The notes under the pieces are model-generated. The model did no database searches, was not told where the DNA came from, and worked only from the letters and a program-made list of their open reading frames with translations. Both the position numbers and the translations under genes were made by a program. A stretch of 64,000 nt of DNA from assembly GCF_004136635.1 (NCBI RefSeq), contig NZ_NOIU01000001.1, forward strand, positions 496,001 to 560,000, read 5' to 3'. Source of the DNA: Rothia halotolerans. GTDB taxonomy: Bacteria; Actinomycetota; Actinomycetes; Actinomycetales; Micrococcaceae. Positions 1 through 64,000 of the stretch are shown one piece after another; positions within the stretch are counted from its first letter, which is position 1, and each line of letters starts with the position of its first letter.

Positions 1-273
1 CGCCCCGGCGTCGGCCGCCTGGCCCATGGAGACCTCGCCGGTCCAGGCGCCCGCCTCCTCCCAGTGCGCGTTCTGCGCGCCCACCAGCACCGGCGAGCCC
101 GGGCCGAGCTCCTCCGCGACCGCGGCGAGGGAGGTGAAGGAGGGGATCACGAAGGGCTGGAGGCCCTCCGGCGCCCCGTCCCCGAGCCGCTCGCGCAGCC
201 CGCGGGCGTAGGCCCGGGACTCGGCGAGGGTCTTGTTCATCTTCCAGCTGGTGCCGATCCAGCGGAGGGACAT
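1..273 (-). CDS. Triosephosphate-isomerase-like protein (tetrulose-phosphate isomerase candidate), 3' truncated by window edge
   Basis: The first 91 residues are visible; the rest lies beyond position 1. The N-terminus has the TIM-barrel opening of triosephosphate isomerase, with Trp10-Lys11-Met12-Asn13 where TpiA has its N-W-K-M-N active-site strand (the first Asn is Ser here), followed by an IPSFTSL strand and VLVGAQNAHWEEAGAWTGE, which matches the TpiA stretch around the G-A-Q-N motif. The ATG lies one base after the RpiB-like stop, so the two are translationally linked. In characterised erythritol/threitol pathways a TPI-like protein (EryH/LerI type) converts L-erythrulose-1-phosphate to D-erythrulose-4-phosphate. 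With a kinase and RpiB homologue upstream, that is the likelier job than glycolytic TPI; the assignment is inferred from context. Confidence 0.85.
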   Translation of the reverse strand, partial: MSLRWIGTSWKMNKTLAESRAYARGLRERLGDGAPEGLQPFVIPSFTSLAAVAEELGPGSPVLVGAQNAHWEEAGAWTGEVSMGQAADAGA

Positions 274-274
274 C

Positions 275-733
275 TCAGCAGCCCTCGTAGGCGCGGATGG
301 CGTCCACCTTCGCCGCCGAGGAGGACTCCGGGTCGAACTCGAGGCCGAGCCACTCCCCCACCAGGGTCCGGGCCAGCTCCAGCCCGACCACGCGCTCGCC
401 CATGCACAGCACCTGCGCGTCGTTGGAGAGCACCGAGCGCTGGACCGAGTAGATGTCGTGCGCGGTCACGGCGCGGACGCCGGCGACCTTGTTGGCCGAG
501 ATCGCGACGCCGAGCCCGGTGCCGCAGATCAGCAGGGCCCGGTCCGCCTCGCCGGCGGCGATCTTCTCGGCGGCCGCGATGGCCACGTTCGGGTAGTAGG
601 TGCCGTCCTCGGTGCCGGTGACCCCGACGTCGAGGACCGAGGCGACGCGCTCGTCGGCCTCGAGGTCCTTCCTGAGGGCCTCCTTGTAGTTGAATCCGGC
701 GTTGTCCCCGCCGACCACGATCCTCAGTGCCAT
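275..733 (-). CDS. rpiB: RpiB/LacAB-family sugar-phosphate isomerase (EryI-like candidate)
   Basis: A 152-residue protein, the usual length for RpiB. It opens with a GGDNAGF strand (canonical GSDHAG), and carries the [15 protein letters not shown] block with Cys70 at the catalytic position known from E. coli RpiB, followed by [11 protein letters not shown]. RpiB proteins interconvert aldose and ketose phosphates through an enediol; in erythritol catabolism a homologue (EryI) turns D-erythrulose-4-phosphate into D-erythrose-4-phosphate. The ATG at 733 is preceded by AGAAGGAG, which decides the start. It sits between a DhaK/DhaL kinase and a TPI-like gene, so a tetrose-phosphate substrate is inferred. 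Family assignment is firm; substrate is not shown by sequence. Confidence 0.88.
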
Positions 734-824
734 GATGCTCCGCTCCTTCTGCCGTGCGATGTCCGGCTCTGCCTCTGGCCGCGTCCGCGGCCCTGTCTGT
801 TCCAACGCCCCGCCCCCGGGACGG

Positions 825-2543
825 TTATTCCCCCAGCTGCCTGCCGAGCTCCTCCATCAGCAGGGAGAAGGAGAGCGCGCCCGGGTCCGGCGTCCCGACG
901 CTCCTCTCCCCGAGCACGCGCGAGCGGCCCAGGCTCGCCCTGATCTCCGAGGTCCGCTCGGCGGCCTCGCGGGCCGTCCGGGCCGCGGCCGCCACGGCCG
1001 CCGCGGCGTCCTCGCCGTCGAACCGCTCCGCGAGCGCGTCGCGGAAGGGGACGGCGGCGTCCACCATGGTCTTGTCGCCGGGCTTCGCGCCGCCCAGGCG
1101 CATGACGGCCTCGACGGCGTCGCCCAGCGCCTCGACCGTCCGGCGCCCGTCCGCGCCCTCCGCGTCGGAGAGCGCCCCACCGGCCGCGGTGAGCGCGGCG
1201 CCCCACAGCGCGCCGGAGGTCCCCCCGGCCGCCTCGGACCAGGCCTCGCCCGCCAGCAGGAGGGCGGTGCGAGCGCCGGCGCCCTGCTCGACGGCGCGGC
1301 GGGCGGCGCGGGCCGCGCCGCGTGAGCCGTACGCCATGCCCTGGCCGTGGTCGCCGTCGCCCGCGACGGCGTCGAGCCGCCCGAGCTCCTCCTCCCGCTC
1401 GGCGCACACCCGCTCGAAGCCCTCCAGGGCCCCGGCGATCCGCTCCGCGCAGCGGCGCGAGTCATCGGAGGCCTCGGGGATCCGGGCGTCCTCGGCAGTC
1501 CAGAGCCGGCCGCGCGGCGCGCGCTCGACCTCCGGCATCATGCCCCGGTGGAAGGCCGGCGTGTCCACCGGCGCGAGCCAGTGCTCCTCGAGCTCCTCGT
1601 CCAGGAAGACCAGGGTCAGGGAGAGGCCCGCCATGTCCAGGCTCGTCACGAACTCCCCGACCTCGGGCCTCACGGCGGTGAGCCCCCTCTCGGCCAGGCG
1701 CTCGGCGACGCGCCCGTAGACGACGAAGAGCTCCTCGTACTTCACGGTCCCGAGCCCGTTGAGGATCACGGCCACCCGCCCCCGGTAGCCGCCGTCCCGC
1801 CGGGCGGGCTCCTCCTCGAGGATCCCGTCCAGGAGCAGGTCGGCGATCTCGGAGGCGCCCGCGATCGGCTCCTCGCGCACCCCGGGCTCGCCGTGGATGC
1901 CGAGCCCGACGCCCATGCTCGCCTCCGGGACGTGGAAGAGCGCCTCCTCCGCACCCGGCAGCGTGCAGCCGTCGAAGGCGACGCCGAAGGAGCGCGTCGC
2001 GTCGTTGGCCTTCCAGGCGATGCGCTCGGCCTCGTCCAGATCGGCGCCCGCCTCGATGGCGGCCCCGACGATCTTGAAGACGGGGAGGTCGCCCGCGATG
2101 CCGCGGCGGTCCCGGGAGTGCTCGACGTCGTTGGACATGACGTCGTCGCTGACCGGCACGATGCGCACGTCGATCCCCTCGTGCCGCAGCTTCTCCGCGG
2201 CGAGCCCGAAGTGCAGCACGTCCCCGGCGTAGTTGCCGAAGCCCAGCAGGACCCCGCCGCCGTTCTCCGCGTTGCGGACCACCGAGTAGACCTGGGAGGC
2301 CGAGGGCGAGGCGAAGACGTTGCCGCAGGGCGCACCGTGGCCCATGCCGGGGCCAACCCAGCCGGCGAAGGCCGGGTAGTGCCCGGACCCGCCGCCGATG
2401 ACCAGCGCCGGCTGCCCCTCCGGCGTCTCGGTGGGGCGCACGACGCCGCCGCGGACGGGCGTCACGTGGTCCGGGTGGGCGGCGGCGAGGCCGCGCACGG
2501 CCTCCTCCGCGAAGTCGGACGGGCTGTTGAAGAGGTACGTCAT
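825..2543 (-). CDS. Fused DhaK-DhaL type ketose kinase (dihydroxyacetone/tetrulose kinase)
   Basis: A 572-residue ATP-dependent kinase with DhaK (about 1-330) and DhaL (about 370-572) domains in one chain. The DhaK part shows GGGSGH with His55 as putative base and IHGEPG with His217, the residue that forms the hemiaminal with substrate in DhaK. The DhaL part shows AGDGDHG (metal/ATP-phosphate binding), [16 protein letters not shown] and SVGTPDPGA. After GGGSGH the sequence reads YPAFAG rather than EPAHAG of true dihydroxyacetone kinases, which suggests a larger ketose; LerK/DerK L- and D-erythrulose kinases belong to this family. It heads the leftward operon with RpiB-like and TPI-like genes, giving a complete tetrulose to erythrose-4-phosphate route. 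Start ATG has an AGGAAGGA ribosome site upstream. Confidence 0.9.
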
Positions 2544-2612
2544 CGTTCCTTCCTCCTTCTCGGGTGGGGCGGGACGGCCGGGCGCCGGGCTCGGGCCGGC
2601 GCTTGCCTCCTC

Positions 2613-2628
2613 TGATCCTATAGGATCA
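2613..2628. promoter_or_regulatory. Perfect 16-bp palindrome, probable GntR operator (site 1)
   Basis: TGATCCTATAGGATCA is a perfect palindrome about 70 bp ahead of the kinase start, in a short AT-rich patch of an otherwise GC-rich region. Its half-site (ATAGGAT) recurs in front of the three other transcription units of this locus, next to a GntR/FCD gene. Direct evidence is the symmetry and recurrence; binding is inferred. Confidence 0.65.
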
Positions 2629-2754
2629 ATCTCATGCTGACGAGAGGCTTTGGTACCCGACCCCTTCGGATCATACCGAGGTCGGCGGAGGAGGGTCGGC
2701 GACTCGCAGGCGCTACCTCCCGGCGCGGCTTCTTGACGACCTCTCGACTTGAAC

Positions 2755-2769
2755 CTATATCCTATATTG
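2755..2769. promoter_or_regulatory. ATAGGAT-type operator candidate overlapping the rightward promoter (site 2)
   Basis: CTATATCCTATATTG contains the ATCCTAT half-site of site 1 and a TATATT hexamer that could act as a -10 box for the gene starting at 2798. Overlap with the promoter would fit repression by the locus GntR protein. No -35 box is clear. Confidence 0.5.
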
Positions 2770-2797
2770 TGACGACCCCCATAGTGGAAGGACAACG

Positions 2798-3760
2798 ATG
2801 TTGACGGCAGAGAACTGGCCCATCGCGGCCAACATGCTCTCGTTCGGCGATCGGGCGCCGGGAGGAGGGCACATCAAGGACGCCCCCTCCGGCGTCTGGG
2901 CGCAGCAGCTGCGCCAGGTCAGGGAGCTGGGGTTCGACCACATTGATCCCACCGACGCCTGGGTCCCCCTGGCCGCCCTCTCCGAGGAGCGCCTCGAGGA
3001 GTTCCGGCGCGTGCTCGACGGCGAGGGGCTCTCCATCTCCTCGATCTCGATGACCCGCAACTCCGTGGCGGACGCCCGGAACGGGGAGCGGAACCTGGCG
3101 GACGCGCACCGTCTGGTGGACCTCGCCCCGAGCTTCGGGGCCGGAGTCGTGAACACCGGGTTCATGCAGGCCCTGACCGAGGAGCAGAGCCGGCAGGTCT
3201 GGTTCTGGCTGGTCCAGGGGCACGTCGACTCCCCCGAGCTGAGGGACCTGGCCCTCGAGCGGATCGGCGAGCTCGGCGACCACGCCCGCCGCAGCGGCGT
3301 CGAGATCAGCCTCGAGGTCTACGAGGACACCTACATCGGCACGCCGGAGGACGCCGTCGCCTTCATCCGGGACCTCGGCCACGAGGCGGTGGGGCTGAAC
3401 CCGGACCTCGGCAACCTGATCCGCCTGCACCGCGAGCTCCCGCCGGTCATGGAGATGTTCGAGGCGGTCCTCCCCCACGCGAACTTCTGGCACATCAAGA
3501 ACTACTCGCGGGACTTCGACCCGGCCACGGGCGCCTACAGCACCGCGCCCCTGCCCCTGAAGTACGGCTACGTGAACTACCGGCAGGTGATCCGGCGCGC
3601 CCTCGAGCTCGGCTACTCCGGCCCCTTCTGCTGCGAGCACTACGGCTCGGACTCGCTGGGCGTCTGCGCGGAGAACCGCGACTACATCCGGCAGGTCCTC
3701 GGCTCCGCGCTGGCCGACCCGGCCGATGATTCCTCGCCCGCCGCGGCGTCGGGCCGCTGA
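2798..3760 (+). CDS. Sugar-phosphate isomerase/epimerase-like TIM-barrel metalloenzyme (xylose-isomerase-like family)
   Basis: A 320-residue protein of the xylose-isomerase-like TIM-barrel superfamily. The four metal ligands expected for this fold can be placed: Glu173 (LEVYED), Asp203 (NPDLGN), His232 (FWHIKN) and Glu280 (CCEHYG). Members include hydroxypyruvate isomerase, tagatose epimerase, IolE, OtnI (2-oxo-tetronate isomerase) and OiaC, a 3-oxo-isoapionate decarboxylase that yields L-erythrulose. Length exceeds that of OtnI (about 260). Divergent from a tetrulose kinase operon and followed after 28 bp by a dehydrogenase, it probably makes the ketose the kinase uses, or isomerises an oxidised acid sugar. 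Start ATG has GGAAGGA upstream. The exact reaction cannot be read from the sequence. Confidence 0.8.
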   Translation: MLTAENWPIAANMLSFGDRAPGGGHIKDAPSGVWAQQLRQVRELGFDHIDPTDAWVPLAALSEERLEEFRRVLDGEGLSISSISMTRNSVADARNGERNLADAHRLVDLAPSFGAGVVNTGFMQALTEEQSRQVWFWLVQGHVDSPELRDLALERIGELGDHARRSGVEISLEVYEDTYIGTPEDAVAFIRDLGHEAVGLNPDLGNLIRLHRELPPVMEMFEAVLPHANFWHIKNYSRDFDPATGAYSTAPLPLKYGYVNYRQVIRRALELGYSGPFCCEHYGSDSLGVCAENRDYIRQVLGSALADPADDSSPAAASGR

Positions 3761-3788
3761 CCGTCCCCTCAACCTCGAACGGAGACCC

Positions 3789-4565
3789 ATGACCAAGAAC
3801 TCGTTCCCCTCATCCCGCACAGCCGTCGTCACCGGTGCCGGCGCCCCGCGCGGCATCGGCCGGCACGTCGCCCGCAGGCTCGCGGCCGACGGGTGGGACA
3901 TCGCCGCCCTGGACATCGACGAGGCCGCGGTCGCCGGATTCGCGACGGAGCTGTCCGCCGAGACCGGCCGGACCGTCGTCGGCATCGGCGTGGACATCGC
4001 GGACAAGGAATCGGTCGACGCCGCCTTCTCCCGCATCGACGAGGAGCTGCCTCCCGTGCTCGCCGAGGTGAACCTCGCCGGCGTGGCCAGCCCGCACTCC
4101 TTCTTCGAGATCACCGACGAGATCTTCACGCGCGTCGTCGACGTCAACGCGAAGGGCACGCTGTTCATGATGCAGGCCGCCGCCGAGCGGATGATCGAGG
4201 GCGGCTTCGGCGGGCGGATCGTCAACACCTCGTCCGTGACGGCCTACGACGGCGGCGGCACCTTCTCGAAGACCGGATACGCCGCCGCGAAGGCGGCCGT
4301 GCTCGGCCTGACCCGGGGAGGCGCCCGCGAGCTCGGGAAGCACGGCATCACGTGCAACTCCATCGTCCCCGGCCCGATCGACACCGACATCATGGGCGGG
4401 AAGCTCACGGACGACCGCAAGGCGGGGATGTCCTCCGACATCCCGCTGGAGCGCGTGGGCCAGCCCGACGAGGTCGCAGGCCTCATCGGCTTCCTGGTCA
4501 GCGAGGACTCGAGCTTCGTCAACGGGGACTCCGTCTTCGTGGACGGCGGCAAGCACATGGTCTGA
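3789..4565 (+). CDS. Short-chain dehydrogenase/reductase (SDR family)
   Basis: A classical 258-residue SDR. The nucleotide-binding turn TGAGAPRGIG is at 15-24, the structural motif appears as NLAGV (NNAG position) near residue 95, the catalytic serine lies in NTSSVTAYDG, and Tyr164 and Lys168 form the YxxxK pair. C-terminal NSIVPGPIDTDI and VNGDSVFVDGG blocks are typical. An acidic residue after the second strand (ALDIDEA) predicts NAD rather than NADP. It lies between the TIM-barrel enzyme and an anion symporter, so it likely oxidises the imported polyol or acid sugar at a secondary hydroxyl. Substrate unknown. Confidence 0.88.
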   Translation: MTKNSFPSSRTAVVTGAGAPRGIGRHVARRLAADGWDIAALDIDEAAVAGFATELSAETGRTVVGIGVDIADKESVDAAFSRIDEELPPVLAEVNLAGVASPHSFFEITDEIFTRVVDVNAKGTLFMMQAAAERMIEGGFGGRIVNTSSVTAYDGGGTFSKTGYAAAKAAVLGLTRGGARELGKHGITCNSIVPGPIDTDIMGGKLTDDRKAGMSSDIPLERVGQPDEVAGLIGFLVSEDSSFVNGDSVFVDGGKHMV

Positions 4566-4648
4566 TCCGCGTCCCCGGGGCCCGGTGCGTGCGACCGCGC
4601 CGGGCCCCTCCACCCGCAGCACCCCACCACCACGAACAGAGGACGAAG

Positions 4649-5998
4649 ATGTCCGCAGAAACGCCCGCGCCCCGCCGGAACGTCGTCGAGAAGGACCGGG
4701 AGCGATACTCGCCCGCCGTGGAGGCGGCCACCCGGAAGGCGCGCTGGCGCCTGCTGCCCTTCCTCATGCTGATGTTCGTGATCGCCTTCATCGATCGCAC
4801 CAACATCGGCTTCGCGGAGCAGGACCTGGAGGTCCACGCCGGCCTCTCCGCGAGCGCCTACGCCTTCGGCGCGGGCCTCTTCTTCATCGGCTACGCCGTC
4901 TTCGAGGTGCCCTCCAACCTCATCATGCACAAGGTGGGGGCGCGCTGGTGGATGGCCAGGATCATGGTGACCTGGGGGATCATCGCCGCGCTGTTCATGT
5001 TCGTCAGCGGCCCCACGATGTTCTACGTCCTGCGGTTCCTGCTCGGCGTCGCGGAGGCCGGGTTCTTCCCGGGCGTGATCCTGTACCTCACCTACTGGTT
5101 CCCGCGCCGCAAGCGGGCCCAGGCGACCGCCCTGTTCTACCTGGGGCTGCCCATCGCCAACATCGTCGGGGGCCCCCTCTCCGGCGGGCTCCTCGAGCTC
5201 GACGGCACCCTCGGCCTGCACGGCTTCCAGTGGATGTTCATGATCGAGGGGCTCGTCGCCGTCCTGGTGGGCGTGATCGCCTTCTTCTATCTCACCGACC
5301 GGCCCGAGAAGGCCCGTTGGCTCAGCGAGGAGGAGCGCGGCGAGCTGGCCGCGACCCTGCGGGCCGAGGCCGGGGCCAAGCAGGAGACGGCCAAGCTCAG
5401 CTGGTGGCGCGCCCTGGTCAACGGACGGGTGCTCTACTTCTCGGTCGCCTACCTGGCCATCCAGGCCGCGGTCTACGGCCTCACCTTCTTCCTGCCCCGG
5501 CAGGTGGCGGGGATCGTGGGGCAGGACGTCGGGTTCACGGTGGGCCTCCTGGTCGCGATCCCCTGGATGGCGGGCCTGGTCACCACGTTCTTCATCGGGC
5601 GGGCCGCCGACCGCTCCGCGCGCTACCGGCAGATCTCGACGCTGATGCTGGTGATCTCCGGCGTCGGCCTCCTGCTCTCCGCATACGTCCAGCAGCCGGT
5701 CCTGGCCATGATCGCGCTGTGCCTGGGGGCGATCGGCTTCGTCTCCACCCAGCCCATCTTCTGGAACCTCCCGACCAGCTACCTCTCGGGAGCGGCCATG
5801 GCCTCCGGCGTCGGCCTGATCAACGGGCTGGGCAACCTGGGCGGCTTCCTCGCGCCGAACCTCCGGGCCTGGGTCGTGGAGGCCACCGGCACCGAGTCGG
5901 CGGGCCTGCTCCTGCTGGCCGGCGCACCGTTCCTCGGGGCCCTCCTGATCTTCGGGACCAAGGCCTTCGAGCGGCGGGACCGGCGGCTGGAGGGGTGA
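4649..5998 (+). CDS. MFS transporter, anion:cation symporter (ACS) family
   Basis: 449 residues with twelve predicted membrane segments. The first helix carries FIDRTNIGFA, the hallmark of the ACS family (hexuronate, glucarate, tartrate, phthalate transporters), followed by a loop with GYAVFEVPSN and GARWWMARIM, the family's motif-A region, and LRFLLGVAEAGFFPG. ACS members import organic anions with protons, so the substrate is expected to be an acid sugar or related carboxylate. The ATG is preceded by GAGGACGA. It follows the SDR gene by 83 bp and should share its promoter. The locus encodes a second, unrelated carboxylate transporter (TctCBA) downstream. Confidence 0.88.
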   Translation: MSAETPAPRRNVVEKDRERYSPAVEAATRKARWRLLPFLMLMFVIAFIDRTNIGFAEQDLEVHAGLSASAYAFGAGLFFIGYAVFEVPSNLIMHKVGARWWMARIMVTWGIIAALFMFVSGPTMFYVLRFLLGVAEAGFFPGVILYLTYWFPRRKRAQATALFYLGLPIANIVGGPLSGGLLELDGTLGLHGFQWMFMIEGLVAVLVGVIAFFYLTDRPEKARWLSEEERGELAATLRAEAGAKQETAKLSWWRALVNGRVLYFSVAYLAIQAAVYGLTFFLPRQVAGIVGQDVGFTVGLLVAIPWMAGLVTTFFIGRAADRSARYRQISTLMLVISGVGLLLSAYVQQPVLAMIALCLGAIGFVSTQPIFWNLPTSYLSGAAMASGVGLINGLGNLGGFLAPNLRAWVVEATGTESAGLLLLAGAPFLGALLIFGTKAFERRDRRLEG

Positions 5999-6042
5999 GG
6001 CCGGCACCACGCGGGGAGATGGGGCTCGACGGCAATCGCGTG

Positions 6043-6055
6043 AAATAGGATATTG
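6043..6055. promoter_or_regulatory. ATAGGAT-type operator candidate upstream of the GntR gene (site 3)
   Basis: AAATAGGATATTG repeats the half-site found at 2613 and 2755, about 90 bp ahead of the GntR start, suggesting autoregulation. It lies between the MFS stop and the regulator, so the regulator may have its own promoter here. Confidence 0.5.
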
Positions 6056-6142
6056 ACGAGCGGATGTGCCGTCCGTGCCGGTGAACGCCGTGCGGGGCCC
6101 GATGCGCGGCCCCGCCGGGCCGGGATGCGAAGGAGTGCCGAG

Positions 6143-6820
6143 ATGTCGATCAAGCGCCAAGCCCTGCGCGACGAGGTGTACGAGCTGATCCTCGCCGAGC
6201 TCCTGGGCGGTCAGCGCCCTCCCGGCTCCCGGCTCAGCATCGACGGGCTGGCCCGCCAGTTCGAGATCTCCCCCACCCCGGTGCGGGAGGCGCTGGTCTC
6301 GCTCGAGCACTCCGGGCTTGTCCAGTACGCCGCACGGCGGGGGTACGTCGTCGCGCCGGCGCTGTCCGAGCGCCAGATCCGCGAGCTGATCGACACGCGC
6401 CAGATCGTCGAGGGGGCCGCGCTCAGCCGCTCCTTCGCCGACTGGGAGTCCTTCCAGCGGGATCTCCGCCGCGCGCACGAGGAGCACAGCGGCGTCGTCG
6501 AGCGCATCGCGGAGTCGGGGAGCCCCGACTACGAGATGGTCCGCGAGCACTTCCGCGTGGACTGGGGCTTCCACCGCACCTTCTTCCAGCACGCGGACAA
6601 CCGCTACCTCACCGAGATCATCGAGTCCCTGGGAACCCACGTGCACAGGATGCGCCAGACCTGGGCCTCGCCGGCAGAGAGCCTCGATGCGCAGGAGGCT
6701 CTCGCGGAGCATGCTGAGATCCTGAATCATGTAGCAAATCGCAATCACGACGCCGCCCTAGCCGCTCTCCGCGCCCATCTGGACCATGTCCGGGACCGCT
6801 CCACGACCTCCCTCTCCTGA
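6143..6820 (+). CDS. GntR-family transcriptional regulator (FCD/FadR subfamily)
   Basis: A 225-residue GntR regulator. Residues 1-75 form the winged helix-turn-helix: VYELILAELLGG, RLSIDGLARQFEISPTPVRE, then ALVSLEHSGLVQ and the wing RGYVVAP. The rest is an all-helical FCD ligand domain with conserved acidic and histidine residues (FRVDWGFHRTFF, AEHAEILNHV) that usually bind a metal and a carboxylate effector. The start at 6143 has AAGGAG eight bases upstream; a longer TTG start at 6053 lacks one. It sits in the middle of the acid-sugar locus, and ATAGGAT motifs occur before all surrounding transcription units, so it is the probable local repressor, released by a pathway acid. Confidence 0.92.
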   Translation: MSIKRQALRDEVYELILAELLGGQRPPGSRLSIDGLARQFEISPTPVREALVSLEHSGLVQYAARRGYVVAPALSERQIRELIDTRQIVEGAALSRSFADWESFQRDLRRAHEEHSGVVERIAESGSPDYEMVREHFRVDWGFHRTFFQHADNRYLTEIIESLGTHVHRMRQTWASPAESLDAQEALAEHAEILNHVANRNHDAALAALRAHLDHVRDRSTTSLS

Positions 6821-6838
6821 GCGATCTCTCCCCATTTA

Positions 6839-6859
6839 CCCCCGCATCTAGGGGTTTTT
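6839..6859 (+). terminator. Short intrinsic terminator after GntR gene
   Basis: CCCC, a seven-base loop, GGGG and then TTTTT, 18 bp after the GntR stop. The stem is short but the T-run is exceptional for this GC-rich window. Confidence 0.5.
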
Positions 6860-6924
6860 CCTCCTCCAACACGGCCTCGTCACGTTTTCAGGCATTGACA
6901 ACCCTCGTAGGCTGCGTCACACTT

Positions 6925-6953
6925 TTGATCCAAGATCCTATTTGATTTAGATC
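6925..6953. promoter_or_regulatory. ATAGGAT-type operator candidate upstream of pdxA2 (site 4)
   Basis: An AT-rich patch containing TTGATCCAAGATCCTATTTG, with ATCCTAT at 6935-6941 matching sites 1-3 and two further GATC half-sites on either side. It ends about 50 bp before the PdxA2-like start, the position of a repressor site for the pdxA2-tctCBA unit. Confidence 0.5.
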
Positions 6954-7002
6954 GGGGTGACGACGTCGTCGCCCGCGTGGACCAACCGCCTGGAGGCCTT
7001 CC

Positions 7003-7998
7003 ATGTCCCCTTCCGCCCCTCGCCTCGCCCTCACCTTCGGCGACTTCTCCGGCATCGGACCCGAGCTGGGCGCCCGGCTGCTCTCCGACCCGGAGAACCT
7101 CGAGCGCGCGCAGATCTCCCTCCTGGTCTCCCCGGCGGAGCTCGCGCGGGCCAGCGAGCTGGCCGGCGTCGAGGTCCCGGTCGGAGAGGAGCCCGGCACC
7201 GGGCACGTCCACCTGGTCGAGACGCCGCTGCAGGACCGCGAGGTCCCCCTGAGGGAGTGCTCCCAGGAGGCCGGCTCCCGCGTCCTGCAGGACCTGAGCA
7301 CCGCGCTGCGGCTCTTCCAGGAGGGCCAGGCCGACTCCATCATGTTCCTCCCCCTCAACAAGACGGCGCTGCGGCTGGGCGGGATGCACGAGGAGGACGA
7401 GCTGCGCTGGTTCGCCAAGTCCCTCGGGGACACCGGCTTCACGAGCGAGCTGAACTTCATCCCCGGACTGACCACCTCCCGGGTGACCTCCCACATCCCG
7501 CTCGCCGAGGTCGCCGAGCACATCAGCGCCCGCAGCGTGCTGGACTCGATCGAGCTCCTGCACGACGTCGTCCGCGGCACCGGCGTGGAGAGCCCCCGGA
7601 TCGCGGTGGCCGCCCTCAACCCGCACGCGGGCGAGAACGGCCAGTTCGGCCGGGAGGAGATCGACCACATCGCCCCGGCCGTGGCCCTGGCTCGCTCCGG
7701 CGGCCTCGACGTCGCCGGGCCCTTCCCCTCCGACACGCTGTTCATCAAGGCCCGGGCCGGGGAGTTCGACGGCGTCGTCACCATGTACCACGACCAGGGC
7801 CAGATCGCGATGAAGCTCATGGGCTTCGACCAGGGCGTGACCGTCCAGGGCGGCCTCTCGGTACCGATCGCGACCCCCGCCCACGGCACCGCCTACGAGA
7901 TCGTGGGCACCGGAAAGGCCAATATCGGCCCCAGCCAGCGGGCCTTCGAGATCGCCGTGGACCTCGGCGCGCAGACCGCGCGCCGACGCCGGGCCTGA
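7003..7998 (+). CDS. pdxA2: PdxA2-like 4-phospho-D-threonate/erythronate dehydrogenase (decarboxylating)
   Basis: A 331-residue member of the PdxA family. The N-terminal motif reads GDFSGIGPE where biosynthetic PdxA has GDPAGIGPE. Metal-binding and substrate regions are present: ALNPHAGENGQFGREE, PSDTLF, YHDQGQIAMKL and PAHGTAYEI. PdxA2 paralogues oxidise 4-phospho-D-threonate or -erythronate and release CO2, giving dihydroxyacetone phosphate. No other pdx genes are nearby, while a GntR regulator and a carboxylate transporter flank it, so a catabolic role is much more likely than vitamin B6 synthesis. The start has GGAGG upstream. The kinase that would make its substrate is not in this operon; a DUF1537 kinase lies at 22.3 kb. 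Confidence 0.85.
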   Translation: MSPSAPRLALTFGDFSGIGPELGARLLSDPENLERAQISLLVSPAELARASELAGVEVPVGEEPGTGHVHLVETPLQDREVPLRECSQEAGSRVLQDLSTALRLFQEGQADSIMFLPLNKTALRLGGMHEEDELRWFAKSLGDTGFTSELNFIPGLTTSRVTSHIPLAEVAEHISARSVLDSIELLHDVVRGTGVESPRIAVAALNPHAGENGQFGREEIDHIAPAVALARSGGLDVAGPFPSDTLFIKARAGEFDGVVTMYHDQGQIAMKLMGFDQGVTVQGGLSVPIATPAHGTAYEIVGTGKANIGPSQRAFEIAVDLGAQTARRRRA

Positions 7999-8120
7999 GC
8001 CGGCGGCGCCGGGCCCGGTCCGGCGGCGGGACTGTCCTGCCGCCGCCGGGAACGACTCGGCGCCGCTCCCCCGCGGGCCCTCCCGGCCCGCCCCTTTCGG
8101 ATCTGTGCAAGGAGGCATGG

Positions 8121-9071
8121 ATGCACCTGTCCCGACGAACCCTGCTGGGCTCCGGCGCAGCGGCGATGCTCGCCGCGGCGATCACCGGATGCTCGTCCCG
8201 GAGCGAGGACTCCGGCGGCAACGCGACGATGATCGTCCCCTTCGCCCCGGGCGGGGGCTCGGACCAGTCCGGCCGCGCCCTCGCCGACGGCCTCGAGCAG
8301 GCCCTGGGCAACTCGATCTCGGTCGAGAACGTCCAGGGCGGCTCGGGTGCCATCGGCTACTCGACCTTCCTGGGCATGCACGGCGACTCCAGCCAGCTGC
8401 TGGCCACGGAGACCGCCATGATGGTCCTCCCGCTGACCCAGGACGTGCGCTTCAGCTATCGCGACTTCACCCCGATCTTCAAGGCCGGGGACGACTACAC
8501 CCTCGTGGTGACCCGCCCCGACGCGCCCTACGCCGACGCCGCCGAGCTGGTCCGGGCGGCCCGCGAGCGCAGCGTCCTGGTGGGCGTCTCCGGTGCGACG
8601 AGCCTCGACGAGATCGTCTTCTCCCTCATCGAGAAGGACCAGGACATGCGCTTCGACCGGGTGCCCTACGAATCCGGCGGCGAGGTCCTCGCCGCCCTGC
8701 TGGGCGGGCACGTCGAGGCGGCCTCCCTCAACCCCAGCGAGGTGATCGGTCAGCTGGCCAGCGGCGATCTCCGCGCACTGTGCGCGCTGACCCCCGAGCG
8801 CTTCGAGGCCGAGGCTCTGCGGGACATCCCGACGGGCAGGGAGCAGGGGATCGACGTCGCCTTCGCCCAGTTCCGCGGCGTGATCGCGCCGGGAGGCATC
8901 ACCGATCAGCAGCGGGAGCGCTGGATCGAGGCCGCGCGCGAATACGCCCGCACCGATGCCTATCGGTCCTATCTGGAGGAGAACTACATGGTCGAGGAGC
9001 CGCTGTTCGGCGAGGACTTCGGCCCGTACCTCGACCGATACCACGACGACCTCGCGGAGGCCCTCTCATGA
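8121..9071 (+). CDS. tctC: TctC-family solute-binding lipoprotein of a tripartite tricarboxylate transporter
   Basis: 316 residues. The N-terminus has SRRTLLG, a hydrophobic stretch and AITGC, a lipobox, so it is a lipoprotein, possibly Tat-exported. The mature part matches the Bug/TctC fold: IVPFAPGGGSDQSGRALA (the family's carboxylate-binding loop), ENVQGGSGAIG, and later a YESGGEVLAALLGGHVEA block. It captures a carboxylate outside the membrane and delivers it to TctAB. The start follows AAGGAGG. Its last four bases overlap the tctB start (ATGA). A 122-bp GC-rich spacer with inverted repeats separates it from pdxA2. The ligand is inferred to be a short acid sugar from context. Confidence 0.9.
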   Translation: MHLSRRTLLGSGAAAMLAAAITGCSSRSEDSGGNATMIVPFAPGGGSDQSGRALADGLEQALGNSISVENVQGGSGAIGYSTFLGMHGDSSQLLATETAMMVLPLTQDVRFSYRDFTPIFKAGDDYTLVVTRPDAPYADAAELVRAARERSVLVGVSGATSLDEIVFSLIEKDQDMRFDRVPYESGGEVLAALLGGHVEAASLNPSEVIGQLASGDLRALCALTPERFEAEALRDIPTGREQGIDVAFAQFRGVIAPGGITDQQRERWIEAAREYARTDAYRSYLEENYMVEEPLFGEDFGPYLDRYHDDLAEALS

Positions 9072-9586
9072 GCACGCACACCGACACCAGCACGCGCACC
9101 AGCGCGAAGGGGCGCACCAGGAGGTCCTCCGACCTGGTCTTCGCCGTCCTGATCCTGCTGCTCGGCGTCGTCGCCCTGGTGGGCGGCCTCGTCTACGGCC
9201 TGGAGCAGGAGGAGCGGGTCGGCCCGGGCGCGATGCCCGCGGCCGCGGGCGTCCTGATCGTGATCCCGGCCCTGCTCCAGGTCCGCAGGGAGCTACGGAC
9301 GCTGCGCTCCGGCGAGCGGGAGCACGACGACGTCGACCCCGACGCTCCGCAGACCCGGCGCGTCGTCGTCCTCTTCCTCCTGATCGCCCTCTCGGTGGCG
9401 CTGACCTACGTCATCGGGATGCTGATCTCGGTGTCCCTCCTGGTCGGGGCGCTGTTCATTCTCGACAACCCCCGCAAGCCCTGGGTCGGCGCCGTCGCGG
9501 CGGTCGTCGCGGCCCTCTTCGGCTGGGGCGTCTTCGAAGTCCTCCTGGAGGTTCCCCTGCCGCGGGGCTTCCTCAACCTGCTCTGA
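9068..9586 (+). CDS. tctB: TctB-like small membrane subunit of tripartite tricarboxylate transporter
   Basis: 172 residues with four predicted membrane helices (about 22-45, 55-72, 97-130, 137-160) and a charged cytoplasmic loop between helices two and three. This is the layout of the poorly conserved TctB subunit. GPGAMPAAAG after the first helix matches the G-P-x-x-x-P motif seen in TctB proteins. The start overlaps tctC (ATGA) and tctA follows after 12 bp, so the three form one operon. Identity rests largely on position and topology, which together are convincing. Confidence 0.85.
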   Translation: MSTHTDTSTRTSAKGRTRRSSDLVFAVLILLLGVVALVGGLVYGLEQEERVGPGAMPAAAGVLIVIPALLQVRRELRTLRSGEREHDDVDPDAPQTRRVVVLFLLIALSVALTYVIGMLISVSLLVGALFILDNPRKPWVGAVAAVVAALFGWGVFEVLLEVPLPRGFLNLL

Positions 9587-9598
9587 GGTGACAGAACC

Positions 9599-11155
9599 AT
9601 GATCGAGAACCTCGCGGTCGGATTCTCCGCATCGCTCTCCCCCGAGAACCTGCTCTGGTGCCTGATCGGCGTCGTCGTCGGCACCGTGATCGGCATGCTG
9701 CCGGGCCTGGGCGCTACGACCGGCATCGCGATCCTGATCCCCCTGACCCTCGGCATGGATCCGCTGACGGCGCTGATCATGCTCGCGGGCATCTACTACG
9801 GCTGTCAGTACGGCTCCACCATCTCCGCGGTGCTCATCGCGACGCCAGGGGACGCGAACGCCGTCTCGACCGTGATCGACGGGTACGCGATGGCGCGCAA
9901 CGGCAGGGCCGGGGCCGCGCTGGCGATCTCGGCGATCGGCTCGTTCGTCGCCGCGATCGTCTCGGTGGTGCTGCTGGCCACCCTCGCCGGCCCCATCGCC
10001 GACCTCGCGATCGGATTCGGGCCCGCCGAGAACTTCGCGATCATGGTCTTCGCGATGGCCACCATCGTCGCCTTCTCCGGGGCGGACATCCGCAAGGGGC
10101 TGATGATGGCGGGACTCGGCATCGCCCTGTCGACCGTCGGCGTCGCCATGGGCTTCACCACCGCGCGGTTCACCGGGGGGTCGGTGAACCTGCTGGGCGG
10201 ACTGGACTTCGTCGTCGTCATGATCGGCATCTTCGCGATCGGCGAGGTGCTCTCGCAGATCTCCGCCGGGGGCGCCGAGCCCATCCGCGCCCGGTTCCGG
10301 GACATGCTGATCACCCGCAAGGAGCTCAGGCAGGCTTCGCCCGCGATCGCGCGAGGCACCGGCATCGGCTTCGTCTTCGGCTCGCTGCCGGGCGCCGGCT
10401 CGACCCTGGCGTCCTTCCTCGCCTACGGCGTCGAGAAGTCGGTCTCCAAGACTCCGGAGCGCTTCGGCAAGGGCGCGATCCAGGGCGTGGCCGCCCCGGA
10501 GTCGGCCAACAACTCGGCGGCCAACGCCAACTTCATCCCGACGCTGAGCCTGGGCATCCCGGGCGGCTCCACGACGGCGGTGCTGCTGGGCGCGTTCATC
10601 ATGTACGGGGTCCAGCCCGGCCCGCTGCTCTTCACCGAGCAGCCGACGCTGGTGTGGGGCCTGATCACCTCGTTCTTCATCGGCAACGTGATCCTGCTGG
10701 TGCTGAACCTGCCGCTGGCCCCGGCCTTCGCGCAGATCCTGCGGCTGCCCTACAACCACCTCTACCCGTTCATCATCTTCTTCAGCCTTATCGGGGCGTT
10801 CGCCGTCGCGGGCAACACCTTCGGGCTGATCGTGGTGCTGGTGGCGAGCGCCCTGGGGTTCTGCCTCAAGAAGTTCGGGTACCCCAGCGCCCCGCTCATC
10901 CTTGGCCTGGTGCTGGGGCCGATGACGGAGAAGGCCCTCGTCCAGACCTCGGCGTTCGGCCGCGGGGATCTCTCGATCCTGCTGCAGTCGCCGGTGGCGA
11001 TGACCATCCTGATCCTGGCCGTGGTGCTCGCGGCCGCGCCGATCCTGAGCCGCAGCCTGCGGGAGAGGGCGCGGCGGAAGAGGGACCTCGAGACCGCCGC
11101 GGAGGCTTCGGCCGCCGAGCGGGAGCCGGATCACGACTCCCAGCCGAGCCGGTAG
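9599..11155 (+). CDS. tctA: TctA-family large permease subunit of tripartite tricarboxylate transporter
   Basis: 518 residues, the usual TctA length, with about twelve membrane segments. Diagnostic blocks include GMLPGLGATTGIAILIPLT, the GIYYGCQYGSTISAVLIATPG stretch, GSLPGAGSTLASFLAYG and the signature LGIPGGSTTAVLLGAF; the two similar Gly/Pro-rich halves reflect the internal duplication of the family. It forms the transport channel with TctB and uses TctC for capture, probably driven by a sodium or proton gradient. It ends the pdxA2-tctCBA unit and is followed 20 bp later by a strong terminator. Confidence 0.93.
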   Translation: MIENLAVGFSASLSPENLLWCLIGVVVGTVIGMLPGLGATTGIAILIPLTLGMDPLTALIMLAGIYYGCQYGSTISAVLIATPGDANAVSTVIDGYAMARNGRAGAALAISAIGSFVAAIVSVVLLATLAGPIADLAIGFGPAENFAIMVFAMATIVAFSGADIRKGLMMAGLGIALSTVGVAMGFTTARFTGGSVNLLGGLDFVVVMIGIFAIGEVLSQISAGGAEPIRARFRDMLITRKELRQASPAIARGTGIGFVFGSLPGAGSTLASFLAYGVEKSVSKTPERFGKGAIQGVAAPESANNSAANANFIPTLSLGIPGGSTTAVLLGAFIMYGVQPGPLLFTEQPTLVWGLITSFFIGNVILLVLNLPLAPAFAQILRLPYNHLYPFIIFFSLIGAFAVAGNTFGLIVVLVASALGFCLKKFGYPSAPLILGLVLGPMTEKALVQTSAFGRGDLSILLQSPVAMTILILAVVLAAAPILSRSLRERARRKRDLETAAEASAAEREPDHDSQPSR

Positions 11156-11174
11156 GCCCGGCGGCAGATCCGAA

Positions 11175-11213
11175 CGGCGGTGCGGCCCGGGGAATCCCCG
11201 GGCCGCACCACCG
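11175..11213. terminator. Strong hairpin terminator between tctA and rpmJ
   Basis: A 14-bp perfect stem (GGTGCGGCCCGGGG and its complement, 11179-11209) with an AAT loop, extended by three more pairs past one mismatch. It lies between convergent genes and can serve both strands. Confidence 0.8.
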
Positions 11214-11222
11214 TCTTCGCGC

Positions 11223-11345
11223 CTACTTCTGGCGCCCCTTCATCCGGGGGTTCTTCTTGTTGATCACGAAGACCTTGCCGCGCCTCCTGACGATCTGGGC
11301 TCCCGGCTGGTTCTTCAGCGAACGGATCGATGCTCGCACCTTCAC
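11223..11345 (-). CDS. rpmJ: Ribosomal protein L36, zinc-free (C-minus) paralogue
   Basis: A 40-residue protein with GTG start and GGAGG eight bases upstream. The sequence begins [17 protein letters not shown] and ends [11 protein letters not shown], clear L36. None of the cysteines or the histidine that hold zinc in the C-plus form are present, so this is the zinc-independent paralogue. In actinobacteria such paralogues replace the zinc form during zinc starvation and are usually repressed by Zur. It is divergent from a COG0523-like gene with a Zur-like motif between them. A second, zinc-binding rpmJ should exist elsewhere in the genome. Confidence 0.93.
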
Positions 11346-11365
11346 GACTGCCTCCTAGTTGCAGA

Positions 11366-11380
11366 TGAGAATCATATGCT
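11366..11380. promoter_or_regulatory. Zur-box-like sequence in divergent promoter
   Basis: TGAGAATCAT followed by ATGCT. The left half matches the actinobacterial Zur consensus (TGAnAATnATTnTCA) well, the right half poorly. It is 20 bp from the zinc-free L36 start and 55 bp from the COG0523-like start, in the only AT-rich stretch around. Function is inferred from the gene pair. Confidence 0.5.
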
Positions 11381-11434
11381 TTTAAAGGTACAGTACAGAC
11401 GGACCCCGTGCAGGACGCCCGAAGGAGGAAGCCC

Positions 11435-12508
11435 GTGGATCCCGTCGATGTGGTGGCCGTGGTGGGCGCCTGCGCGCCCGAGCGGCGTCGTTATGCGGCC
11501 GAGCTGGCCCGGGCCTCGGGGAGGGAGATCTTCCCCGCGGCGAGGCTGGGCATGGCCGCGGATCCCGTGGAGGAGGGGGCGGCGCTGGCCCCGTGGGCCG
11601 GGGTGAAGGGCGCGGTGGTGGAGTATCCGCTGCGCGCCCCGGTGGACGAGGTCATCGGGGCGCTGCTCGAGCCGGGGGTCCACACTCGCCTGGGCGGCGT
11701 CGTATGCCTGGTCGATGCCGCCCACCTCCTGGCCGACCTCGCCGACGAGTCGACGATCCGCCACGTCAGCACCGGTCACGGCCGCAGGTTCTGGGACGCG
11801 ACGCCGCGCGCCCTGCTGGTGGCGGCCCAGATCGAGTTCGCCTCGACCGTGGTGATCGCGGACTGGGACCGGCTGGCGACGCCGGACCTCTCGACCGTCA
11901 TGGCGCTGGTCAGCCACCTCAACCCGCGGGCCCGGCTGCGCCTGGAGCGCCCGGGGCTCGAGCCGGCCGAGGGCAGTGAGGGCTACGAGGTCCGGCGGAC
12001 CGGAGCCGGCTGGCTGGCACTGCTCAACGGAGACCACTCCCCCGCCATGAGGGACCCGAGGGTCTCGGCCCTGCGCTACGAGCAGGTGCGTCCCTTCCAC
12101 CCCGGCAGGCTCGCCTCCCTGCTCGACGAGCGCGTGGAGCCCGGCGAGTTCGGGACCGTGATCCGCTCGTGCGGCTTCTGCCGTCTCGCGACGCGGCCGG
12201 GGATCACCGCGCAGTGGACGCACGCGGGGCCCGCCATCTCCCTGGAGCCGCTGGCCCGCGACGTCGTGCCCGGCGCGGAGGGGTTCGGGGCGAGGGAGGA
12301 TCCCGACGCGGAGGAGCCGAGCACGGAGCTGCTCGCGGTGGGGCAGGACCTCGGGATCATCGGCCTGGACCTCGACGCCGGGGCCCTGAGCGCCGCCCTC
12401 GACGAGGCAGCGCTCACCGACGAGGAGCTGCTCGCCGGCGTCGAGTCCTGGGCGGAGCTCCCCGACCCCTTCCCGGCCTGGCGGGGCGTGGGCGACCGGA
12501 CCGACTGA
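11435..12508 (+). CDS. COG0523/CobW-like protein with degenerate nucleotide-binding domain
   Basis: 357 residues. The C-terminal third matches the CobW_C domain: RYEQVRPFHPGRLASLLDE, GTVIRSCGFCRLATRPG, an AGPAISLEP strand, and a GLDLDAGALSAALDEAALT tail. The N-terminal half keeps GTPase-like strands (VVAVVGACAPER, LGGVVCLVDAAH) but the Walker A loop GxxGxGKTT is missing, and I see no CxCC metal site. COG0523 proteins are zinc or cobalt chaperones or insertases; this one is probably not a working GTPase of the normal type. I chose GTG 11435 because AAGGAGGAA precedes it; an upstream GTG at 11408 has no ribosome site. Divergence from zinc-free rpmJ points to a zinc-starvation role. Confidence 0.78.
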   Translation: MDPVDVVAVVGACAPERRRYAAELARASGREIFPAARLGMAADPVEEGAALAPWAGVKGAVVEYPLRAPVDEVIGALLEPGVHTRLGGVVCLVDAAHLLADLADESTIRHVSTGHGRRFWDATPRALLVAAQIEFASTVVIADWDRLATPDLSTVMALVSHLNPRARLRLERPGLEPAEGSEGYEVRRTGAGWLALLNGDHSPAMRDPRVSALRYEQVRPFHPGRLASLLDERVEPGEFGTVIRSCGFCRLATRPGITAQWTHAGPAISLEPLARDVVPGAEGFGAREDPDAEEPSTELLAVGQDLGIIGLDLDAGALSAALDEAALTDEELLAGVESWAELPDPFPAWRGVGDRTD

Positions 12509-12514
12509 GCGCCT

Positions 12515-12562
12515 CGGGCCCGGGACGCCCCGGGCCCGGGACGCTCCGGACCTGGGACGCCC
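12515..12562. repeat. Three tandem 16-bp GC-rich repeats
   Basis: CGGGCCCGGGACGCCC is followed by two near-copies (one and a few changes) directly after the COG0523-like gene. The first two copies contain the palindrome CGGGCCCGGG. It may act as a terminator or simply be slippage. Confidence 0.6.
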
Positions 12563-12678
12563 CGCGCACGAAGCCGGCATGCACCCCACCCGCAACCTCC
12601 GAGGCGAGCCCTCCCCGTCCAGCGCATTGCCAGCCTCCTGTCCGCATGCCCCGAGCCCGCGATGAGACGCTGGAGAGG

Positions 12679-13580
12679 ATGACCCCTCCGCCCCGCCTCT
12701 CCCGCCCGCCTCGGACCGCCCGCTCGCTCCGGGCCGCACGCCCCACCGCGCGCCGCACGACGCTGAGCGCAGCCCTCTGCGGCGGCGCCCTCCTCCTCGC
12801 CTCCTGCGGCGGGCTGCAGGGCGGGGCGGAGCGCGAGCCCCGCGAGGGCTATCCCTCCGCGCCGACGCAGGCCGAGCCGGCGGCCCGGGCGGGAGTCGAG
12901 CGGCCCAGCGACCCGACCGCACCCATGACGGGCCTGGCCTCCTCGGCTCCGGAAGGCGAGGACGACGCCGGGAACGGCGACGGGCCATCGCCCCTCTCCC
13001 GGACCGAGACGCCCATCGCGGAGCTCCCCGACCCCGGCTGGGCCGCGGAGACGGCCGAGGCCACCGGCATCCCTCTGCGGGCGGTGCGCGCCTACGCCGG
13101 CGCGGCCCTGGCCACCGCCGAGACCCACCCGCAGTGCGGGGTGGGATGGAACGCCCTGGCGGGGATCGGGTGGATCGAGTCCCAGCACGGGACGCTGAGC
13201 GGCGGCGAGGCGGGGGAGGACGGCGTCGTCGTCCCGAGGATCACCGGCGTCCCCCTGGACGGGGGCGAGGGCGTCATGGCGGTCCCGGACACCGACGGCG
13301 GCGAGCTCGACGGCGACGCCGTGTGGGACCGCGCCGTCGGCCCGATGCAGTTCCTCCCCGAGACCTGGGCCGCCGCGGGCCTCGACGGTGACCGGGACGG
13401 CCGCGCCGACCCGCACCAGATCGACGACGCCGCCCTCACCGCGGCCGCCTATCTGTGCGAGCGCGGCGGCGCGGCCGCGGAGGACGACTCCTGGACCCGC
13501 ATGGTCTTCGGCTACAACCGCTCCGTGGACTACCTCTGGGACGTGGCCGAGGCTGCGGAGGAGTACGCGGGCGGCGGGGC

Positions 13581-13584
<4 letters not shown>
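12679..13584 (+). CDS. Lytic murein transglycosylase lipoprotein (SLT/MltB-like fold)
   Basis: 301 residues from the ATG at 12679; an in-frame ATG at 12646 is possible but has no ribosome site. A basic N-terminus, hydrophobic segment and LLLASC lipobox make it a lipoprotein. A disordered stretch is followed by a lysozyme-like domain: GWNALAGIGWIESQHG with the catalytic Glu in WIESQHG, then AVGPMQFLPETWAAAG, an EF-hand-like DGDRDGRADP, and ALTAAAYLC...NRSVDYLWDV. Such enzymes cut peptidoglycan between MurNAc and GlcNAc, often with resuscitation-promoting or growth roles in actinobacteria. It converges on the msmK-like gene, with the two stop codons sharing CTAG. Confidence 0.85.
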
Positions 13585-14714
<1,130 letters not shown>

Positions 14715-14789
14715 GGTCTCGGTCCTTTCGGGACAGGGGTCTGCGGTGCGGGACCGCCCTCGGCGTCGAGGTCGGTCCCGCGCCATGCT

Positions 14790-14810
14790 TTTATTTAGAC
14801 CAACAATAAA
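14790..14810. promoter_or_regulatory. ROK-like operator candidate upstream of msmK
   Basis: TTTATTT and CAATAAA flank a seven-base centre in an AT-rich block about 75 bp before the msmK start. The layout resembles NagC/ROK operators (TTATTT-n-AATAA). It could overlap the msmK promoter; no ROK gene is in the window. Confidence 0.4.
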
Positions 14811-14882
14811 GGGGAAACGGGGAAATGTGTAGCCTGCGTCACTGTGAGTCCCCACCCTCCGCGGGGGTCGGCAATGGCGAAT

Positions 14883-14903
14883 GTTCATAAATGTTTGTTT
14901 CAG
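14883..14903. promoter_or_regulatory. TGTTTGTTT-type operator candidate in msmK-deoR intergenic region
   Basis: The 408-bp gap 14715-15122 contains ATGTTCATAAATGTTTGTTT here and a related GTTCGTTTTTGT element at 15047-15058. Repeated T/G-rich elements of this kind are typical DeoR-family sites. The rest of the gap shows no gene. Confidence 0.35.
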
Positions 14904-15041
14904 CCGAACCTCCTGCCCCCTCCAGCAGCGAGTAGCGCTCTCCCCGAAGGAGCCTTCAGGACTTTTTCTCTTTGATAGATCGTTCCGTTCCAGCTCCCCG
15001 CAGGCGGGCGGACACCGCCCGGCAGTCGCCCGCGGGGACCA

Positions 15042-15066
15042 TATGTGTTCGTTTTTGTGCCATAAT
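15042..15066 (+). promoter_or_regulatory. Probable promoter/operator of the deoR-galT-galK operon
   Basis: CATAAT at 15061-15066 is a good -10 hexamer, 57 bp ahead of the DeoR start. The T/G-rich element GTTCGTTTTTGT just upstream resembles the one at 14893 and could be the operator for autoregulation. No strong -35 box is seen. Confidence 0.45.
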
Positions 15067-15122
15067 CGTCTCACGCGACCCCGGAGCGCGGATCCGGATC
15101 GTTCGGCAGAAGGGGACCAGAC

Positions 15123-15911
15123 ATGCTGGCGCAGCAACGACACGCACGGATCCTGCACGAAGTGCAGGCGCGGGGCACGGTCCACGTCCACGACCTGGCC
15201 GAGCTCCTCGACGTCTCGGCCATGACCGTGCGCCGGGACCTCGCCGAGCTGGACGAGCAGGGACTGCTCAACCGGGTGCACGGCGGAGCGGAGTCGACCG
15301 CCTCCACCCTGGAGCCCGCCTACGCGGAGAAGATGTCCCTGCACGCCGAGTCGAAGGCCGCGATCGCCGGCCGCGCGGCACAGCTGGTGCGGCCCGGGCA
15401 CTCGGTGGCCTTCTCCGCCGGGACCACCTGCACCCGCATCGCCCAGGAGATCACCGGCCCGCACCGCGTCGGGGACCTGACGGTGGTGACTAACTCGCTT
15501 CCGGTGGCCGACGAGTTCTTCCGCTCCCGGAACCGGAGCCGGCACGACGGCGGGGAGCCGCACGTGCTGCTGACCGGCGGCGAGCGGACCCCCTCGGACG
15601 CCCTGGTGGGGCCGCTGGCCGACGCCGCCCTGGCCGAGCTGCACGTGGACCTGCTGTTCATCGGCGCCCACGGAGCCGACGAGGCGGGGCTGACCACGCC
15701 GAACCTCAACGAGGCCCGCACCAACCGGGCGCTGGTGCGGTCCGCGCGCCAGGTCGTGGCCGTGTTCGACCACAGCAAGTGGGGCATCACCGGCCTCTCC
15801 GGCTTCGCCCGCTGGGGCGAGGTGGACACCGTCATCACCGACCCCGGCCTGCCGGAGGAGGCCGTCCGGATGCTGCGGGACTCGGTCCCGGACGTGGTCG
15901 TGGCCTCGTGA
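15123..15911 (+). CDS. DeoR-family transcriptional regulator
   Basis: 262 residues. The N-terminal DeoR helix-turn-helix is complete (LLDVSAMTVRRDLAELDEQGLLNRVHGGA, with the signature R-R-D-L). The C-terminal sugar-phosphate sensor shows FSAGTTCTRIAQE, VVTNSLPVADEF and LLTGGERTPSDALVGPLA, then LLFIGAHGADEAGLTTPN and VFDHSKWG, all standard for the ISOCOT-type effector domain. It starts the galT-galK operon (GTGA overlap with galT), so it most likely represses galactose use and responds to a galactose-derived phosphate. Start ATG with AAGGGGA upstream. Confidence 0.92.
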   Translation: MLAQQRHARILHEVQARGTVHVHDLAELLDVSAMTVRRDLAELDEQGLLNRVHGGAESTASTLEPAYAEKMSLHAESKAAIAGRAAQLVRPGHSVAFSAGTTCTRIAQEITGPHRVGDLTVVTNSLPVADEFFRSRNRSRHDGGEPHVLLTGGERTPSDALVGPLADAALAELHVDLLFIGAHGADEAGLTTPNLNEARTNRALVRSARQVVAVFDHSKWGITGLSGFARWGEVDTVITDPGLPEEAVRMLRDSVPDVVVAS

Positions 15912-17050
15912 ACGCCGGCACCGGCACCGCGGCCGAGGTCCGGGAGACCCGCGGCCGGCTCGCCGACGGGCGGGAGATCATCTTCTTCGACGACTCGGAG
16001 CCCTACGTCTCCGGGCGGAAGGTCCGACGCATCCGGGACCCCCGCCCGCTCGAGCCCCGTCAGCTGCCCCCGCACGAGGCCGCGAGCATCCGCGTCGACC
16101 CGCTCACCGGGGACCCGGTGGCGCTCGCCGCGCACCGCATGAACCGCACCTTCCTCCCGCCGGCCGACGAGGACCCGCTGGCCCCGGCCGGTCGGGGCAG
16201 CGTGCCGAGCGAGATCCCGGAGGAGGAGTACGACGTCGTCGTCTTCGAGAACCGCTTCCCCTCGCTGCAGGGCCCGCTGGAGATCCTGCGGGACGAGCCG
16301 CCCTTCGTGGAGACCACCCCGGCCGGGCGCTGCGAGGTGGTGAGCTTCACCTCCGACCGCCGGGGCTCCTTCGCCGAGCTCGGGCACCGGCGGGCGCGCA
16401 CCGTGATCGAGGCCTGGACCCACCGGACGCGGGAGCTCAACGCGCTCGACGGCGTCGTGCAGGTGGTGCCCTTCGAGAACCGCGGCGAGGAGATCGGCGT
16501 GACCCTGCACCATCCGCACGGGCAGATCTACGCCTATCCGTACCTGCCGCCGCACACCGCGGCCGTGCAGCGGCGGGCCGCCGCGTGGTCCCGGGAGCGG
16601 GAGGGCGCCGACCTGCTGGGCGACGTGCTGGCCGCCGAACTGGCCGAGGGCGTCCGCGTGGTCCTGGAGGCCGAGCACTGGGTCGCCTACGTCCCCTTCG
16701 CCGCCAAGTGGCCCGTGGAGCTCTCGGTGATGCCCTGCCGGGCCGCCGCCGACTTCACCGCGCTGACCGAGGCGGAGAAGGAGGAGCTGGCGGAGGTGTA
16801 CCTGGACCTGCTCGGCCGGCTGGACCGCTTCTTCGACGGCGTCGATCGGCTGCCCTACATCTCCGTGTGGCACCAGGTCCCGACCAGCGGCGGCGAGGAC
16901 ATCTCCCGGATGCGGCTGCAGGTCTTCTCGCTGCTGCGCTCGCCGGGGAAGCTGAAGTACCTGGCCGGCTCGGAGTCGGGGGTCGGCGCGTGGGTCAGCG
17001 ACACCACGCCCGAGCGGATCGCGGCGCGGCTGCGGGAGGTGGCCCCGTGA
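15908..17050 (+). CDS. galT: Galactose-1-phosphate uridylyltransferase
   Basis: 380 residues. The active-site triad HPH is seen at His202-Pro-His204 in HHPHGQIYAYP, after the conserved VPFENRGEEIGVTLHH; a second conserved region is WVAYVPFAAKWPVELSVMP, and the C-terminal half has YISVWHQVPTSGGED. GalT swaps UMP between UDP-glucose and galactose-1-phosphate in the Leloir pathway through a uridylyl-histidine intermediate. GTG start overlaps the deoR stop, and its own stop overlaps galK, so the three are co-translated. No galE is present here. Confidence 0.95.
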   Translation: MNAGTGTAAEVRETRGRLADGREIIFFDDSEPYVSGRKVRRIRDPRPLEPRQLPPHEAASIRVDPLTGDPVALAAHRMNRTFLPPADEDPLAPAGRGSVPSEIPEEEYDVVVFENRFPSLQGPLEILRDEPPFVETTPAGRCEVVSFTSDRRGSFAELGHRRARTVIEAWTHRTRELNALDGVVQVVPFENRGEEIGVTLHHPHGQIYAYPYLPPHTAAVQRRAAAWSREREGADLLGDVLAAELAEGVRVVLEAEHWVAYVPFAAKWPVELSVMPCRAAADFTALTEAEKEELAEVYLDLLGRLDRFFDGVDRLPYISVWHQVPTSGGEDISRMRLQVFSLLRSPGKLKYLAGSESGVGAWVSDTTPERIAARLREVAP

Positions 17051-18471
17051 GCGCGGCGCAGGTTCGCTGGCGCGCCGCGCCCCCGGCCGAGAAGCAGACC
17101 GCCCGCGTGACCGCGGCGTTCCGCGCCGCCTACGGGTACGAGCCCTGGGCCGTCTTCTCCGCGCCCGGCCGGGTGAACCTGCTCGGCGAGCACATCGACT
17201 ACAGCGGCGGGACCGTGCTGCCGCTGGCCCTGCCGCACCGGACGGTCGTGGCGGCGGGCCGGCGGGAGGACGACGTCGTCCGTGCCGTCTCCGCGCAGGA
17301 GCCCGGGGCACCGCGCTCCGTGCGGATCGCCGACGTCGCCCCCGGCGAGGTGGAGGGGTGGCTCGCCTACGTCGCCGGGGTGCCCTGGGCCCTCGAGGCG
17401 GAGGGACTGGGCCCCGTGCCCGGCGCGGACCTCGCCGTGGACTCGGCGGTGCCCCTGGGCGCCGGCCTCTCCTCCTCCGCGGCCCTCGAATGCTCGGCGG
17501 CCCTGGCCTTCGACGCGCTGGCCGCCGAGCCGACCCCGGGACCGGTGCCGGAGGGCCGGCCCTCTCCTCCGGGCTCCCCGGCGGGCAGGCCCGGGATGGA
17601 GACCGCGCCATCGGCCCCGGAGGCCCCCGGGCGCGAGCCGCTGGCCGCGACCGACGCGGGGCGGGCCCGCCTGGCCGCCGCGTGCGTCCGCGCCGAGAAC
17701 GAGATCGCGGGCGCGGGGACCGGCGGCATGGACCAGTCGATCTCCCTGCGGGCCCGCGAGGGCTCGGTGCTCGCGATCGACTGCCGCGACTTCGGCTCGC
17801 GGGCGGTGGACATCGACCTGGCCGGCTCCGGCCTGGCCCTGCTGGTCATCGACACCCGAGCGCCGCACCGGCTCGTGGACGGACAGTACGCGCGACGCCG
17901 TCAGGGCTGCGACGAGGCCGCCCGCACCCTCGGCGTCGAAACCCTGCGGGACGCCCTGGGCCCCCGCCCGGACGCCGCCGACGCCGAGCGGGCGCTGCGG
18001 CGCTGGGACGAGCTGGCGTCGTCGGCGGCATCTGCCGAGTCGCCCTCCGTGCGCTCGCTGATCAGGCACGCCTGGACCGAGATGGTCCGCGTGCAGGAGT
18101 GCGTCGAGCTGTTCGCCGGCTCCGCGGCCGCCGGGCGCTCCGCGTGGGAGGAGCTGGGCGCGCTGCTCGACGCCTCGCACGCCTCGCTGCGGGACGACTA
18201 CCGGGTCTCCTGCCCGGAGCTCGACGTCGCCGCGGACTCCGCCCGAGCGGCCGGCGCGCTCGGGGCGCGGATGACCGGCGGGGGCTTCGGCGGGTCGGCC
18301 ATCGCGCTGGTGGCCGCGGACCGCGCGGAGGAGGTCGCGCGCGGGGTGATCGAGGCCTTCGCCCGAGAAGGGTTCGAGCGGCCGGAGTTCATGCTCGCGG
18401 CGCCGGCCGGACCCGCGCGACGGGAGCCCCTGGCCGGCGGGGCCGAGACGCCTGCCTCGCCGGCGGACTGA
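17047..18471 (+). CDS. galK: Galactokinase with an inserted linker
   Basis: 474 residues, about 80 longer than typical GalK. The GHMP motifs are intact: PGRVNLLGEHIDYSGG (motif 1, near 42-57), PLGAGLSSSAALECSAA (motif 2, ATP loop) and MTGGGFGGSAIAL (motif 3). Most of the extra length is a Pro/Gly/Ala-rich insertion right after motif 2 (about residues 160-205), plus a short tail. It phosphorylates galactose with ATP at C1. GTG start overlaps galT by four bases. The insertion is in the same frame with the same base composition, so it looks like a tolerated loop and not an error. Confidence 0.94.
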   Translation: MSAAQVRWRAAPPAEKQTARVTAAFRAAYGYEPWAVFSAPGRVNLLGEHIDYSGGTVLPLALPHRTVVAAGRREDDVVRAVSAQEPGAPRSVRIADVAPGEVEGWLAYVAGVPWALEAEGLGPVPGADLAVDSAVPLGAGLSSSAALECSAALAFDALAAEPTPGPVPEGRPSPPGSPAGRPGMETAPSAPEAPGREPLAATDAGRARLAAACVRAENEIAGAGTGGMDQSISLRAREGSVLAIDCRDFGSRAVDIDLAGSGLALLVIDTRAPHRLVDGQYARRRQGCDEAARTLGVETLRDALGPRPDAADAERALRRWDELASSAASAESPSVRSLIRHAWTEMVRVQECVELFAGSAAAGRSAWEELGALLDASHASLRDDYRVSCPELDVAADSARAAGALGARMTGGGFGGSAIALVAADRAEEVARGVIEAFAREGFERPEFMLAAPAGPARREPLAGGAETPASPAD

Positions 18472-18539
18472 TCCTGAGATGAGCTGACCCAGGGCGGTCG
18501 GCCTGAGAGGACTGACCCGGGGCCCGGAGCCCTCCGGTC

Positions 18540-19283
18540 TCAGCCGCGCGCGTCGCCTTCCTCCGCCGGGCCCGCGCCCTCTCCGCCCCGCCGCGAGCGG
18601 ACCCTCTTGACCACCCACCACGCGAGGAAGAGCACGACGGCGGCGATCACGACCTTCTGGAAGATGCCCGCGTACCCCTCGACGAGATGCCAGTTCTCCC
18701 CCAGGTAGTAGCCGGCGAGGACGAAGATGGTGTTCCAGAGGGCGCTGCCGAGGGCGGTCAGCAGCGTGAAGGGCAGCAGCGGCATCCTCTCCACGCCCGC
18801 CGGGATGGAGATCAGGCTGCGGAAGATCGGGATCATGCGCCCGAAGAAGATGGCCTTGTACCCGTGACGGTGGAACCAGGCCATCGTCTTGTCCACGTCC
18901 GCGACGTCGACCAGCGGCATGCGGCGCGCGACCTTCCGGATCCGCTCAAGACCGATGGCGCGCCCGATCGCGTAGAGGGCCAGCGCCCCCACCACGGAGC
19001 CGAGGGTCGTGAAGAGCAGCGCCGCCGTCAGGCTGAGCCTGCCCTGGCTGGCGGTGAATCCCGCCAGCGGCAGGATCGCCTCCGAGGGCAGCGGCGGGAA
19101 GAGGTTCTCGAGCGCGATCAGCAGGCCGGCGCCCACGGCGCCCAGGGCCTCCATCACCTCCACGACCCAGCCGGCGACGCCGGTCAGCTCCCCCGGCTCC
19201 TGGGCGACGGGGCGCCCCGCGCCTTCGGCTGCGCTCGGTCCGGCGGGACGGGCCGCCACGGCAGCCAGGGAAGTCATCTGCAT
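18540..19283 (-). CDS. DedA-family membrane protein
   Basis: 247 residues with five or six membrane segments. Diagnostic features are ENLFPPLPSEAILPLAGF in the first membrane-dipping hairpin and FFGRMIPIFRSLISIPAGVERMP in the second, the G-R-x-x-P-x-x-R motif with essential arginines. DedA proteins are proton-dependent transporters linked to recycling of undecaprenyl- or other phospholipids across the membrane. The N-terminal 30 residues are extra. Two close ATGs (19283, 19277) both lack a ribosome site, so the message may be leaderless. Confidence 0.9.
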   Translation of the reverse strand: MQMTSLAAVAARPAGPSAAEGAGRPVAQEPGELTGVAGWVVEVMEALGAVGAGLLIALENLFPPLPSEAILPLAGFTASQGRLSLTAALLFTTLGSVVGALALYAIGRAIGLERIRKVARRMPLVDVADVDKTMAWFHRHGYKAIFFGRMIPIFRSLISIPAGVERMPLLPFTLLTALGSALWNTIFVLAGYYLGENWHLVEGYAGIFQKVVIAAVVLFLAWWVVKRVRSRRGGEGAGPAEEGDARG

Positions 19284-19421
19284 GGATACGAGCGTAGCCG
19301 CAGGCCGGGTCCCCCGGACCCCTCCGGGGCCGATATCCGCCCCGTTCGCCCGGATCCGGGGTGAAATCCGAGCTGACTGGGGGTCTTCGCGCAGAGGATC
19401 CCAAGGATACGTCCAGGGACG

Positions 19422-19438
19422 GTTCCTACAGTAGGAAC
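19422..19438. promoter_or_regulatory. Palindrome GTTCCTACAGTAGGAAC
   Basis: Eight-base arms around a single A, perfectly symmetric, in the 361-bp gap between dedA and the thioesterase. It could be an operator for either divergent gene. No regulator is adjacent. The rest of the gap holds only the hairpin at 19470-19503. Confidence 0.45.
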
Positions 19439-19469
19439 TACCTCATAGGTGCGAGTGATTGATGTGAAC

Positions 19470-19503
19470 GACCCCCGCGGGCCAGACCGGCCCGGCGGGG
19501 GTC
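19470..19503. terminator. Terminator-like hairpin
   Basis: GACCCCCGC plus GGGCC pairs with GGCCC and GCGGGGGTC across a five-base loop, with one bulge. No gene ends here on either strand, so it would end a short transcript or act as an attenuator 30 bp after the palindrome at 19422. Confidence 0.55.
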
Positions 19504-19644
19504 CTTCGCGTTCGGGTCCGCCCTCCCGCCCGCGGGCCGTCGGGGGACTACGGTGAGAGGGTGAGTTCCGCCCCCGGACGTCCCCGGGCTTGCGGGGCAC
19601 CCTCCGATCCGCCGCTCCGATCCACCGCATGAAAGCGAGTCCCG

Positions 19645-20085
19645 ATGCCCGCCTACCCCGGCTTCGTCGCCACCCCCGAGATCCGCTGGTCCGACCAGGA
19701 TCTGATGGGCCACGTCAACAACGCCCGCATCCTGACCCTCACCGAGGACGCCCGGATCCAGTGGATGCTCTCCCTCGCCGAGCGCGCCGAGTCGATCCGT
19801 CCCACGCTGGTGGCCAGGACCGAGATCAACTACCGCGCCCCGGTCCACTACGGCAGCCGGCTGCGGATCGAGCTGGGCATCGGACGGGTGGGCACGACGT
19901 CGTTCTCCATCACCTTCCGGGGCCTGCAGAACGACGTCGTGCTCTTCGACGGCCTCAACGTCATGGTCCTCGTCGACGAGGAGACCGGCGGCACCCGGAA
20001 GCTCACGGACGAGCAGCGGGAGCTGCTGGGCGGCTTCGGCAGCTTCGACCCCGAGCGCCCGACCGAGCTCGCCGGCCGGGCCTAG
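19645..20085 (+). CDS. Acyl-CoA thioesterase, hotdog fold (4HBT family)
   Basis: 146 residues of a single hotdog domain. The start IRWSDQDLMGHVNNARILT contains the 4HBT active-site pattern (Asp in WSDQD, His in GHVNNA), followed by ARTEINYRAPVHYGSRLRI and a typical second half. Such proteins hydrolyse short- or medium-chain acyl-CoA, or housekeeping aromatic CoA esters. It stands alone. A related but distinct paralogue is at 62962-63417. Substrate unknown. Confidence 0.88.
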   Translation: MPAYPGFVATPEIRWSDQDLMGHVNNARILTLTEDARIQWMLSLAERAESIRPTLVARTEINYRAPVHYGSRLRIELGIGRVGTTSFSITFRGLQNDVVLFDGLNVMVLVDEETGGTRKLTDEQRELLGGFGSFDPERPTELAGRA

Positions 20086-20109
20086 CCCGCCTTCCGGCAG
20101 CTGGCATCC

Positions 20110-20137
20110 GCTTCCGGCTTCCGGCTTCCGGCTTCCG
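20110..20137. repeat. Four tandem GCTTCCG heptamers
   Basis: Exact 7-bp repeat, four copies, between the thioesterase stop and the XRE-gene stop. A second heptamer array (CACGCTT) lies at 21018. Confidence 0.8.
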
Positions 20138-20146
20138 AGGTCATCG

Positions 20147-20569
20147 TCACTCTCCGAGCCTGAGCCGGTCGCCGGGACCTTCGTCCCAGCCGTCGCTCGC
20201 CATGCGCCGAGCCGAGGCCTCCCGGGCAGGGATCAGGGTCTCGGCGGCGCGTTGGACCTTCTCGCCCTCGCGCTGGGGGATCCGCCCGCCCCGTGCCTTT
20301 CCCCTCTCGATCATCGCCCGGACCTGCCGGGTGTGGATGGGATGGAGGGCGTGATGGGGCCAGATCGGAGCATCCCGGAGCCGCAGCTCGAGCCCGACGT
20401 GATGCGCCACCGTCAGGACCGTGCCGACGGCGACGCCCGGCCTGCCCTGCTCGACGGCGCGGATCGTCCGCTCGCTGATGCCGGTGACCTCCGCGAGCTC
20501 CTCCTGCGTCAGGTGGTAGACCCGGCGCGCGGACCGGATCGCGAGGCCGAGCTGCCGCAGGAAGCTCAT
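20147..20569 (-). CDS. XRE-family DNA-binding protein (orphan, HipB-like HTH)
   Basis: 140 residues. A Cro/C1-type helix-turn-helix occupies about 8-62 (AIRSARRVYHLTQEELAEVTG, SERTIRAVEQGRPG, VGTVLTVAHHVGLELRL). The remaining 75 residues are basic and helical and match no domain I recognise (HALHPIHTRQVRAMIERGKARGG). HipB proteins have a similar HTH but are followed by hipA; no hipA or other toxin gene lies on either side here. Codon use is like the neighbours but the flanks are unusual: heptamer repeats and several copies of a CCGGAGC-type palindrome upstream. Regulatory role, target unknown. Confidence 0.75.
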   Translation of the reverse strand: MSFLRQLGLAIRSARRVYHLTQEELAEVTGISERTIRAVEQGRPGVAVGTVLTVAHHVGLELRLRDAPIWPHHALHPIHTRQVRAMIERGKARGGRIPQREGEKVQRAAETLIPAREASARRMASDGWDEGPGDRLRLGE

Positions 20570-20810
20570 CGCCGCAGCGCTCCATCGCTTTCCGGAGCGG
20601 AGACCGGGACGATCGGGCGCTGTTCGCGGCCGTCCCGGGCCCGGCCTGTGCCGCCGATGTATGTTCGAGCCCGTCCCGCGCCCTCGACGCTTGCTGACTT
20701 CGGTCCGGGGCCGGGGACGCCCCGGGTTCCGACAAGCGCAGCGGATGCCCTCCTGCCCGCATCTGCCGCAATCCGCACGGCCGCGTCATGACCTCTTCCG
20801 TGTACTAAGC

Positions 20811-20836
20811 CTTTTCGGAGCTTTCGCTCCGGAAAG
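20811..20836. repeat. Hairpin built from the CCGGAGC/GCTCCGG word
   Basis: CTTTTCGGAGC and GCTCCGGAAAG are inverted around TTTC. The same half-site occurs at 20587 and 20920, so this may be one of several binding sites for the XRE protein, or a terminator. Confidence 0.5.
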
Positions 20837-21017
20837 CTGCCCCCGTCGAGGCGTGACTCCTGCGCATCCGACCGCTGGACGAGGCCCCGCCCAGCCACGG
20901 CCTTCGAGATTTTCGGCGTGAAAGCTCCGAAAACCGCTAGTTCCTCACTCATCACATCGTCCCCCGGCTAGTTTTCCGTGCTCTTCCCCGGCGCTCCGCG
21001 CTCCGTAACTCGTGCTC

Positions 21018-21059
21018 CACGCTCCACGCTTCACGCTTCACGCTTCACGCTTCACGCTT
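21018..21059. repeat. Six tandem CACGCTT heptamers
   Basis: Six 7-bp units (the first with one change), followed by CC. Copy number may vary between strains. It lies between the XRE gene and the ltnD stop. Confidence 0.85.
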
Positions 21060-21287
21060 CCATGGTGCGCGAGGCCGCCCGGCAACGCGATGATTCGCCA
21101 AGGATGGGGACGATGCTTCAGGAACCACCGAGACCGAGGAGCTGGTCCAGTCGGGCCGCAGGTCCGGACCGGGTCGGGTAAGCGAGAGCGGCGGAGGCGG
21201 CGGTCGCCGCCCTCGGGATAGGCGGGCCCGGACAGCCCGACCCCGGCCCAGGCCCAGGCCCTCGGACGTGCCCCCACCCGCGGGCGC

Positions 21288-22166
21288 TCAGCGGCGGCGC
21301 AGCAGGTCGAAGACCACCGAGTCGTCCTTGCGGCCCAGGCCCTCGCGGCGGCCGCGCAGGTACAGCTGCTCCGCCGAGGCCGCCAGGGGGACGGGCTGCT
21401 CGGCGAGGCGGGCGGCGTCGGTCACCAGGCCCATGTCCTTGACGAAGATGTTGAGGGCCGAGCGGGCCTCGTCAAACTGCTCGTCCACCATCCGCTGCCC
21501 GCGGTCGCCGAACATGAAGGAGGCGGCGGCGCCGGTGTTGAGCACCTCGTGGCACTGGGCGACGTCGAGCCCCATGGAGTCCGCGAGCGCGAGGGCCTCG
21601 CCGGCCGCCGCGATGTGCACGCCGCACAGCAGCTGGTTGACCACCTTGAAGCGCTGGCCGTCGCCGGGCTGGGGCCCGACCACGGGGGCGTTGGAGGCCA
21701 TCGCGTCCAGCAGGGGGCGGGCCGCGGCGACGTCGTCGTCGGCGCCGGAGACCATCACCAGCAGGTCGCCGGTCCCCGCCCGGGCGACCCCGCCGGAGAC
21801 CGGCGCGTCCACCACGTGCGAGGTGACGGGCAGCAGCCGGGCCGAGGCCTCGTCCATCGCCCGCGGGCCCACCGTGGACATCACCAGCACGGTGCTCTCC
21901 GGGGAGAGCACCTCCGCGATGCCCGCCTCGCCGAACAGCACGGCGTCGAGCTGCGGGCCGGTCGCGACCATGATGACGACGACGTCGACCCCCTCCGCCG
22001 CGGCCCGCGCCGACTCGGCGGAGCCCACCTCGGGGGCGACGGCCTCGAGCGCCTCGCGGGACATGTCGAAGGCGGTCACGCGGTGGCCCGCGCGGGCGGT
22101 CACCAGCGCCATCGGGGCGCCCATCGCGCCCAGGCCGATCCAGCCGACGGAGAGTGTCTTGGTCAT
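21288..22166 (-). CDS. ltnD: L-threonate dehydrogenase-like beta-hydroxyacid dehydrogenase
   Basis: 292 residues. GLGAMGAPMA at 11-20 is the NAD-binding loop, DAPVSGGVARAGTG the substrate loop, Lys174 in FKVVNQLL the catalytic lysine, and NIFVKDMGLV the C-terminal signature of the 3-hydroxyisobutyrate dehydrogenase family. In DUF1537 clusters this family member is LtnD, which oxidises L-threonate at C2 to 2-dehydro-L-erythronate. The next genes on the same strand upstream (OtnK, GntP) support that reading. Other hydroxyacids such as tartronate are possible substrates. Confidence 0.86.
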   Translation of the reverse strand: MTKTLSVGWIGLGAMGAPMALVTARAGHRVTAFDMSREALEAVAPEVGSAESARAAAEGVDVVVIMVATGPQLDAVLFGEAGIAEVLSPESTVLVMSTVGPRAMDEASARLLPVTSHVVDAPVSGGVARAGTGDLLVMVSGADDDVAAARPLLDAMASNAPVVGPQPGDGQRFKVVNQLLCGVHIAAAGEALALADSMGLDVAQCHEVLNTGAAASFMFGDRGQRMVDEQFDEARSALNIFVKDMGLVTDAARLAEQPVPLAASAEQLYLRGRREGLGRKDDSVVFDLLRRR

Positions 22167-22250
22167 GGTGTCTTCCTCCAGGGGTTGAGGTGTGGTGCGG
22201 GCCGGCGGCGGCCGGCGGGCATCGATTCTGTGGGGGGGGGCGGGGCGGGC

Positions 22251-23642
22251 TCAGCGCCCGACGCTGCGAAGCCGGTCCACGACGTCGGCGAGCGCCTGCT
22301 CCCCGCCGACGTTGCCGGGGAACACCACGTACGGGCAGCCGAGGGTCTCCTCGGGGGCGGCGTCGGGCCGGAACAGCGAGATCTGGCCGGGGAAGAACTG
22401 GCCGGCGACCGTGGCCAGCCGGATGCCCAACCCGCGGTGTGCCACCTCGTGGGAGGTGATGCCGCCCTTGGCGACCACCCAGGCCGGCAGCGCGCCCCGG
22501 ACCTCGGCCACCACGCGGACCACCGCGTCGGAGACGCTGCGGGCGATCGCGAGCGACTCGTCCGGGTCGTCGGTGCTGACCCGCTCCCGGCTGGTGTAGA
22601 CCACGCAGTCGTTGCGTCCCAGCTCCTCGCGGATGGCGGCGACGGTCTCCTCGATGTGCGCCTCCCGCGAGGACTCGTCGAGGAGGCGGGCGACGTCGAG
22701 CTCGAACTCGGTCAGCGTGCCCCGCTCCTGGACCGCGCGCAGCTGCCGGGTGGTCAGGCCGACGTGCGAGCCGACCACCACCAGGCCGTGCTCCGCCCGG
22801 GTCCCGGCGCTCGGGGCGGCGTCGGCGCCCGGCGCGCCCTCCGCCGCGCGGATCTCCTCCGCGCCCAGCACGCGGGCGCCCTCCTGCCCGGCGAGGGGCC
22901 GGACGAAGGAGGGGCCGCAGCGGGTCACGAAGACGCGGCCGCGCGCCTCGAGCTCGGTCACGGCGTCGGCCACGACCTCCATGTCCGAGTACTCGCAGGC
23001 GTTCACCACGACCCAGCGCCGCCCCGAGGCCCCGGCCAGGATCTCGGCGACGCGCTCGACGCCGCCCTCCCGGATGTCCTCCAGGGTGACGCTGAGGACC
23101 TCGCCGGCCGGGACCTCGCCGCCGGACTTCTCCTCGAGGAACTCGCGCAGGTCCGAGTGGGAGTAGCCGAACGTGGCGTCCTGGGCGAAGTCGGTCTCCT
23201 CGACGCGCAGCTCCTCCCCCTGGACCACGGCGTAGTGCACGTCCTCGCGGGTGTAGCGGCCGGCCTCGATCATGGCCGGGCAGAACAGGAAGGCGTCCAC
23301 GGGGCGGCCGGCACCCTCCAGGACGTCGGCGATCGCGTTCGGCTCGGCGATCACGTGCCCGCGCAGCGTCGAGTCCGAGCGGGAGACGACGTGCAGACCC
23401 TCCGGCGCGGCGCCCTCGGCCCCTCCCAGCATGCCCTCGACGATGCGGCGGTTGGCGGCGACGGCCTGGTCCTCCCCGAGCGCCCGGGTGTTGGTCAGCA
23501 CGAAGCAGGTGCTCCCCGGCTCGGCGAGGGTCCTCCGGAGGAGCTCGGCGTCCTCCTCGAAGGCCACCGAGACGTCGTGAACGCACTGGGAGCCGGTGGG
23601 GTCGTCGTCGAGGACCAGGAGGCGGCGGGGGGAGCGGAGCAT
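22251..23642 (-). CDS. otnK: DUF1537 four-carbon acid-sugar kinase (OtnK-like)
   Basis: 463 residues with the two-domain DUF1537 layout. The N-terminal substrate domain begins LLVLDDDPTGSQCVHD (Asp12-Gly17 hallmark) and continues with LTNTRAL and SRSDSTLRGH; the C-terminal nucleotide domain has VVVGSHVGLTTRQL, AKGGITSHEVA and VVFPGNVGG. This family phosphorylates 3-oxo-tetronates (OtnK) or D-threonate (DtnK) at C4. With LtnD and DenD in the same locus the oxo-tetronate role is favoured. There is an Ala-rich insertion near residues 270-290. It is the only visible candidate to supply substrate for the PdxA2-like enzyme at 7 kb. Confidence 0.88.
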   Translation of the reverse strand: MLRSPRRLLVLDDDPTGSQCVHDVSVAFEEDAELLRRTLAEPGSTCFVLTNTRALGEDQAVAANRRIVEGMLGGAEGAAPEGLHVVSRSDSTLRGHVIAEPNAIADVLEGAGRPVDAFLFCPAMIEAGRYTREDVHYAVVQGEELRVEETDFAQDATFGYSHSDLREFLEEKSGGEVPAGEVLSVTLEDIREGGVERVAEILAGASGRRWVVVNACEYSDMEVVADAVTELEARGRVFVTRCGPSFVRPLAGQEGARVLGAEEIRAAEGAPGADAAPSAGTRAEHGLVVVGSHVGLTTRQLRAVQERGTLTEFELDVARLLDESSREAHIEETVAAIREELGRNDCVVYTSRERVSTDDPDESLAIARSVSDAVVRVVAEVRGALPAWVVAKGGITSHEVAHRGLGIRLATVAGQFFPGQISLFRPDAAPEETLGCPYVVFPGNVGGEQALADVVDRLRSVGR

Positions 23643-23689
23643 GGGAGGGCCTTTCTGCGGAAGCGGGGCGGGGCGGCGGGCGGGGAGGG

Positions 23690-25126
23690 TCAGGCGGCGA
23701 GGGCCACGAGCGGCCAGAGGGCGCACACGACGACGAAGCCCACCAGGGAGGTCGAGGTCGTGAGGACGGTGTACGACTTCAGGGCCGTCGCGGTGCCGAC
23801 CTGGAAGTATCGGCTCCAGACCCAGAACAGCGAGTCGTTGACGTGGGACAGCGCCATCGATCCGATGCCGATCGTGATCGTGACCAGCGCGATCTGCAGC
23901 GGGGCCAGCCCCGTCTGCGCGGCGAGCGGGGCGATGAGCGGGGCGGCGGTCAGCACCGCGACCGTGGCCGAGCCCTGGGCCGCGCGGATCAGCGCCGCCA
24001 TGAGGTAGGCCAGGACCACGATCGGCAGCCCGGAGCCCGCCAGGACGTCCGCGACGGCGCCGGCCACGCCGGTCTCGGAGAGCACGTGGCCGAAGGTCCC
24101 GCCCGCGCCGGTGATGAGGATGACCGCGGCGATCGGGGGCAGGGAGGAGTTGATGATCTCCTCGGCCTTGCCCAGGCCCCAGCCGCGGCGGTAGCCCAGG
24201 AGGACGAGGGCCAGAACCACGCCGATCAGCAGGGCCATGGGGGACGCGCCCACCAGCGCGAAGAAGTTGCGGACGGCGTCGCCCTCCGGGAGCACCAGGG
24301 CGGTGATCGTCTGGGCCATGATCAGCACCAGGGGCGTGAGGATCATGGCCAGGACGAGGCCCACGCTCGGCGGGTTCTCCACGATCGGCGAGGAGTGTGT
24401 GGCGGCAGGCTGCCCTTCTCGGTCCTCCCCGGAGGAGCCCTTCCGGTCCTCGGCCTCCGCGGAGGCTCCGCCGGCGGCCGTCCCCGCGGCCTGGAACTCG
24501 GGGACCCGGGAGAACACGCGCTTCTGCACGAACCCGCTGGCCACCTGCGAGAAGAGCCACATCAGGACCGCCGGGACCAGCCCGAGCAGGAGGACCATCC
24601 CGACGTCGGCGCCCATGACCTCCGCGCCTCCGACGATGCCGGGGTGCGGCGGGAGGATCACGTGGACGGTCAGCAGGGCCATGACCGTGGGGAGGGCGTA
24701 GGTCAGCATGTTGCCGCCGAGCCGCCGCGCCACGGACATCACGATGGGGATCAGCACGATCAGCGCGACGTCGACGAACACGGGGATGCCGAACAGGAAG
24801 CTCGCGACGCCGAGCGCCCAGGGCGCGCGCCGCGGGCCGAAGACCTCGAGCATCTTCTTGGCCAGCACGTCGGCGCCGCCGGACATCTCGATGATGCGGC
24901 CGAGCATCGCCCCCAGCGTGACGATCAGCGCGACCGAGCCGAGGGTGCTGCCCATCCCCTCGGTCAGGACCGGTACGACCTCCTCGAGCGGGATCCCGGC
25001 CACCAGGGCGAGTCCCACGGAGACGATGAGCAGGGCCAGGAAGGGATGCGCCCTGGCTTTGATGATCAGGGCCAGGATGGCGGCGACGGCGGCCAAGCCG
25101 AGCAGCACCAGGGTGGTAGTGGTCAT
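23690..25126 (-). CDS. gntP: GntP-family acid-sugar:H+ symporter
   Basis: 478 residues with 12-14 hydrophobic segments. The family is shown by FLALLIVSVGLALVAGIP near the start, GAMLGRIIEMSGGADVLA, the FGIPVFVDVALIVLIPI stretch, VHVILPPHPGIVG and, at the end, ALSHVNDSLFWVWSRYF, all classical GntP/GntT signatures. It imports gluconate-like acids; in this operon the likely substrates are threonate and erythronate. A charged loop (about 215-255) sits mid-protein. Start ATG with GAGGA upstream. Co-oriented with otnK (47 bp apart) and ltnD. Confidence 0.92.
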   Translation of the reverse strand: MTTTTLVLLGLAAVAAILALIIKARAHPFLALLIVSVGLALVAGIPLEEVVPVLTEGMGSTLGSVALIVTLGAMLGRIIEMSGGADVLAKKMLEVFGPRRAPWALGVASFLFGIPVFVDVALIVLIPIVMSVARRLGGNMLTYALPTVMALLTVHVILPPHPGIVGGAEVMGADVGMVLLLGLVPAVLMWLFSQVASGFVQKRVFSRVPEFQAAGTAAGGASAEAEDRKGSSGEDREGQPAATHSSPIVENPPSVGLVLAMILTPLVLIMAQTITALVLPEGDAVRNFFALVGASPMALLIGVVLALVLLGYRRGWGLGKAEEIINSSLPPIAAVILITGAGGTFGHVLSETGVAGAVADVLAGSGLPIVVLAYLMAALIRAAQGSATVAVLTAAPLIAPLAAQTGLAPLQIALVTITIGIGSMALSHVNDSLFWVWSRYFQVGTATALKSYTVLTTSTSLVGFVVVCALWPLVALAA

Positions 25127-25176
25127 GGGAAATCCTCGTTGATTTCGGCCGGAGTGCGACGCGGAGGTCGCACCTG

Positions 25177-25188
25177 TCAGATATCTGA
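25177..25188. promoter_or_regulatory. Palindrome TCAGATATCTGA in divergent gntP/gntR promoter
   Basis: Perfect 12-bp palindrome in the 138-bp divergent region, 50 bp from the gntP start. Candidate operator for the GntR protein encoded next to it. Confidence 0.5.
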
Positions 25189-25204
25189 TAAGTGTATTGC
25201 TAAT

Positions 25205-25226
25205 CTGGTGTGTGTCAATGCACACA
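25205..25226. promoter_or_regulatory. Imperfect palindrome GTGTG-TCAATG-CACAC
   Basis: Inverted five-base arms (GTGTG and CACAC) about 40 bp ahead of the GntR start. TGGT and CACA flanks resemble FadR-subfamily operators. Second candidate site for the local regulator. Confidence 0.4.
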
Positions 25227-25264
25227 GGTGCGCGATGCGGCGCACGGTCCGGCGAGGAGTCCCC

Positions 25265-26038
25265 ATGACGATGTCAGAGCAGGTCACCCGGCGGATCCTG
25301 GACGACATCGGCGCGGGCCGCTACCGGATCGGCGAGGAGATGCCCGCCGAGGCCGCCCTCGCCCAGGGCTACGACGTCTCCCGGCTGACCATCCGCGAGG
25401 CCGTCAAGGACCTCAGCGCCCGCGGGGTCGTCGAGGTGCGGCAGGGACGGCGCAACCGGGTCGCGCCGCCCTCCCGCTGGTCCGCGCTGGACCCCGACGT
25501 GATGACCCTGCGCGGACGCCTGGTCGGGGACGCCGGGGAGCTGACCCGCTCGCTCATGGAGTCCCGGCGGGTGATCGAGGCGGGCACGGCGGCGCTGGCC
25601 GCCGAGCGGATCCGCTCGGGCGAGCTGCGGCGGCTGCGCGAGCTGCTCGACCGGATGCGCGAGTCCCTCGATGACCCCGACCCCGCGCCGTCGGCGGAGG
25701 CGGACCTCAACTTCCACCGCACGGTCATCGCCGCCGCCCGCAACGAGTTCCTCGCCGCGGCCTACGAGCCGCTGGAGCAGGTCCTGCGCGCCGTCCGGCT
25801 GCGCACCTCCTCCCACCGCAGCGTGCGCGCGGACGCCGTCCACTGGCACGGGGAGATCCTGCTGGCCCTGGAGAGGCACGACGCCGCCGGGGCCGCCGCC
25901 GCGATGACCGCCCACCTGGAGCAGAGCGAGCGCGCCGCGCGGGAGTTCCCGGGCGATGCCGACGCCGAGGCGGACGAGACCCCGACGCCGCAGACCTCTG
26001 AACCAGCCGCGACGACCATCAGCAGACCATCGAGATAG
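25265..26038 (+). CDS. GntR-family regulator (FCD/FadR subfamily) of the threonate/erythronate locus
   Basis: 257 residues. The N-terminal winged helix reads ILDDIGAGRYRIGEEMPAE, LAQGYDVSRLTIREAVKDL, RGVVEVRQGRRNRV. The FCD domain follows with ESRRVIEAGTAALAAER, EADLNFHRTVIAAARNE and a late AVHWHGEILLALERHD; Asp and His residues at the expected metal-ligand positions are present. A short acidic tail ends the protein. The ATG at 25265 follows GAGGAG by five bases. It is divergent from gntP-otnK-ltnD and eight bases upstream of denD, so it likely controls both units in response to an acid sugar. Confidence 0.92.
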   Translation: MTMSEQVTRRILDDIGAGRYRIGEEMPAEAALAQGYDVSRLTIREAVKDLSARGVVEVRQGRRNRVAPPSRWSALDPDVMTLRGRLVGDAGELTRSLMESRRVIEAGTAALAAERIRSGELRRLRELLDRMRESLDDPDPAPSAEADLNFHRTVIAAARNEFLAAAYEPLEQVLRAVRLRTSSHRSVRADAVHWHGEILLALERHDAAGAAAAMTAHLEQSERAAREFPGDADAEADETPTPQTSEPAATTISRPSR

Positions 26039-26046
26039 GAGCTTCC

Positions 26047-27054
26047 ATGAAGATCATCGTCACCGGCGGGGCCGGTTTCCTGGGCAGCCGGCTCATCGAG
26101 CTGCTGCTGCGGCGCCTCGACGCCGGCGAGCCGCCGATCCCCTTCGACCGGATCGTCTCCCTGGACCTGGCCGAGTGCCCAGTCGCGGACCCGCGGGTGA
26201 GCTCCGTGGTCGGGGACGTGGCCTCGCCGGAGCTGCTGGACCGGGAGGTGGACGAGGACGTCCTCGGGATCTACCATCTGGCGGCGGTGCTCTCGGGCGG
26301 CTCGGAGGAGAACTTCGACCTGGCTCTGCGCGTCAACGTGGACGGCACCCGCGCCCTGCTCGAGGCCGCGCGCCGCCTCGGGACGGCGCCCCGGCTGGTG
26401 TTCACCAGCTCGCTCGCCGTCTTCGGCGGGGACCCGCCCGAGGTGGTCCCCGAGGAGTGGGCCGAGCAGCCCGACTCGACCTACGGCGCGACCAAGGCCG
26501 TGGGCGAGCTGCTGGTCAACGAGTACTCGCGGCGGGGCCACGTGGACGGGCGCATCTGCCGCCTGCCCACGATCTCGGTGCGGCCCGGGCGGCCGAACTC
26601 CGCGGCGTCCTCCTTCGCCAGCGGGATCATCCGGGAGCCCCTGAACGGTGAGCGGGCCGTGTGCCCCGTCCCGCACGCCACCCGCATGTGGCTCTCCTCC
26701 CCGCGCGCCGCGGTGGCCAACCTGGCGCACGCGCTGGAGGTCGACGGCGAGCGGATCGGCCCGTGGCGCGGGATGAACGTGCCCGGCATCTGCGTGACGG
26801 TCGGGGAGATGCTCGACGCGCTGGAGCGGATCGGCGGCGATCAGGCCCGCTCCCTGGTCGACGACGCGCCGGACCGGTCCGTCATGGACATCGTGTGCTC
26901 GTGGCCCGGGGAGTTCGAGGTCCAGCGGATGCTGGAGCTGGGCTTCGTGCGGGACCGGAGCATCGACCGGATGATCCGGCAGTACGTGGAGGACTTCGCG
27001 CCGGGCGCGGGCCGCCCCGCCGGGCAGGACGAGGCCGGCGCCGAGACCGCCTAG
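26047..27054 (+). CDS. denD: D-erythronate dehydrogenase-like NAD-dependent epimerase/dehydratase-family protein
   Basis: 335 residues of the extended SDR fold. TGGAGFLGS at 6-14 binds NAD, IYHLAAVLS, FTSSLAVFGG and YGATKAVGE (the YxxxK pair) follow, then RLPTISVRPG and SGIIREPLNG. This sequence pattern matches DenD, which oxidises D-erythronate to 2-dehydro-D-erythronate, and the neighbourhood (DUF1537 kinase, LtnD, GntP, GntR) is that of DenD clusters. AGGAG precedes the ATG. Transcribed with the GntR gene. Confidence 0.87.
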   Translation: MKIIVTGGAGFLGSRLIELLLRRLDAGEPPIPFDRIVSLDLAECPVADPRVSSVVGDVASPELLDREVDEDVLGIYHLAAVLSGGSEENFDLALRVNVDGTRALLEAARRLGTAPRLVFTSSLAVFGGDPPEVVPEEWAEQPDSTYGATKAVGELLVNEYSRRGHVDGRICRLPTISVRPGRPNSAASSFASGIIREPLNGERAVCPVPHATRMWLSSPRAAVANLAHALEVDGERIGPWRGMNVPGICVTVGEMLDALERIGGDQARSLVDDAPDRSVMDIVCSWPGEFEVQRMLELGFVRDRSIDRMIRQYVEDFAPGAGRPAGQDEAGAETA

Positions 27055-27080
27055 AACGGGGCGGCCGCCTCCCATGACGG

Positions 27081-27120
27081 CGTCGTGCCCGGGGCCGATC
27101 CTCCGGCCCCGGGCACGACG
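27081..27120. terminator. Terminator after denD
   Basis: A 17-bp perfect stem beginning CGTCGTGCCCGGGGCCG, six-base loop, 26 bp after the denD stop. Very stable; no T-run, as is common at this GC content. Confidence 0.8.
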
Positions 27121-27136
27121 TCGTCGCGGCATGGGG

Positions 27137-27160
27137 GCGGGGCCGGCGCACCGGCCCCGC
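27137..27160. terminator. Second hairpin, terminator for the leftward CNNM genes
   Basis: GCGGGGCCGG, loop CGCA, CCGGCCCCGC: ten perfect pairs, 15 bp beyond the stop of the leftward gene at 27176. Confidence 0.7.
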
Positions 27161-27175
27161 ACGCCCCGCTCCCGC

Positions 27176-28219
27176 CTACACGGCCGCCGTCCGGGAGTCG
27201 TCCCGGATCTGGCCCACCAGCTCCTCGAGCATGTCCTCGAGCGTCACCATGCCCGCGATCTCCCCCGTCCCGGCGTCGCGGACCAGGGCCAGGTGGGCGC
27301 CCTCCCGCTGCATCAGGCGCAGGGCCGGCCCCACCGACTCGTCGAGGGCGAAGACCGGCAGCTCGCGGACCTTGCCGCGCTCCAGCGGAAGGTGCCGCTG
27401 CGGCCCGGGCATCGCGATGACGTCCTTGATGTGGACGTAGCCGGTCAGCTCCCCGGTCTCGGCCCGCAGCGGGTAGCGGGAGAAGCCCTCCACCGCGGCG
27501 TCCTCGACCTGGGCCGGGGTCGCCGTCTCCGGCAGGATCGTGACCCGGCCGATCGGGATGACCACCGAGCTGATGTCCCGGCTCTCGAAGGTCAGCGCGC
27601 CCAGCAGGAGCCGCTCGTCCCGGCGGTCCAGCAGACCGCCCTCGCGTGACTCCTCGACCAGCCCGGCGACCTCGTCCCGGGTGAAGGTGCTGGTCACCTC
27701 GTTCTTCGGCTGGACCCCGAACATCCGCAGGATGCCGTTGCCGGTCGCGTTCATCAGCCACAGCACCGGCTGCAGCACGCGCACGACGACGACCAGCACC
27801 GGCCCGAGGACCAAAGCCATCCGCTCCGGCCCGGCCAGGGCGATGTTCTTGGGCACCATCTCCCCCAGCACCACGTGCAGGTAGGTGACCACCGCCAGCG
27901 CGACCGCATAGGAGATCACGCTGATCATCGCGGCGGGCACGCCCCACGACTCCAGCGGCCCCTCGATCGCGTACTGGACCATGGGCTTGGTGACCCAGCC
28001 CAGCGCCAGGGAGCAGACGGTGATGCCCAGCTGCGCGCCGGCCATCATGAGCGAGACGTTCTCGATGGCCCACAAGGTCATCCGCGCCGGGCGCCCGCCT
28101 TCCAGGGCCTTGGGCTCGACGACGCTGCGCCGCGCGGCGATGAGCGAGAACTCGGCGCCGACGAAGAAGAAGTTGGCCACCAGAAGCACGACGGTGGCGA
28201 TGATTCCGAACAGGTCCAT
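27176..28219 (-). CDS. CNNM/CBS-domain membrane protein (hemolysin-C/YtfL-like), short form
   Basis: 347 residues: an N-terminal CNNM (DUF21) transmembrane domain with three to four helices (GAEFSLIAARRSVVE, AGAQLGITVCSLALGWVTKP and HVVLGEMVPKNIAL are signatures) and a CBS pair (about 210-330; HIKDVI and MVTLEDMLEELVGQI are visible). It lacks the C-terminal CorC/HlyC domain. Proteins of this family are linked to magnesium/cobalt efflux and ion homeostasis. The ATG shares one base with the stop of the upstream, longer paralogue, so the two are co-translated and probably form a heteromer. Confidence 0.9.
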   Translation of the reverse strand: MDLFGIIATVVLLVANFFFVGAEFSLIAARRSVVEPKALEGGRPARMTLWAIENVSLMMAGAQLGITVCSLALGWVTKPMVQYAIEGPLESWGVPAAMISVISYAVALAVVTYLHVVLGEMVPKNIALAGPERMALVLGPVLVVVVRVLQPVLWLMNATGNGILRMFGVQPKNEVTSTFTRDEVAGLVEESREGGLLDRRDERLLLGALTFESRDISSVVIPIGRVTILPETATPAQVEDAAVEGFSRYPLRAETGELTGYVHIKDVIAMPGPQRHLPLERGKVRELPVFALDESVGPALRLMQREGAHLALVRDAGTGEIAGMVTLEDMLEELVGQIRDDSRTAAV

Positions 28220-29574
28220 CAGCGAGCGCCCTCCTCGATCGGGGCCGGGGAGGTAGAGGCGATCACCGAGGCGATGCGCGCCCCGTCCATCGCCTCGACC
28301 GTGAGGGTCAGCAGGGTGGCGGGCAGGCCGTTGCGCGGCTCGGTCTCCACGGAGACCGCGTCGCCCTCCTCCGCGATCCTGCCCAGGTGCAGGGTCAGGA
28401 ACCCCGCGAGCGTCTCGTACTCGGGGCTCTCCGGCACGTGGCAGCCGAGGGCCTCGGTGGCCTCGTCGGGCCGCAGGGCGCCGTCGAGCCTCCAGCCCGC
28501 GGCGTCGAGCCTCTCGACGGCCGGGTCCTGCGGGTCGTGCTCGTCGACGACGTCGCCCACGATCTCCTCCACCAGGTCCTCCAGCGTGAGCATGCCGGCG
28601 ACGTCGCCCGTCTCGTCGATCAGGACGGCCATCTGCAGGCCGCCCTCGCGCAGGGTGTCCATGAGGTCGTCCAGCTCGGCGGTGTCCGGCACCACGGTGG
28701 CGGCCTCCATGATCTCCTCGGCGCGCACCTCGGTGCGCTGCGAGTACGGCACCGCCAGGGCCCGGCGGATGTGGACCAGGCCGAGGACCCCGCGGCCCTC
28801 GTGGTCCATCACGGGGAAGCGCGAGTGCCCGGTCCGCGCCGCGAGGTCCAGGGCCTCGGCCACGGTGTCCCCGGGCTCGACGCCGACCATCCGCGAGCGC
28901 GGGGTCATCGCGTCGTGCCCGCGGCGGCTGCCGAAGGCCACCGAGCGCTGCAGCAGGTCCGCGACGTCCTCGGAGAGCACGCCCTGACGGGCGGAGTGGC
29001 GCACCAGCGTCACCAGCTCCTCGGGCGAGCGCGCCGAGGCGAGCTCCTCCTTGGGCTCGACGCCGAGCGCCCGCACGATCCGGTTGGCGGTGCCGTTGAA
29101 GAACGCCAGCAGCGGCATGGTCGCGAAGCTGAAGCCCCGCTGGAAGCCGGTGACGGCCCGCGCGGTGCCCATGGGCTTGGCGATGGCCAGGTTCTTGGGC
29201 ACGAGCTCGCCGAAGATCATGGTGAGGAAGGTGGCCAGCGCCAGCGCGGTGACCACGGAGACGCTGCGCGCCGCCACGGCGGAGAGCCCCGCCGACTCGA
29301 GCGGCCCGGCGACCAGCGCCGCGATGGCGGGCTCGGCGAGGAATCCGATGCTGAGGTTGGTCAGGGTGATGCCGAGCTGGGCGCCGGAGAGCTGGGTCGA
29401 GAGGGTGTTCATCCCCTTCAGGACCCCCTGGGCCCTGCGGTCACCGGACTCGGCGGCGTCCTTGACGGCGTTGCGGTTGACCGTGATGAGCGAGAACTCG
29501 GCGGCGACGAACAGACCGCAGGCCGCGATGAGGACGGCGGCGATCAGGAGCGAGATCACTTCCAAGGTGTGCAC
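28219..29574 (-). CDS. CNNM/CBS/CorC-domain membrane protein, long form
   Basis: 451 residues: CNNM domain (LFVAAEFSLITVNR, GAQLGITLTNLSIGFLAEP, FGELVPKNLAIAKP), CBS pair (TPRSRMVGVEPGDT, DHEGRGVLGLVHIRRA, MLTLEDLVEEIVGDVVDEHD) and a C-terminal CorC_HlyC domain (RLDGALRPDEA through GLPATLLTL). The complete domain set is that of CorC/YrkA-type transporters or regulators of Mg2+ efflux. GTG start preceded by AGGGG. Pairs of long and short CNNM genes in tandem are common in actinobacteria, which fits the overlap with the gene downstream. Confidence 0.92.
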   Translation of the reverse strand: MHTLEVISLLIAAVLIAACGLFVAAEFSLITVNRNAVKDAAESGDRRAQGVLKGMNTLSTQLSGAQLGITLTNLSIGFLAEPAIAALVAGPLESAGLSAVAARSVSVVTALALATFLTMIFGELVPKNLAIAKPMGTARAVTGFQRGFSFATMPLLAFFNGTANRIVRALGVEPKEELASARSPEELVTLVRHSARQGVLSEDVADLLQRSVAFGSRRGHDAMTPRSRMVGVEPGDTVAEALDLAARTGHSRFPVMDHEGRGVLGLVHIRRALAVPYSQRTEVRAEEIMEAATVVPDTAELDDLMDTLREGGLQMAVLIDETGDVAGMLTLEDLVEEIVGDVVDEHDPQDPAVERLDAAGWRLDGALRPDEATEALGCHVPESPEYETLAGFLTLHLGRIAEEGDAVSVETEPRNGLPATLLTLTVEAMDGARIASVIASTSPAPIEEGAR

Positions 29575-29889
29575 CCCCTACCGCTGCGCTGATCTCTCGC
29601 GCTCTGGTTCGGCAGAGGGTACGTACTGTGCTCGGGACTGTCCCCGGGTATCTCCATCATTCCTTTCTTCGGCCGCGAGATTCCTACCGTTCGCGGCCGG
29701 TCCCCATATTGTGCGGGAGAGCGCAGAGCGGGGCAACAGGCGCCGGGGCCTGCTGGCGAGTTCACGGCGTTTTCCCAGCTTTCCGCCGTGCCTCGCCGGG
29801 CGCCCGCCTCCTCGGAGCGAGAGGACGCAGAGGAGCGCCGCGGTGCCTCCGCGACGCCCCTCTCCGCCGGCCCGACCGTCCGCAGGCGG
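29575..29889. other. Intergenic region upstream of the CNNM operon
   Basis: About 315 bp without a supported gene. It must hold the leftward CNNM promoter; no clear -10/-35 pair stands out. Composition is slightly less GC-rich than the coding DNA. Confidence 0.4.
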
Positions 29890-29916
29890 CCCGCTCCGCG
29901 GGTCCTGCGGAGCGGG
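29890..29916 (-). terminator. Terminator after the BCCT gene
   Basis: CCCGCTCCGC pairs perfectly with GCGGAGCGGG across a seven-base loop, eight bases past the leftward BCCT stop. Confidence 0.75.
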
Positions 29917-29923
29917 ACCGTCC

Positions 29924-31756
29924 CTATTCCTTCCCGTCGACCGGTTCGGACACCTCCACCGTGGTCTCCGCGGACTCGGGCGGCCGGCCCGGCACCCGCA
30001 CCGTGGGGATGGGACCCGTCGGGTGGGTCACCAGCCCGAACTCCCCGCCCTCGTGCTGCTCCACGCCCGCCGCCACGGACTGCTTCAGCATCTCCCGGAC
30101 CACCTTGCCCTGCAGGATCAGCGGGTCCCGGCTGAGGTCCTTCCAGATCGCCACGCAGAGCACCAGCATCACGACCACGAAGGGCAGAGCCGAGACGATC
30201 GTGATGTTCTTCAGCCCGTTGAGGGCTGCCGCCGGCTCGTCTCCGCCGGCGAGCAGCATCACCGCCGCCACGAATCCGGTCGCGACGCCCCAGAAGATCA
30301 CGGCCTTCTTAGTCGGCTCCTCGGCGCCGTGCTCGCTCAGCGCACCCATCACGATCGAGGCGGAGTCGGCTCCCGTGACGAAGAAGATGGCGATGAGGAT
30401 GACGGTGACCACCATGAGGATCGTGACCACCCAGCCGGGGACGGGCAGGTGGTTGAGCATGTCGAACAGGATCAGGTCGAAGTTGATGTCCGGAGCGCCG
30501 TCCACGATGTCGGCCAGGGCGCTGCCCATGTCCCCCGAGCGCTCGGCCCGCTCCTGGATGCCGATCGCCCCGCCGCCGAAGATCGAGAACCACAGCAGCG
30601 TCACGCCCGAGGGGACGAGCAGCACGCCGGTGACGAACTGGCGGATCGTGCGGCCGCGGGAGATGCGGGCGATGAACAGGCCCACGAAGGGGGTCCAGGA
30701 GACCCACCAGGCCCAGTAGAAGACGGTCCAGGTGGACATCCACTCCGCCAGGGTCTCGTCGCCGGCCGCCGCCGTGCGGGAGGCCATCTGCGGCAGGTCG
30801 CCGATGAAGGAGCCGACCGCGTTGGGGATGACGTTGAGGATGAACAACGTCGGGCCGCCGACGAAGACGATGACGGCCAGGATCACGGCGAGGACCATGT
30901 TGATGTTGGACAGCCACTGGATGCCGCGCTCGATGCCGGAGACCGCCGAGGCGACGAACAGGGCCGTCAGGATCGCGATGACGACCACCAGCAGACCGGA
31001 GCTGACCTGCCCCGTGATGCCGGTGGACTGCAGGCCGCCGCCGATCTGGAGGGCGCCCAGGCCCAGGGAGCACGCGGAGCCGAACAGCGTCGCGAGGATC
31101 GCGAGGATGTTGATGACGCGCCCGCCCCAGCCGTTGACGAGGCGCTCGCCGAAGAGGGAGGTGAACATCGAGGAGAACAGCTGCGAGCGACCCAGCCGGT
31201 AGGTGCTGTAGGCCATGCCCAGGCCCACGATCGCGTACATGGCCCACGGGTAGAGGGTCCAGTGGAACAGCGTCGTGCCCATCGCCGTGCTCACGGCGGC
31301 GTCCGACTGCCCGTCCACGGTGCCGGGCGGAGGGGACATGTAGAAGAACAGCGGCTCGCCGACGCCGTAGAACACCAGGCCGATGCCCATGCCGGTCGCG
31401 AACATCATCGAGATCCACGACGGCGTGCTGAACTGGGGCCCCTCCCCGTCCTGACCCAGCGGGATGCGGCCGAAGCGGCTCACGGCCACCGTGAGGGCGA
31501 AGATCGCGAAGACCGTCGCGGCGATGATGAACAGCCAGCCGGTGTTGGTGATGACCCAGCTGAGCGCGCTGTCCGCCACGCCGCCCAGCCCCGTGGGCGA
31601 TACGAAGCCCCACACGATGAAGGCGACGGCGATGGTTCCGGCCAGCCCGAAGACCCAGTAGTCGGTGCCGTTGCGCCGGTGCGGGGAGGGGCGGTGGTTG
31701 AGGGAGGTTCTCAGCTCCCCCACCAGCTCGTGCATTGATTTGTCGCGATTGCTCAT
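29924..31756 (-). CDS. BCCT-family osmolyte (betaine/choline/carnitine) transporter
   Basis: 610 residues with twelve membrane helices. Family marks are FATGMGIGLVFYGVGEP (glycine-rich helix 3), LFHWTLYPWAMYAIVGLGMAYSTYR, and the helix-8 stretch VFYWAWWVSWTPFVGLFIARISRGR with the WAWW aromatic box that binds the trimethylammonium group. A charged C-terminal tail of about 70 residues may sense osmotic state, as in BetP. GMGIG rather than a sodium-type motif is seen; I cannot tell Na+ from H+ coupling. The ATG at 31756 follows GGAGCAGGA and is preferred over one 17 codons upstream. Confidence 0.92.
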   Translation of the reverse strand: MSNRDKSMHELVGELRTSLNHRPSPHRRNGTDYWVFGLAGTIAVAFIVWGFVSPTGLGGVADSALSWVITNTGWLFIIAATVFAIFALTVAVSRFGRIPLGQDGEGPQFSTPSWISMMFATGMGIGLVFYGVGEPLFFYMSPPPGTVDGQSDAAVSTAMGTTLFHWTLYPWAMYAIVGLGMAYSTYRLGRSQLFSSMFTSLFGERLVNGWGGRVINILAILATLFGSACSLGLGALQIGGGLQSTGITGQVSSGLLVVVIAILTALFVASAVSGIERGIQWLSNINMVLAVILAVIVFVGGPTLFILNVIPNAVGSFIGDLPQMASRTAAAGDETLAEWMSTWTVFYWAWWVSWTPFVGLFIARISRGRTIRQFVTGVLLVPSGVTLLWFSIFGGGAIGIQERAERSGDMGSALADIVDGAPDINFDLILFDMLNHLPVPGWVVTILMVVTVILIAIFFVTGADSASIVMGALSEHGAEEPTKKAVIFWGVATGFVAAVMLLAGGDEPAAALNGLKNITIVSALPFVVVMLVLCVAIWKDLSRDPLILQGKVVREMLKQSVAAGVEQHEGGEFGLVTHPTGPIPTVRVPGRPPESAETTVEVSEPVDGKE

Positions 31757-31954
31757 CGAGTACGTCCTGCTCCATGTCGAGGGACACGTCCGGGGCAGCC
31801 CCGTCATCTGGCGGGCACCGGTGTGAGTGATGAGCTCATCTTAGTCGTCAGAGTGGCACAGATCACAAGGCTTTTTTCATCCCGCCCTGGGCTCCCTGGC
31901 AGGCCGGGGGTGGGCTAGGGTGGAGCCCACCGCACCCGACCCCCGGAGACCGCC

Positions 31955-32155
31955 GTGCCCTTCAAGGATCGATCCTCCGTACTCCTGGTCCTGCTGTGCG
32001 TCTTCGTCGCGACCTTCGGGGCCCAGGTCCTGCTGAACCATTACGACCCCGGGGTGAGTCCTTGGGTGATCGCGGGGGTCGCCGTGGCCTCCGTACCGGT
32101 CTCCATCGCACTGGTCGCGTGGAAGCGGCGGCGCGACCGCGATCCCGGGAAGTGA
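31955..32155 (+). CDS. Small two-helix membrane protein, unknown function
   Basis: 66 residues from GTG: a short basic head, hydrophobic segment (about 9-27), a turn rich in Asp/Pro/Gly (NHYDPGVSPW), a second hydrophobic segment (37-55) and a basic tail KRRRDRDPGK. GC at third positions is high, as in real genes here. Divergent from the BCCT gene, upstream of an MFS gene. I do not recognise a family; small proteins like this often annotate as hypothetical in actinobacteria. Confidence 0.6.
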   Translation: MPFKDRSSVLLVLLCVFVATFGAQVLLNHYDPGVSPWVIAGVAVASVPVSIALVAWKRRRDRDPGK

Positions 32156-32244
32156 GGACGATCACAGCACCGCCGGACGCCTTAAGGTACTTTTGACACG
32201 AACTCACGGGGAGATCCGCTCCCCGCCGTGCGAAAGGTCCTCCC

Positions 32245-33717
32245 GTGCCCCAGACGACGCGCCACGAACGCCTGGACGAGCTGCCCGTCACCCGCAAGCA
32301 CCTCCGTCTCCTCACCGGCTCTGGCGTGGGCTGGGCCCTGGATGCCATGGACGTGGGGCTGATCTCCTTCATCATGGCCGCGCTCACCGCACACTGGGGG
32401 CTCACCGCCACGGAGGCCTCCTGGCTGGGCTCCATCGGCTTCATCGGCATGGCCCTGGGTGCCACCCTGGGCGGCCTGCTGGCCGACCGGATCGGTCGCC
32501 GCCAGGTCTTCGCGCTCACGCTGCTGATCTACGGACTGGCCACCGGCGCCTCCGCCCTCGCGACCGGCCTGGCCGTGCTGATGGCGCTGCGCTTCGTCGT
32601 CGGGCTGGGTCTGGGCGCCGAGCTGCCGGTCGCCTCGACGCTGATCTCCGAGTTCTCCCCGCGGCGCATCCGCGGGCGCATGGTCGTCTTCCTCGAGGCG
32701 TTCTGGGCCGTGGGCTGGGTCGCCGCCGCGGCGATCGGCGCCTTCGTGGTCTCCGCCTCGGACGAGGGGTGGCGGTGGGCGCTGGCCCTGGGCTGCATCC
32801 CGGCGGCCTACGCCCTGGTGATCCGCCTGGGCCTGCCCGAGTCGGTGCGCTACCTGGAGTCGAAGGGGCGGCACGCCGAGGCGGAGCGGGTGGTGCGCTC
32901 CTTCGAGGAGGCCGCGGCCGAGGAGGGGCGGGAGGCTGAGGACGGAGACGTCCGGCGCTCTCCCGGCGCTTCCGGGACTGCGACGGCGGGCGCCGCGGCG
33001 CAGTCGGACGCCCGGGCATCGGCCGATACGACGGCGAGAGCGGCGGCGTCGGATTCCGGGCGCGCGGCCCCCGGGCCGGAGACCGCGGCGTCGTCCGCCA
33101 AGCCCTCCATCTGGTCGGATCCGCTGCGCCGCCGGACCATCGCGCTGTGGACCATCTGGTTCTGCATCAACCTCTCCTACTACGGCGCCTTCATCTGGAT
33201 CCCCTCGCTGCTCCACGCGCAGGGCTTCACCCTGGTCAAGTCGTTCACGTTCACCCTGATCATCACCCTGGCCCAGCTGCCCGGCTACGCGGTCTCCGCG
33301 TACCTCATCGAGCGGTGGGGCCGCCGCCCGACCCTGGCGCTCTTCCTCATCGGCTCGGCCGCGGCCGCGGGGCTGTACGGCCTGGCCTCGGTGGAGTGGG
33401 CGATCATCGCCGCCGGCTGCACGCTCTCCTTCTTCAACCTCGGGGCGTGGGGCGCGCTCTACGCGATCGGGCCCGAGCTGTACCCCACCAGCGTGCGCGG
33501 GACCGGGACGGGGGCCGCCGCGGGGTTCGGGCGGATCGCGTCCATCATCGCGCCGCTGATGGTCCCGCCCGTGCTCGGCGTCGGCGGGCCCGTGCTGCTC
33601 TTCTCGATCTTCGCCCTGGCCTTCGCCGTGGCCGCGGTGGCCGCCTTCACCCTGCCGGAGCTGCGCGGCAAGCCGCTGAGCAGCGCGCCGCCGCTGGTGG
33701 GGGCCGGGGCGGGCTGA
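32245..33717 (+). CDS. MFS transporter (sugar/aromatic-acid porter type)
   Basis: 490 residues, twelve helices. Helix 1 has GWALDAMDVGLISF, loop 2-3 GGLLADRIGRRQVF (motif A), and helix 4-5 RFVVGLGLGAELPVASTLISEF followed by PRRIRGRMVV, the pattern of the SP/AAHS-type porters (YceI, NiaP, PcaK-like); the second-half copy is RWGRRPTLALF and PTSVRGTGTGAAAGFGRI. The central cytoplasmic loop carries an Ala/Ser-rich insertion of about 60 residues (225-290). It probably imports a niacin- or aromatic-acid-like compound or a sugar; no substrate gene is adjacent. Confidence 0.85.
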   Translation: MPQTTRHERLDELPVTRKHLRLLTGSGVGWALDAMDVGLISFIMAALTAHWGLTATEASWLGSIGFIGMALGATLGGLLADRIGRRQVFALTLLIYGLATGASALATGLAVLMALRFVVGLGLGAELPVASTLISEFSPRRIRGRMVVFLEAFWAVGWVAAAAIGAFVVSASDEGWRWALALGCIPAAYALVIRLGLPESVRYLESKGRHAEAERVVRSFEEAAAEEGREAEDGDVRRSPGASGTATAGAAAQSDARASADTTARAAASDSGRAAPGPETAASSAKPSIWSDPLRRRTIALWTIWFCINLSYYGAFIWIPSLLHAQGFTLVKSFTFTLIITLAQLPGYAVSAYLIERWGRRPTLALFLIGSAAAAGLYGLASVEWAIIAAGCTLSFFNLGAWGALYAIGPELYPTSVRGTGTGAAAGFGRIASIIAPLMVPPVLGVGGPVLLFSIFALAFAVAAVAAFTLPELRGKPLSSAPPLVGAGAG

Positions 33718-33719
33718 AC

Positions 33720-34199
33720 TCACCCCCTCACGGCGCGGGCCAGGGCCTCCAGGGACTCGTCGAACAGCACGGGGTCGAACGGGGGCATCCGGCCGCCGAA
33801 CTCCTCGCGCGTCCGCCGGGGCACCCGGCTCCAGTCGTAGGTGAGCGCCACCGCGGTGCCGCCCTCGACCGGGGTGAGCTCGTAGCGCCAGAGCCAGCCG
33901 CCCAGCTCGAGCCGGCCGTCGTCGTCGAGCTGGCCCGGCTGCCAGGCGATCAGCCGGCCCTCCTCGAACTCGGCGACGCGGTTGTGCATCACGTAGGGGC
34001 CGCCGGCCTGCTCCAGGTACATGTTCATGCCGAAGACCTGCCCCACCTCGGCGAGCGGGGCCGGGTCGATGGCCTCGCGCACCCAGTGGCCGGGCTCGGT
34101 CTCCGGGTGCCGCTCCGGGTCCCGGAGGATCTCGAAGATCGCGGCCGGCGGCACGGGGATGAAGCGGGTGGTGCGGATGAACTCGTCGGATCCGGTCAC
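33720..34199 (-). CDS. SRPBCC-family (START/Bet v1-like) protein
   Basis: 159 residues beginning FIRTTRFIPVPPAAIFEILRDPERHP, the polyketide-cyclase/SRPBCC entry, with GGTAVALTYDWSR near the end of the sheet. GTG start overlaps the stop of the DHFR-like gene by four bases (GTGA), so they are co-translated. SRPBCC proteins bind hydrophobic ligands or act as AHSA1-like regulators or toxin-antitoxin accessories; no catalytic residues are obvious. Confidence 0.85.
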   Translation of the reverse strand: MTGSDEFIRTTRFIPVPPAAIFEILRDPERHPETEPGHWVREAIDPAPLAEVGQVFGMNMYLEQAGGPYVMHNRVAEFEEGRLIAWQPGQLDDDGRLELGGWLWRYELTPVEGGTAVALTYDWSRVPRRTREEFGGRMPPFDPVLFDESLEALARAVRG

Positions 34200-34774
34200 G
34201 ACGGCGCTCCTTCGGCGACGAGGGTGCGGTAGCGCACCGCCACCGCGCCGCCGGCGAACCGCCGGTGGTCGATCAGCTCGAGGTCCAGCCGGAGGTCCGC
34301 GGGGTAGACCGCGAGGCCGTCCCCGATGACGATCGGGAACAGCACCTGGTGCACCTCGTCCACGATCCCGGCGCGCAGGGCGTGGGCGGCCAGCGTCGGG
34401 CCGTCGATCGTCACGTCGCCCTCGGCGCGGTCGGCGATCTCGCGGACCCGCGCGGGGTCGAAGCTGCGCTCCAGCGTCGTGCGGCGGGTGAGCGGCCGCT
34501 CGAGGGTCGTGGAGAAGACCACCTTGTCCGCGTCCTGCCAGATCTGCGCGAACTCGGCCGCCGCTCCCGAGGAGTCCGCGATGTCGGGATCGGTCTCCCA
34601 CGGGATCATCAGCTCGTACATGCGGCGGCCGTAGAGATGGGTGGAGACCCGGTGGAGCTCGGCGTTGGCGTAGCGGTGGACCTCCTCGTCCGGCATCGCC
34701 CAGTCGAAGTTCCCCTGCCGGTCGGAGATGAAACCGTCCAGCGAGGAGATGACGGAGTAGATCAGACGGCCCAT
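34196..34774 (-). CDS. Dihydrofolate-reductase-like (RibD C-terminal family) protein
   Basis: 192 residues with the RibD_C fold: IYSVISSLDGFISDRQGNFDW, LYGRRMYELMIPWE, KVVFSTTLE, DVTIDGPTLAAHALRAGIVDEV and PIVIGDGLAVYP. This broad family covers NADPH-dependent reductases of unknown substrate found all over actinobacteria; it is not the essential FolA. It is translationally coupled to the SRPBCC gene and follows a second family member upstream. Confidence 0.87.
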   Translation of the reverse strand: MGRLIYSVISSLDGFISDRQGNFDWAMPDEEVHRYANAELHRVSTHLYGRRMYELMIPWETDPDIADSSGAAAEFAQIWQDADKVVFSTTLERPLTRRTTLERSFDPARVREIADRAEGDVTIDGPTLAAHALRAGIVDEVHQVLFPIVIGDGLAVYPADLRLDLELIDHRRFAGGAVAVRYRTLVAEGAPS

Positions 34775-34967
34775 GACGCGTCCCTTCCCGTGGAGGAGGC
34801 CGCACGCGGCGTCGGCCTCGGGCGGCGGATCGTGGCCCAGGCGGCGGCGCCCGGCCGGCGGGCGGCACCCGACAGGGCGGCGGCCCGTCGGCGGGCGCCG
34901 CCCGGACGGCAAGGGGCGGCCCGCCCAGAAGCGGCTTCCGGACGCGGGGCCCCGAGACGACGCGCGC

Positions 34968-35522
34968 TCACGGCCGGGGCTCCGGTTCGTAGGCGGCGTA
35001 GGTGACGCCGCCGAGGAACGACGTCGCCCGCAGCAGTCCCAGCGGCGGCACCTCGTACCCCTCGGGGAAGAACCCCCGCCCGCTCCCCTGCCAGGCGGGA
35101 TAGGTGAAGATCCGGTACTCATCCGCCAGGTCGGCCTCGATGATCGCGTGGGCGAGCCGGATGCTGCCGGTCACGACGACGTCGCCGCCCGGCCGCTCCC
35201 GCAGCTCGCGGACCGCCCGCAGCGGATCGCCCGCGACGATGCTCGAGTTCTCCCACTCGGGATCCGTCAGCGTGCCGGATACGACCCGCTTGTCCACCCG
35301 GTCGAGGTGCCGGGCGACGCCGGTCGGATCCTCCGTCTGGTGCGGCCAGTAACCCCGGAAGTCGCAGAAGGTCCGGCGACCGAGCAGGAGGACCTCCTCC
35401 TCGGCGCTCTGCTCACGGATCTCCTCGGCGAGGTCCTGATCCTGGGACGAGGGGTCGAACCAGCCGGTGAGCATTTCGATCCGCCCGTCGAGGGTCATGT
35501 TCTGGGTGATGACGATGCGCAT
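34968..35522 (-). CDS. Second dihydrofolate-reductase-like (RibD C-terminal family) protein
   Basis: 184 residues: ITQNMTLDGRIEML, EEEVLLLGRRTFCDFRGYW, KRVVSGTL, DVVVTGSIRLAHAIIEADLADEYRIFTYPA. It resembles YwjB/YyaP-type reductases more than its neighbour. About 190 bp of very GC-rich spacer with many inverted words separates it from the next gene on the strand. A symmetric element 56 bp ahead of its start suggests its own control. Substrate unknown. Confidence 0.87.
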   Translation of the reverse strand: MRIVITQNMTLDGRIEMLTGWFDPSSQDQDLAEEIREQSAEEEVLLLGRRTFCDFRGYWPHQTEDPTGVARHLDRVDKRVVSGTLTDPEWENSSIVAGDPLRAVRELRERPGGDVVVTGSIRLAHAIIEADLADEYRIFTYPAWQGSGRGFFPEGYEVPPLGLLRATSFLGGVTYAAYEPEPRP

Positions 35523-35577
35523 GGGTGGGCCTCCTCGGTCCGGCGGCGCGACGCGGGAGGCGGGACCCGGGAGGTCC

Positions 35578-35593
35578 AGTGACCTACGTCACT
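35578..35593. promoter_or_regulatory. Inverted repeat AGTGACCTACGTCACT
   Basis: Perfect six-base arms (AGTGAC/GTCACT) around four bases, 56 bp upstream of the DHFR-like gene, in an AT-richer patch. Candidate operator; no regulator gene is adjacent. Confidence 0.5.
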
Positions 35594-35624
35594 TTTGCAT
35601 CACCTTCACTGTACCCGCTCGCTT

Positions 35625-36017
35625 TCAGGCCGTGTCAAGGGCTTCCCGCTGGGCCCGCCGGGCGGCCTTGTTGGCGGCCCGGCCGATGAAGATCATGCAC
35701 ACGATCAGGAGCCCGTAGGAGACCATCAGGACCACGAAGACCGGCAGGTCCCCGACCTCGCTGGTGGTGGGCAGCAGGATCGCTGTGGTCATCACCAGCG
35801 CGGCGCAGATCAGGGCGATCCACACCGCGAGCTTCATGCGCCTCGCGGCGGCCCGATGGCCCGCGCGCCACGCGGCCTCGGAGGCTCTGGTCGCCCGGGT
35901 CCGGATGCCGAAGGTCCCGTTGGGCGGCAGCGTCCCGTGCCGTGACATCCCCGCCAGCAGGCCGAGGACGAGGGCGATGATCAGCAGCCCGGCGACCCCT
36001 GCGACGGCGGTCAGCAT
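35625..36017 (-). CDS. SdpI-family small membrane protein
   Basis: 130 residues with three hydrophobic segments (about 5-24, 65-85, 95-115). After the first helix comes GTFGIRTRATRASEAAWRAGHRAA, the diagnostic SdpI motif (G-I-R-T ... W ... N/H-R). SdpI in Bacillus is an immunity and signalling protein against the SdpC toxin; most actinobacterial members have unknown roles. Divergent from the LGFP/SGNH gene. Confidence 0.8.
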   Translation of the reverse strand: MLTAVAGVAGLLIIALVLGLLAGMSRHGTLPPNGTFGIRTRATRASEAAWRAGHRAAARRMKLAVWIALICAALVMTTAILLPTTSEVGDLPVFVVLMVSYGLLIVCMIFIGRAANKAARRAQREALDTA

Positions 36018-36221
36018 GCGCGGCCCCGCGCCTCGCGGCACGCCAAGCGGGCGGCTCGTCCGGTCTCGGGGCGGGGGAAGGCGGTGGGGTCCATACCCAC
36101 ACCCTACGGCGAGCAGGAGCGCCTTGACGAGGCGGCGGTGCCTCACCCCCTCCGTCCTCGCGCGGACGCCGTCGGGGGCTTGCGCCCGGCTCCGACGGGC
36201 CCTGATGTCCTCGGCCCAGGA

Positions 36222-36253
36222 GGCCTCTCCGGCGAACCCGCGCCGGAGAGGCC
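36222..36253. terminator. 13-bp perfect hairpin just upstream of the LGFP/SGNH gene
   Basis: GGCCTCTCCGGCG, loop AACCCG, then the exact complement, ending 16 bp before the ATG. It does not follow any gene end, so it could be an attenuator or could sequester the ribosome site. Confidence 0.5.
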
Positions 36254-36269
36254 CACGGAGCGCGAGGAG

Positions 36270-38408
36270 ATGGCAGGATTCGATGCAGGAGGGCGGCCCG
36301 GCTGGCAGGCGCCGCCCGCGCAGCCGCCCCGACCCGGCACCGACCCCGCCTCCCCTCGTGCCGCCGCAGACAACCCGAGAGGCCCCTCCGTGATCCGCCG
36401 CCATCCGATAGCCCGCTCCAGGCCCTTCCTGATCGCCGTCGTCCTCGCCCTCGCGTGCCTGGTGGTCCTCGGCGCCTGGGCACTGGTGACCCGCGAGGAG
36501 ATCGTCGTCCGGGGCGAGATCGCGGAGTACTATGCGGACGGGTCCCATCGCGAGGCCCTGGGCGAGCCCGCGGCCAACGAGAGATGCGGGCTCGCCGAGG
36601 GCGGATGCCTGCAGGAGTTCGAGCGCGGGACCGTCTACTGGGCGCCCGGGCGCACCGCGACCCACGTGGCGGACGGCCGCATCCTCGAGCACTACACCGA
36701 TGCCGGCGGCCCCGAGGGCCTCTACGGGCACCCCGTGGGACAGGTGATGAGCGAGGACCCCCAGGGCGGCTTCGAGTACCTCAGGACCTACAACCCCGCC
36801 TCGAAGACGTGGTACTGGCTGGTCTCCGCCGGAGAGGACGACGTCGTGCCCGTCGACGCCTCGGGCGCCGTCGGCAGGCACTGGGAGGAGCACCGCGAGG
36901 AGCTGGGCGCGCCCGAGCCGGGGACGGCCGGTGAGCGCTGCGCCGACGACGGCGTCTGCCGCCAGGACTTCCGCGGCGGAACCCTGGTCTGGAGCTCCCG
37001 GACCGGGGTCCACGCGGTCACGGGGGCCTTCAGGGACCGGTACGAGGACTCGATGGGGGCGCCCAGGGGCGAGGAGTATGTCGGCCCGGAGGGAGCGACC
37101 GTCCAGGAGTTCTCCGACCCCGCCGACGGCGCCATCGAGGTGATGACGCGGACGGAGGATGACGACGTCGCCCACCACACCGTCCGCGGCGCCCTCGCGG
37201 ACCTCTACGCCGCGGCGGGCGGGGCGCGGGGCGAGCTGGGCCCTCCCCTCGGCGGGGAGGAGACGGATCTCCGGGACGGCGGCGTCCGCCAGCGCTTCGC
37301 CGGCGGCACCGCGTACTGGAGCCCGGACAGCGGGGCGGCGGCCGTCACCGACCGCACCGCCGCCCTCGCATGGCAGGCCCAGGGCGCGGAGGAGGGGCCC
37401 TGGGGCTACCCCGTCTCCGGGACGAGGGAGCTCGGGAAGGGGCGGGCCCAGGACTTCGAGGGAGGGACCGCCGAGGTCTCCGACGACGGGTTCTCCCGCT
37501 TCACGCCCGGCGCGGCCCCCGCGGGGGCACCTGAGGAGCTGATGGAGGGGGCGGCCCGTCAGCACGACCTCGGGCCGGCCCGAGGCGGCGCCGTGGGGCT
37601 GGAGGGTGGGGGACGGTACCAGCGGCACGAGGACGGCGTCGTGGTCCTGACCTCCTCCGGCGAGATCGTGGCGATGGACGAGAGCGTGTTCCGGACGTGG
37701 CGGGAGAGGCCGGACGCGACCGGCGCGCCTCGCATGTCCGCGGACCGGGACGGCCGCCTGATCACCCGCTTCTCCGAGGGCGACCTCGCCCGGGTCCCGG
37801 AGCGGGGAGACGCCGTGCTGCGCGTGAGCTCCGGATTGGGTGCGGGGGACGCCCTGGTGATCGGAGACTCTCAGCTGGGCGAGGGGGACCACGGCGCGAG
37901 CTGGGTCGCCCAGGCCATCCGCCGCAACGGGTACGCGCCCCACTACGAGGCCCGGCCGGGCATCGGCGTCGCGGCGGACGCCTCCCGCGACCGTTTCGGC
38001 TCCTACTACCAGGGCGTCGTCGAGGGCCAGTGGATCCTGCCCGGCGGGGACCCGGGCATCGTCTACGTCCAGGGTTCCGGCAACGACAGCTACGGGACCT
38101 CGCCGGCCGAGGTCAGGGACAAGATGACCCGGACCGTGCAGCGGCTCAGGACGATCTACCCCGAATCGCGGATCGTCATGACCGGCCTGATCTCCAAGCA
38201 CGGCGCCGCGAGCCGCGACCGGGTCAGCGACGTCCTGGAGCAGGTCGCCCGCGAGCAGGGGACGCTCTTCGTCCCGCTGAAGGGGAAGGTCACCGAGTGG
38301 GGCGCGGCGCCGTACCTGCGGGACGGGCTGCACTTCCGGGCCCCGGAGGGGCACGACTACATGGCGGAGAGGTACGCGCCGTACCTCAAGCGGCTCCTGG
38401 AGGGCTGA
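36270..38408 (+). CDS. Membrane-anchored LGFP-repeat protein with C-terminal SGNH hydrolase domain
   Basis: 712 residues from ATG 36270 (GGAG nine bases upstream); GTG 36390 is an alternative. A Pro-rich cytoplasmic head, one membrane helix (about 50-70), then around eight degenerate LGFP-type repeats (each with G-x-P, Q-x-F, G-G-T-x-Y-W blocks, about 80-520), and an SGNH domain: Ser534 in GDSQLGEG, Asn in GSGND, Asp685 and His688 in DGLHF form the expected catalytic set. LGFP repeats bind the actinobacterial cell wall, so this is a surface esterase or deacetylase acting on a wall polymer. It stands alone between a hairpin and a tandem repeat. Confidence 0.82.
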   Translation: MAGFDAGGRPGWQAPPAQPPRPGTDPASPRAAADNPRGPSVIRRHPIARSRPFLIAVVLALACLVVLGAWALVTREEIVVRGEIAEYYADGSHREALGEPAANERCGLAEGGCLQEFERGTVYWAPGRTATHVADGRILEHYTDAGGPEGLYGHPVGQVMSEDPQGGFEYLRTYNPASKTWYWLVSAGEDDVVPVDASGAVGRHWEEHREELGAPEPGTAGERCADDGVCRQDFRGGTLVWSSRTGVHAVTGAFRDRYEDSMGAPRGEEYVGPEGATVQEFSDPADGAIEVMTRTEDDDVAHHTVRGALADLYAAAGGARGELGPPLGGEETDLRDGGVRQRFAGGTAYWSPDSGAAAVTDRTAALAWQAQGAEEGPWGYPVSGTRELGKGRAQDFEGGTAEVSDDGFSRFTPGAAPAGAPEELMEGAARQHDLGPARGGAVGLEGGGRYQRHEDGVVVLTSSGEIVAMDESVFRTWRERPDATGAPRMSADRDGRLITRFSEGDLARVPERGDAVLRVSSGLGAGDALVIGDSQLGEGDHGASWVAQAIRRNGYAPHYEARPGIGVAADASRDRFGSYYQGVVEGQWILPGGDPGIVYVQGSGNDSYGTSPAEVRDKMTRTVQRLRTIYPESRIVMTGLISKHGAASRDRVSDVLEQVAREQGTLFVPLKGKVTEWGAAPYLRDGLHFRAPEGHDYMAERYAPYLKRLLEG

Positions 38409-38434
38409 GGCGCCCGTCCGCCGGGCGGGCCGCC

Positions 38435-38484
38435 GGTCCGGGAGAGGGAGGAGCCGGCGGTCCGGGGTAGAGGGAGGAGCCGGC
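38435..38484. repeat. Tandem 24/26-bp repeat
   Basis: GGTCCGGG...GAGGGAGGAGCCGGC occurs twice in direct tandem, the second copy with two extra bases, between two convergent genes. Confidence 0.7.
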
Positions 38485-38505
38485 GTCGCTCCCCTCTCCC
38501 GGCAG

Positions 38506-40647
38506 CTAGGCCCGGTGCTTGCCGTAGAGCGCCACCGTGGCCCGCTCCGTCTCGGTGCGCACCGGCTTGAAGCGGTCGATGACCACCACGAGCACGAGCG
38601 AGAGCGCGCCCCACGCCGCGAAGGTCAGGATGGAGACCCCCAGCGTGTCCGAGCCGAAGTAGAGGATGGACCGCACCGCCTCGACCCCGGCGGACATGGG
38701 CAGCACGCCGTTCAGCCCCCGGAAGAGGATCGGCTCCATGTAGATCGAGAGCGCGCCCCCGGAGGAGGGGATGCCGAGGAACATCAGCACCCCCACCACC
38801 GGCAGGATCGCCAGCAGCCCCAGGAGCCGCTCCAGCACCGTCGCGAACATCGCCACGCAGAAGATCGCGATGGCGCCCGTGCCGAACAGCTGCCAGCCGT
38901 GGCCCTCCACCGAGCCCGTGAACGGACCCGCGATCAGCAGGATCACGGCCGACATGAACAGGGAGTAGCCGGCCACGATCGGCAGCAGCTTGGGCAGCGG
39001 CCGGCTCGCCGGCGCCGCGTTCGCCCCGACCACGATGATCATGAACCCCGCCATAAGCCAGCCCATGGCCACGTACATGCTCACCGTGCCCATGCTGTCG
39101 CGCTCGGGCAGGGGCGCGACGTCGTCCTCCGCCACCTGCATCTGCTGGGCCTGCGCGACCTGCGTGAAGACGCTGCTGACCGTCTGGGCCGTGCTGCTTC
39201 CGGCCGCCTGGTTGGTGATGACCGTCGCCTCCGGCTGCTCGGCGCTGGGCAGGACGAAGGCGCCGGTGATCTCCCGGTCCTCCACCTGCGCCCGCGCCTC
39301 GTGGAGCGTGTCGACGACGCTGAGGTCGAACATGTCCGGCATGCTCTGCTCGAAGGCGTCGGCGGTCTGCCGCGCCTGCTCGGTCGTGGAGCCGACGACG
39401 GCCACCGGCATGTCCCGCGGGGTCGGCTCGTGCATGGCGCCGAGCATCGCGGAGATCATCATGGCGACCATGGTCAGGGGGAAGAAGAGCAGGGTCGCGT
39501 AGCGCCAGAAGCGGGACTTGGGGCGGGGCCCGCCGTGCAGCGAGGGCATGTTGAGGACCACGGTCCGGGGCCGCGCCCCCTTGCGCTGCTTCAGCGCGTC
39601 CACCAGGAACGTCAGGGCCAGGCCGGCCACGGCGCCGATCGCCAGGACCAGCAGGTGGCGGCCCGCGCCGTCGCCGCCGAAGTACAGGACCGAGCGCAGG
39701 GCCTCGCCGATGGCCGGCGTCGGGAGGAAGGAGTGGAGCACCGTGTAGAACGGCGGGGCCGTGTAGATGGAGATGCTCATGTTCGAGGAGGGGACGCCGA
39801 GCACCATCAGCAGGAACATCGCGGCCAGCACCGCCATGGGGCCGAAGATCCTGGTGAAGAACATCTGCACGGCGCCGATCGCGAAGACGCCGAGCCAGGC
39901 GATGCCCAGCACCGGCCAGGCCTCGCCGGAGCCCACGACGCCGAGGACGGGGCCGGTGACCAGCCAGACCAGGCCCGCGATGAGCGCGGACCACCCGGCC
40001 AACAGCGGGATGGAGCGGCTCTTGCGCAGCAGCAGCTGCGGGGCGTTGGAGAGCGTGATGCTCAGCGGCAGGTAGCCGGCCATCACCAGGGCGGTGGCCA
40101 TGAACATGGCGCCCAGGCCGGCCGGGTCGCTGTCCGGCAGCGGGGCGAGGTCCTCGCTGTCGAGGGCGAGGCCCTGGCCGGCCGCCGCGGGGGCCACGAG
40201 CTGGCTCACGACGCCGGCCTGCGAGGCTCCCGCGGAGCTCGCGGTGTAGAGCGTGGCGCTCCCGTCCCCGTCGCCGAGGACCACGGCTCCGGGGACCTCG
40301 CGGTCCAGGACCTGCTGGCGGGCGTCCTCGGCGTCGTCGACCACCTCGGCGTCCACCGCGTCCGGGTCGGGGTCCTCGAGGGACTGCCCGAAGTCCTCGG
40401 CGCCCTGCCCGGCCACGGCGATCGGCATGTGGTGCGGGGTGGGCGAGTGCATCGCGTACAGGTAGCCCCAGATCATCATGCCGATCATCAGCAGCGGCAT
40501 GGCGAACATCGCCACGTACCGGCCGATCGTCTCGGCGCGGGCGCGCTTGGCGGCCTGGGCCGCCGCCTCGGCCGCGGCGTCGTCGTCGGGGGTCGTCTCG
40601 ACGTCGGCGCCGGCGGGCCGCGTCTGGCTCGAAGTGGTGTGGGTCAA
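38506..40647 (-). CDS. Tandemly duplicated YhgE/Pip (ABC-2-like) membrane protein
   Basis: 713 residues made of two homologous halves of about 350, each with one N-terminal helix, an extracellular domain (begin PHHMPIAVAGQG and PRDMPVAVVGST, both with a REVPGAVVL/REITGAFVL block) and five to six C-terminal helices ending IGEALRSVLYFGGD and GVEAVRSILYFGSD. The fold is that of YhgE/Pip and ABC-2 permeases. Start is TTG 40647, fixed by AGGAG eight bases upstream. Divergent from a TetR gene with a symmetric site between them, so it is probably a regulated efflux or cell-envelope protein. No ATPase gene is adjacent. Confidence 0.85.
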   Translation of the reverse strand: MTHTTSSQTRPAGADVETTPDDDAAAEAAAQAAKRARAETIGRYVAMFAMPLLMIGMMIWGYLYAMHSPTPHHMPIAVAGQGAEDFGQSLEDPDPDAVDAEVVDDAEDARQQVLDREVPGAVVLGDGDGSATLYTASSAGASQAGVVSQLVAPAAAGQGLALDSEDLAPLPDSDPAGLGAMFMATALVMAGYLPLSITLSNAPQLLLRKSRSIPLLAGWSALIAGLVWLVTGPVLGVVGSGEAWPVLGIAWLGVFAIGAVQMFFTRIFGPMAVLAAMFLLMVLGVPSSNMSISIYTAPPFYTVLHSFLPTPAIGEALRSVLYFGGDGAGRHLLVLAIGAVAGLALTFLVDALKQRKGARPRTVVLNMPSLHGGPRPKSRFWRYATLLFFPLTMVAMMISAMLGAMHEPTPRDMPVAVVGSTTEQARQTADAFEQSMPDMFDLSVVDTLHEARAQVEDREITGAFVLPSAEQPEATVITNQAAGSSTAQTVSSVFTQVAQAQQMQVAEDDVAPLPERDSMGTVSMYVAMGWLMAGFMIIVVGANAAPASRPLPKLLPIVAGYSLFMSAVILLIAGPFTGSVEGHGWQLFGTGAIAIFCVAMFATVLERLLGLLAILPVVGVLMFLGIPSSGGALSIYMEPILFRGLNGVLPMSAGVEAVRSILYFGSDTLGVSILTFAAWGALSLVLVVVIDRFKPVRTETERATVALYGKHRA

Positions 40648-40733
40648 GGGTGGAGCTCCTGCCGCCGTCGCGTTCTCATGCCGCCGCGCGGCGGGTCCCG
40701 AGGGCCCGCGCACGGCGCAACGCGACGAGTTTA

Positions 40734-40756
40734 CGCCAAGTGTCTTATTTTTGGCG
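40734..40756. promoter_or_regulatory. TetR operator candidate in divergent promoter
   Basis: CGCCAA and TTGGCG flank 11 AT-rich bases that include TATTTT. The dyad sits between the divergent TetR and Pip-like genes, the usual place for autoregulated TetR control. Confidence 0.55.
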
Positions 40757-40852
40757 ACCGGCCCGGCGTCGCGGCCCTCCCGGGCGGTATCGTCGGGGTG
40801 GGGCCGCGCCGTCGGGCGCGCCCCGGTCACTTCGGAATGGACGGGAGAGAAC

Positions 40853-41518
40853 ATGGGGCGGCACAGCGATCGGGCGCGCGAGACCCTGCTGAACTCCGCG
40901 GAGGAGCTCTTCGCCCTGCACGGGATCGACGCCGTCTCCAACCGCGCGATCGCCGAGCGCGCCGGGACGGCGAACCACTCGGCCGTCACCTACCACTTCG
41001 GCGGGCGCGAAGGCCTCATGCGGGCGCTGCTCTCCCGCGGGCGGGCCGAGATGGCGGCGCGCCGCGCCGAGCTGCTGGACGCGGGCTCCGCTCCGCCCAC
41101 GCTGCGGGAGATCGTCACCGGCCACATCCTGCCGTGGACCGAGCACCTGGCCTCGCTGCCGGTGCCGAGCTGGCGCGCGCGCTTCCTCTACCAGGTCGCC
41201 TCCGTCCCCTCCGGCGCCGAGGCCCTGCGGGAGAGCGCGGCGCAGTCCATGCGCCTCGAGGAGATCCTCCCCGGAGACCTGCCGGAGCTGCGGGAGGTCT
41301 CCCCGAACGTGCTGAGCAGTCGCGCCCGCATCCTGGGCGGCATGGTCATGGGCATCTGCGCCAGCTACGAGGGGCAGCTGGAGCAGGGCGAGGCCCGGGG
41401 CACCTGGCTCTCCGTGGGCTACTTCCTCGTCGACGCCGCCGTCGGGCTGCTGGCCGCACCCGTCACCCACCCCACGGAGTTCGTCACGCGGGGCTCGCCG
41501 CCGGCCTTCCCGCTCTGA
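40853..41518 (+). CDS. TetR-family transcriptional regulator
   Basis: 221 residues. The TetR helix-turn-helix is at the N-terminus: ETLLNSAEELFALHGIDAVSNRAIAERAG followed by HSAVTYHFGGREGLMRALL (the Y-H-F-G recognition element). The ligand domain is unremarkable, with helices at LREIVTGHILPWTEHLA and RARILGGMVMGICASYEG. GGGAGA precedes the ATG. It most likely represses the divergent tandem Pip/YhgE gene. Confidence 0.9.
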   Translation: MGRHSDRARETLLNSAEELFALHGIDAVSNRAIAERAGTANHSAVTYHFGGREGLMRALLSRGRAEMAARRAELLDAGSAPPTLREIVTGHILPWTEHLASLPVPSWRARFLYQVASVPSGAEALRESAAQSMRLEEILPGDLPELREVSPNVLSSRARILGGMVMGICASYEGQLEQGEARGTWLSVGYFLVDAAVGLLAAPVTHPTEFVTRGSPPAFPL

Positions 41519-41576
41519 GACCGGGAGAGTACGACGCCGCGGGCTCGGCCGGCCCAAAGCGGAGGGCAGGAGGGGC

Positions 41577-42233
41577 CTAGGCGGAGGGCAGGCGCGCCCT
41601 CTGCTCGCCCAGCCGCAGGACGTCCTGGGCCAGCTCCTCGACGTCCTGCGGGTCGTGGCTGACCATCACCGCGGTCCGCCCCTCGAGGATCCGGGCCAGC
41701 AGGGCGCGCAGCTCAGCCTTGCCCTCGGCGTCCACGGGGGCCAGCGGCTCGTCCAGCAGGAGGACCTCCGGCTCCGCCGCGAGCGCGCGCGCCAGGGCCA
41801 CCCGCTGGGCCTGACCGCCGGAGAGCGCGTCGGGGCGCCGGTCCGCGAAGCGGGTCGCGGCGAGGTCCTCGAGCCACCGCCCGGCCCTCTCCCGCGCGGC
41901 GCGCCGCCCCAGCCCCCGCGCCCGCGGGGCGAAGGCCACGTTCTCCAGCACCGTCAGGTGGGGGAACAGCAGGGGGCGCTGGGCCATCAGCGTCACGCCC
42001 CGGCGGTGCGGGGGCACCCAGGGGCCGCGGCCGGCGCCGTCGAGGTCGAAGAGCACGTGCTCCCCCACCGCGGCCCGGCCGGAGGCGGGGATCAGCAGCC
42101 CGGCCAGCACGCCCAGCACGGTGGACTTGCCGGCGCCGTTGGCGCCGGTGATGCCGAGGGTGCGGCCCCGGCCGAGCTCGAAGGAGGCCTCGACCCCGCG
42201 CTCGGGGACGCTGGCGCGGAAGGAGAGACTCAT
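41577..42233 (-). CDS. modC: Molybdate ABC transporter ATPase, without TOBE domain
   Basis: 218 residues. Walker [11 protein letters not shown]-loop [13 protein letters not shown], signature [14 protein letters not shown], Walker [14 protein letters not shown] and VMVSHD are all present. Standard ModC has about 350 residues with a C-terminal molybdate-binding TOBE pair; this one stops after the ATPase domain. A TOBE domain is instead found in the HTH protein that heads the operon. ATGA overlap with modB. Confidence 0.92.
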
Positions 42234-43120
42234 CGCGATCCCCTGGCCGAGGCGCGGACCCTCGGTGCCGAGAGCCCCACGACGGCGATCGCCACCGCCA
42301 CCAGCACCAGGGAAAGGGCCACCGCGGCGTCGGGATCCGTCTCGCGCTGCAGGTAGATCTCCAGCGGCAGCGTGCGGGTGACCCCCTGCAGCGAGCCCGC
42401 GAAGGTCAGGGTCGCGCCGAACTCCCCCAGGCTCCGGGCGAAGGCCAGCACGGCGCCGGAGGCCAGCCCGGGCAGCACCAGCGGCACCGTGATGCGGCGC
42501 AGCACGGTCCCGGGGCCCGCCCCCAGCGTGGCCGCGAGTCCCTCGTACTGGGTGCCGGCGCTGCGCAGCGCGCCCTCCAGACCGACCACGAGGAAGGGCA
42601 GGGAGACAAAGGTCTGGGCGATCACGACCGCGGTGGTGGTGAAGGCGATCGAGACGCCCATCGCCTCGAGGTGCCGCCCCAGCAGGCCCGCCCGCCCGTA
42701 GACGTGCAGCAGCGCGATGCCGCCCACCACCGGCGGGAGGACGAGGGGGAGCAGGATCAGGGAGCGCAGGAGCCGCTGCCCCGGGAAGCTCGAGCGAGCC
42801 AGCACCAGGGCCAGGGGGACGCCCAGCAGGACGCACAGCACCGTGCTGGCGGCCGCCGTGCGCAGGCTCAGCCACAGGGCGGCGAGAGAGGACTCGGAGG
42901 TGATCAGCTCCCAGAAGCTGCCCGGCTCGACCCGCAGGACCATGCCCAACACGGGCAGGATGACGAACAGGGCTCCGACGGCGGCCGGGGCGGCGACCCA
43001 CCACGGCAGCGCCAGGTAGGACCGGGGCCTGCGACGCCCCCGCCGGGAGGGCCTGGCCGGCGCCGAGGGGACGACGTCGTCCGCCGGATCCCGGGGTTCC
43101 GCTGAGGATGCGCTCGTCAC
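42230..43120 (-). CDS. modB: Molybdate ABC transporter permease
   Basis: 296 residues. After a basic N-terminal extension of about 40 residues come five or six helices with [18 protein letters not shown], the EAA-like loop [27 protein letters not shown] and [14 protein letters not shown], the ModB signature. It forms the channel for molybdate or tungstate. GTG start overlaps the modA stop and its end overlaps modC. Confidence 0.94.
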
Positions 43121-43929
43121 GGGGACCCGAAGCCCTCCTCCGCCAGCCGCTCCTGACCGCGCGGACCCTGGACGAAGTCGATGAACTCGCCGGCCAGCTC
43201 CGCGTCCTCCGAGGACTTGAGGGAGGCGATCGGGTACCGGTTGATCGCCTCGCCCGCCTGGGCGATCCCGACCTCCTCCACCGCGTCGCCGGCGGCGGTG
43301 ACGTCGGTCTTGTAGACCACGCCCGCGTCGGCCTGGCCGGAGGTCACCTTGCCCATCACGTCGGTCACCGCGCTCTCCTCGCTGACCGGGGTCAGGGCGA
43401 CGCCGGTGGCCTCCTCGACCCTCTCCGTGGCGGCGCCGCAGGGGACGCGGCGCTCGCACACCACGGTGTCGACGTCCTCGCGCGCCAGGTCGTCGAAGGA
43501 GGAGATCCCCGCGGGGTTGCCCGCCGGGACCGCGATGGTCAGCTCGTTGGTGGCGAAGGTGCTGGGGTCCCCGTCGAGGAGGTCGGCCTCGGCGGCCTGG
43601 TCCATGTTGGCCTCGTCGGCCGAGGCGAACACGTCGGCGGGGGCGCCGTCCTCGAGCTGGGTGACCAGCGTCGAGGAGCCACCGAAGCTGAGCTCGACGT
43701 CGACCCCCTCGTGGTCCGCCTCGAACTCCTCGGCCAGGTCCTCGAAGGAATCCGTGAGGGAGGCCGCGGCGAAAACGGTGAGGGTGCGGTGCTCGGCCTC
43801 GGAGGAGGCGGCGCCGGCCCCGGAGCCGCAGCCGGTCGCCGCGAAGGCCAGCAGCCCCGCGCCGGTCAGCGCGGCGACCGTGCCGCGCGTGGACCTGCCG
43901 AAGCCTCGATTCCTGCTGAAGATGCTCAT
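43117..43929 (-). CDS. modA: Molybdate-binding lipoprotein
   Basis: 270 residues. A lipoprotein signal with LAFAATGC lipobox leads into [20 protein letters not shown] and [27 protein letters not shown], the two oxyanion-binding loops of ModA, and later [14 protein letters not shown]. It captures molybdate or tungstate outside the membrane. The ATG overlaps the stop of the HTH-TOBE gene by four bases. Confidence 0.95.
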
Positions 43930-44324
43930 GCCTCCGGCACCTCCACCATGACGTTCGTGGACTTGATGACGGCGGTGGCCACCGCTCCCGGCTCCAGGCC
44001 CAGGTCCCGCACGGCCTCCGTGCTCATCAGGGACACCACCCGATGCGGTCCGCACTGCAGCTCGACCTGCGACATCACCTGATCCGAGGTCACGGCGGTC
44101 ACCAGGCCCACGAAGCGGTTGCGCGCGGAGCTGGAGACGTGCGTGGGGTCGGCGGGAGGCACGGACTGGTCCTTGACCAGCCGGGCCAGTTCGAGGCCGT
44201 CCACGGTGGTGTGGCCGGAGGGGGTCTTGGAGCCGGTCAGCCTGCCCGAGACGATCCAGCGACGCACGGTGTCGTCGCTGACGCCCAGGAAGTGCGCCGC
44301 GTCTGCCACGGAGAGAGTAGCCAT
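43926..44324 (-). CDS. Excisionase-type HTH plus TOBE (Mop) domain molybdate regulator
   Basis: 132 residues in two parts. An N-terminal MerR/excisionase-like helix-turn-helix ([26 protein letters not shown]) is followed by one TOBE/Mop domain ([13 protein letters not shown] through VKS-like [11 protein letters not shown]). This resembles small molybdate-binding proteins fused to DNA-binding domains that lead mod operons in actinobacteria. It probably senses molybdate and controls modABC, replacing both ModE and the missing TOBE of ModC. Start ATG 44324; an upstream in-frame ORF extension has no ribosome site. Confidence 0.87.
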
Positions 44325-44333
44325 GGTCACATG

Positions 44334-44371
44334 GTATCCGCAGATACGGGTGATTCTCAGCTTATTAAGCT
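44334..44371. promoter_or_regulatory. Two palindromes upstream of the mod operon
   Basis: GTATC-CGCA-GATAC (44334-44347) and the perfect AGCTTATTAAGCT (44359-44371) lie 10-47 bp ahead of the HTH-TOBE start in an AT-rich patch that must also hold the promoter. Candidate operators for that protein. Confidence 0.5.
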
Positions 44372-44515
44372 CATATACGGAACGTGGTGCGGTAATGGGG
44401 TGCATTCACTCGCCCCCGAGACCCCCGCCTTCTCCGGGAGGCGCCGGCGGGAGCGAATCGGATCGACGCATGAGACCGAGGGCCCACCCTCCCGACGGCG
44501 GACACTCGACGCACG

Positions 44516-44554
44516 AAAAAGCCCCGGTCCCGCTCGTGAGCGGTACCAGGGCTT
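44516..44554 (-). terminator. Intrinsic terminator after tRNA-Ser
   Basis: On the minus strand a stem from AAGCCC through CCGCTC, loop ACGA, and the complementary arm, followed by TTTTT. One of the few classical T-run terminators here. Confidence 0.8.
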
Positions 44555-44558
44555 GCGG

Positions 44559-44643
44559 CGGAGGATGGGGGATTTGAACCCCCGAGGGCGTGAACCCAAC
44601 ACGCGTTCCAGGCGTGCGCCATAGGCCGCTAGGCGAATCCTCC
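44559..44643 (-). tRNA. tRNA-Ser (GGA anticodon)
   Basis: 85 bases. Acceptor stem GGAGGAT/ATCCTCC, anticodon loop CTGGAAC with GGA between CACGC and GCGTG arms, a long class II variable arm, and T-loop GGTTCAAATCC flanked by GGGGG/CCCCC. The discriminator is G and CCA is not encoded. It reads UCC/UCU serine codons. Confidence 0.95.
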
Positions 44644-44799
44644 AGGCATCCGCTCGACCGCCCGAAGGCGATTTCACGAAAGCGAACGGATTCGAGCTTA
44701 CACAACGGGCCCGGGGCGTGCCAACTCGTGCCCGCCGAAGGTGGCGCAGAACACGCTCGCCCCGGTGTGACACCCGATCCCGCTCTGGGCTAAGCTGTC

Positions 44800-44892
44800 G
44801 GAAGCCCCTCGCGTGGCGTCATCGTGGAAAACTCCCCCAGGACCGGAAGGTAGCAAGGGTATCCGGGCTCTGACGGGTGCGCGAGGGGTCTT
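44800..44892 (+). ncRNA. ffs: Signal recognition particle RNA (small SRP RNA, ffs)
   Basis: The conserved apical domain is clear: CAGGACCGGAAGGTAGCA, with the GGAA tetraloop and the asymmetric loop that bind Ffh. The basal stem pairs CCCCTCGCG (44805-44813) with CGCGAGGGG (44880-44888). TAAGCT at 44791 could be the -10 box. Its place just before dnaX is conserved in many actinobacteria. Ends are approximate by a few bases. Confidence 0.92.
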
Positions 44893-45055
44893 ATCCTTTA
44901 ACCTCCCGGCGCCGGGATCCGCACCGCCCGCGCCCTGCGGATCCGCGGCACGACGCCTCGCAGCGGCCCCTCGACGGCCCGCCCCGCGCCGACCCCTCGT
45001 CCCCAGAACCGCAACGGGTCTTATCTTGTCAGTCCGACCCGCTAGGGTTTAACGG

Positions 45056-48000
45056 GTGAGCACAGCACTGTACCGCCGTTACCGCCCGGAGACGTTCGCC
45101 GACGTCATCGGGCAGGAGCACGTCACGGAACCTCTGATGACGGCCCTGCAGAAGAACCGCGTCAACCATGCCTACCTCTTCTCCGGCCCCCGGGGCTGCG
45201 GCAAGACCACCTCGGCACGGATCCTGGCGCGCTGCCTGAACTGCGAGCAGGGTCCCACGCCCACGCCCTGCGGGCAGTGCGAGTCCTGCCGCGAGCTGTC
45301 CCGGGACGGCTCGGGCTCCCTGGACGTCATCGAGATGGACGCCGCCTCTCACGGCGGCGTGGACCACGCGCGCGACCTGCGCGAGCGCGCGACCTTCGCC
45401 CCCGTCCGGGACCGCTACAAGATCTTCATCATCGACGAGGCGCACATGGTGACCCGCGAGGGGTTCAACGCGCTGCTCAAGATCGTCGAGGAGCCGCCCG
45501 AGCACATCAAGTTCATCTTCGCGACCACCGAGCCCAACAAGGTGCTCAGCACCATCCGCTCGCGCACCCACCACTACCCGTTCCGGCTCGTGGCGCCCGA
45601 GGTGCTGCGCGGCTACCTCAAGCAGCTGTGCGAGCGCGAGGACATCGAGGTGGAGCAGGGGGTGCTGCCGCTGGTGGTGCGCGCCGGCGCCGGCTCGGTG
45701 CGCGACTCCCTCTCGGTGCTGGACCAGCTCATGGCCGGTGCCGGGGAGCAGGGGATCACCTACGACCTCGCCGTGGCGCTGCTCGGGTTCACCCACGCGG
45801 AGCTGCTGGACAGCGTCGTCGACTCCTTCGCAGCGGGGGACTCCTCCGCCGTGTTCCAGGCCGTGGACCGGGTCATCCAGACCGGTCAGGATCCGCGCCG
45901 CTTCGTCGAGGACCTGCTGGAGCGGTTCCGGGATCTGATCATCGTCAAGGCGGTCCCGGAGTCGGCCGCGTCCATCCTGCACGGCATGCCGGAGGACCAG
46001 ATCGACCGGATGCGGGGGCAGGCGACCCAGCTGGGCGCCGCCGAGCTCTCGCGGGCCGCGGACATCGCCAACTCGGCCCTGACCGAGATGACCGGCGCCA
46101 CCAGCCCGCAGCTGCACCTGGAGCTGCTGTGCGCCCGGATCCTGCTGCCCACCGCGGAGGACTCATCGCGCGGGGTCAACGCGCGCGTGGACCGGCTGGA
46201 GCGCCGGATCAACATGGGCAGCGTCGGCGCCGTGGCCGCCCCCCTGCAGGCGGACCAGGCGGCGGCAACCACCCCGGAGACCCCGGCCGAGCACGCGGCC
46301 TCCATGGCCGACGGCGGCATGACCGCCTCGCGTCAGGAAGCCTCCCCCGGCGGCCGCGAGGCGGCCCTGGCGATGGCGCGGCGCAATCGTCCCGTCCCCG
46401 CTGGGCAGGAGGACGCGGAGGCCCAGGAGCCGGACACCGGAGAGCAGGGCGCCGCAGCCCCGGGCGCCGATTCCTGGACGGCTCCCGACGAGACCGTGGA
46501 GTCCGCTTTCCCGGCTCCCGATGCCGCCCCCTCCGAGGAGACCGGCCAGAACTCGCCCGCCGCGTCCCCGGCCGCCGGTCAGGGACAGCCTCCCCGTCCG
46601 GCCGAGCAGGACGGAGCCCCTTCGGCTTCGTCCCCCGCGTCCGGCGACGACGCCCCTCAGTCCTCCCCCGATGAGGGCCAGCAGGCCTACCGCGCCCAGC
46701 CGACCTCCCCGGCCGACGCCGGCCAGGTCAACCTCGTGGAGCGCTCGTGGGCCGACGTCGTGGCCGCCGTCGGCAAGCGGTCCAAGGTCGCCCAGGCCAC
46801 CTTCCGCGAGTGCCGCCCGGCGCGGTTCGAGAACGGCGTCCTCTACGTGGCCTCGAGCGGGCCGGGCATCCAGTCCCGGGTCGAGCGCTATGCCGGCGCC
46901 CTGAGCGAGGCGGTCCAGGAGATCCTGGGCCTCGCCTGCACCGTGGCCCTGGACGGCAGCGCCCCCGCGGCCGGGGGCCTGGAAGGTTCCGGCGGACCGG
47001 GCGCTCCCGGCGGACCGGGGAGCCCCGGTGCGTCCGGCGGCCCCTCGTGGTCCGGCGGATCCTCCGGCGCCAGCGGCCCTTCCGGCCCTGGCAGCCCCGA
47101 GGGATCCGGCGGGGGCGCCCCGCTGGGTGCCCCCGGCGCGGCCTCGCCCGCAGGCGAATACGCACGGAACGCAGGCCCCGAGCCCGGGGCCCCGGCCGGG
47201 CGCGCCCAGCGCGAGCAGCAGGACTGGCCCGGCGACGAGCAGTGGAGCCGCGCCGCCCAGCAGGAGAACAGCCAGACCCCGGAGCCCCCGCGTGCGCCCT
47301 CGGCCGGCCGTCCCGGGGATCGTGCGGACCGGTCCCAGCCCCTCTCGGACGGCCCCCGCGGCGGGGACCAGGCGTGGCAGCGCCACGGTGAGCCCTCGTC
47401 CAACGCGGCCCCCGACTGGTCCGACGACGAGTCGGGCGAGGGCTTCAGCGACTGGGCCGTCGCGACGATCCCCGGCGGCGAGCAGGGCGAACAGGAGGAG
47501 CCGGCGTCGCGCCTGCGTGTCGTGCCCGGCGAGGCGGAGCGGGATGCGGACGACCCCTGGACCGGCGGAGACCCCGAGGCCGGGGAGCCCTCCAGCACCA
47601 CGGCGAGCCTCTCCGTGGTCCCGAGCCCGCCGGAGGACGCCACCGCCGAGGAGGCCCCTGCCCGGGAGCCCTCCGGAGAGGACGCGTCCTCGGCGGCCGA
47701 GGAGCCCTCCCGCCCCGCCCACGACTGGTCCGTCGCGGCACGGCGGGCCGGGGCCCCCGGCAGCCCCGTGGACGGGCGCCGCAGCGGCTGGGGCTACTCG
47801 GGGCCCGACGGCGCCGCGGGAGCCTCCGACCACCCCTCGAAGTGGCTCCAGCGCAAGCAGCACCTCACCGAGGTCGGCGACACCGGTGAGGGCGAGGGCC
47901 CCGGGGCCTCCCCCGGCCCCGGGGGCCCGGCTCCTGAGGCCGCACCAGAACCCGAGGACCGGGCCCCCGCGGCGCCTCCGCAGGGCGGCGTCGCCCCCGC

Positions 48001-48325
48001 CGAGTCCCACGAGCGGCAACGGCACCTCCACGCCGTGCGGACCGAGGAGGAGCCCTCCCCCGGCCCGGCCGCGGGCGAGCAGCGCGACCAGCGCTCCTTC
48101 CGCGAGCGCCACGCGGCGACCATCGCGGCGGGAGCCCAGGGCGGTCCCCGCCGCGGGGAGCCCGTCGTGGATCCCCAGGCCCCGGAGCCGCCGGACGACT
48201 GGGACGACTTCGTCCCGGAGCCCGAGGACGAGGACATCGAGGACTCGGCGCTCTACGGCCAGGCTGCCGTGGAGACCATCCTCGGCGGGCGGGTCATCGA
48301 CGAGCGCCCGCACCATCAGTCGTAG
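45056..48325 (+). CDS. dnaX: DNA polymerase III subunit tau/gamma
   Basis: 1089 residues. AAA+ clamp-loader ATPase in the first 370: YRRYRPETFADVIGQEHV, Walker A GPRGCGKTT (about 44-52), zinc cysteines in CLNCEQ and CGQCESC, Walker B IFIIDEAHM, and sensor FIFATTEP. A tau-type domain follows at about 558-640 (LVERSWADVVAAVGKRSK). The remaining 450 residues are disordered: Gly-Pro-Ser rich with a collagen-like stretch (640-690), then acidic. DnaX loads the beta clamp and links polymerase cores. GTG start. It is much longer than usual (about 600-700). I see no A-rich slippery site, so a gamma form by frameshift is not predicted. Confidence 0.95.
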   Translation: MSTALYRRYRPETFADVIGQEHVTEPLMTALQKNRVNHAYLFSGPRGCGKTTSARILARCLNCEQGPTPTPCGQCESCRELSRDGSGSLDVIEMDAASHGGVDHARDLRERATFAPVRDRYKIFIIDEAHMVTREGFNALLKIVEEPPEHIKFIFATTEPNKVLSTIRSRTHHYPFRLVAPEVLRGYLKQLCEREDIEVEQGVLPLVVRAGAGSVRDSLSVLDQLMAGAGEQGITYDLAVALLGFTHAELLDSVVDSFAAGDSSAVFQAVDRVIQTGQDPRRFVEDLLERFRDLIIVKAVPESAASILHGMPEDQIDRMRGQATQLGAAELSRAADIANSALTEMTGATSPQLHLELLCARILLPTAEDSSRGVNARVDRLERRINMGSVGAVAAPLQADQAAATTPETPAEHAASMADGGMTASRQEASPGGREAALAMARRNRPVPAGQEDAEAQEPDTGEQGAAAPGADSWTAPDETVESAFPAPDAAPSEETGQNSPAASPAAGQGQPPRPAEQDGAPSASSPASGDDAPQSSPDEGQQAYRAQPTSPADAGQVNLVERSWADVVAAVGKRSKVAQATFRECRPARFENGVLYVASSGPGIQSRVERYAGALSEAVQEILGLACTVALDGSAPAAGGLEGSGGPGAPGGPGSPGASGGPSWSGGSSGASGPSGPGSPEGSGGGAPLGAPGAASPAGEYARNAGPEPGAPAGRAQREQQDWPGDEQWSRAAQQENSQTPEPPRAPSAGRPGDRADRSQPLSDGPRGGDQAWQRHGEPSSNAAPDWSDDESGEGFSDWAVATIPGGEQGEQEEPASRLRVVPGEAERDADDPWTGGDPEAGEPSSTTASLSVVPSPPEDATAEEAPAREPSGEDASSAAEEPSRPAHDWSVAARRAGAPGSPVDGRRSGWGYSGPDGAAGASDHPSKWLQRKQHLTEVGDTGEGEGPGASPGPGGPAPEAAPEPEDRAPAAPPQGGVAPAESHERQRHLHAVRTEEEPSPGPAAGEQRDQRSFRERHAATIAAGAQGGPRRGEPVVDPQAPEPPDDWDDFVPEPEDEDIEDSALYGQAAVETILGGRVIDERPHHQS

Positions 48326-48361
48326 CAGGCCCCGCCGCGGCGGGACCGGGAAAGAGGACCT

Positions 48362-49234
48362 TTGTACCAGGGAGCTGTCCAGGACCTGATCGACGAGCTC
48401 GGCAGGCTTCCGGGCGTGGGCCCCAAGTCCGCCCAGCGCATCGCGTTCCACATCCTCAACTCGCCCGCCGAGGAGATGGAGAAGCTCGCCTCGGCGATCA
48501 CGATGGTCAAGAGCAAGGTCTCCTTCTGCGAGATCTGCGGGAACATCTCGGAGACGCCGAAGTGCTCGATCTGCCGCGACGCCCGCCGCGACTCCTCGAT
48601 CATCTGCGTGGTCGAGGAGCCCAAGGACGTCTCGGCGATCGAGCGGACGGGCAGCTTCTCCGGCCGGTACCACGTGCTCGGCGGCTCGATCGACCCGATG
48701 CAGGGCATCGGCCCCGAGCGCCTGCGCGTCCGCGAGCTGGTCTCGCGCCTGGCCGACGAGGAGGTCCAGGAGATCATCCTGGCCATGGACCCCAACCTCG
48801 AGGGCGAGGCGACCGCCACGTACCTCTCCCGGATGCTCAATCCCATCGGCGTCACCGTCTCCCGGCTCGCCTCCGGGCTGCCGGTGGGCGGCGACCTGGA
48901 GTATGCGGACGAGATCACCCTCGGCCGCGCGATGGAGGGCCGCCGGATCCTCACCCCCGGCCAGCGCCGGGCGAAGGCCGCGGAGCAGGCCGCGAGCGTC
49001 GCGGACGCGGGGGCGGCGACTCAGGAAGACGACGCCGGGACCGCCCCGAGCACGGGGGACGCCGCCGGCGCGGACGGCGGCGAGGACCGGCCCGCGAGCG
49101 CCGAGGGCGAGGCCGCGGCGTCGGCCCCTGAGCAGGCGGCGACGGAGGCGCCGGCGTCCCAGCCGGCGGACCCCTACCGCCGCTATCCCACGCCGCGGCG
49201 CGGGGAGAAGTTCGCCAACCCCTGGGCCGACTGA
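48362..49234 (+). CDS. recR: Recombination mediator protein RecR
   Basis: 290 residues from TTG, with AAAGAGGA upstream. Core RecR (1-200): helix-hairpin-helix [19 protein letters not shown], zinc finger [16 protein letters not shown], Toprim [12 protein letters not shown] and [19 protein letters not shown], and the Walker-B-like tail [18 protein letters not shown]. It works with RecO/RecF in loading RecA at gaps. A 90-residue Ala/acidic tail ending [20 protein letters not shown] is extra compared with the family. It starts 36 bp after dnaX, the classical pair. Confidence 0.96.
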
Positions 49235-49268
49235 CACTCCGCCCCGCTGGCGGCCGGACGGCGTCGCC

Positions 49269-50093
49269 CTACTTCTCCTTCAGCTTCCAGTAGCCGCTGG
49301 AGTACCCGTGCCCCTTGGCGAGCCCGAGCTCCTGGCGCATCCAGGCCCGCAGCGGCCTGATCGCCCCGGACTCCCCCGCCAGCCACATGAACACCTCGCC
49401 CTCGGGGACCCCGCCGGCGACGACGGCCTCCGCCAGGGGCGACGCGGCGCCCTCGCGCACCACCCACTCCACCGAGACCCCCTCCGGGGCGTCGATCGGC
49501 TGCCGCGACCGCAGCGAGGGCACCTCGAGGACGGCCCGCCCCCGGGCCCCGCGGGGCATGGACTCGAGCCACCGCGCCATCCCCGGCAGCCCCGTCTCGT
49601 CGCCGGCCAGCAGATAGAAGTCGTAGCCGTCGTCGATCCGGTACCCGGCCTTGGGGCCCAGGACGTGGACCGGGTCGCCGGGCTCCAGCGCCCGTGCCCA
49701 CGCCGCTCCGCGGCCCTGCTCGTGCAGCACCACGTTGATCTCCAGCTCCCCGCTCTCCGGGTCGTACCGCCGGACGGTGTACTTGCGGGTGGGCGGGCTC
49801 GGCTTGGGCCACACCGGCTTCTCCCCCTTGAGCTCCGGCTCGGGCAGGACGCGACTGCCCTCCGGGGGGATCACCACGCGCACGTACTCCCCCACCAGCC
49901 CGCGGGAGTCGATCCTCTCGCCCTGCTCCGCGCAGACGACCCGCCGCACGCTGGGGCTCGCGTCCTCCACCCGCACCGCGCGCAGGACGCGGTAGCGCAT
50001 GGGGTACTTGACCTTCTCCAGGGGGCGGGGGCCCTCGACGGGCGCAGCCCGCTCGCCCGCCGCATCGGCCCGCTCCGCGCTCTTCTCGCCCAT
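49269..50093 (-). CDS. Siderophore-interacting protein (FAD/NADPH ferric-siderophore reductase)
   Basis: 274 residues. FAD-binding domain with SRGLVGEYVRVVIPP, the YTVRRYDPESGELEINVVLHE block (R-x-Y-T/S-like flavin motif), then GPKAGYRIDDGYDFYLLAGDETGLPGMARWLE, and the NADP-domain end FMWLAGESGAIRPLRAWMRQELGL with typical YWKLKEK tail (family G-Y-W-R). Such proteins reduce ferric siderophores in the cytoplasm. ATG at 50093 has GGGAG upstream. Convergent with recR, divergent from lysC. No siderophore genes are nearby. Confidence 0.92.
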   Translation of the reverse strand: MGEKSAERADAAGERAAPVEGPRPLEKVKYPMRYRVLRAVRVEDASPSVRRVVCAEQGERIDSRGLVGEYVRVVIPPEGSRVLPEPELKGEKPVWPKPSPPTRKYTVRRYDPESGELEINVVLHEQGRGAAWARALEPGDPVHVLGPKAGYRIDDGYDFYLLAGDETGLPGMARWLESMPRGARGRAVLEVPSLRSRQPIDAPEGVSVEWVVREGAASPLAEAVVAGGVPEGEVFMWLAGESGAIRPLRAWMRQELGLAKGHGYSSGYWKLKEK

Positions 50094-50317
50094 ACCGCTC
50101 CCTGCCTCCTCCGTGACGCCCCGCCCGAGGCCCGCCGCGGCCACCGCGGCCGCTGCTCCCCACGCTAGCCCCGCTCCGTGAATCCATGAAGCGATCATGT
50201 CGCCTGCCAGCGCACCGGATTTCATAGTATGGAAACACTCACAGAAACGCGCCGGTACATGTGGCAGCCGATATTCTGGGTCACGGCCCCGCAAACAGAC
50301 ACCCGTTGGAGACAAGC

Positions 50318-51613
50318 ATGAGCCTCATCGTCCAGAAGTTCGGCGGTTCGTCCGTGTCAGACGCCGAGGGCGTCAAGCGCGTCGCCCGCCGCATCGTGGA
50401 GACGAAGGCGCAGGGCAACGACGTCGTCGTGGTCGTCTCCGCGATGGGCGACACCACCGACGACCTGCTCGACCTCGCCCACGAGGTCTCCTCCTACCGC
50501 GGCCCCAGCCGCGAGCTGGACATGCTGCTGACCGCCGGCGAGCGCATCTCCATGGCCGTGCTCGCGATGGCGGTGCACGAGCTCGGCGCCCCCGCGCAGT
50601 CCTTCACCGGCTCGCAGGCCGGCATGATCACCGACGGGATCCACGGCTCGGCCCGCCTGGTCGAGGTCCAGCCGCACCGCATCCGCGAGTCCGTCGACGC
50701 CGGCAACATCGCCATCGTCGCCGGGTTCCAGGGCATGAACCGCCAGACCCGCGACATCACCACCATGGGCCGCGGCGGATCCGACACCACCGCCGTGGCC
50801 CTGGCCGCCGCCCTGAACGCGGACGTCTGCGAGATCTACTCCGACGTCGACGGCGTCTTCACCGCCGACCCTCGCATCGTGGGCGCCGCCCACAAGCTCA
50901 ACCAGGTCTCCAGCGAGGAGATGCTGGAGATGGCGGCCAACGGGGCCAAGATCCTGCACCTGCGCTGCGTCGAGTACGCCCGCCGCTTCAACCTGAAACT
51001 TCATGTCCGCTCCTCCTTCAGCGATCTGGAGGGCACGTGGGTCATCCCGAGCGCCACGGACGCGGACTCAGCCGAACTGACGAAGGAGATCCCCTTGGAA
51101 CAGCCGCTCATCTCGGGCGTCGCCCACGACCGCAGCCAGGCGAAGATCACGGTCGTCGGCGTGCCCGACGTCCCCGGCTACGCCGCCAAGATCTTCGGCT
51201 CGCTCAACGACGCCCACGTCAACCTGGACATGATCGTGCAGAACGTGTCCACCAAGTCCGCCGAGCGCACCCACATCTCCTTCACCCTGCCCCAGGACCA
51301 GGGCGACACCGCCCTCGCCGTCCTGCGGAAGGTGCAGCAGGAGGTCGGCTTCGAGGACATCGAGTACGACGACTCGATCGGCAAGCTCTCGCTGGTGGGC
51401 GCGGGCATGAAGTCCAACCCCGGCGTCTCCTTCCAGTTCTTCGACGCCCTCTCCGAGGCCGGGGTCAACATCGACATGATCTCCACCTCCGAGATCCGCA
51501 TCTCCGTGGTCACCCGGGCGGACCTGCTCGACGCCGCCGTGCGCGCCGTGCACACCGCCTTCGGCCTGGACCACGACGGCGAGGCCACCGTCTACGGCGG
51601 AACCGGCCGCTGA
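50318..51613 (+). CDS. lysC: Aspartate kinase (alpha subunit)
   Basis: 431 residues. VQKFGGSSV at 5-13 is the kinase signature; [16 protein letters not shown] and [17 protein letters not shown] complete the catalytic domain; two ACT domains follow from about 270 ([35 protein letters not shown]). It makes aspartyl-phosphate for lysine, threonine, methionine and diaminopimelate synthesis, with feedback by lysine and threonine through ACT. The ATG is 38 bp after a long in-frame leader without ribosome site. asd, which often follows lysC, is absent here. Confidence 0.96.
51095..51613 (+). CDS. lysC: Aspartate kinase beta subunit from internal TTG start
   Basis: Within lysC, AAGGAG followed seven bases later by TTG (51095, codon 260) begins [22 protein letters not shown], the point where the separate beta subunit of actinobacterial and Bacillus aspartate kinases starts. 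It would give 172 residues with both ACT domains and assemble with alpha as alpha2-beta2. The strong internal ribosome site is direct evidence; expression is by analogy with Corynebacterium. Confidence 0.7.
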
Positions 51614-51617
51614 GGGC

Positions 51618-52580
51618 TTGAGCACCGTTCCGCCGGGCGAGCAGCGCCGCGGCCCGGCCGTGGCGGCCGGGCCGCAGTGGCGCGCGCTCGCCGAGGAGCA
51701 CCGCGAGCGCGCCGCCGTCTACGCGGAGCCCTTCGTGGAGCGCCGGAACCGGGGCGCGACGCATCCGGTGGAGGACTTCCTCTTCACCTACTACACGCTG
51801 AAGCCGGGGCAGTTCACGCGCTGGCACCCGGGGGCCGGCGTCGTGCTGCTGGACGCCGCGGAGCGCCTGGACTGGAAGTTCTACCGGGCCGTCGGCGCCG
51901 AGGAGCTGGAGGCCGCGGGGCTCCCTCCCGCGGAGGCCGCCGCGCAGGCCGGGAGCGCGGCGACGGTCGACGTCGAGGACTTCTTCGCCCGCCGCGGCAG
52001 CGCCGTGGACTTCACCCGCGAGCTCCTCTCCCTGAGTACTGCGAAGCCCGGGAACTTCGGCTGCTTCGGGATGCACGAGTGGGCCATGGCCTACCGCTCG
52101 GAGGAGAACGAGATCCGGCACGAGCACCTCGAGCTGCGACTCGGGCCGGACGGGACGGACAGCGTGGTGGAGTCCCACCGCATCCACTGCACCCACTTCG
52201 ACGCGTTCAGGTTCTTCCAGCCCCAGGCCGTGGAGCGCAACGAGGTCCAGCCGACGCGCGAGCGGCAGCGGCACCTGGAGCAGCCCGGCTGCCTGCACGC
52301 CAACATGGACGTGTACAAGTGGGCCTACAAGCTGCTGCCCCTGGTGGACTCCGACCTGGTCATGGACGCCTTCGAGCTGGCCTGGCAGATCCGGGAGATG
52401 GACATGCGGGCGGCCCCCTACGACCTACGGGCCTGGGGCTACGAGCCGATCCCCGTGGAGACCGCCGCGGGGAAGAAGCAGTACGCCACGATGCAGCGTG
52501 ACTTCGCGGCCCGTTCCACGCAGCTGCGCCAGCGCCTGCTGAACAGCCTGCGGGAGGTCGCGGGCCCCGCCTCCGACTGA
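51618..52580 (+). CDS. Conserved actinobacterial protein of unknown function
   Basis: 320 residues starting at TTG four bases after lysC. Characteristic blocks are HPVEDFLFTYYTLKPGQFTRWHPG, KPGNFGCFGMHEWAMAY, RHEHLELRLG, HCTHFDAFRFF and LLPLVDSDLVMDAFELAWQIREMDMRAAPYDL. Histidines and acidic residues in these blocks look like a conserved active or metal site. Homologues are sometimes labelled 3-methyladenine DNA glycosylase; I see no AlkA/Tag/HhH motif that supports that name. Close coupling to lysC is seen but the role is unknown. Confidence 0.8.
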   Translation: MSTVPPGEQRRGPAVAAGPQWRALAEEHRERAAVYAEPFVERRNRGATHPVEDFLFTYYTLKPGQFTRWHPGAGVVLLDAAERLDWKFYRAVGAEELEAAGLPPAEAAAQAGSAATVDVEDFFARRGSAVDFTRELLSLSTAKPGNFGCFGMHEWAMAYRSEENEIRHEHLELRLGPDGTDSVVESHRIHCTHFDAFRFFQPQAVERNEVQPTRERQRHLEQPGCLHANMDVYKWAYKLLPLVDSDLVMDAFELAWQIREMDMRAAPYDLRAWGYEPIPVETAAGKKQYATMQRDFAARSTQLRQRLLNSLREVAGPASD

Positions 52581-52719
52581 GCCGGACGGCGTCGGCGTCA
52601 TGCTTCCGGACACGGCGTAACCTTCCGCCCGACGCGCCGTCCGCTCCCCTTTTCCGAGGACGATTGCCCTAGCCTGGTGTGGGTTGAAGCACATGCCGCC
52701 TATCCAGGAGCCAAGCACC

Positions 52720-53898
52720 GTGGCCGTCACTCGCCGTACCGTCCTCCTCTCCTCCTCCACCGGGCTCGGGCTCGCGCTGCTGAGCGCGTGCGCCTCGGGG
52801 TCCGATGACGCGAGCTCGAGCGCCGAGCAGTCCCCGAGCCCGACGCAGACCCCCGAGCCCGCCCCCACCCCGACGCCTCAGACGCAGGTCTGGGAGGACA
52901 ACACCACCGTCCCGCACCTGTTCTTCCACTCCCTGGTGGCCGACACCGACCGGGCCTTCGACGGCGACGAGGACGCCGCCGGCTACCTGGACTACATGGC
53001 CACGATCGAGGAGTTCGAGACGTTCCTGCGCCAAGCCCACGAGCGCGGCTACGTGCTGATCAGCCCCCACGACATCTACGCCACCGCCCCCGACGGAACG
53101 GTCTCCTCCAAGGAGCTGGAGGTCCCTGTCGGCAAGAAGCCGCTGGTCCTGTCCTTCGACGACCTCTCCTACTACGAGTACATGGAGGGCGACGGCTTCG
53201 CCGACGACGTGGCCCTCGACGACGAGGGCGGGCTCACCACGACCTACACCGACGCCCAGGGGAAGACCCAGCAGGGCGAGTACGACTACGTGCCGATCCT
53301 CGAGCGCTTCATCGAGGAGAACCCGGACTTCTCCCCGAACGGCCGCAAGGGCGTCATCGCCATGACCGGCTACAACGGCGTGCTGGGCTACCGCACCTCC
53401 GACCTGGGGTACAAGGACGAGAACCCCGACCTGGAGAAGGACAAGAGGACCGCCACCGAGGTCGCGGACGCGATGAAGGAGCGGGGCTGGGAGTTCGCCT
53501 CCCACACCTGGGGCCACCTCAGCTGCACCGAGATGCCGCTGGCGACGCTGCAGGAGGACATGGGCAAGTGGAAGGCGGAGGTCGAGCCGATCGTCGGGAA
53601 GACCGACCTGCTGATCTACCCCTTCGGCGCGGACATCGCCGGGCCCGAGCCCTACTCCGAGGCGAACGCCAAGTTCGCGTTCTACAAGGCCGAGGGCTTC
53701 AACGCCTTCTTCAACGTCGACGCCAGCTCGCCGGCCTGGAACCAGTACGGCGGCCGCTCGCTGCGCCAGGCCCGGATCAACGTGGACGGGATCAGCCTCA
53801 AGGCCGCCGTCGAGGGGAAGAACGACGTCCTGAACGGGTTCTTCGACCCGCACGCAGTGCTGGACCCGGCGCGGCCCGCCTCGATCGCCGGGTCCTGA
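52720..53898 (+). CDS. Polysaccharide-deacetylase-like lipoprotein
   Basis: 392 residues from GTG 52720, fixed by CCAGGAG nine bases upstream. TRRTVLLSS, a hydrophobic run and LLSAC lipobox indicate a (possibly Tat) lipoprotein, followed by a Ser/Pro/Thr linker. The NodB-type fold shows LVLSFDDLSYYEY (motif 1 Asp-Asp), SHTWGH (motif 2 His pair) and LIYPFGAD near motif 3. It probably deacetylates a cell-wall polymer outside the membrane. The segment between motifs 1 and 2 is longer than in chitin deacetylases, a variation shared by some Firmicutes members. Confidence 0.85.
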   Translation: MAVTRRTVLLSSSTGLGLALLSACASGSDDASSSAEQSPSPTQTPEPAPTPTPQTQVWEDNTTVPHLFFHSLVADTDRAFDGDEDAAGYLDYMATIEEFETFLRQAHERGYVLISPHDIYATAPDGTVSSKELEVPVGKKPLVLSFDDLSYYEYMEGDGFADDVALDDEGGLTTTYTDAQGKTQQGEYDYVPILERFIEENPDFSPNGRKGVIAMTGYNGVLGYRTSDLGYKDENPDLEKDKRTATEVADAMKERGWEFASHTWGHLSCTEMPLATLQEDMGKWKAEVEPIVGKTDLLIYPFGADIAGPEPYSEANAKFAFYKAEGFNAFFNVDASSPAWNQYGGRSLRQARINVDGISLKAAVEGKNDVLNGFFDPHAVLDPARPASIAGS

Positions 53899-54110
53899 GC
53901 AGCCGGCATCGCCGGGTCCTGAACAGCCGGCGAAGGGCCCGTCGAGCCCGCCCCGCGCCGCCTTCCGGCCCCGGTCCGCGCCCGGCCCCGCGTCCGGGTA
54001 GACTGGACGGGCAAGCTCGCGGAGCGTCCCGGATCCGAACATCCCGACGTGAGACGGCAACCGGTACCCCTCCGCGCACTGGATACCCACACCGCGTAAC
54101 AGGAGCCCGG

Positions 54111-54362
54111 ATGCCCCGCATCATTGTTGACGTCATGCCCAAGCCAGAGATCCTCGACCCCCAGGGCAAGGCCATCGCCCGCGAGCTGCCGCAGATCGGG
54201 ATCGACGGCTTCGCCGGCGTCCGCCAGGGCAAGCGCTTCGAGCTGACGGTCGAGGGCGAGGTCACCGAGGCCCACCTGGCCGAGGCCCGCCGCGCCGGCC
54301 AGGAGCTGCTCTCCAACCCGGTGATCGAGGACGTCGTCAGCGTCTCCGTGGCGGAGGACTGA
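54111..54362 (+). CDS. purS: Phosphoribosylformylglycinamidine synthase subunit PurS
   Basis: 83 residues: [43 protein letters not shown] and a [10 protein letters not shown] end, standard PurS. It bridges PurQ and PurL in the FGAM synthase complex, fourth step of purine synthesis. AGGAG precedes the ATG. TAGACT at about 54000 may be the -10 of the purSQL operon; no purine riboswitch is apparent in the leader. Confidence 0.96.
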
Positions 54363-54367
54363 TCAGC

Positions 54368-55177
54368 GTGGCCGACTCCTCCGTGACCCTCGAGACGCCC
54401 CTGATCGCCGACCTCGGCCAGGAGGCCGCCGACTCCCGGCTCGCCCGGGTGCGCGTCGGCGTCGTGGCCTTCCCCGGGACCCTCGACGAGCGCGACGCCG
54501 CCCGGGCCGTGCGCCTGGCCGGCGGCACCCCCGTCCCCCTCTGGTACAAGGACTCCGACCTGCAGGACGTCGACGCCGTCGTCGTCCCCGGCGGCTTCTC
54601 CTACGGCGACTACCTGCGCGCCGGCGCGATCGCCGCCAAGGCCCCCATGATGACCGCGGTGGCCCGCGCCGCGCAGTCCCGGGGCACCTCCGGCTCCTCG
54701 CCGCTGCCGGTGCTCGGCATCTGCAACGGCTTCCAGGTGCTCACCGAGACGCACCTGCTGCCCGGCTCGATGATCAAGAACGACCACCTGAAGTTCCTGT
54801 GCCGCGACCAGCGCCTGGCGGTCGAGAGCACCGCGACGCCGTGGACCGCCGCCTTCGAGCCCGGCGAGGAGATCGTCGTGCCGCTGAAGAACCAGGACGG
54901 CCAGTACGTGGCCGACGAGGGGACGCTGGCGGAGCTCGAGGCGGAGGGCCGCGTCGTCTTCCGCTACGCGGGCGGGAACCCCAACGGCTCCCGCAACGGC
55001 ATCGCCGGCGTGGCCAACGCGCGCGGCAACGTCGTCGGGCTCATGCCCCATCCCGAGCACGCCGTGGAGCCCGGCTTCGGCCCCTCCTCCTCCGGCTCCG
55101 GGCCCGTCGCGATGCGCTCCGGGACCGACGGCCTGCGCATCTTCTCCTCCCTGCTCCACCAGCTCGTCTCCGCCTGA
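54368..55177 (+). CDS. purQ: Phosphoribosylformylglycinamidine synthase, glutamine amidotransferase subunit PurQ
   Basis: 269 residues from GTG, five bases after purS. The class I amidotransferase nucleophile is Cys119 in GICNGFQVL, and the His-Glu pair is in [35 protein letters not shown] and [11 protein letters not shown] are further signatures. It hydrolyses glutamine and passes ammonia to PurL. There are about 28 extra residues before the first strand (RVGVVAFPG), so a shorter start inside is possible, though no other ribosome site is obvious. Confidence 0.96.
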
Positions 55178-55211
55178 GCGCGGCACCGAACCCTTTAGGA
55201 CTCACCACCCC

Positions 55212-57515
55212 ATGACCGAACAGCAGTTCAACCTGGACACCGTCGAGCACGCGGCGGACACCCCGGACACCGAACTCCCCTGGGCCGAGCTGGGCCTGAA
55301 GGAGAACGAGTTCGACGACGTCAAGAAGATCCTCGGCCGCCGGCCCACCGCCGCCGAGCTCGCCATGTACTCGGTCATGTGGTCCGAGCACTGCTCCTAC
55401 AAGTCCTCCAAGGTCCACCTCAAGCAGTTCGGCCAGAAGGTCACCGAGGAGATGGGGAAGGACCTGATGGTCGGCATCGGCGAGAACGCCGGGGTGACCG
55501 ACATCGGCGACGGCTGGGCCGTGACCTTCAAGATCGAGTCCCACAACCACCCCTCCTACGTGGAGCCCTACCAGGGCGCGGCGACCGGCGTCGGCGGCAT
55601 CGTCCGCGACATCATCTCGATGGGCGCCCGGCCGGTGGCCGTGATGGACCCGCTGCGCTTCGGCGCGATCGACCACCCGGACACCGCGCGCGTGGTGCAC
55701 GGCGTCGTCGCGGGCGTGGGCGGCTACGGCAACTCCCTGGGCCTGCCCAACGTGGGCGGCGAGGTCGAGTTCGACCCCTGCTACCAGGCCAACCCGCTGG
55801 TCAACGCGCTGGCGGTGGGGGTCATGCGGCATGAGGACATCCGGCTGGCCAACGCCTCCGGGGTCGGCAACCAGGTGATCCTGTTCGGCGCCCGCACCGG
55901 CGGGGACGGGATCGGCGGAGCCTCGGTGCTCGCCTCGGAGTCCTTCGACGACTCCAAGCCCTCCAAGCGCCCGGCCGTGCAGGTCGGCGACCCCTTCGCG
56001 GAGAAGGTGCTCATCGAGTGCTGCCTCGAGCTGTTCAAGGGCTCGGTGGTCGAGGGCATCCAGGACCTGGGTGCCGCGGGCATCTCCTGCGCCACCTCGG
56101 AGCTGGCCTCCAACGGCGAGGGCGGCATGCACGTGGACCTCACCCAGGTCCTGCTGCGCGACCCGACCCTGACGCCCGGCGAGATCCTGATGTCGGAGTC
56201 GCAGGAGCGGATGATGGCGGTGGTCTCGCCGGCCAACATGGAGTCCTTCGAGCGGATCATGGAGAAGTGGGACGTCGAGTACTCGGTGCTCGGCGAGGTC
56301 AACGACTCCCGGCGGCTGACCATCGAGTGGGACGGCGAGATCATCGTCGACGTCGACCCCCGCACCGTGGCCCACGAGGGCCCCACCTACCAGCGCCCCT
56401 ACGAGCGCCCCGAGTGGCAGGACGCCGTGCAGGCCGACCGCTTCCCGGGCTCCGAGGCCGACGCCGCCCGCCCCGCCGGGACGGATCTGCGCGGCGCCGT
56501 CCTGGAGCTCATGGCCTCCCCCAACCTGTGCTCCAAGGGCTGGGTCACCGACCAGTACGACCGCTACGTGCAGGGCAACACCGCCCTGGCGCAGCCCGAC
56601 GACGCCGGCGTCGTGCGCGTGGACGAGCAGACCGGGCTCGGCGTCGCGCTGAGCACCGACGCCAACCCGCGCTACGCCTACCTGGACCCCTACGAGGGCG
56701 CGCGGGCCTCGCTCGCCGAGGCCTACCGCAACGTCGCCACCAGCGGCGCCCGCCCGGTCGCGGTCTCCGACTGCCTGAACTTCGGCTCCCCCGAGGATCC
56801 GGCGATCATGTGGCAGTTCGCCGAGGCCGTGCGAGGCCTGGCCGACGGCTGCATGGAGCTGGGCGTCCCGGTGACCGGCGGCAACGTCTCGCTGTACAAC
56901 CAGACCGGCGGGCAGGCCATCAACCCGACCCCGGTGGTCGCGATGATGGGCGTGCTGGACGACGTCGGGCGCCGCACCCCCTCCGGCTGGGAGGCGGACC
57001 AGGACGGCCAGGCGATCTACCTGCTGGGCGAGACCGCCGAGGAGCTCGACGGCTCCGAGTGGGCCCGCCTCCGCGGGCACCTGGGCGGACTGCCCCCGAA
57101 GGTCGACCTGGCCGCCGAGCGGCAGCTGGGCGACATGCTGGTCAACATGTCCCGGGACGGGATGATCGACTCGGCGCACGACGTCGCCCAGGGCGGCCTC
57201 GCGGCCTCGCTCTCCGAGGCCTGCCTGCGCTTCGGCGTCGGCGCCCGGATCGGGCTGGGCGAGGTCGCCGAGCGCGACGGCGTGGACACCTTCGCGATGC
57301 TCTTCTCCGAGTCCCAGGCCCGCGCCGTCGTCGCGGTGCCGCGCTCGGAGGAGGTCCGCTTCAAGGACATGTGCACGGCGCGGAACTTCCCGTACGCCCG
57401 GATCGGCGTGGTCGACGCCGAGAACGGCGCCCTGGACGTCCAGGGCGAGTTCTCCCTGGACCTGACCGAGCTGCGCGAGGCCCACGAGGGCACCCTGCGG
57501 CGGCACTTCGGGTAG
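55212..57515 (+). CDS. purL: Phosphoribosylformylglycinamidine synthase subunit PurL
   Basis: 767 residues, the size of small-type Pur[62 protein letters not shown] and SHDVAQ-like [16 protein letters not shown] are the ATP/FGAR-binding blocks of the two AIRS-like halves. With PurS and PurQ it makes FGAM from FGAR, ATP and ammonia. ATG 34 bp after purQ. Confidence 0.97.
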
Positions 57516-57534
57516 CGGGCCGCCCCGGCGACCC

Positions 57535-57569
57535 AGGGCCGCGTCGTCTCGTCGAGGCGGCGCGGCCCT
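57535..57569 (+). terminator. Terminator after purL
   Basis: AGGGCCGCG pairs with CGCGGCCCT around a 17-base loop, 20 bp after purL, followed by TCGTCGT. Confidence 0.65.
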
Positions 57570-57730
57570 TCGTCGTCCGAGACCTTGCACGCCGCCCCCG
57601 GGGGGCCGGGCCCCGTCCCTCCGGCCACCCCGAGGCGAAGACTACAGCTGGCGCTACTCCACCCCGCCCGGCCTCCCGCCTAAGATGGAGGCGAGCCGAC
57701 CGCCCACCACCCCCTTCCCGGAGGAGACCC

Positions 57731-60217
57731 ATGCCCGCACGGACCAGGGAGACCGCCGTGGAGCTGGAGGAGATCGACGTCGCAGCCCTCGCCCGCACGG
57801 GCCTCACCGAGGCCCAGGTCGCCGAGCGCCGCGAGCTGGGGCTGGCCAACCGGCAGCCCGACACCACCTCGCGCAGCGTGTGGGCCATCGTCAGGACCCA
57901 CCTGTTCACCCTGTTCAACCTGGTGCTGGGGCTGTGCGCCGTCGTCATCGTCCTGCTGGGGCGCTGGCTGGACCTGCTCTTCTCGCTCGCCGCGCTGAGC
58001 AACATCGTCATCGGCTTCGTCCAGGAATTCTCCGCCAAGCGGCAGCTGGACCGCATCGCCCTGCTCCGCCGCGACCCCGCCCGGGTCCTGAGGGACGGGC
58101 GCGTCACCGCGGTGCGGCTCGAGGAGATCGTGCTCGACGACGTCCTGGTCCTCTCCCGCGGCGACCAGGTCCCCGCCGACGCGAGGGTCCTCACCGCCGA
58201 CGGCCTGGACCTCGACGAGTCCCTGCTCACCGGCGAGAACGACCCGGTGGTCAAGCACCCGGGGGACCGGGTCCTCTCCGCCTCCAGCGTGACCGGCGGC
58301 TCCGGGCTGGTCCGGGTCACCGCCGTCGGCGAGCGCTCCCACGCCTCCCGCCTGGCCCAGGAGGCCCGGCAGTTCAGCCCGATCTCCTCCGAGCTGCGGG
58401 CCGCGCTGGAGAAGGTGGTCCGGTGGATCTCCATCGCGCTGATCCCCATCATCCTCGTGGTCCTCAACGGCCAGATGCAGGCGGTCGGCGGGTGGCGCGC
58501 GGCCCTGGAGACCGGGGCGTGGGAGGATGCGCTCGTCGTCGCCGTCTCCTCGGTCGCCTCGATGGTGCCGCAGGGGCTCGCGCTGATGACCACCATCTCC
58601 TTCGCCCTCGCGGCGGTGAAGCTCGCCCGGGACGAGGTGCTCATCCAGGAGCAGCCGGCCGTGGAGGTGCTCGCCCGGGTGGACACCGTGTGCTTCGACA
58701 AGACCGGCACGCTCACCGAGGGCGGCGTCGCCTTCGACCGCACCTACCCCCTGGACCCCGGCGCCCGGCAGCGGCCGGCGGACGACGACGCCGCGGCCGC
58801 CCTGGCCTGGTTCGGCGCGGACCCGCACGCGAACCCCACCGCGGCGGCGCTGTCCGCGGGCTTCCGGCAGACCCCGGACGAGGAGCCGGTGCGCGTGCTT
58901 CCCTTCTCCTCGGCCAACCGCTTCTCCGGCGTCGAGTTCCCCGGCACCGGAGCCTGGCTGCTGGGCGCCCCCGAGGTGCTGCTGCCGTCCGGGGGCGAGG
59001 CGCTGGAGCGGGCGGGCGAGCTCGCCGCCGCGGGGCACCGGACCATGGTCCTGGCCCACGCGCCGCATCTGATCGTCGGCGAGGACGGGCGCGCCGCCCA
59101 GCGGCTGCCCGCCGAGCACGAGCCGCGGCTGCTCATCACCTTCAGCGAGCAGGTCCGGGCGGACGCGGAGGAGACCCTCGCGTTCTTCACCGAGCAGGGC
59201 ATCGAGCTGAAGGTCTTCTCCGGGGACAACCCCGCCACGGTCGCCGCCGCCGCCCGCCGGGCCGGGATGGAGGCGCGGTCCGGCGCCGTCGACGCCTCGG
59301 TGCTGCCCGAGGAGGGCCCGGAGCTGGTCGAGGCGGCCCTGGAGCACAACGTCTTCGGCCGGGTCTCACCGCACCAGAAGAAGAACATGGTGCTGGGGCT
59401 GCGGGAGGCCGGGCGCGTGGTCGCGATGACCGGGGACGGCATCAACGACGCGCTGGCGCTCAAGCACGCCGACCTCGGCATCGCCATGGGCAACGCCGCC
59501 CCCGCGACCAAGGCCGTCTCGCGCCTGGTGCTCCTGGACGGGAGGTTCTCCCGGCTGCCCTCGGTGATGGCCGAGGGGCGCAAGATCATCGCCAACATCG
59601 AGCGGGTCACGCACCTGTTCCTCACCAAGACCAGCTTCGCGGTGCTGATGGGCGTGACGCTGGGCCTGCTGGCCTGGACCTTCCCCTTCCTCCCCCGGCA
59701 GTACTCCACCGCGGACCTGCTCATCATCGGCGGGCCCTCCTTCATCCTGACCATGCTGCCCAACAGCCGGCGGTACGTCTCCGGGTTCCTCCGGCGGGCG
59801 CTGCACTTCGCGCTGCCGAACGCGGTGGTGGTGACGCTGGGCGTCGTCGGCATCAACCTCTACGCGCACGTCTTCGACCCCACCACCGCCACGACGCAGC
59901 AGATCCAGACCACGAGCTTCATCGTCCTGGTGTTGCTGGGCCTCTGGATCCTGTGCGTGGGGTCCAGGCCCCTGACGCGCGCCCGGCTGGGGCTGCTGCT
60001 GGCCATGTACGTGCTGCTGGTGCTGGTGCTCAGCGTCCCGTGGTCGTTGCTCTACCACGAGTTCCAGGCGCCCCAGGCGGACCTGCTCTGGACGGCCCTG
60101 GTCGTCAGCGCGGCGGGCAGCGCCCTGATCGAGCTGAACTTCCGGCTCCATCAGCGATGGCTGCGGACCCACCAACGGGAGGCCTACGAGGCCGCTTCCC
60201 GCGCCGGCCAGGCGTAA
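57731..60217 (+). CDS. ctpE: CtpE-like cation-transporting P-type ATPase
   Basis: 828 residues. TGEN (actuator-domain TGE), CFDKTGTLTEGG (phosphorylated Asp), FSGDNPATV, MTGDGINDALALKHADLGIAMG (hinge) are all present. The membrane-4 motif reads VASMVPQGLALM, with PQGL in place of the PEGL of SERCA-like pumps; this and the overall size match mycobacterial CtpE, reported as a calcium pump. Ten membrane segments, with four at the C-terminus, and no N-terminal heavy-metal domain. Monocistronic; GAGGAG precedes the ATG. Confidence 0.88.
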   Translation: MPARTRETAVELEEIDVAALARTGLTEAQVAERRELGLANRQPDTTSRSVWAIVRTHLFTLFNLVLGLCAVVIVLLGRWLDLLFSLAALSNIVIGFVQEFSAKRQLDRIALLRRDPARVLRDGRVTAVRLEEIVLDDVLVLSRGDQVPADARVLTADGLDLDESLLTGENDPVVKHPGDRVLSASSVTGGSGLVRVTAVGERSHASRLAQEARQFSPISSELRAALEKVVRWISIALIPIILVVLNGQMQAVGGWRAALETGAWEDALVVAVSSVASMVPQGLALMTTISFALAAVKLARDEVLIQEQPAVEVLARVDTVCFDKTGTLTEGGVAFDRTYPLDPGARQRPADDDAAAALAWFGADPHANPTAAALSAGFRQTPDEEPVRVLPFSSANRFSGVEFPGTGAWLLGAPEVLLPSGGEALERAGELAAAGHRTMVLAHAPHLIVGEDGRAAQRLPAEHEPRLLITFSEQVRADAEETLAFFTEQGIELKVFSGDNPATVAAAARRAGMEARSGAVDASVLPEEGPELVEAALEHNVFGRVSPHQKKNMVLGLREAGRVVAMTGDGINDALALKHADLGIAMGNAAPATKAVSRLVLLDGRFSRLPSVMAEGRKIIANIERVTHLFLTKTSFAVLMGVTLGLLAWTFPFLPRQYSTADLLIIGGPSFILTMLPNSRRYVSGFLRRALHFALPNAVVVTLGVVGINLYAHVFDPTTATTQQIQTTSFIVLVLLGLWILCVGSRPLTRARLGLLLAMYVLLVLVLSVPWSLLYHEFQAPQADLLWTALVVSAAGSALIELNFRLHQRWLRTHQREAYEAASRAGQA

Positions 60218-60232
60218 CCCTCCCCGCCTCTC

Positions 60233-60261
60233 TTGAAGAGGTTATGACCTGCGAGTAGAGT
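60233..60261 (+). promoter_or_regulatory. Promoter of the PTS gene
   Basis: TTGAAG (60233-60238), a 17-bp spacer and TAGAGT (60256-60261) make a near-consensus sigma-70 promoter. The spacer begins with the dyad AGGT-TATG-ACCT. Start would be near 60268, giving a leader of about 215 nt. Confidence 0.65.
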
Positions 60262-60297
60262 CGGCGTCGGTCCGGCGACGACGTCGGGCCCCCTGAC

Positions 60298-60328
60298 AGG
60301 GTTGTTACTGCATCAGCAGGCAAGACCT
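60298..60328 (+). promoter_or_regulatory. Ribonucleic antiterminator (RAT), BglG/LicT type
   Basis: GTTGTTACTGCATCAGCAGG followed by CAAGACCT matches the RAT sequence of bgl/lic/sac leaders (GGATTGTTACTGCAT..GCAGGCAAAACCT) almost base for base, including both bulged loops. A BglG/LicT-type protein would bind it and block the overlapping terminator. Confidence 0.85.
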
Positions 60329-60440
60329 GAGCCTCTCCCCCGGGACTCCGACCCGCCGCCCGCCGGCGACGCGGAGGCTTCCGGTGCCTCTACGCGCCCG
60401 TCGGGCCTGCAGCCGGGAGCGGCTCGGGTCTTTCGCGTTT
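60322..60440 (+). terminator. Leader terminator overlapping the RAT
   Basis: AAGACCTGAGCC (60322-60333), the 3' edge of the RAT, pairs over 12 bases (one G-T) with GGCTCGGGTCTT (60421-60432), followed by TCGCGTTT. RAT and terminator are mutually exclusive. The loop between arms is unusually long (about 87 nt) and itself structured. Confidence 0.6.
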
Positions 60441-60484
60441 AACGGGCGGTCCCACCGGACCGCCGGAGCAGCGAGGAGTTGCAC

Positions 60485-62749
60485 GTGGATTATCGGAAGA
60501 CGGCGGAGTCCGTCCTGGAGGGCCTGGGTGGGGCCGAGAACGTCGACTACTTCACCCATTGCGCGACCCGCCTGAGGGTCACCCTCCACGACAAGGGCGA
60601 GGTGGACAAGCCCGCCATCGAGAAGACCGAGGGCGTCCTCTCGGTGATCGAGCAGTCCGGGCAGACGCAGGTGGTGATCGGCAACGAGGTCGCCAGCGTC
60701 TACGACGAGATGACCAGGCTGCCCGGCATGGACCCCGAGACCCGCGGGGAGGGCGCCCAGCGCTCCGACGACGCCGGGGACGGCGGCGATGAGAAGAAGG
60801 CCGGCGTCATCACCCGGATGTTCGACGTCCTCTCGGACTCGTTCCGCCCCGTCCTCTGGGCGCTGCTGGGCTCCTCCATGATCCTGACGCTGATCGTCCT
60901 GCTGCAGCAGCTGGGCGTCTTCGGCCAGTACACCAACTTCGCGGGCGAGACGGTCAACGTCGACCTCGTCAACGGCCCGAGCCTGAGCGACGACGCCGCG
61001 AGCTCCGACCTGCTCAACCAGTGGCGCGCGCAGTTCCCGTTCTGGTTCATCATCCTCGGCGCCGCGATGTCCGTCCTGAACTTCATGCCGATTCTCATCG
61101 GCGCGACGGCGGCCAAGCGGCTGGGCGCCAACATGTGGGTCGGCGCCGCGATCCCGGCGGCGCTGATGACCAGCGCCTTCACCGGCCTCAACGAGATCGC
61201 CGACGGCAACGGGATGATCCCGCTGTTCTCGATCGGCGGCTGGGACGTCCCGCTGTACATGTTCGACTACACCGGGCAGATCTTCCCGCCGCTGTTCGCC
61301 GTCGCCCTGCTGGCCCCGCTCGAGCGGTTGCTCAAGCGGATCATCCCGAACATGCTGCACATGGTCTTCGTGCCGATGATCTCGCTGCTCATCATGGTGC
61401 CGCTGACCGCGCTGGTCATCGGGCCGATCGGCGTGAACCTCGGCCTGGGGATCTCCGAGATCTTCCAGTGGCTCAACGACATCAACCCGGCGATCGTGGG
61501 CGTCGTCGTCGCCGGCGCGTACCTGTTCATGGTCCCGCTGGGGCTGCACTGGCCGCTGAACGCCGTGATGATCTCCAACCTCTCCACCCTGGGCTACGAC
61601 TTCATCCAGTCGCCCATGGCGGCGTACAACTTCGCCGTGTTCGGCGTGGTGACCGGCGTGGCCATCCGCGCGGCGCGGGACAAGGAGCTGCGGCAGGTGG
61701 CCACGGGTGCCGCGATCTCGGGCCTGGTGGGCGGCATCTCCGAGCCGTCCCTGTACGGCGTCGTGCTCCGGTACAAGCGGGTGTTCCCGCTGATCCTGGT
61801 GCCGGCGATGATCGCGGGCGGACTGATCTCCTGGATGGGGGTCCGCTCCTACGCCTTCGCCTTCACCTCGCTGCTGTCCATCCCGGCGATGCAGCCGATC
61901 CCGCTGTTCGTGATCGGCCTGGCCGTGGCCTTCGGCGGCGGCCTGGTGGGCGTGCTCGTCTTCGGCTTCCGCTCGCGGGAGCAGCGGGAGGCCGACCTGG
62001 CCAAGCAGAACCTCGCCCCCGACGCCGTGCCGACCGAGGAGAACGCCCCGGACCTGGTGGGTGCCGGAGTGAGCGCCGGAGCCGGGTCCGCGGCGGACGG
62101 TGAGGCCGCCCCGGCGGGCTCCTCGGGCGGGTCCGGGACCGGCCTGGCGGCCGCTCCGGTCTCCTCCGCCCCCTCCGCGCCCTGGGCGGCGTCGGGGGAC
62201 GACGCCGCCGGTGCCGGGGAGGGCCCCGCGGGCACCGCTGAGGGCCCCGCGAGCGGCACCGCCGCCTCGGGCTCCCCCGAGGCTTCCGAGGCCGCCGAGA
62301 TCACGGTCGGCTCGCCGCTGAGCGGCCGGGCCGTGCCCCTCTCCGAGGTCCCCGATCCCATCTTCGCCGCGGGCAAGCTGGGGCAGGGCGTGGCGATCGA
62401 GCCCTCCGAGGGCGTCGTGAGCGCCCCCGGCGCCGGCAAGGTCATCGCGACCCCGGCCTCGGGCCACGCGATCGGGCTCCGGCTCGACTCCGGCGTCGAG
62501 CTGCTGATCCACGTCGGCATCGACACGGTGAACATGCGCGGCGAGGGGTTCGAGGTGGCGGTCTCCAAGGGCGACCGCGTCGAGGCCGGGCAGAGGCTGC
62601 TGGCCTTCGACGCCGCCGCGATCCGGGAGGCCGGCTACCCGACGATCACGCCGGTCCTGGTCACCAACACCCCCAAGTTCGCCGCCGTGGAGGGCCTGCC
62701 GGCCGACGCCGTGCAGCCGGGCGACGAGGTGATCTCGATCCGCCGGTGA
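60485..62749 (+). CDS. bglF: PTS beta-glucoside-type permease, EIIBCA fusion
   Basis: 754 residues from GTG 60485 (GAGGAG six bases upstream). EIIB first, with phospho-Cys26 in FTHCATRLRVTL; EIIC (about 105-500) with GGISEPSLYGVVLRYKR, the family's GITEP-like motif; then a 110-residue Ala/Gly/Pro linker and EIIA-Glc with phospho-His in LLIHVGIDTVNM and VITPVLVTN. B-C-A order is that of BglF/ScrA-type permeases. The RAT leader supports a beta-glucoside or sucrose substrate. No hydrolase or antiterminator gene follows. Confidence 0.9.
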   Translation: MDYRKTAESVLEGLGGAENVDYFTHCATRLRVTLHDKGEVDKPAIEKTEGVLSVIEQSGQTQVVIGNEVASVYDEMTRLPGMDPETRGEGAQRSDDAGDGGDEKKAGVITRMFDVLSDSFRPVLWALLGSSMILTLIVLLQQLGVFGQYTNFAGETVNVDLVNGPSLSDDAASSDLLNQWRAQFPFWFIILGAAMSVLNFMPILIGATAAKRLGANMWVGAAIPAALMTSAFTGLNEIADGNGMIPLFSIGGWDVPLYMFDYTGQIFPPLFAVALLAPLERLLKRIIPNMLHMVFVPMISLLIMVPLTALVIGPIGVNLGLGISEIFQWLNDINPAIVGVVVAGAYLFMVPLGLHWPLNAVMISNLSTLGYDFIQSPMAAYNFAVFGVVTGVAIRAARDKELRQVATGAAISGLVGGISEPSLYGVVLRYKRVFPLILVPAMIAGGLISWMGVRSYAFAFTSLLSIPAMQPIPLFVIGLAVAFGGGLVGVLVFGFRSREQREADLAKQNLAPDAVPTEENAPDLVGAGVSAGAGSAADGEAAPAGSSGGSGTGLAAAPVSSAPSAPWAASGDDAAGAGEGPAGTAEGPASGTAASGSPEASEAAEITVGSPLSGRAVPLSEVPDPIFAAGKLGQGVAIEPSEGVVSAPGAGKVIATPASGHAIGLRLDSGVELLIHVGIDTVNMRGEGFEVAVSKGDRVEAGQRLLAFDAAAIREAGYPTITPVLVTNTPKFAAVEGLPADAVQPGDEVISIRR

Positions 62750-62905
62750 CGGGGGTCCCGGGGCGTCCGCGGACGGGGCGCCCCGGCTCGCCGTCCGAGG
62801 GCCTCCCGGTTCCACCGTCCGAGGACGTCCCGGGTCACCGTCCGGAGATCTCCCGCCCCCGGGCCTCCTCGGGGCTCCCGGCGGCACCACCCCGCACAGA
62901 CGCCG

Positions 62906-62946
62906 CGGCCCCGGTCCCGACCCTCGCAGGGTCGGGACCGGGGCCG
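62906..62946. terminator. Strong hairpin between PTS and thioesterase genes
   Basis: A 19-bp perfect stem beginning CGGCCCCGGTCCCGACCCT with loop CGC, between two convergent genes; it can stop transcription from both sides. Confidence 0.85.
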
Positions 62947-62961
62947 TGCGCGTACGCGCCC

Positions 62962-63417
62962 TCAGGCGCCGCGGACGTAGCCGCGCAGCAGCTCCCGCTG
63001 CTCGGCCGAGATCCGCAGCAGGCGCCCGCTGGGCTCGTGGAAGAAGGCCAGGACCGTGCTGGCCTCGGCGCACAGCCGGCCGTCGACGCCGTCGCGGATC
63101 GCGTACCCCACGGTCAGGCTGGCCGCGGCCACCTTCTCGACCCAGATCTCGACGCGGGCCGGGACCGTCCGGTAGGCGAGCGGCGAGCGGTACTTCACGT
63201 GGTTCTCCGCGACGAGTGCTTGAGTCCCCTCCGGAAGCTCGGTGAACACCGGGACGGGTGCCTCGAACCCGGCCTCGCCGGTGCCCGCCGGGGGCCCGAA
63301 GGCCGCGACGCGCGCCTCCTCCATGATCCGCACGACCTGGACGTTGTTGACGTGCCCGTAGGCGTCCATGTCGCCCCAGCGCAGGGGGACGTCGATGACG
63401 AGGGTCTCAGAGCTCAT
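62962..63417 (-). CDS. Acyl-CoA thioesterase, hotdog fold
   Basis: 151 residues: LRWGDMDAYGHVNNVQVVRIMEEARV is the 4HBT active-site segment (Asp in WGDMD, His-Val-Asn-Asn), with VKYRSPLAYRTVPARVEIWV next and a typical end. Paralogue of the protein at 19645. It likely hydrolyses acyl-CoAs. Start ATG; no operon partners. Confidence 0.9.
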   Translation of the reverse strand: MSSETLVIDVPLRWGDMDAYGHVNNVQVVRIMEEARVAAFGPPAGTGEAGFEAPVPVFTELPEGTQALVAENHVKYRSPLAYRTVPARVEIWVEKVAAASLTVGYAIRDGVDGRLCAEASTVLAFFHEPSGRLLRISAEQRELLRGYVRGA

Positions 63418-63459
63418 GGGACCACCCTACCCACCGGCCGCCGACGAGGGCCGGGCGGC

Positions 63460-64000
63460 TCAGGCCTCGACCCGCGTCGCCCGGTCCGCCTCCTCGAAGG
63501 CCTCCCGGTCCCCCGTCACGTGACGTCGCACGACCGCGAAGTACAGCACCGTGAGCACCACGAAGTACGCCACGCCCACCAGCCCGGCCATCCGCATGTC
63601 GTCGAGGACGAAGACGGTGGAGAACACCGAGACCAGCCCCGCCATGCCCAGGATCGCCATCGGTACGCCGCCGATCAGCCGGAAGCTGCTCGAGGCGCCC
63701 TCGCGCCGCCGGTAGAAGACGTATGCCAGCAGGATCATGAACCAGACGACCAGGACGCAGCTGGTGATCAGCGCGACCATCAGGACGAACACGTTGGAGA
63801 TCCCCGAGGCCGCCAGGATCACGACCAGCAGGATGCCGACGCTGGAGCCGACCAGCGCCCGCACCGGGATGCCGGTGGCGCTGGTCCGGCGGAACCCGCG
63901 CGGGGCCATGCCCTGGTAGGACAGCGAGTGCAGCAGGCGGGTGCCGGCATAGACGTTGGCGTTGGCCGCCGAGAGCGCCGCCACCAGGACGATGAAGTTC
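63460..64000 (-). CDS. Amino-acid permease (APC superfamily), 5' part beyond window
   Basis: The C-terminal 180 residues are visible. They contain AALSAANANVYAGTRLLHSLSYQGMAPRGF, the typical APC helix 8-loop (S-x-N-S-x-x-Y), then PVRALVGSSVGI and four further helices ending in a charged tail. The pattern fits AAT-family transporters such as those for aromatic or aliphatic amino acids. Substrate cannot be told from this part. Confidence 0.88.
   Translation of the reverse strand, partial: NFIVLVAALSAANANVYAGTRLLHSLSYQGMAPRGFRRTSATGIPVRALVGSSVGILLVVILAASGISNVFVLMVALITSCVLVVWFMILLAYVFYRRREGASSSFRLIGGVPMAILGMAGLVSVFSTVFVLDDMRMAGLVGVAYFVVLTVLYFAVVRRHVTGDREAFEEADRATRVEA

What the first reader, a model, noticed from the sequence alone, without database searches (positions are those of the whole stretch)
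1..11155. A compound acid-sugar/tetrulose locus with an unusual gene combination
Seen: a DhaK-DhaL kinase, RpiB-like and TPI-like genes divergent from a TIM-barrel metalloenzyme, an SDR, an ACS transporter, a GntR protein, a PdxA2-like dehydrogenase and a complete TctCBA transporter. Known: kinase plus EryH/EryI-type isomerases take L-erythrulose to erythrose-4-phosphate; PdxA2 turns phospho-threonate/erythronate into DHAP. Inferred: the locus degrades a polyol/acid pair or a branched acid through two exits (erythrose-4-P and DHAP). I know of no described pathway with exactly this set.
Basis: partly seen in the sequence, partly recalled or inferred. Interest (0 to 1): 0.7.

Follow-up and report, generated by a model that had tools for sequence, protein, structure and literature searches.

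The report
Sugar-acid to erythrulose pathway and regulon
These neighbouring bacterial genes look like one co-regulated pathway, apparently not yet described, that takes up a sugar acid, turns it into the four-carbon sugar erythrulose and feeds it into central metabolism as erythrose-4-phosphate.

Summary
The genes are real and belong together. A TIM-barrel enzyme (79% identical to PDB 5tnv, Mycobacterium smegmatis), a DhaK-DhaL kinase and EryH/LerI- and EryI/DerI-like isomerases recur across Actinomycetota. In 297 genomes of the order, 65 of 66 with a 3HCDH-type dehydrogenase have the TIM gene, as do 12 of 13 with the window's PdxA-like gene (within 12.7 kb in 11 of those 12). In Isoptericola and relatives the two dehydrogenase-plus-transporter cassettes replace each other at one site. 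Sinorhizobium, Shinella and Paracoccus plasmids carry PdxA-TctCBA-TIM-kinase together. A palindrome, ATCCTATAGGAT, lies between kinase and TIM; the genome's only other site with at most one mismatch precedes a 3HCDH-GntP pair 432 kb away. The PdxA-like protein is not PdxA2: it and 139 aligned relatives lack the GHTE, Asn and Arg phosphate-site residues, and no acid-sugar kinase lies in the locus, so the proposed DHAP exit is unsupported. Best reading: a non-phosphorylated (probably C5) sugar acid is oxidised at C3, decarboxylated (TIM) to erythrulose, and leaves as erythrose-4-phosphate. Substrate and TIM chemistry are inferred; no function is shown.

The parts
1..273 (-). LerI/EryH-like TPI-family isomerase (5' part; the gene continues 479 bases left of the window)
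   Evidence: L002 11521-12273, 250 aa; 50% identical to the TPI-family proteins of a Rhizobium leguminosarum erythritol-type locus and of an R. etli locus with an RLP gene, 36% to this genome's other TPI, but only 35% to one of an Arthrobacter kinase-RpiB-TPI plasmid locus
275..733 (-). DerI/EryI-like RpiB-family isomerase
   Evidence: PF02502; TIGR02133 (ribose-5-phosphate isomerase) above cut-off; DerI model NF051858 150.9 bits, below its 240 cut-off
825..2543 (-). DhaK-DhaL fusion kinase, proposed L-erythrulose 1-kinase (LerK type)
   Evidence: PF02733+PF02734; 54-55% identical to the kinases of the S. meliloti and Paracoccus PdxA-Tct-TIM runs, 50% to this genome's second DhaKL
2613..2628 (.). 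palindromic operator TGATCCTATAGGATCA in the divergent kinase|TIM promoter region
   Evidence: the only exact copy of the 12-base core in the 3.04-Mb genome
2759..2770 (.). second, half-conserved operator-like site (ATCCTATATTGT)
   Evidence: 3 mismatches; this level is not above chance
2798..3760 (+). xylose-isomerase-like TIM-barrel enzyme, proposed 3-oxo-acid decarboxylase giving erythrulose
   Evidence: PF01261; 5tnv; E173, D203, H232, E280 invariant in the 29 sequences (metal-ligand role recalled from the ketose 3-epimerases)
3789..4565 (+). SDR dehydrogenase, role unassigned
   Evidence: a homologue of at least 60% identity in 23 of 76 loci
4649..5998 (+). MFS (ACS/galactonate type) transporter, proposed acid uptake
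   Evidence: PF07690; TIGR00893 273 bits, below its cut-off of 395
6045..6051 (.). operator half-site ATAGGAT upstream of GntR
6143..6820 (+). GntR/FCD regulator, proposed to bind the ATCCTATAGGAT operator
   Evidence: PF00392+PF07729
6935..6946 (.). operator-like site ATCCTATTTGAT upstream of PdxA
   Evidence: 2 mismatches; one of eleven such places in the genome, so weak on its own; the three called PdxA homologues elsewhere have sites with 1 mismatch
7003..7998 (+). PdxA-family dehydrogenase of a subfamily without the phosphate-site residues, proposed sugar-acid 3-dehydrogenase
   Evidence: PF04166; alignment; fold
8121..9071 (+). TctC periplasmic binding protein
   Evidence: PF03401
9068..9586 (+). 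TctB
   Evidence: PF07331
9599..11155 (+). TctA permease
   Evidence: PF01970

Best explanation
The locus and a distant 3HCDH-GntP pair form one regulon for eating a non-phosphorylated, probably five-carbon, sugar acid. The acid enters by TctCBA, the ACS transporter or the distant GntP permease. A beta-hydroxyacid dehydrogenase (the PdxA-like protein here, the 3HCDH-type protein at G000:C3:930860, perhaps the SDR) oxidises C3. The metal-dependent TIM barrel then decarboxylates the 3-oxo acid to erythrulose. The DhaK-DhaL kinase makes erythrulose 1-phosphate, the TPI-like enzyme (LerI/EryH) makes D-erythrulose 4-phosphate, and the RpiB-like enzyme (DerI/EryI) makes D-erythrose 4-phosphate, which joins the pentose phosphate pathway. 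The GntR protein represses through ATCCTATAGGAT sites and is relieved by the acid or an intermediate. Shown: gene content, co-occurrence, cassette exchange, shared sites, replaced phosphate-site residues. Inferred: the acid, its length, C3 oxidation, the TIM reaction, the substrates of kinase and isomerases, GntR binding. My own step estimates: one regulated unit 0.95; exit at erythrose-4-phosphate 0.8; acid oxidised at C3 0.7; C5 acid with TIM as decarboxylase 0.45.
For: (a) Of 76 named loci with the TIM gene, DhaKL is present in 60, RpiB-like in 55, TPI-like in 50 (all three in 44), 3HCDH in 55, PdxA and TctA in the same 4; none of the 76 has both PdxA and 3HCDH. (b) In one sample of 297 genomes of the order (E <= 1e-70): TIM 77, 3HCDH 66, both 65; PdxA-like 13, with TIM 12, and 982-12,636 bases from it (low end to low end) in 11 of those 12. 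PdxA is in 6 of the 12 TIM genomes without 3HCDH and in 6 of the 65 with it, p = 0.002, ignoring relatedness. (c) Isoptericola 4D.3 (L075) carries GntR-PdxA-TctBAC exactly where L079 and L067 carry 3HCDH-ACS-GntR, with the same flanking genes. (d) One plasmid record each of S. meliloti, Shinella and Paracoccus holds PdxA, TctCBA, TIM and kinase as one run. (e) Operator: genome-wide only two sites with at most 1 mismatch, between kinase and TIM and before the distant 3HCDH-GntP; in the 76 loci, at most 2 mismatches upstream of TIM in 44 of 73, kinase 24 of 57, GntR 22 of 36, PdxA 3 of 3, against 23 of 806 other genes; reversed-motif control 1 of 73 for TIM and 0 in the other classes. (f) TPI-like is 50% to the EryH-position protein, 36% to the genome's other TPI. 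LerK/LerI/DerI chemistry: passages read in PMC10733421.
Against: No activity is measured. NCBIfam calls the TPI-like and RpiB-like proteins TPI (338.7 against 293) and ribose-5-P isomerase (TIGR02133, 204.5 against 168.2) above cut-off, while the DerI model fails. The TPI-family protein of an Arthrobacter kinase-RpiB-TPI plasmid locus, a likely actinobacterial LerI, is only 35% identical to the window's. One genome, G255, has both PdxA and 3HCDH within 12 kb of TIM, so the two are not strict alternatives. Fold neighbours of the TIM after 5tnv are mostly ketose epimerases and isomerases; none is titled decarboxylase. If the PdxA-like enzyme decarboxylates, as PdxA and the terephthalate-diol enzymes do (recalled; 'decarboxylase' in PDB titles), a TIM decarboxylase would be redundant. 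K274 of the recalled phosphate site is kept. 29 of 73 loci have no site with at most 2 mismatches upstream of TIM, and SDR (1 of 48), ACS (0 of 15) and GntP (0 of 31) rarely have one; within the window at 3 mismatches there is no excess (5 against 4.15 expected). TIM-3HCDH pairs without a kinase in the stretch seen exist (L082, L083, L093).
Confidence: 0.5

Rival explanations
1. Same pathway, but the TIM barrel is an isomerase or epimerase: it interconverts 2-oxo and 3-oxo acid or D- and L-erythrulose, while the dehydrogenase step (or spontaneous loss of CO2) does the decarboxylation.
Against: No BLASTP match to the EryC-position TIM protein of a Rhizobium erythritol-type locus. It leaves the 3HCDH route without an enzyme for decarboxylation. 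A shared fold says little about the reaction.
Confidence: 0.3
2. A C4 acid is oxidised at C3 and decarboxylated to dihydroxyacetone; DhaKL and TPI are genuine dihydroxyacetone kinase and triose-phosphate isomerase, and the exit is DHAP.
For: NCBIfam names for kinase and TPI; C4-acid genes lie 10 kb downstream in the window and a 3-oxo-tetronate kinase and aldolase follow the Paracoccus run.
Against: It does not explain the RpiB-family gene, present in 55 of 76 loci, nor the TPI being closer to the erythritol-locus enzyme (50%) than to the genome's other TPI (36%).
Confidence: 0.1
3. A branched acid (D-apionate type): the TIM is a 3-oxo-isoapionate decarboxylase (OiaC type).
For: Some Brachybacterium loci pair the same kinase and isomerases with a PGDH_C-domain protein 35% identical to one in an R. 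etli locus with an RLP gene, beside another TIM barrel; the D-apionate pathways are recalled.
Against: In those loci the PGDH_C protein sits beside a different TIM barrel (c13); neither was called in the window's 19-kb stretch L003 (the rest of the genome was not searched for them). A simple beta-dehydrogenase cannot start apionate breakdown (recalled chemistry).
Confidence: 0.07
4. One reading: two exits, with PdxA2 turning phospho-threonate or -erythronate into DHAP.
For: PdxA-family fold; closest solved sequences include PdxA2; a DUF1537 kinase exists at window 22254-23642.
Against: His136, Thr137, Asn283 and Arg292 are replaced in 140 of 142 aligned proteins, the two others being E. coli PdxA and a distant L066 protein that keeps Thr137 and Arg292; score 175 against a cut-off of 583; no DUF1537 gene was called beside PdxA in L043, L058, L075, L126 or L130, though L058 is short and a 3-oxo-tetronate kinase does follow TctA in Paracoccus.
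Confidence: 0.03

Closest known systems
Tetritol catabolism of M. smegmatis (EltD, LerK, LerI, DerI; Huang et al. 2015, recalled; described in passages of PMC10733421 and PMC12780249)
   Same: DhaKL-type kinase (recalled), TPI-like and RpiB-like isomerases leading to erythrose-4-phosphate
   Different: Here entry is by acid transporters and beta-dehydrogenases plus a TIM barrel; a separate DhaKL-RpiB-alcohol-dehydrogenase locus in the same genome fits the polyol route better
Brucella/Rhizobium erythritol pathway (EryABC, EryH, EryI; recalled; locus L127 in hand)
   Same: EryH- and EryI-position proteins are 50% and 41% identical to the window's
   Different: No EryA/EryB here; the TIM has no BLASTP match to the EryC-position protein
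D-apiose/D-apionate pathways (Carter et al. 2018, recalled; R. etli locus L128 in hand)
   Same: An acid becomes erythrulose or its phosphate, then LerI/DerI; a TIM-barrel decarboxylase (OiaC) is one branch
   Different: No RLP and no PGDH_C oxidoisomerase called in this locus; 3HCDH or PdxA-like dehydrogenase instead
D-threonate pathway (DUF1537 kinase + PdxA2; recalled)
   Same: PdxA fold and the three metal-binding histidines
   Different: No adjacent kinase; phosphate-site residues replaced
PdxA-type terephthalate dihydrodiol dehydrogenase/decarboxylase
   Different: Its substrate-site residues were not compared here

Membership tests
PdxA2 (D-threonate 4-phosphate dehydrogenase) | equivalog score of PRK03371 | tested here: not met
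   175.2 bits against a cut-off of 583
PdxA2 (D-threonate 4-phosphate dehydrogenase) | GHTE motif, Asn283 and Arg292 (phosphate site; roles recalled) | tested here: not met
   window has DELR, Thr, Ile; GHTE, Asn and Arg are present in the five solved PdxA/PdxA2 chains shown
PdxA2 (D-threonate 4-phosphate dehydrogenase) | adjacent DUF1537 kinase | tested here: not met
   the genome's only PF07005 gene is about 14 kb away, beside LtnD-like and GntP genes
PdxA superfamily | PdxA fold and metal histidines 166, 211, 266 | tested here: met
LerK/LerI/DerI erythrulose module | DhaKL kinase, TPI-like and RpiB-like genes together | tested here: met
LerK/LerI/DerI erythrulose module | TPI-like protein closer to EryH/LerI than to the other TPI | tested here: met
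   50% (Rhizobium) against 36%; but 35% to the Arthrobacter L129 protein
LerK/LerI/DerI erythrulose module | DerI equivalog NF051858 | tested here: not met
   150.9 against 240; the model's short name ends in 'Rhiz', so it may be a rhizobial model
LerK/LerI/DerI erythrulose module | activity on erythrulose and its phosphates | not testable with these tools
   needs enzyme assays
EryC (D-erythrulose-1-phosphate 3-epimerase) | sequence similarity to the EryC-position protein of an ery locus | tested here: not met
   no BLASTP match at E <= 10 between window TIM and L127 9168-10100; profile comparison not run
D-apionate pathway | PGDH_C-type oxidoisomerase or RLP in the locus | tested here: inconclusive
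   none called in the 19-kb L003; the rest of the genome was not searched
5tnv protein family (M. smegmatis; the entry title names no function) | sequence and fold | tested here: met

The most novel reading that the evidence does not exclude
An undescribed catabolic pathway, shared by Actinomycetota and alphaproteobacteria, that converts a linear C5 sugar acid to erythrulose without phosphorylating it. Two unrelated beta-dehydrogenases are exchangeable as cassettes with their transporters: a 3HCDH type, and a PdxA subfamily that has lost its phosphate site. A new TIM-barrel family, already crystallised as 5tnv without a named function, acts as a metal-dependent 3-oxo-aldonate decarboxylase.
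Probability: 0.4. Interest if true: 0.68.

Novelty: new variant of a known kind. Interest (0 to 1): 0.57.

Why it matters
It would assign a function to a solved structure whose entry names none (5tnv), to a widespread PdxA subfamily now labelled a vitamin B6 enzyme, and to a 3HCDH subfamily whose nearest models are fatty-acid enzymes. It would also add a route from sugar acids to erythrose-4-phosphate. The operator and the cassette exchange make it directly testable.

Tried and rejected
Chance neighbours: rejected by the recurrence of linkage in Actinomycetota and in alphaproteobacterial plasmids, and by the shared operator. TIM as EryC: no BLASTP match. PdxA as a vitamin B6 enzyme: not pursued beyond noting that it is the only match found in the genome at E <= 0.001. 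A FadR-type consensus (TNGTN2-3ACNA, recalled) was sought in eight upstream regions and found in none. The operator was not found upstream of the alphaproteobacterial genes (best 4-5 mismatches); these share instead a TGCATACAGAAT-like palindrome. My first ORF caller misread several genes and was replaced; the second still missed or cut some (for example L046, L048, L074), so tblastn (at least 35% of the query covered, identity floors of 35-60% by gene) was used for the window-gene counts, while the 3HCDH count rests on called ORFs and may be low. The fold list holds no entry titled decarboxylase; that is not evidence of absence. Papers: passages read in PMC12780249, PMC10733421, PMC11747546; of other papers only search listings were seen. 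Carter 2018, Zhang 2016, Huang 2015 and the Brucella paper are not held and are cited from recall. Searches returned no paper; others listed papers none of which, by title and abstract start, describes this gene set; two failed.
Full report
WHAT IS THERE. The window is G000:C3:496001-560000 of a 3.04-Mb genome (the window is 72% GC). The eleven genes of the finding are confirmed; the TPI-like gene lies mostly left of the window.

THE CORE MODULE. A scan of named genomes with the TIM protein gave 76 loci, mostly Mycolicibacterium/Mycobacterium, Brachybacterium, Nesterenkonia and Promicromonosporaceae, with one gammaproteobacterium, Carnimonas. By tblastn, the kinase is in 60 of 76, the RpiB-like gene in 55, the TPI-like gene in 50, all three in 44; several loci are cut by contig ends. 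Clustering of called ORFs revealed a gene that the window lacks: a 3HCDH-domain dehydrogenase, in 55 of the 76 loci, commonly next to TIM and often followed by a GntP permease. The minimal set, as in Mycolicibacterium, is GntR, TIM, 3HCDH, GntP, kinase, RpiB-like, TPI-like: an acid-type permease, one beta-hydroxyacid-type dehydrogenase, the TIM barrel and an erythrulose-phosphate module. The distribution is patchy: in a first set of 59 relatives TIM was found in 8, and within the genus in the window's genome and 2 of 34 others (E <= 1e-60).

THE MISSING GENE IS ELSEWHERE IN THE SAME GENOME. A 3HCDH gene (75% to the L047 protein; 85% to a Brachybacterium one) and a GntP partner lie at G000:C3:930860 onwards.

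CO-OCCURRENCE. In one sample of 297 genomes of the order (E <= 1e-70), TIM was found in 77, 3HCDH in 66, both in 65; the PdxA-like gene in 13, 12 of them with TIM. Fisher tests give 7e-52 and 5e-7, but related genomes are not independent. Exceptions: G288 has 3HCDH without TIM, G293 PdxA without TIM, and 12 genomes have TIM without 3HCDH. Where both TIM and PdxA are present they are 982-12,636 bases apart in 11 of 12; in G244 they are on different contigs. PdxA is in 6 of the 12 TIM genomes lacking 3HCDH and in 6 of the 65 having it (p = 0.002), the window's genome being one of the latter. None of the 76 named loci holds both dehydrogenases, but G255 has both within 12 kb of TIM. So the two dehydrogenases look like alternatives that can also coexist.

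CASSETTE EXCHANGE. L079 and L067 read c23-c24-c25 | TIM-kinase-RpiB-TPI-3HCDH-ACS-GntR | c28; Isoptericola 4D.3 (L075) reads c23-c24-c25 | TIM-kinase-RpiB-TPI-GntR-PdxA-[TctB]-TctA-TctC | c28 (TctB by tblastn). L064 is the same as L079 without ACS; L070 keeps the left flank and then ends; L072 is arranged differently. A dehydrogenase with its transporter has been replaced by another dehydrogenase with its transporter. On a TIM tree of 80 rows the PdxA-linked label (8 rows, labelled by me) needs at least 5 changes that starred branches force; several long branches, the window's among them, make exact placement unsure. Outside Actinomycetota, one plasmid record each of Sinorhizobium meliloti, Shinella and Paracoccus carries PdxA, TctCBA, TIM (46-49% identical) and kinase in one run.

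A SHARED OPERATOR. The kinase|TIM promoter region holds the perfect palindrome TGATCCTATAGGATCA. In the whole genome the core ATCCTATAGGAT has 13 places with at most 2 mismatches (control pattern 6). Only two have at most 1: this one, and the one 114 bases before the 3HCDH-GntP pair, 432 kb away. The PdxA site is one of eleven with 2 mismatches, so alone it proves nothing. In the 76 loci (250 bases upstream, ORF-called genes with at least 100 bases available) sites with at most 2 mismatches precede TIM in 44 of 73, kinase in 24 of 57, GntR in 22 of 36, 3HCDH in 9 of 55, PdxA in 3 of 3, RpiB 3 of 49, TPI 1 of 49, against 23 of 806 other genes; the reversed motif gave 1 of 73 for TIM and 0 in every other class. 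Divergent genes share upstream regions and many loci are close relatives, so these counts overlap. SDR (1 of 48), ACS (0 of 15) and GntP (0 of 31) have almost none, which may mean that they lie inside operons. 29 of 73 TIM genes have none, among them most Nesterenkonia and Promicromonospora loci. At 3 mismatches the window shows no excess. That GntR is the binder is inference.

THE EXIT. The TPI-like protein is 50% identical to the EryH-position protein of a Rhizobium erythritol-type locus (L127) and to that of an R. etli locus with an RLP gene (L128), against 36% to the genome's other TPI; yet it is only 35% identical to the TPI-family protein of an Arthrobacter kinase-RpiB-TPI plasmid locus (L129). 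With an RpiB-family partner and a DhaKL kinase this is the LerK-LerI-DerI signature (chemistry from passages of PMC10733421). NCBIfam names these proteins TPI and ribose-5-phosphate isomerase above cut-off; the names conflict with my reading and only assays settle it.

VERDICT. A real, recurrent, apparently co-regulated pathway unit, a variant of the known acid- or polyol-to-erythrulose routes, with an undescribed front end as far as the searched papers show (106 and 108 failed; key papers not held).

Noticed in passing
window 21288-27054: A separate C4-acid set: LtnD-like dehydrogenase (262.8 bits, cut-off 350), the genome's only DUF1537 kinase, a GntP permease and a divergent D-erythronate dehydrogenase above its cut-off (422.7 against 325). 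The genome's only Aldolase_II match (possible OtnC) is at G000:C3:894135.
   Followed up: partly
G000:C3:426769-428980 (L109): A second RpiB (69%) and DhaKL (52%) pair with a zinc-type alcohol dehydrogenase, two FGGY-type kinases (by eye) and a polyol/uronate-type dehydrogenase, all below NCBIfam cut-offs where scanned: a likely erythritol/threitol locus.
   Followed up: partly
for example L027, L032, L044, L053, L085, L087: GntP-type permease + PGDH_C-domain protein + second TIM barrel (c13), beside the kinase module in several: candidate D-apionate genes converging on the same erythrulose module.
   Followed up: partly
L064, L067, L070, L075, L076, L079 (and L021): A conserved trio, a xylose-isomerase-like TIM, DUF993 and a Gfo/Idh-type oxidoreductase, diverges from the TIM-kinase operon; in L021 it lies a few kb away.
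   Followed up: no
L125 9763-9986, L126 5439-5636, L130 5516-5703: Alphaproteobacterial runs share a different palindrome around TGCATACAGAAT, perhaps the operator of their GntR protein.
   Followed up: no
window 15123-18471: DeoR-type regulator followed by genes that look like galT and galK, with a sugar-ABC-type ATPase gene on the other strand at 13581-14714 (by eye, no family search).
   Followed up: no
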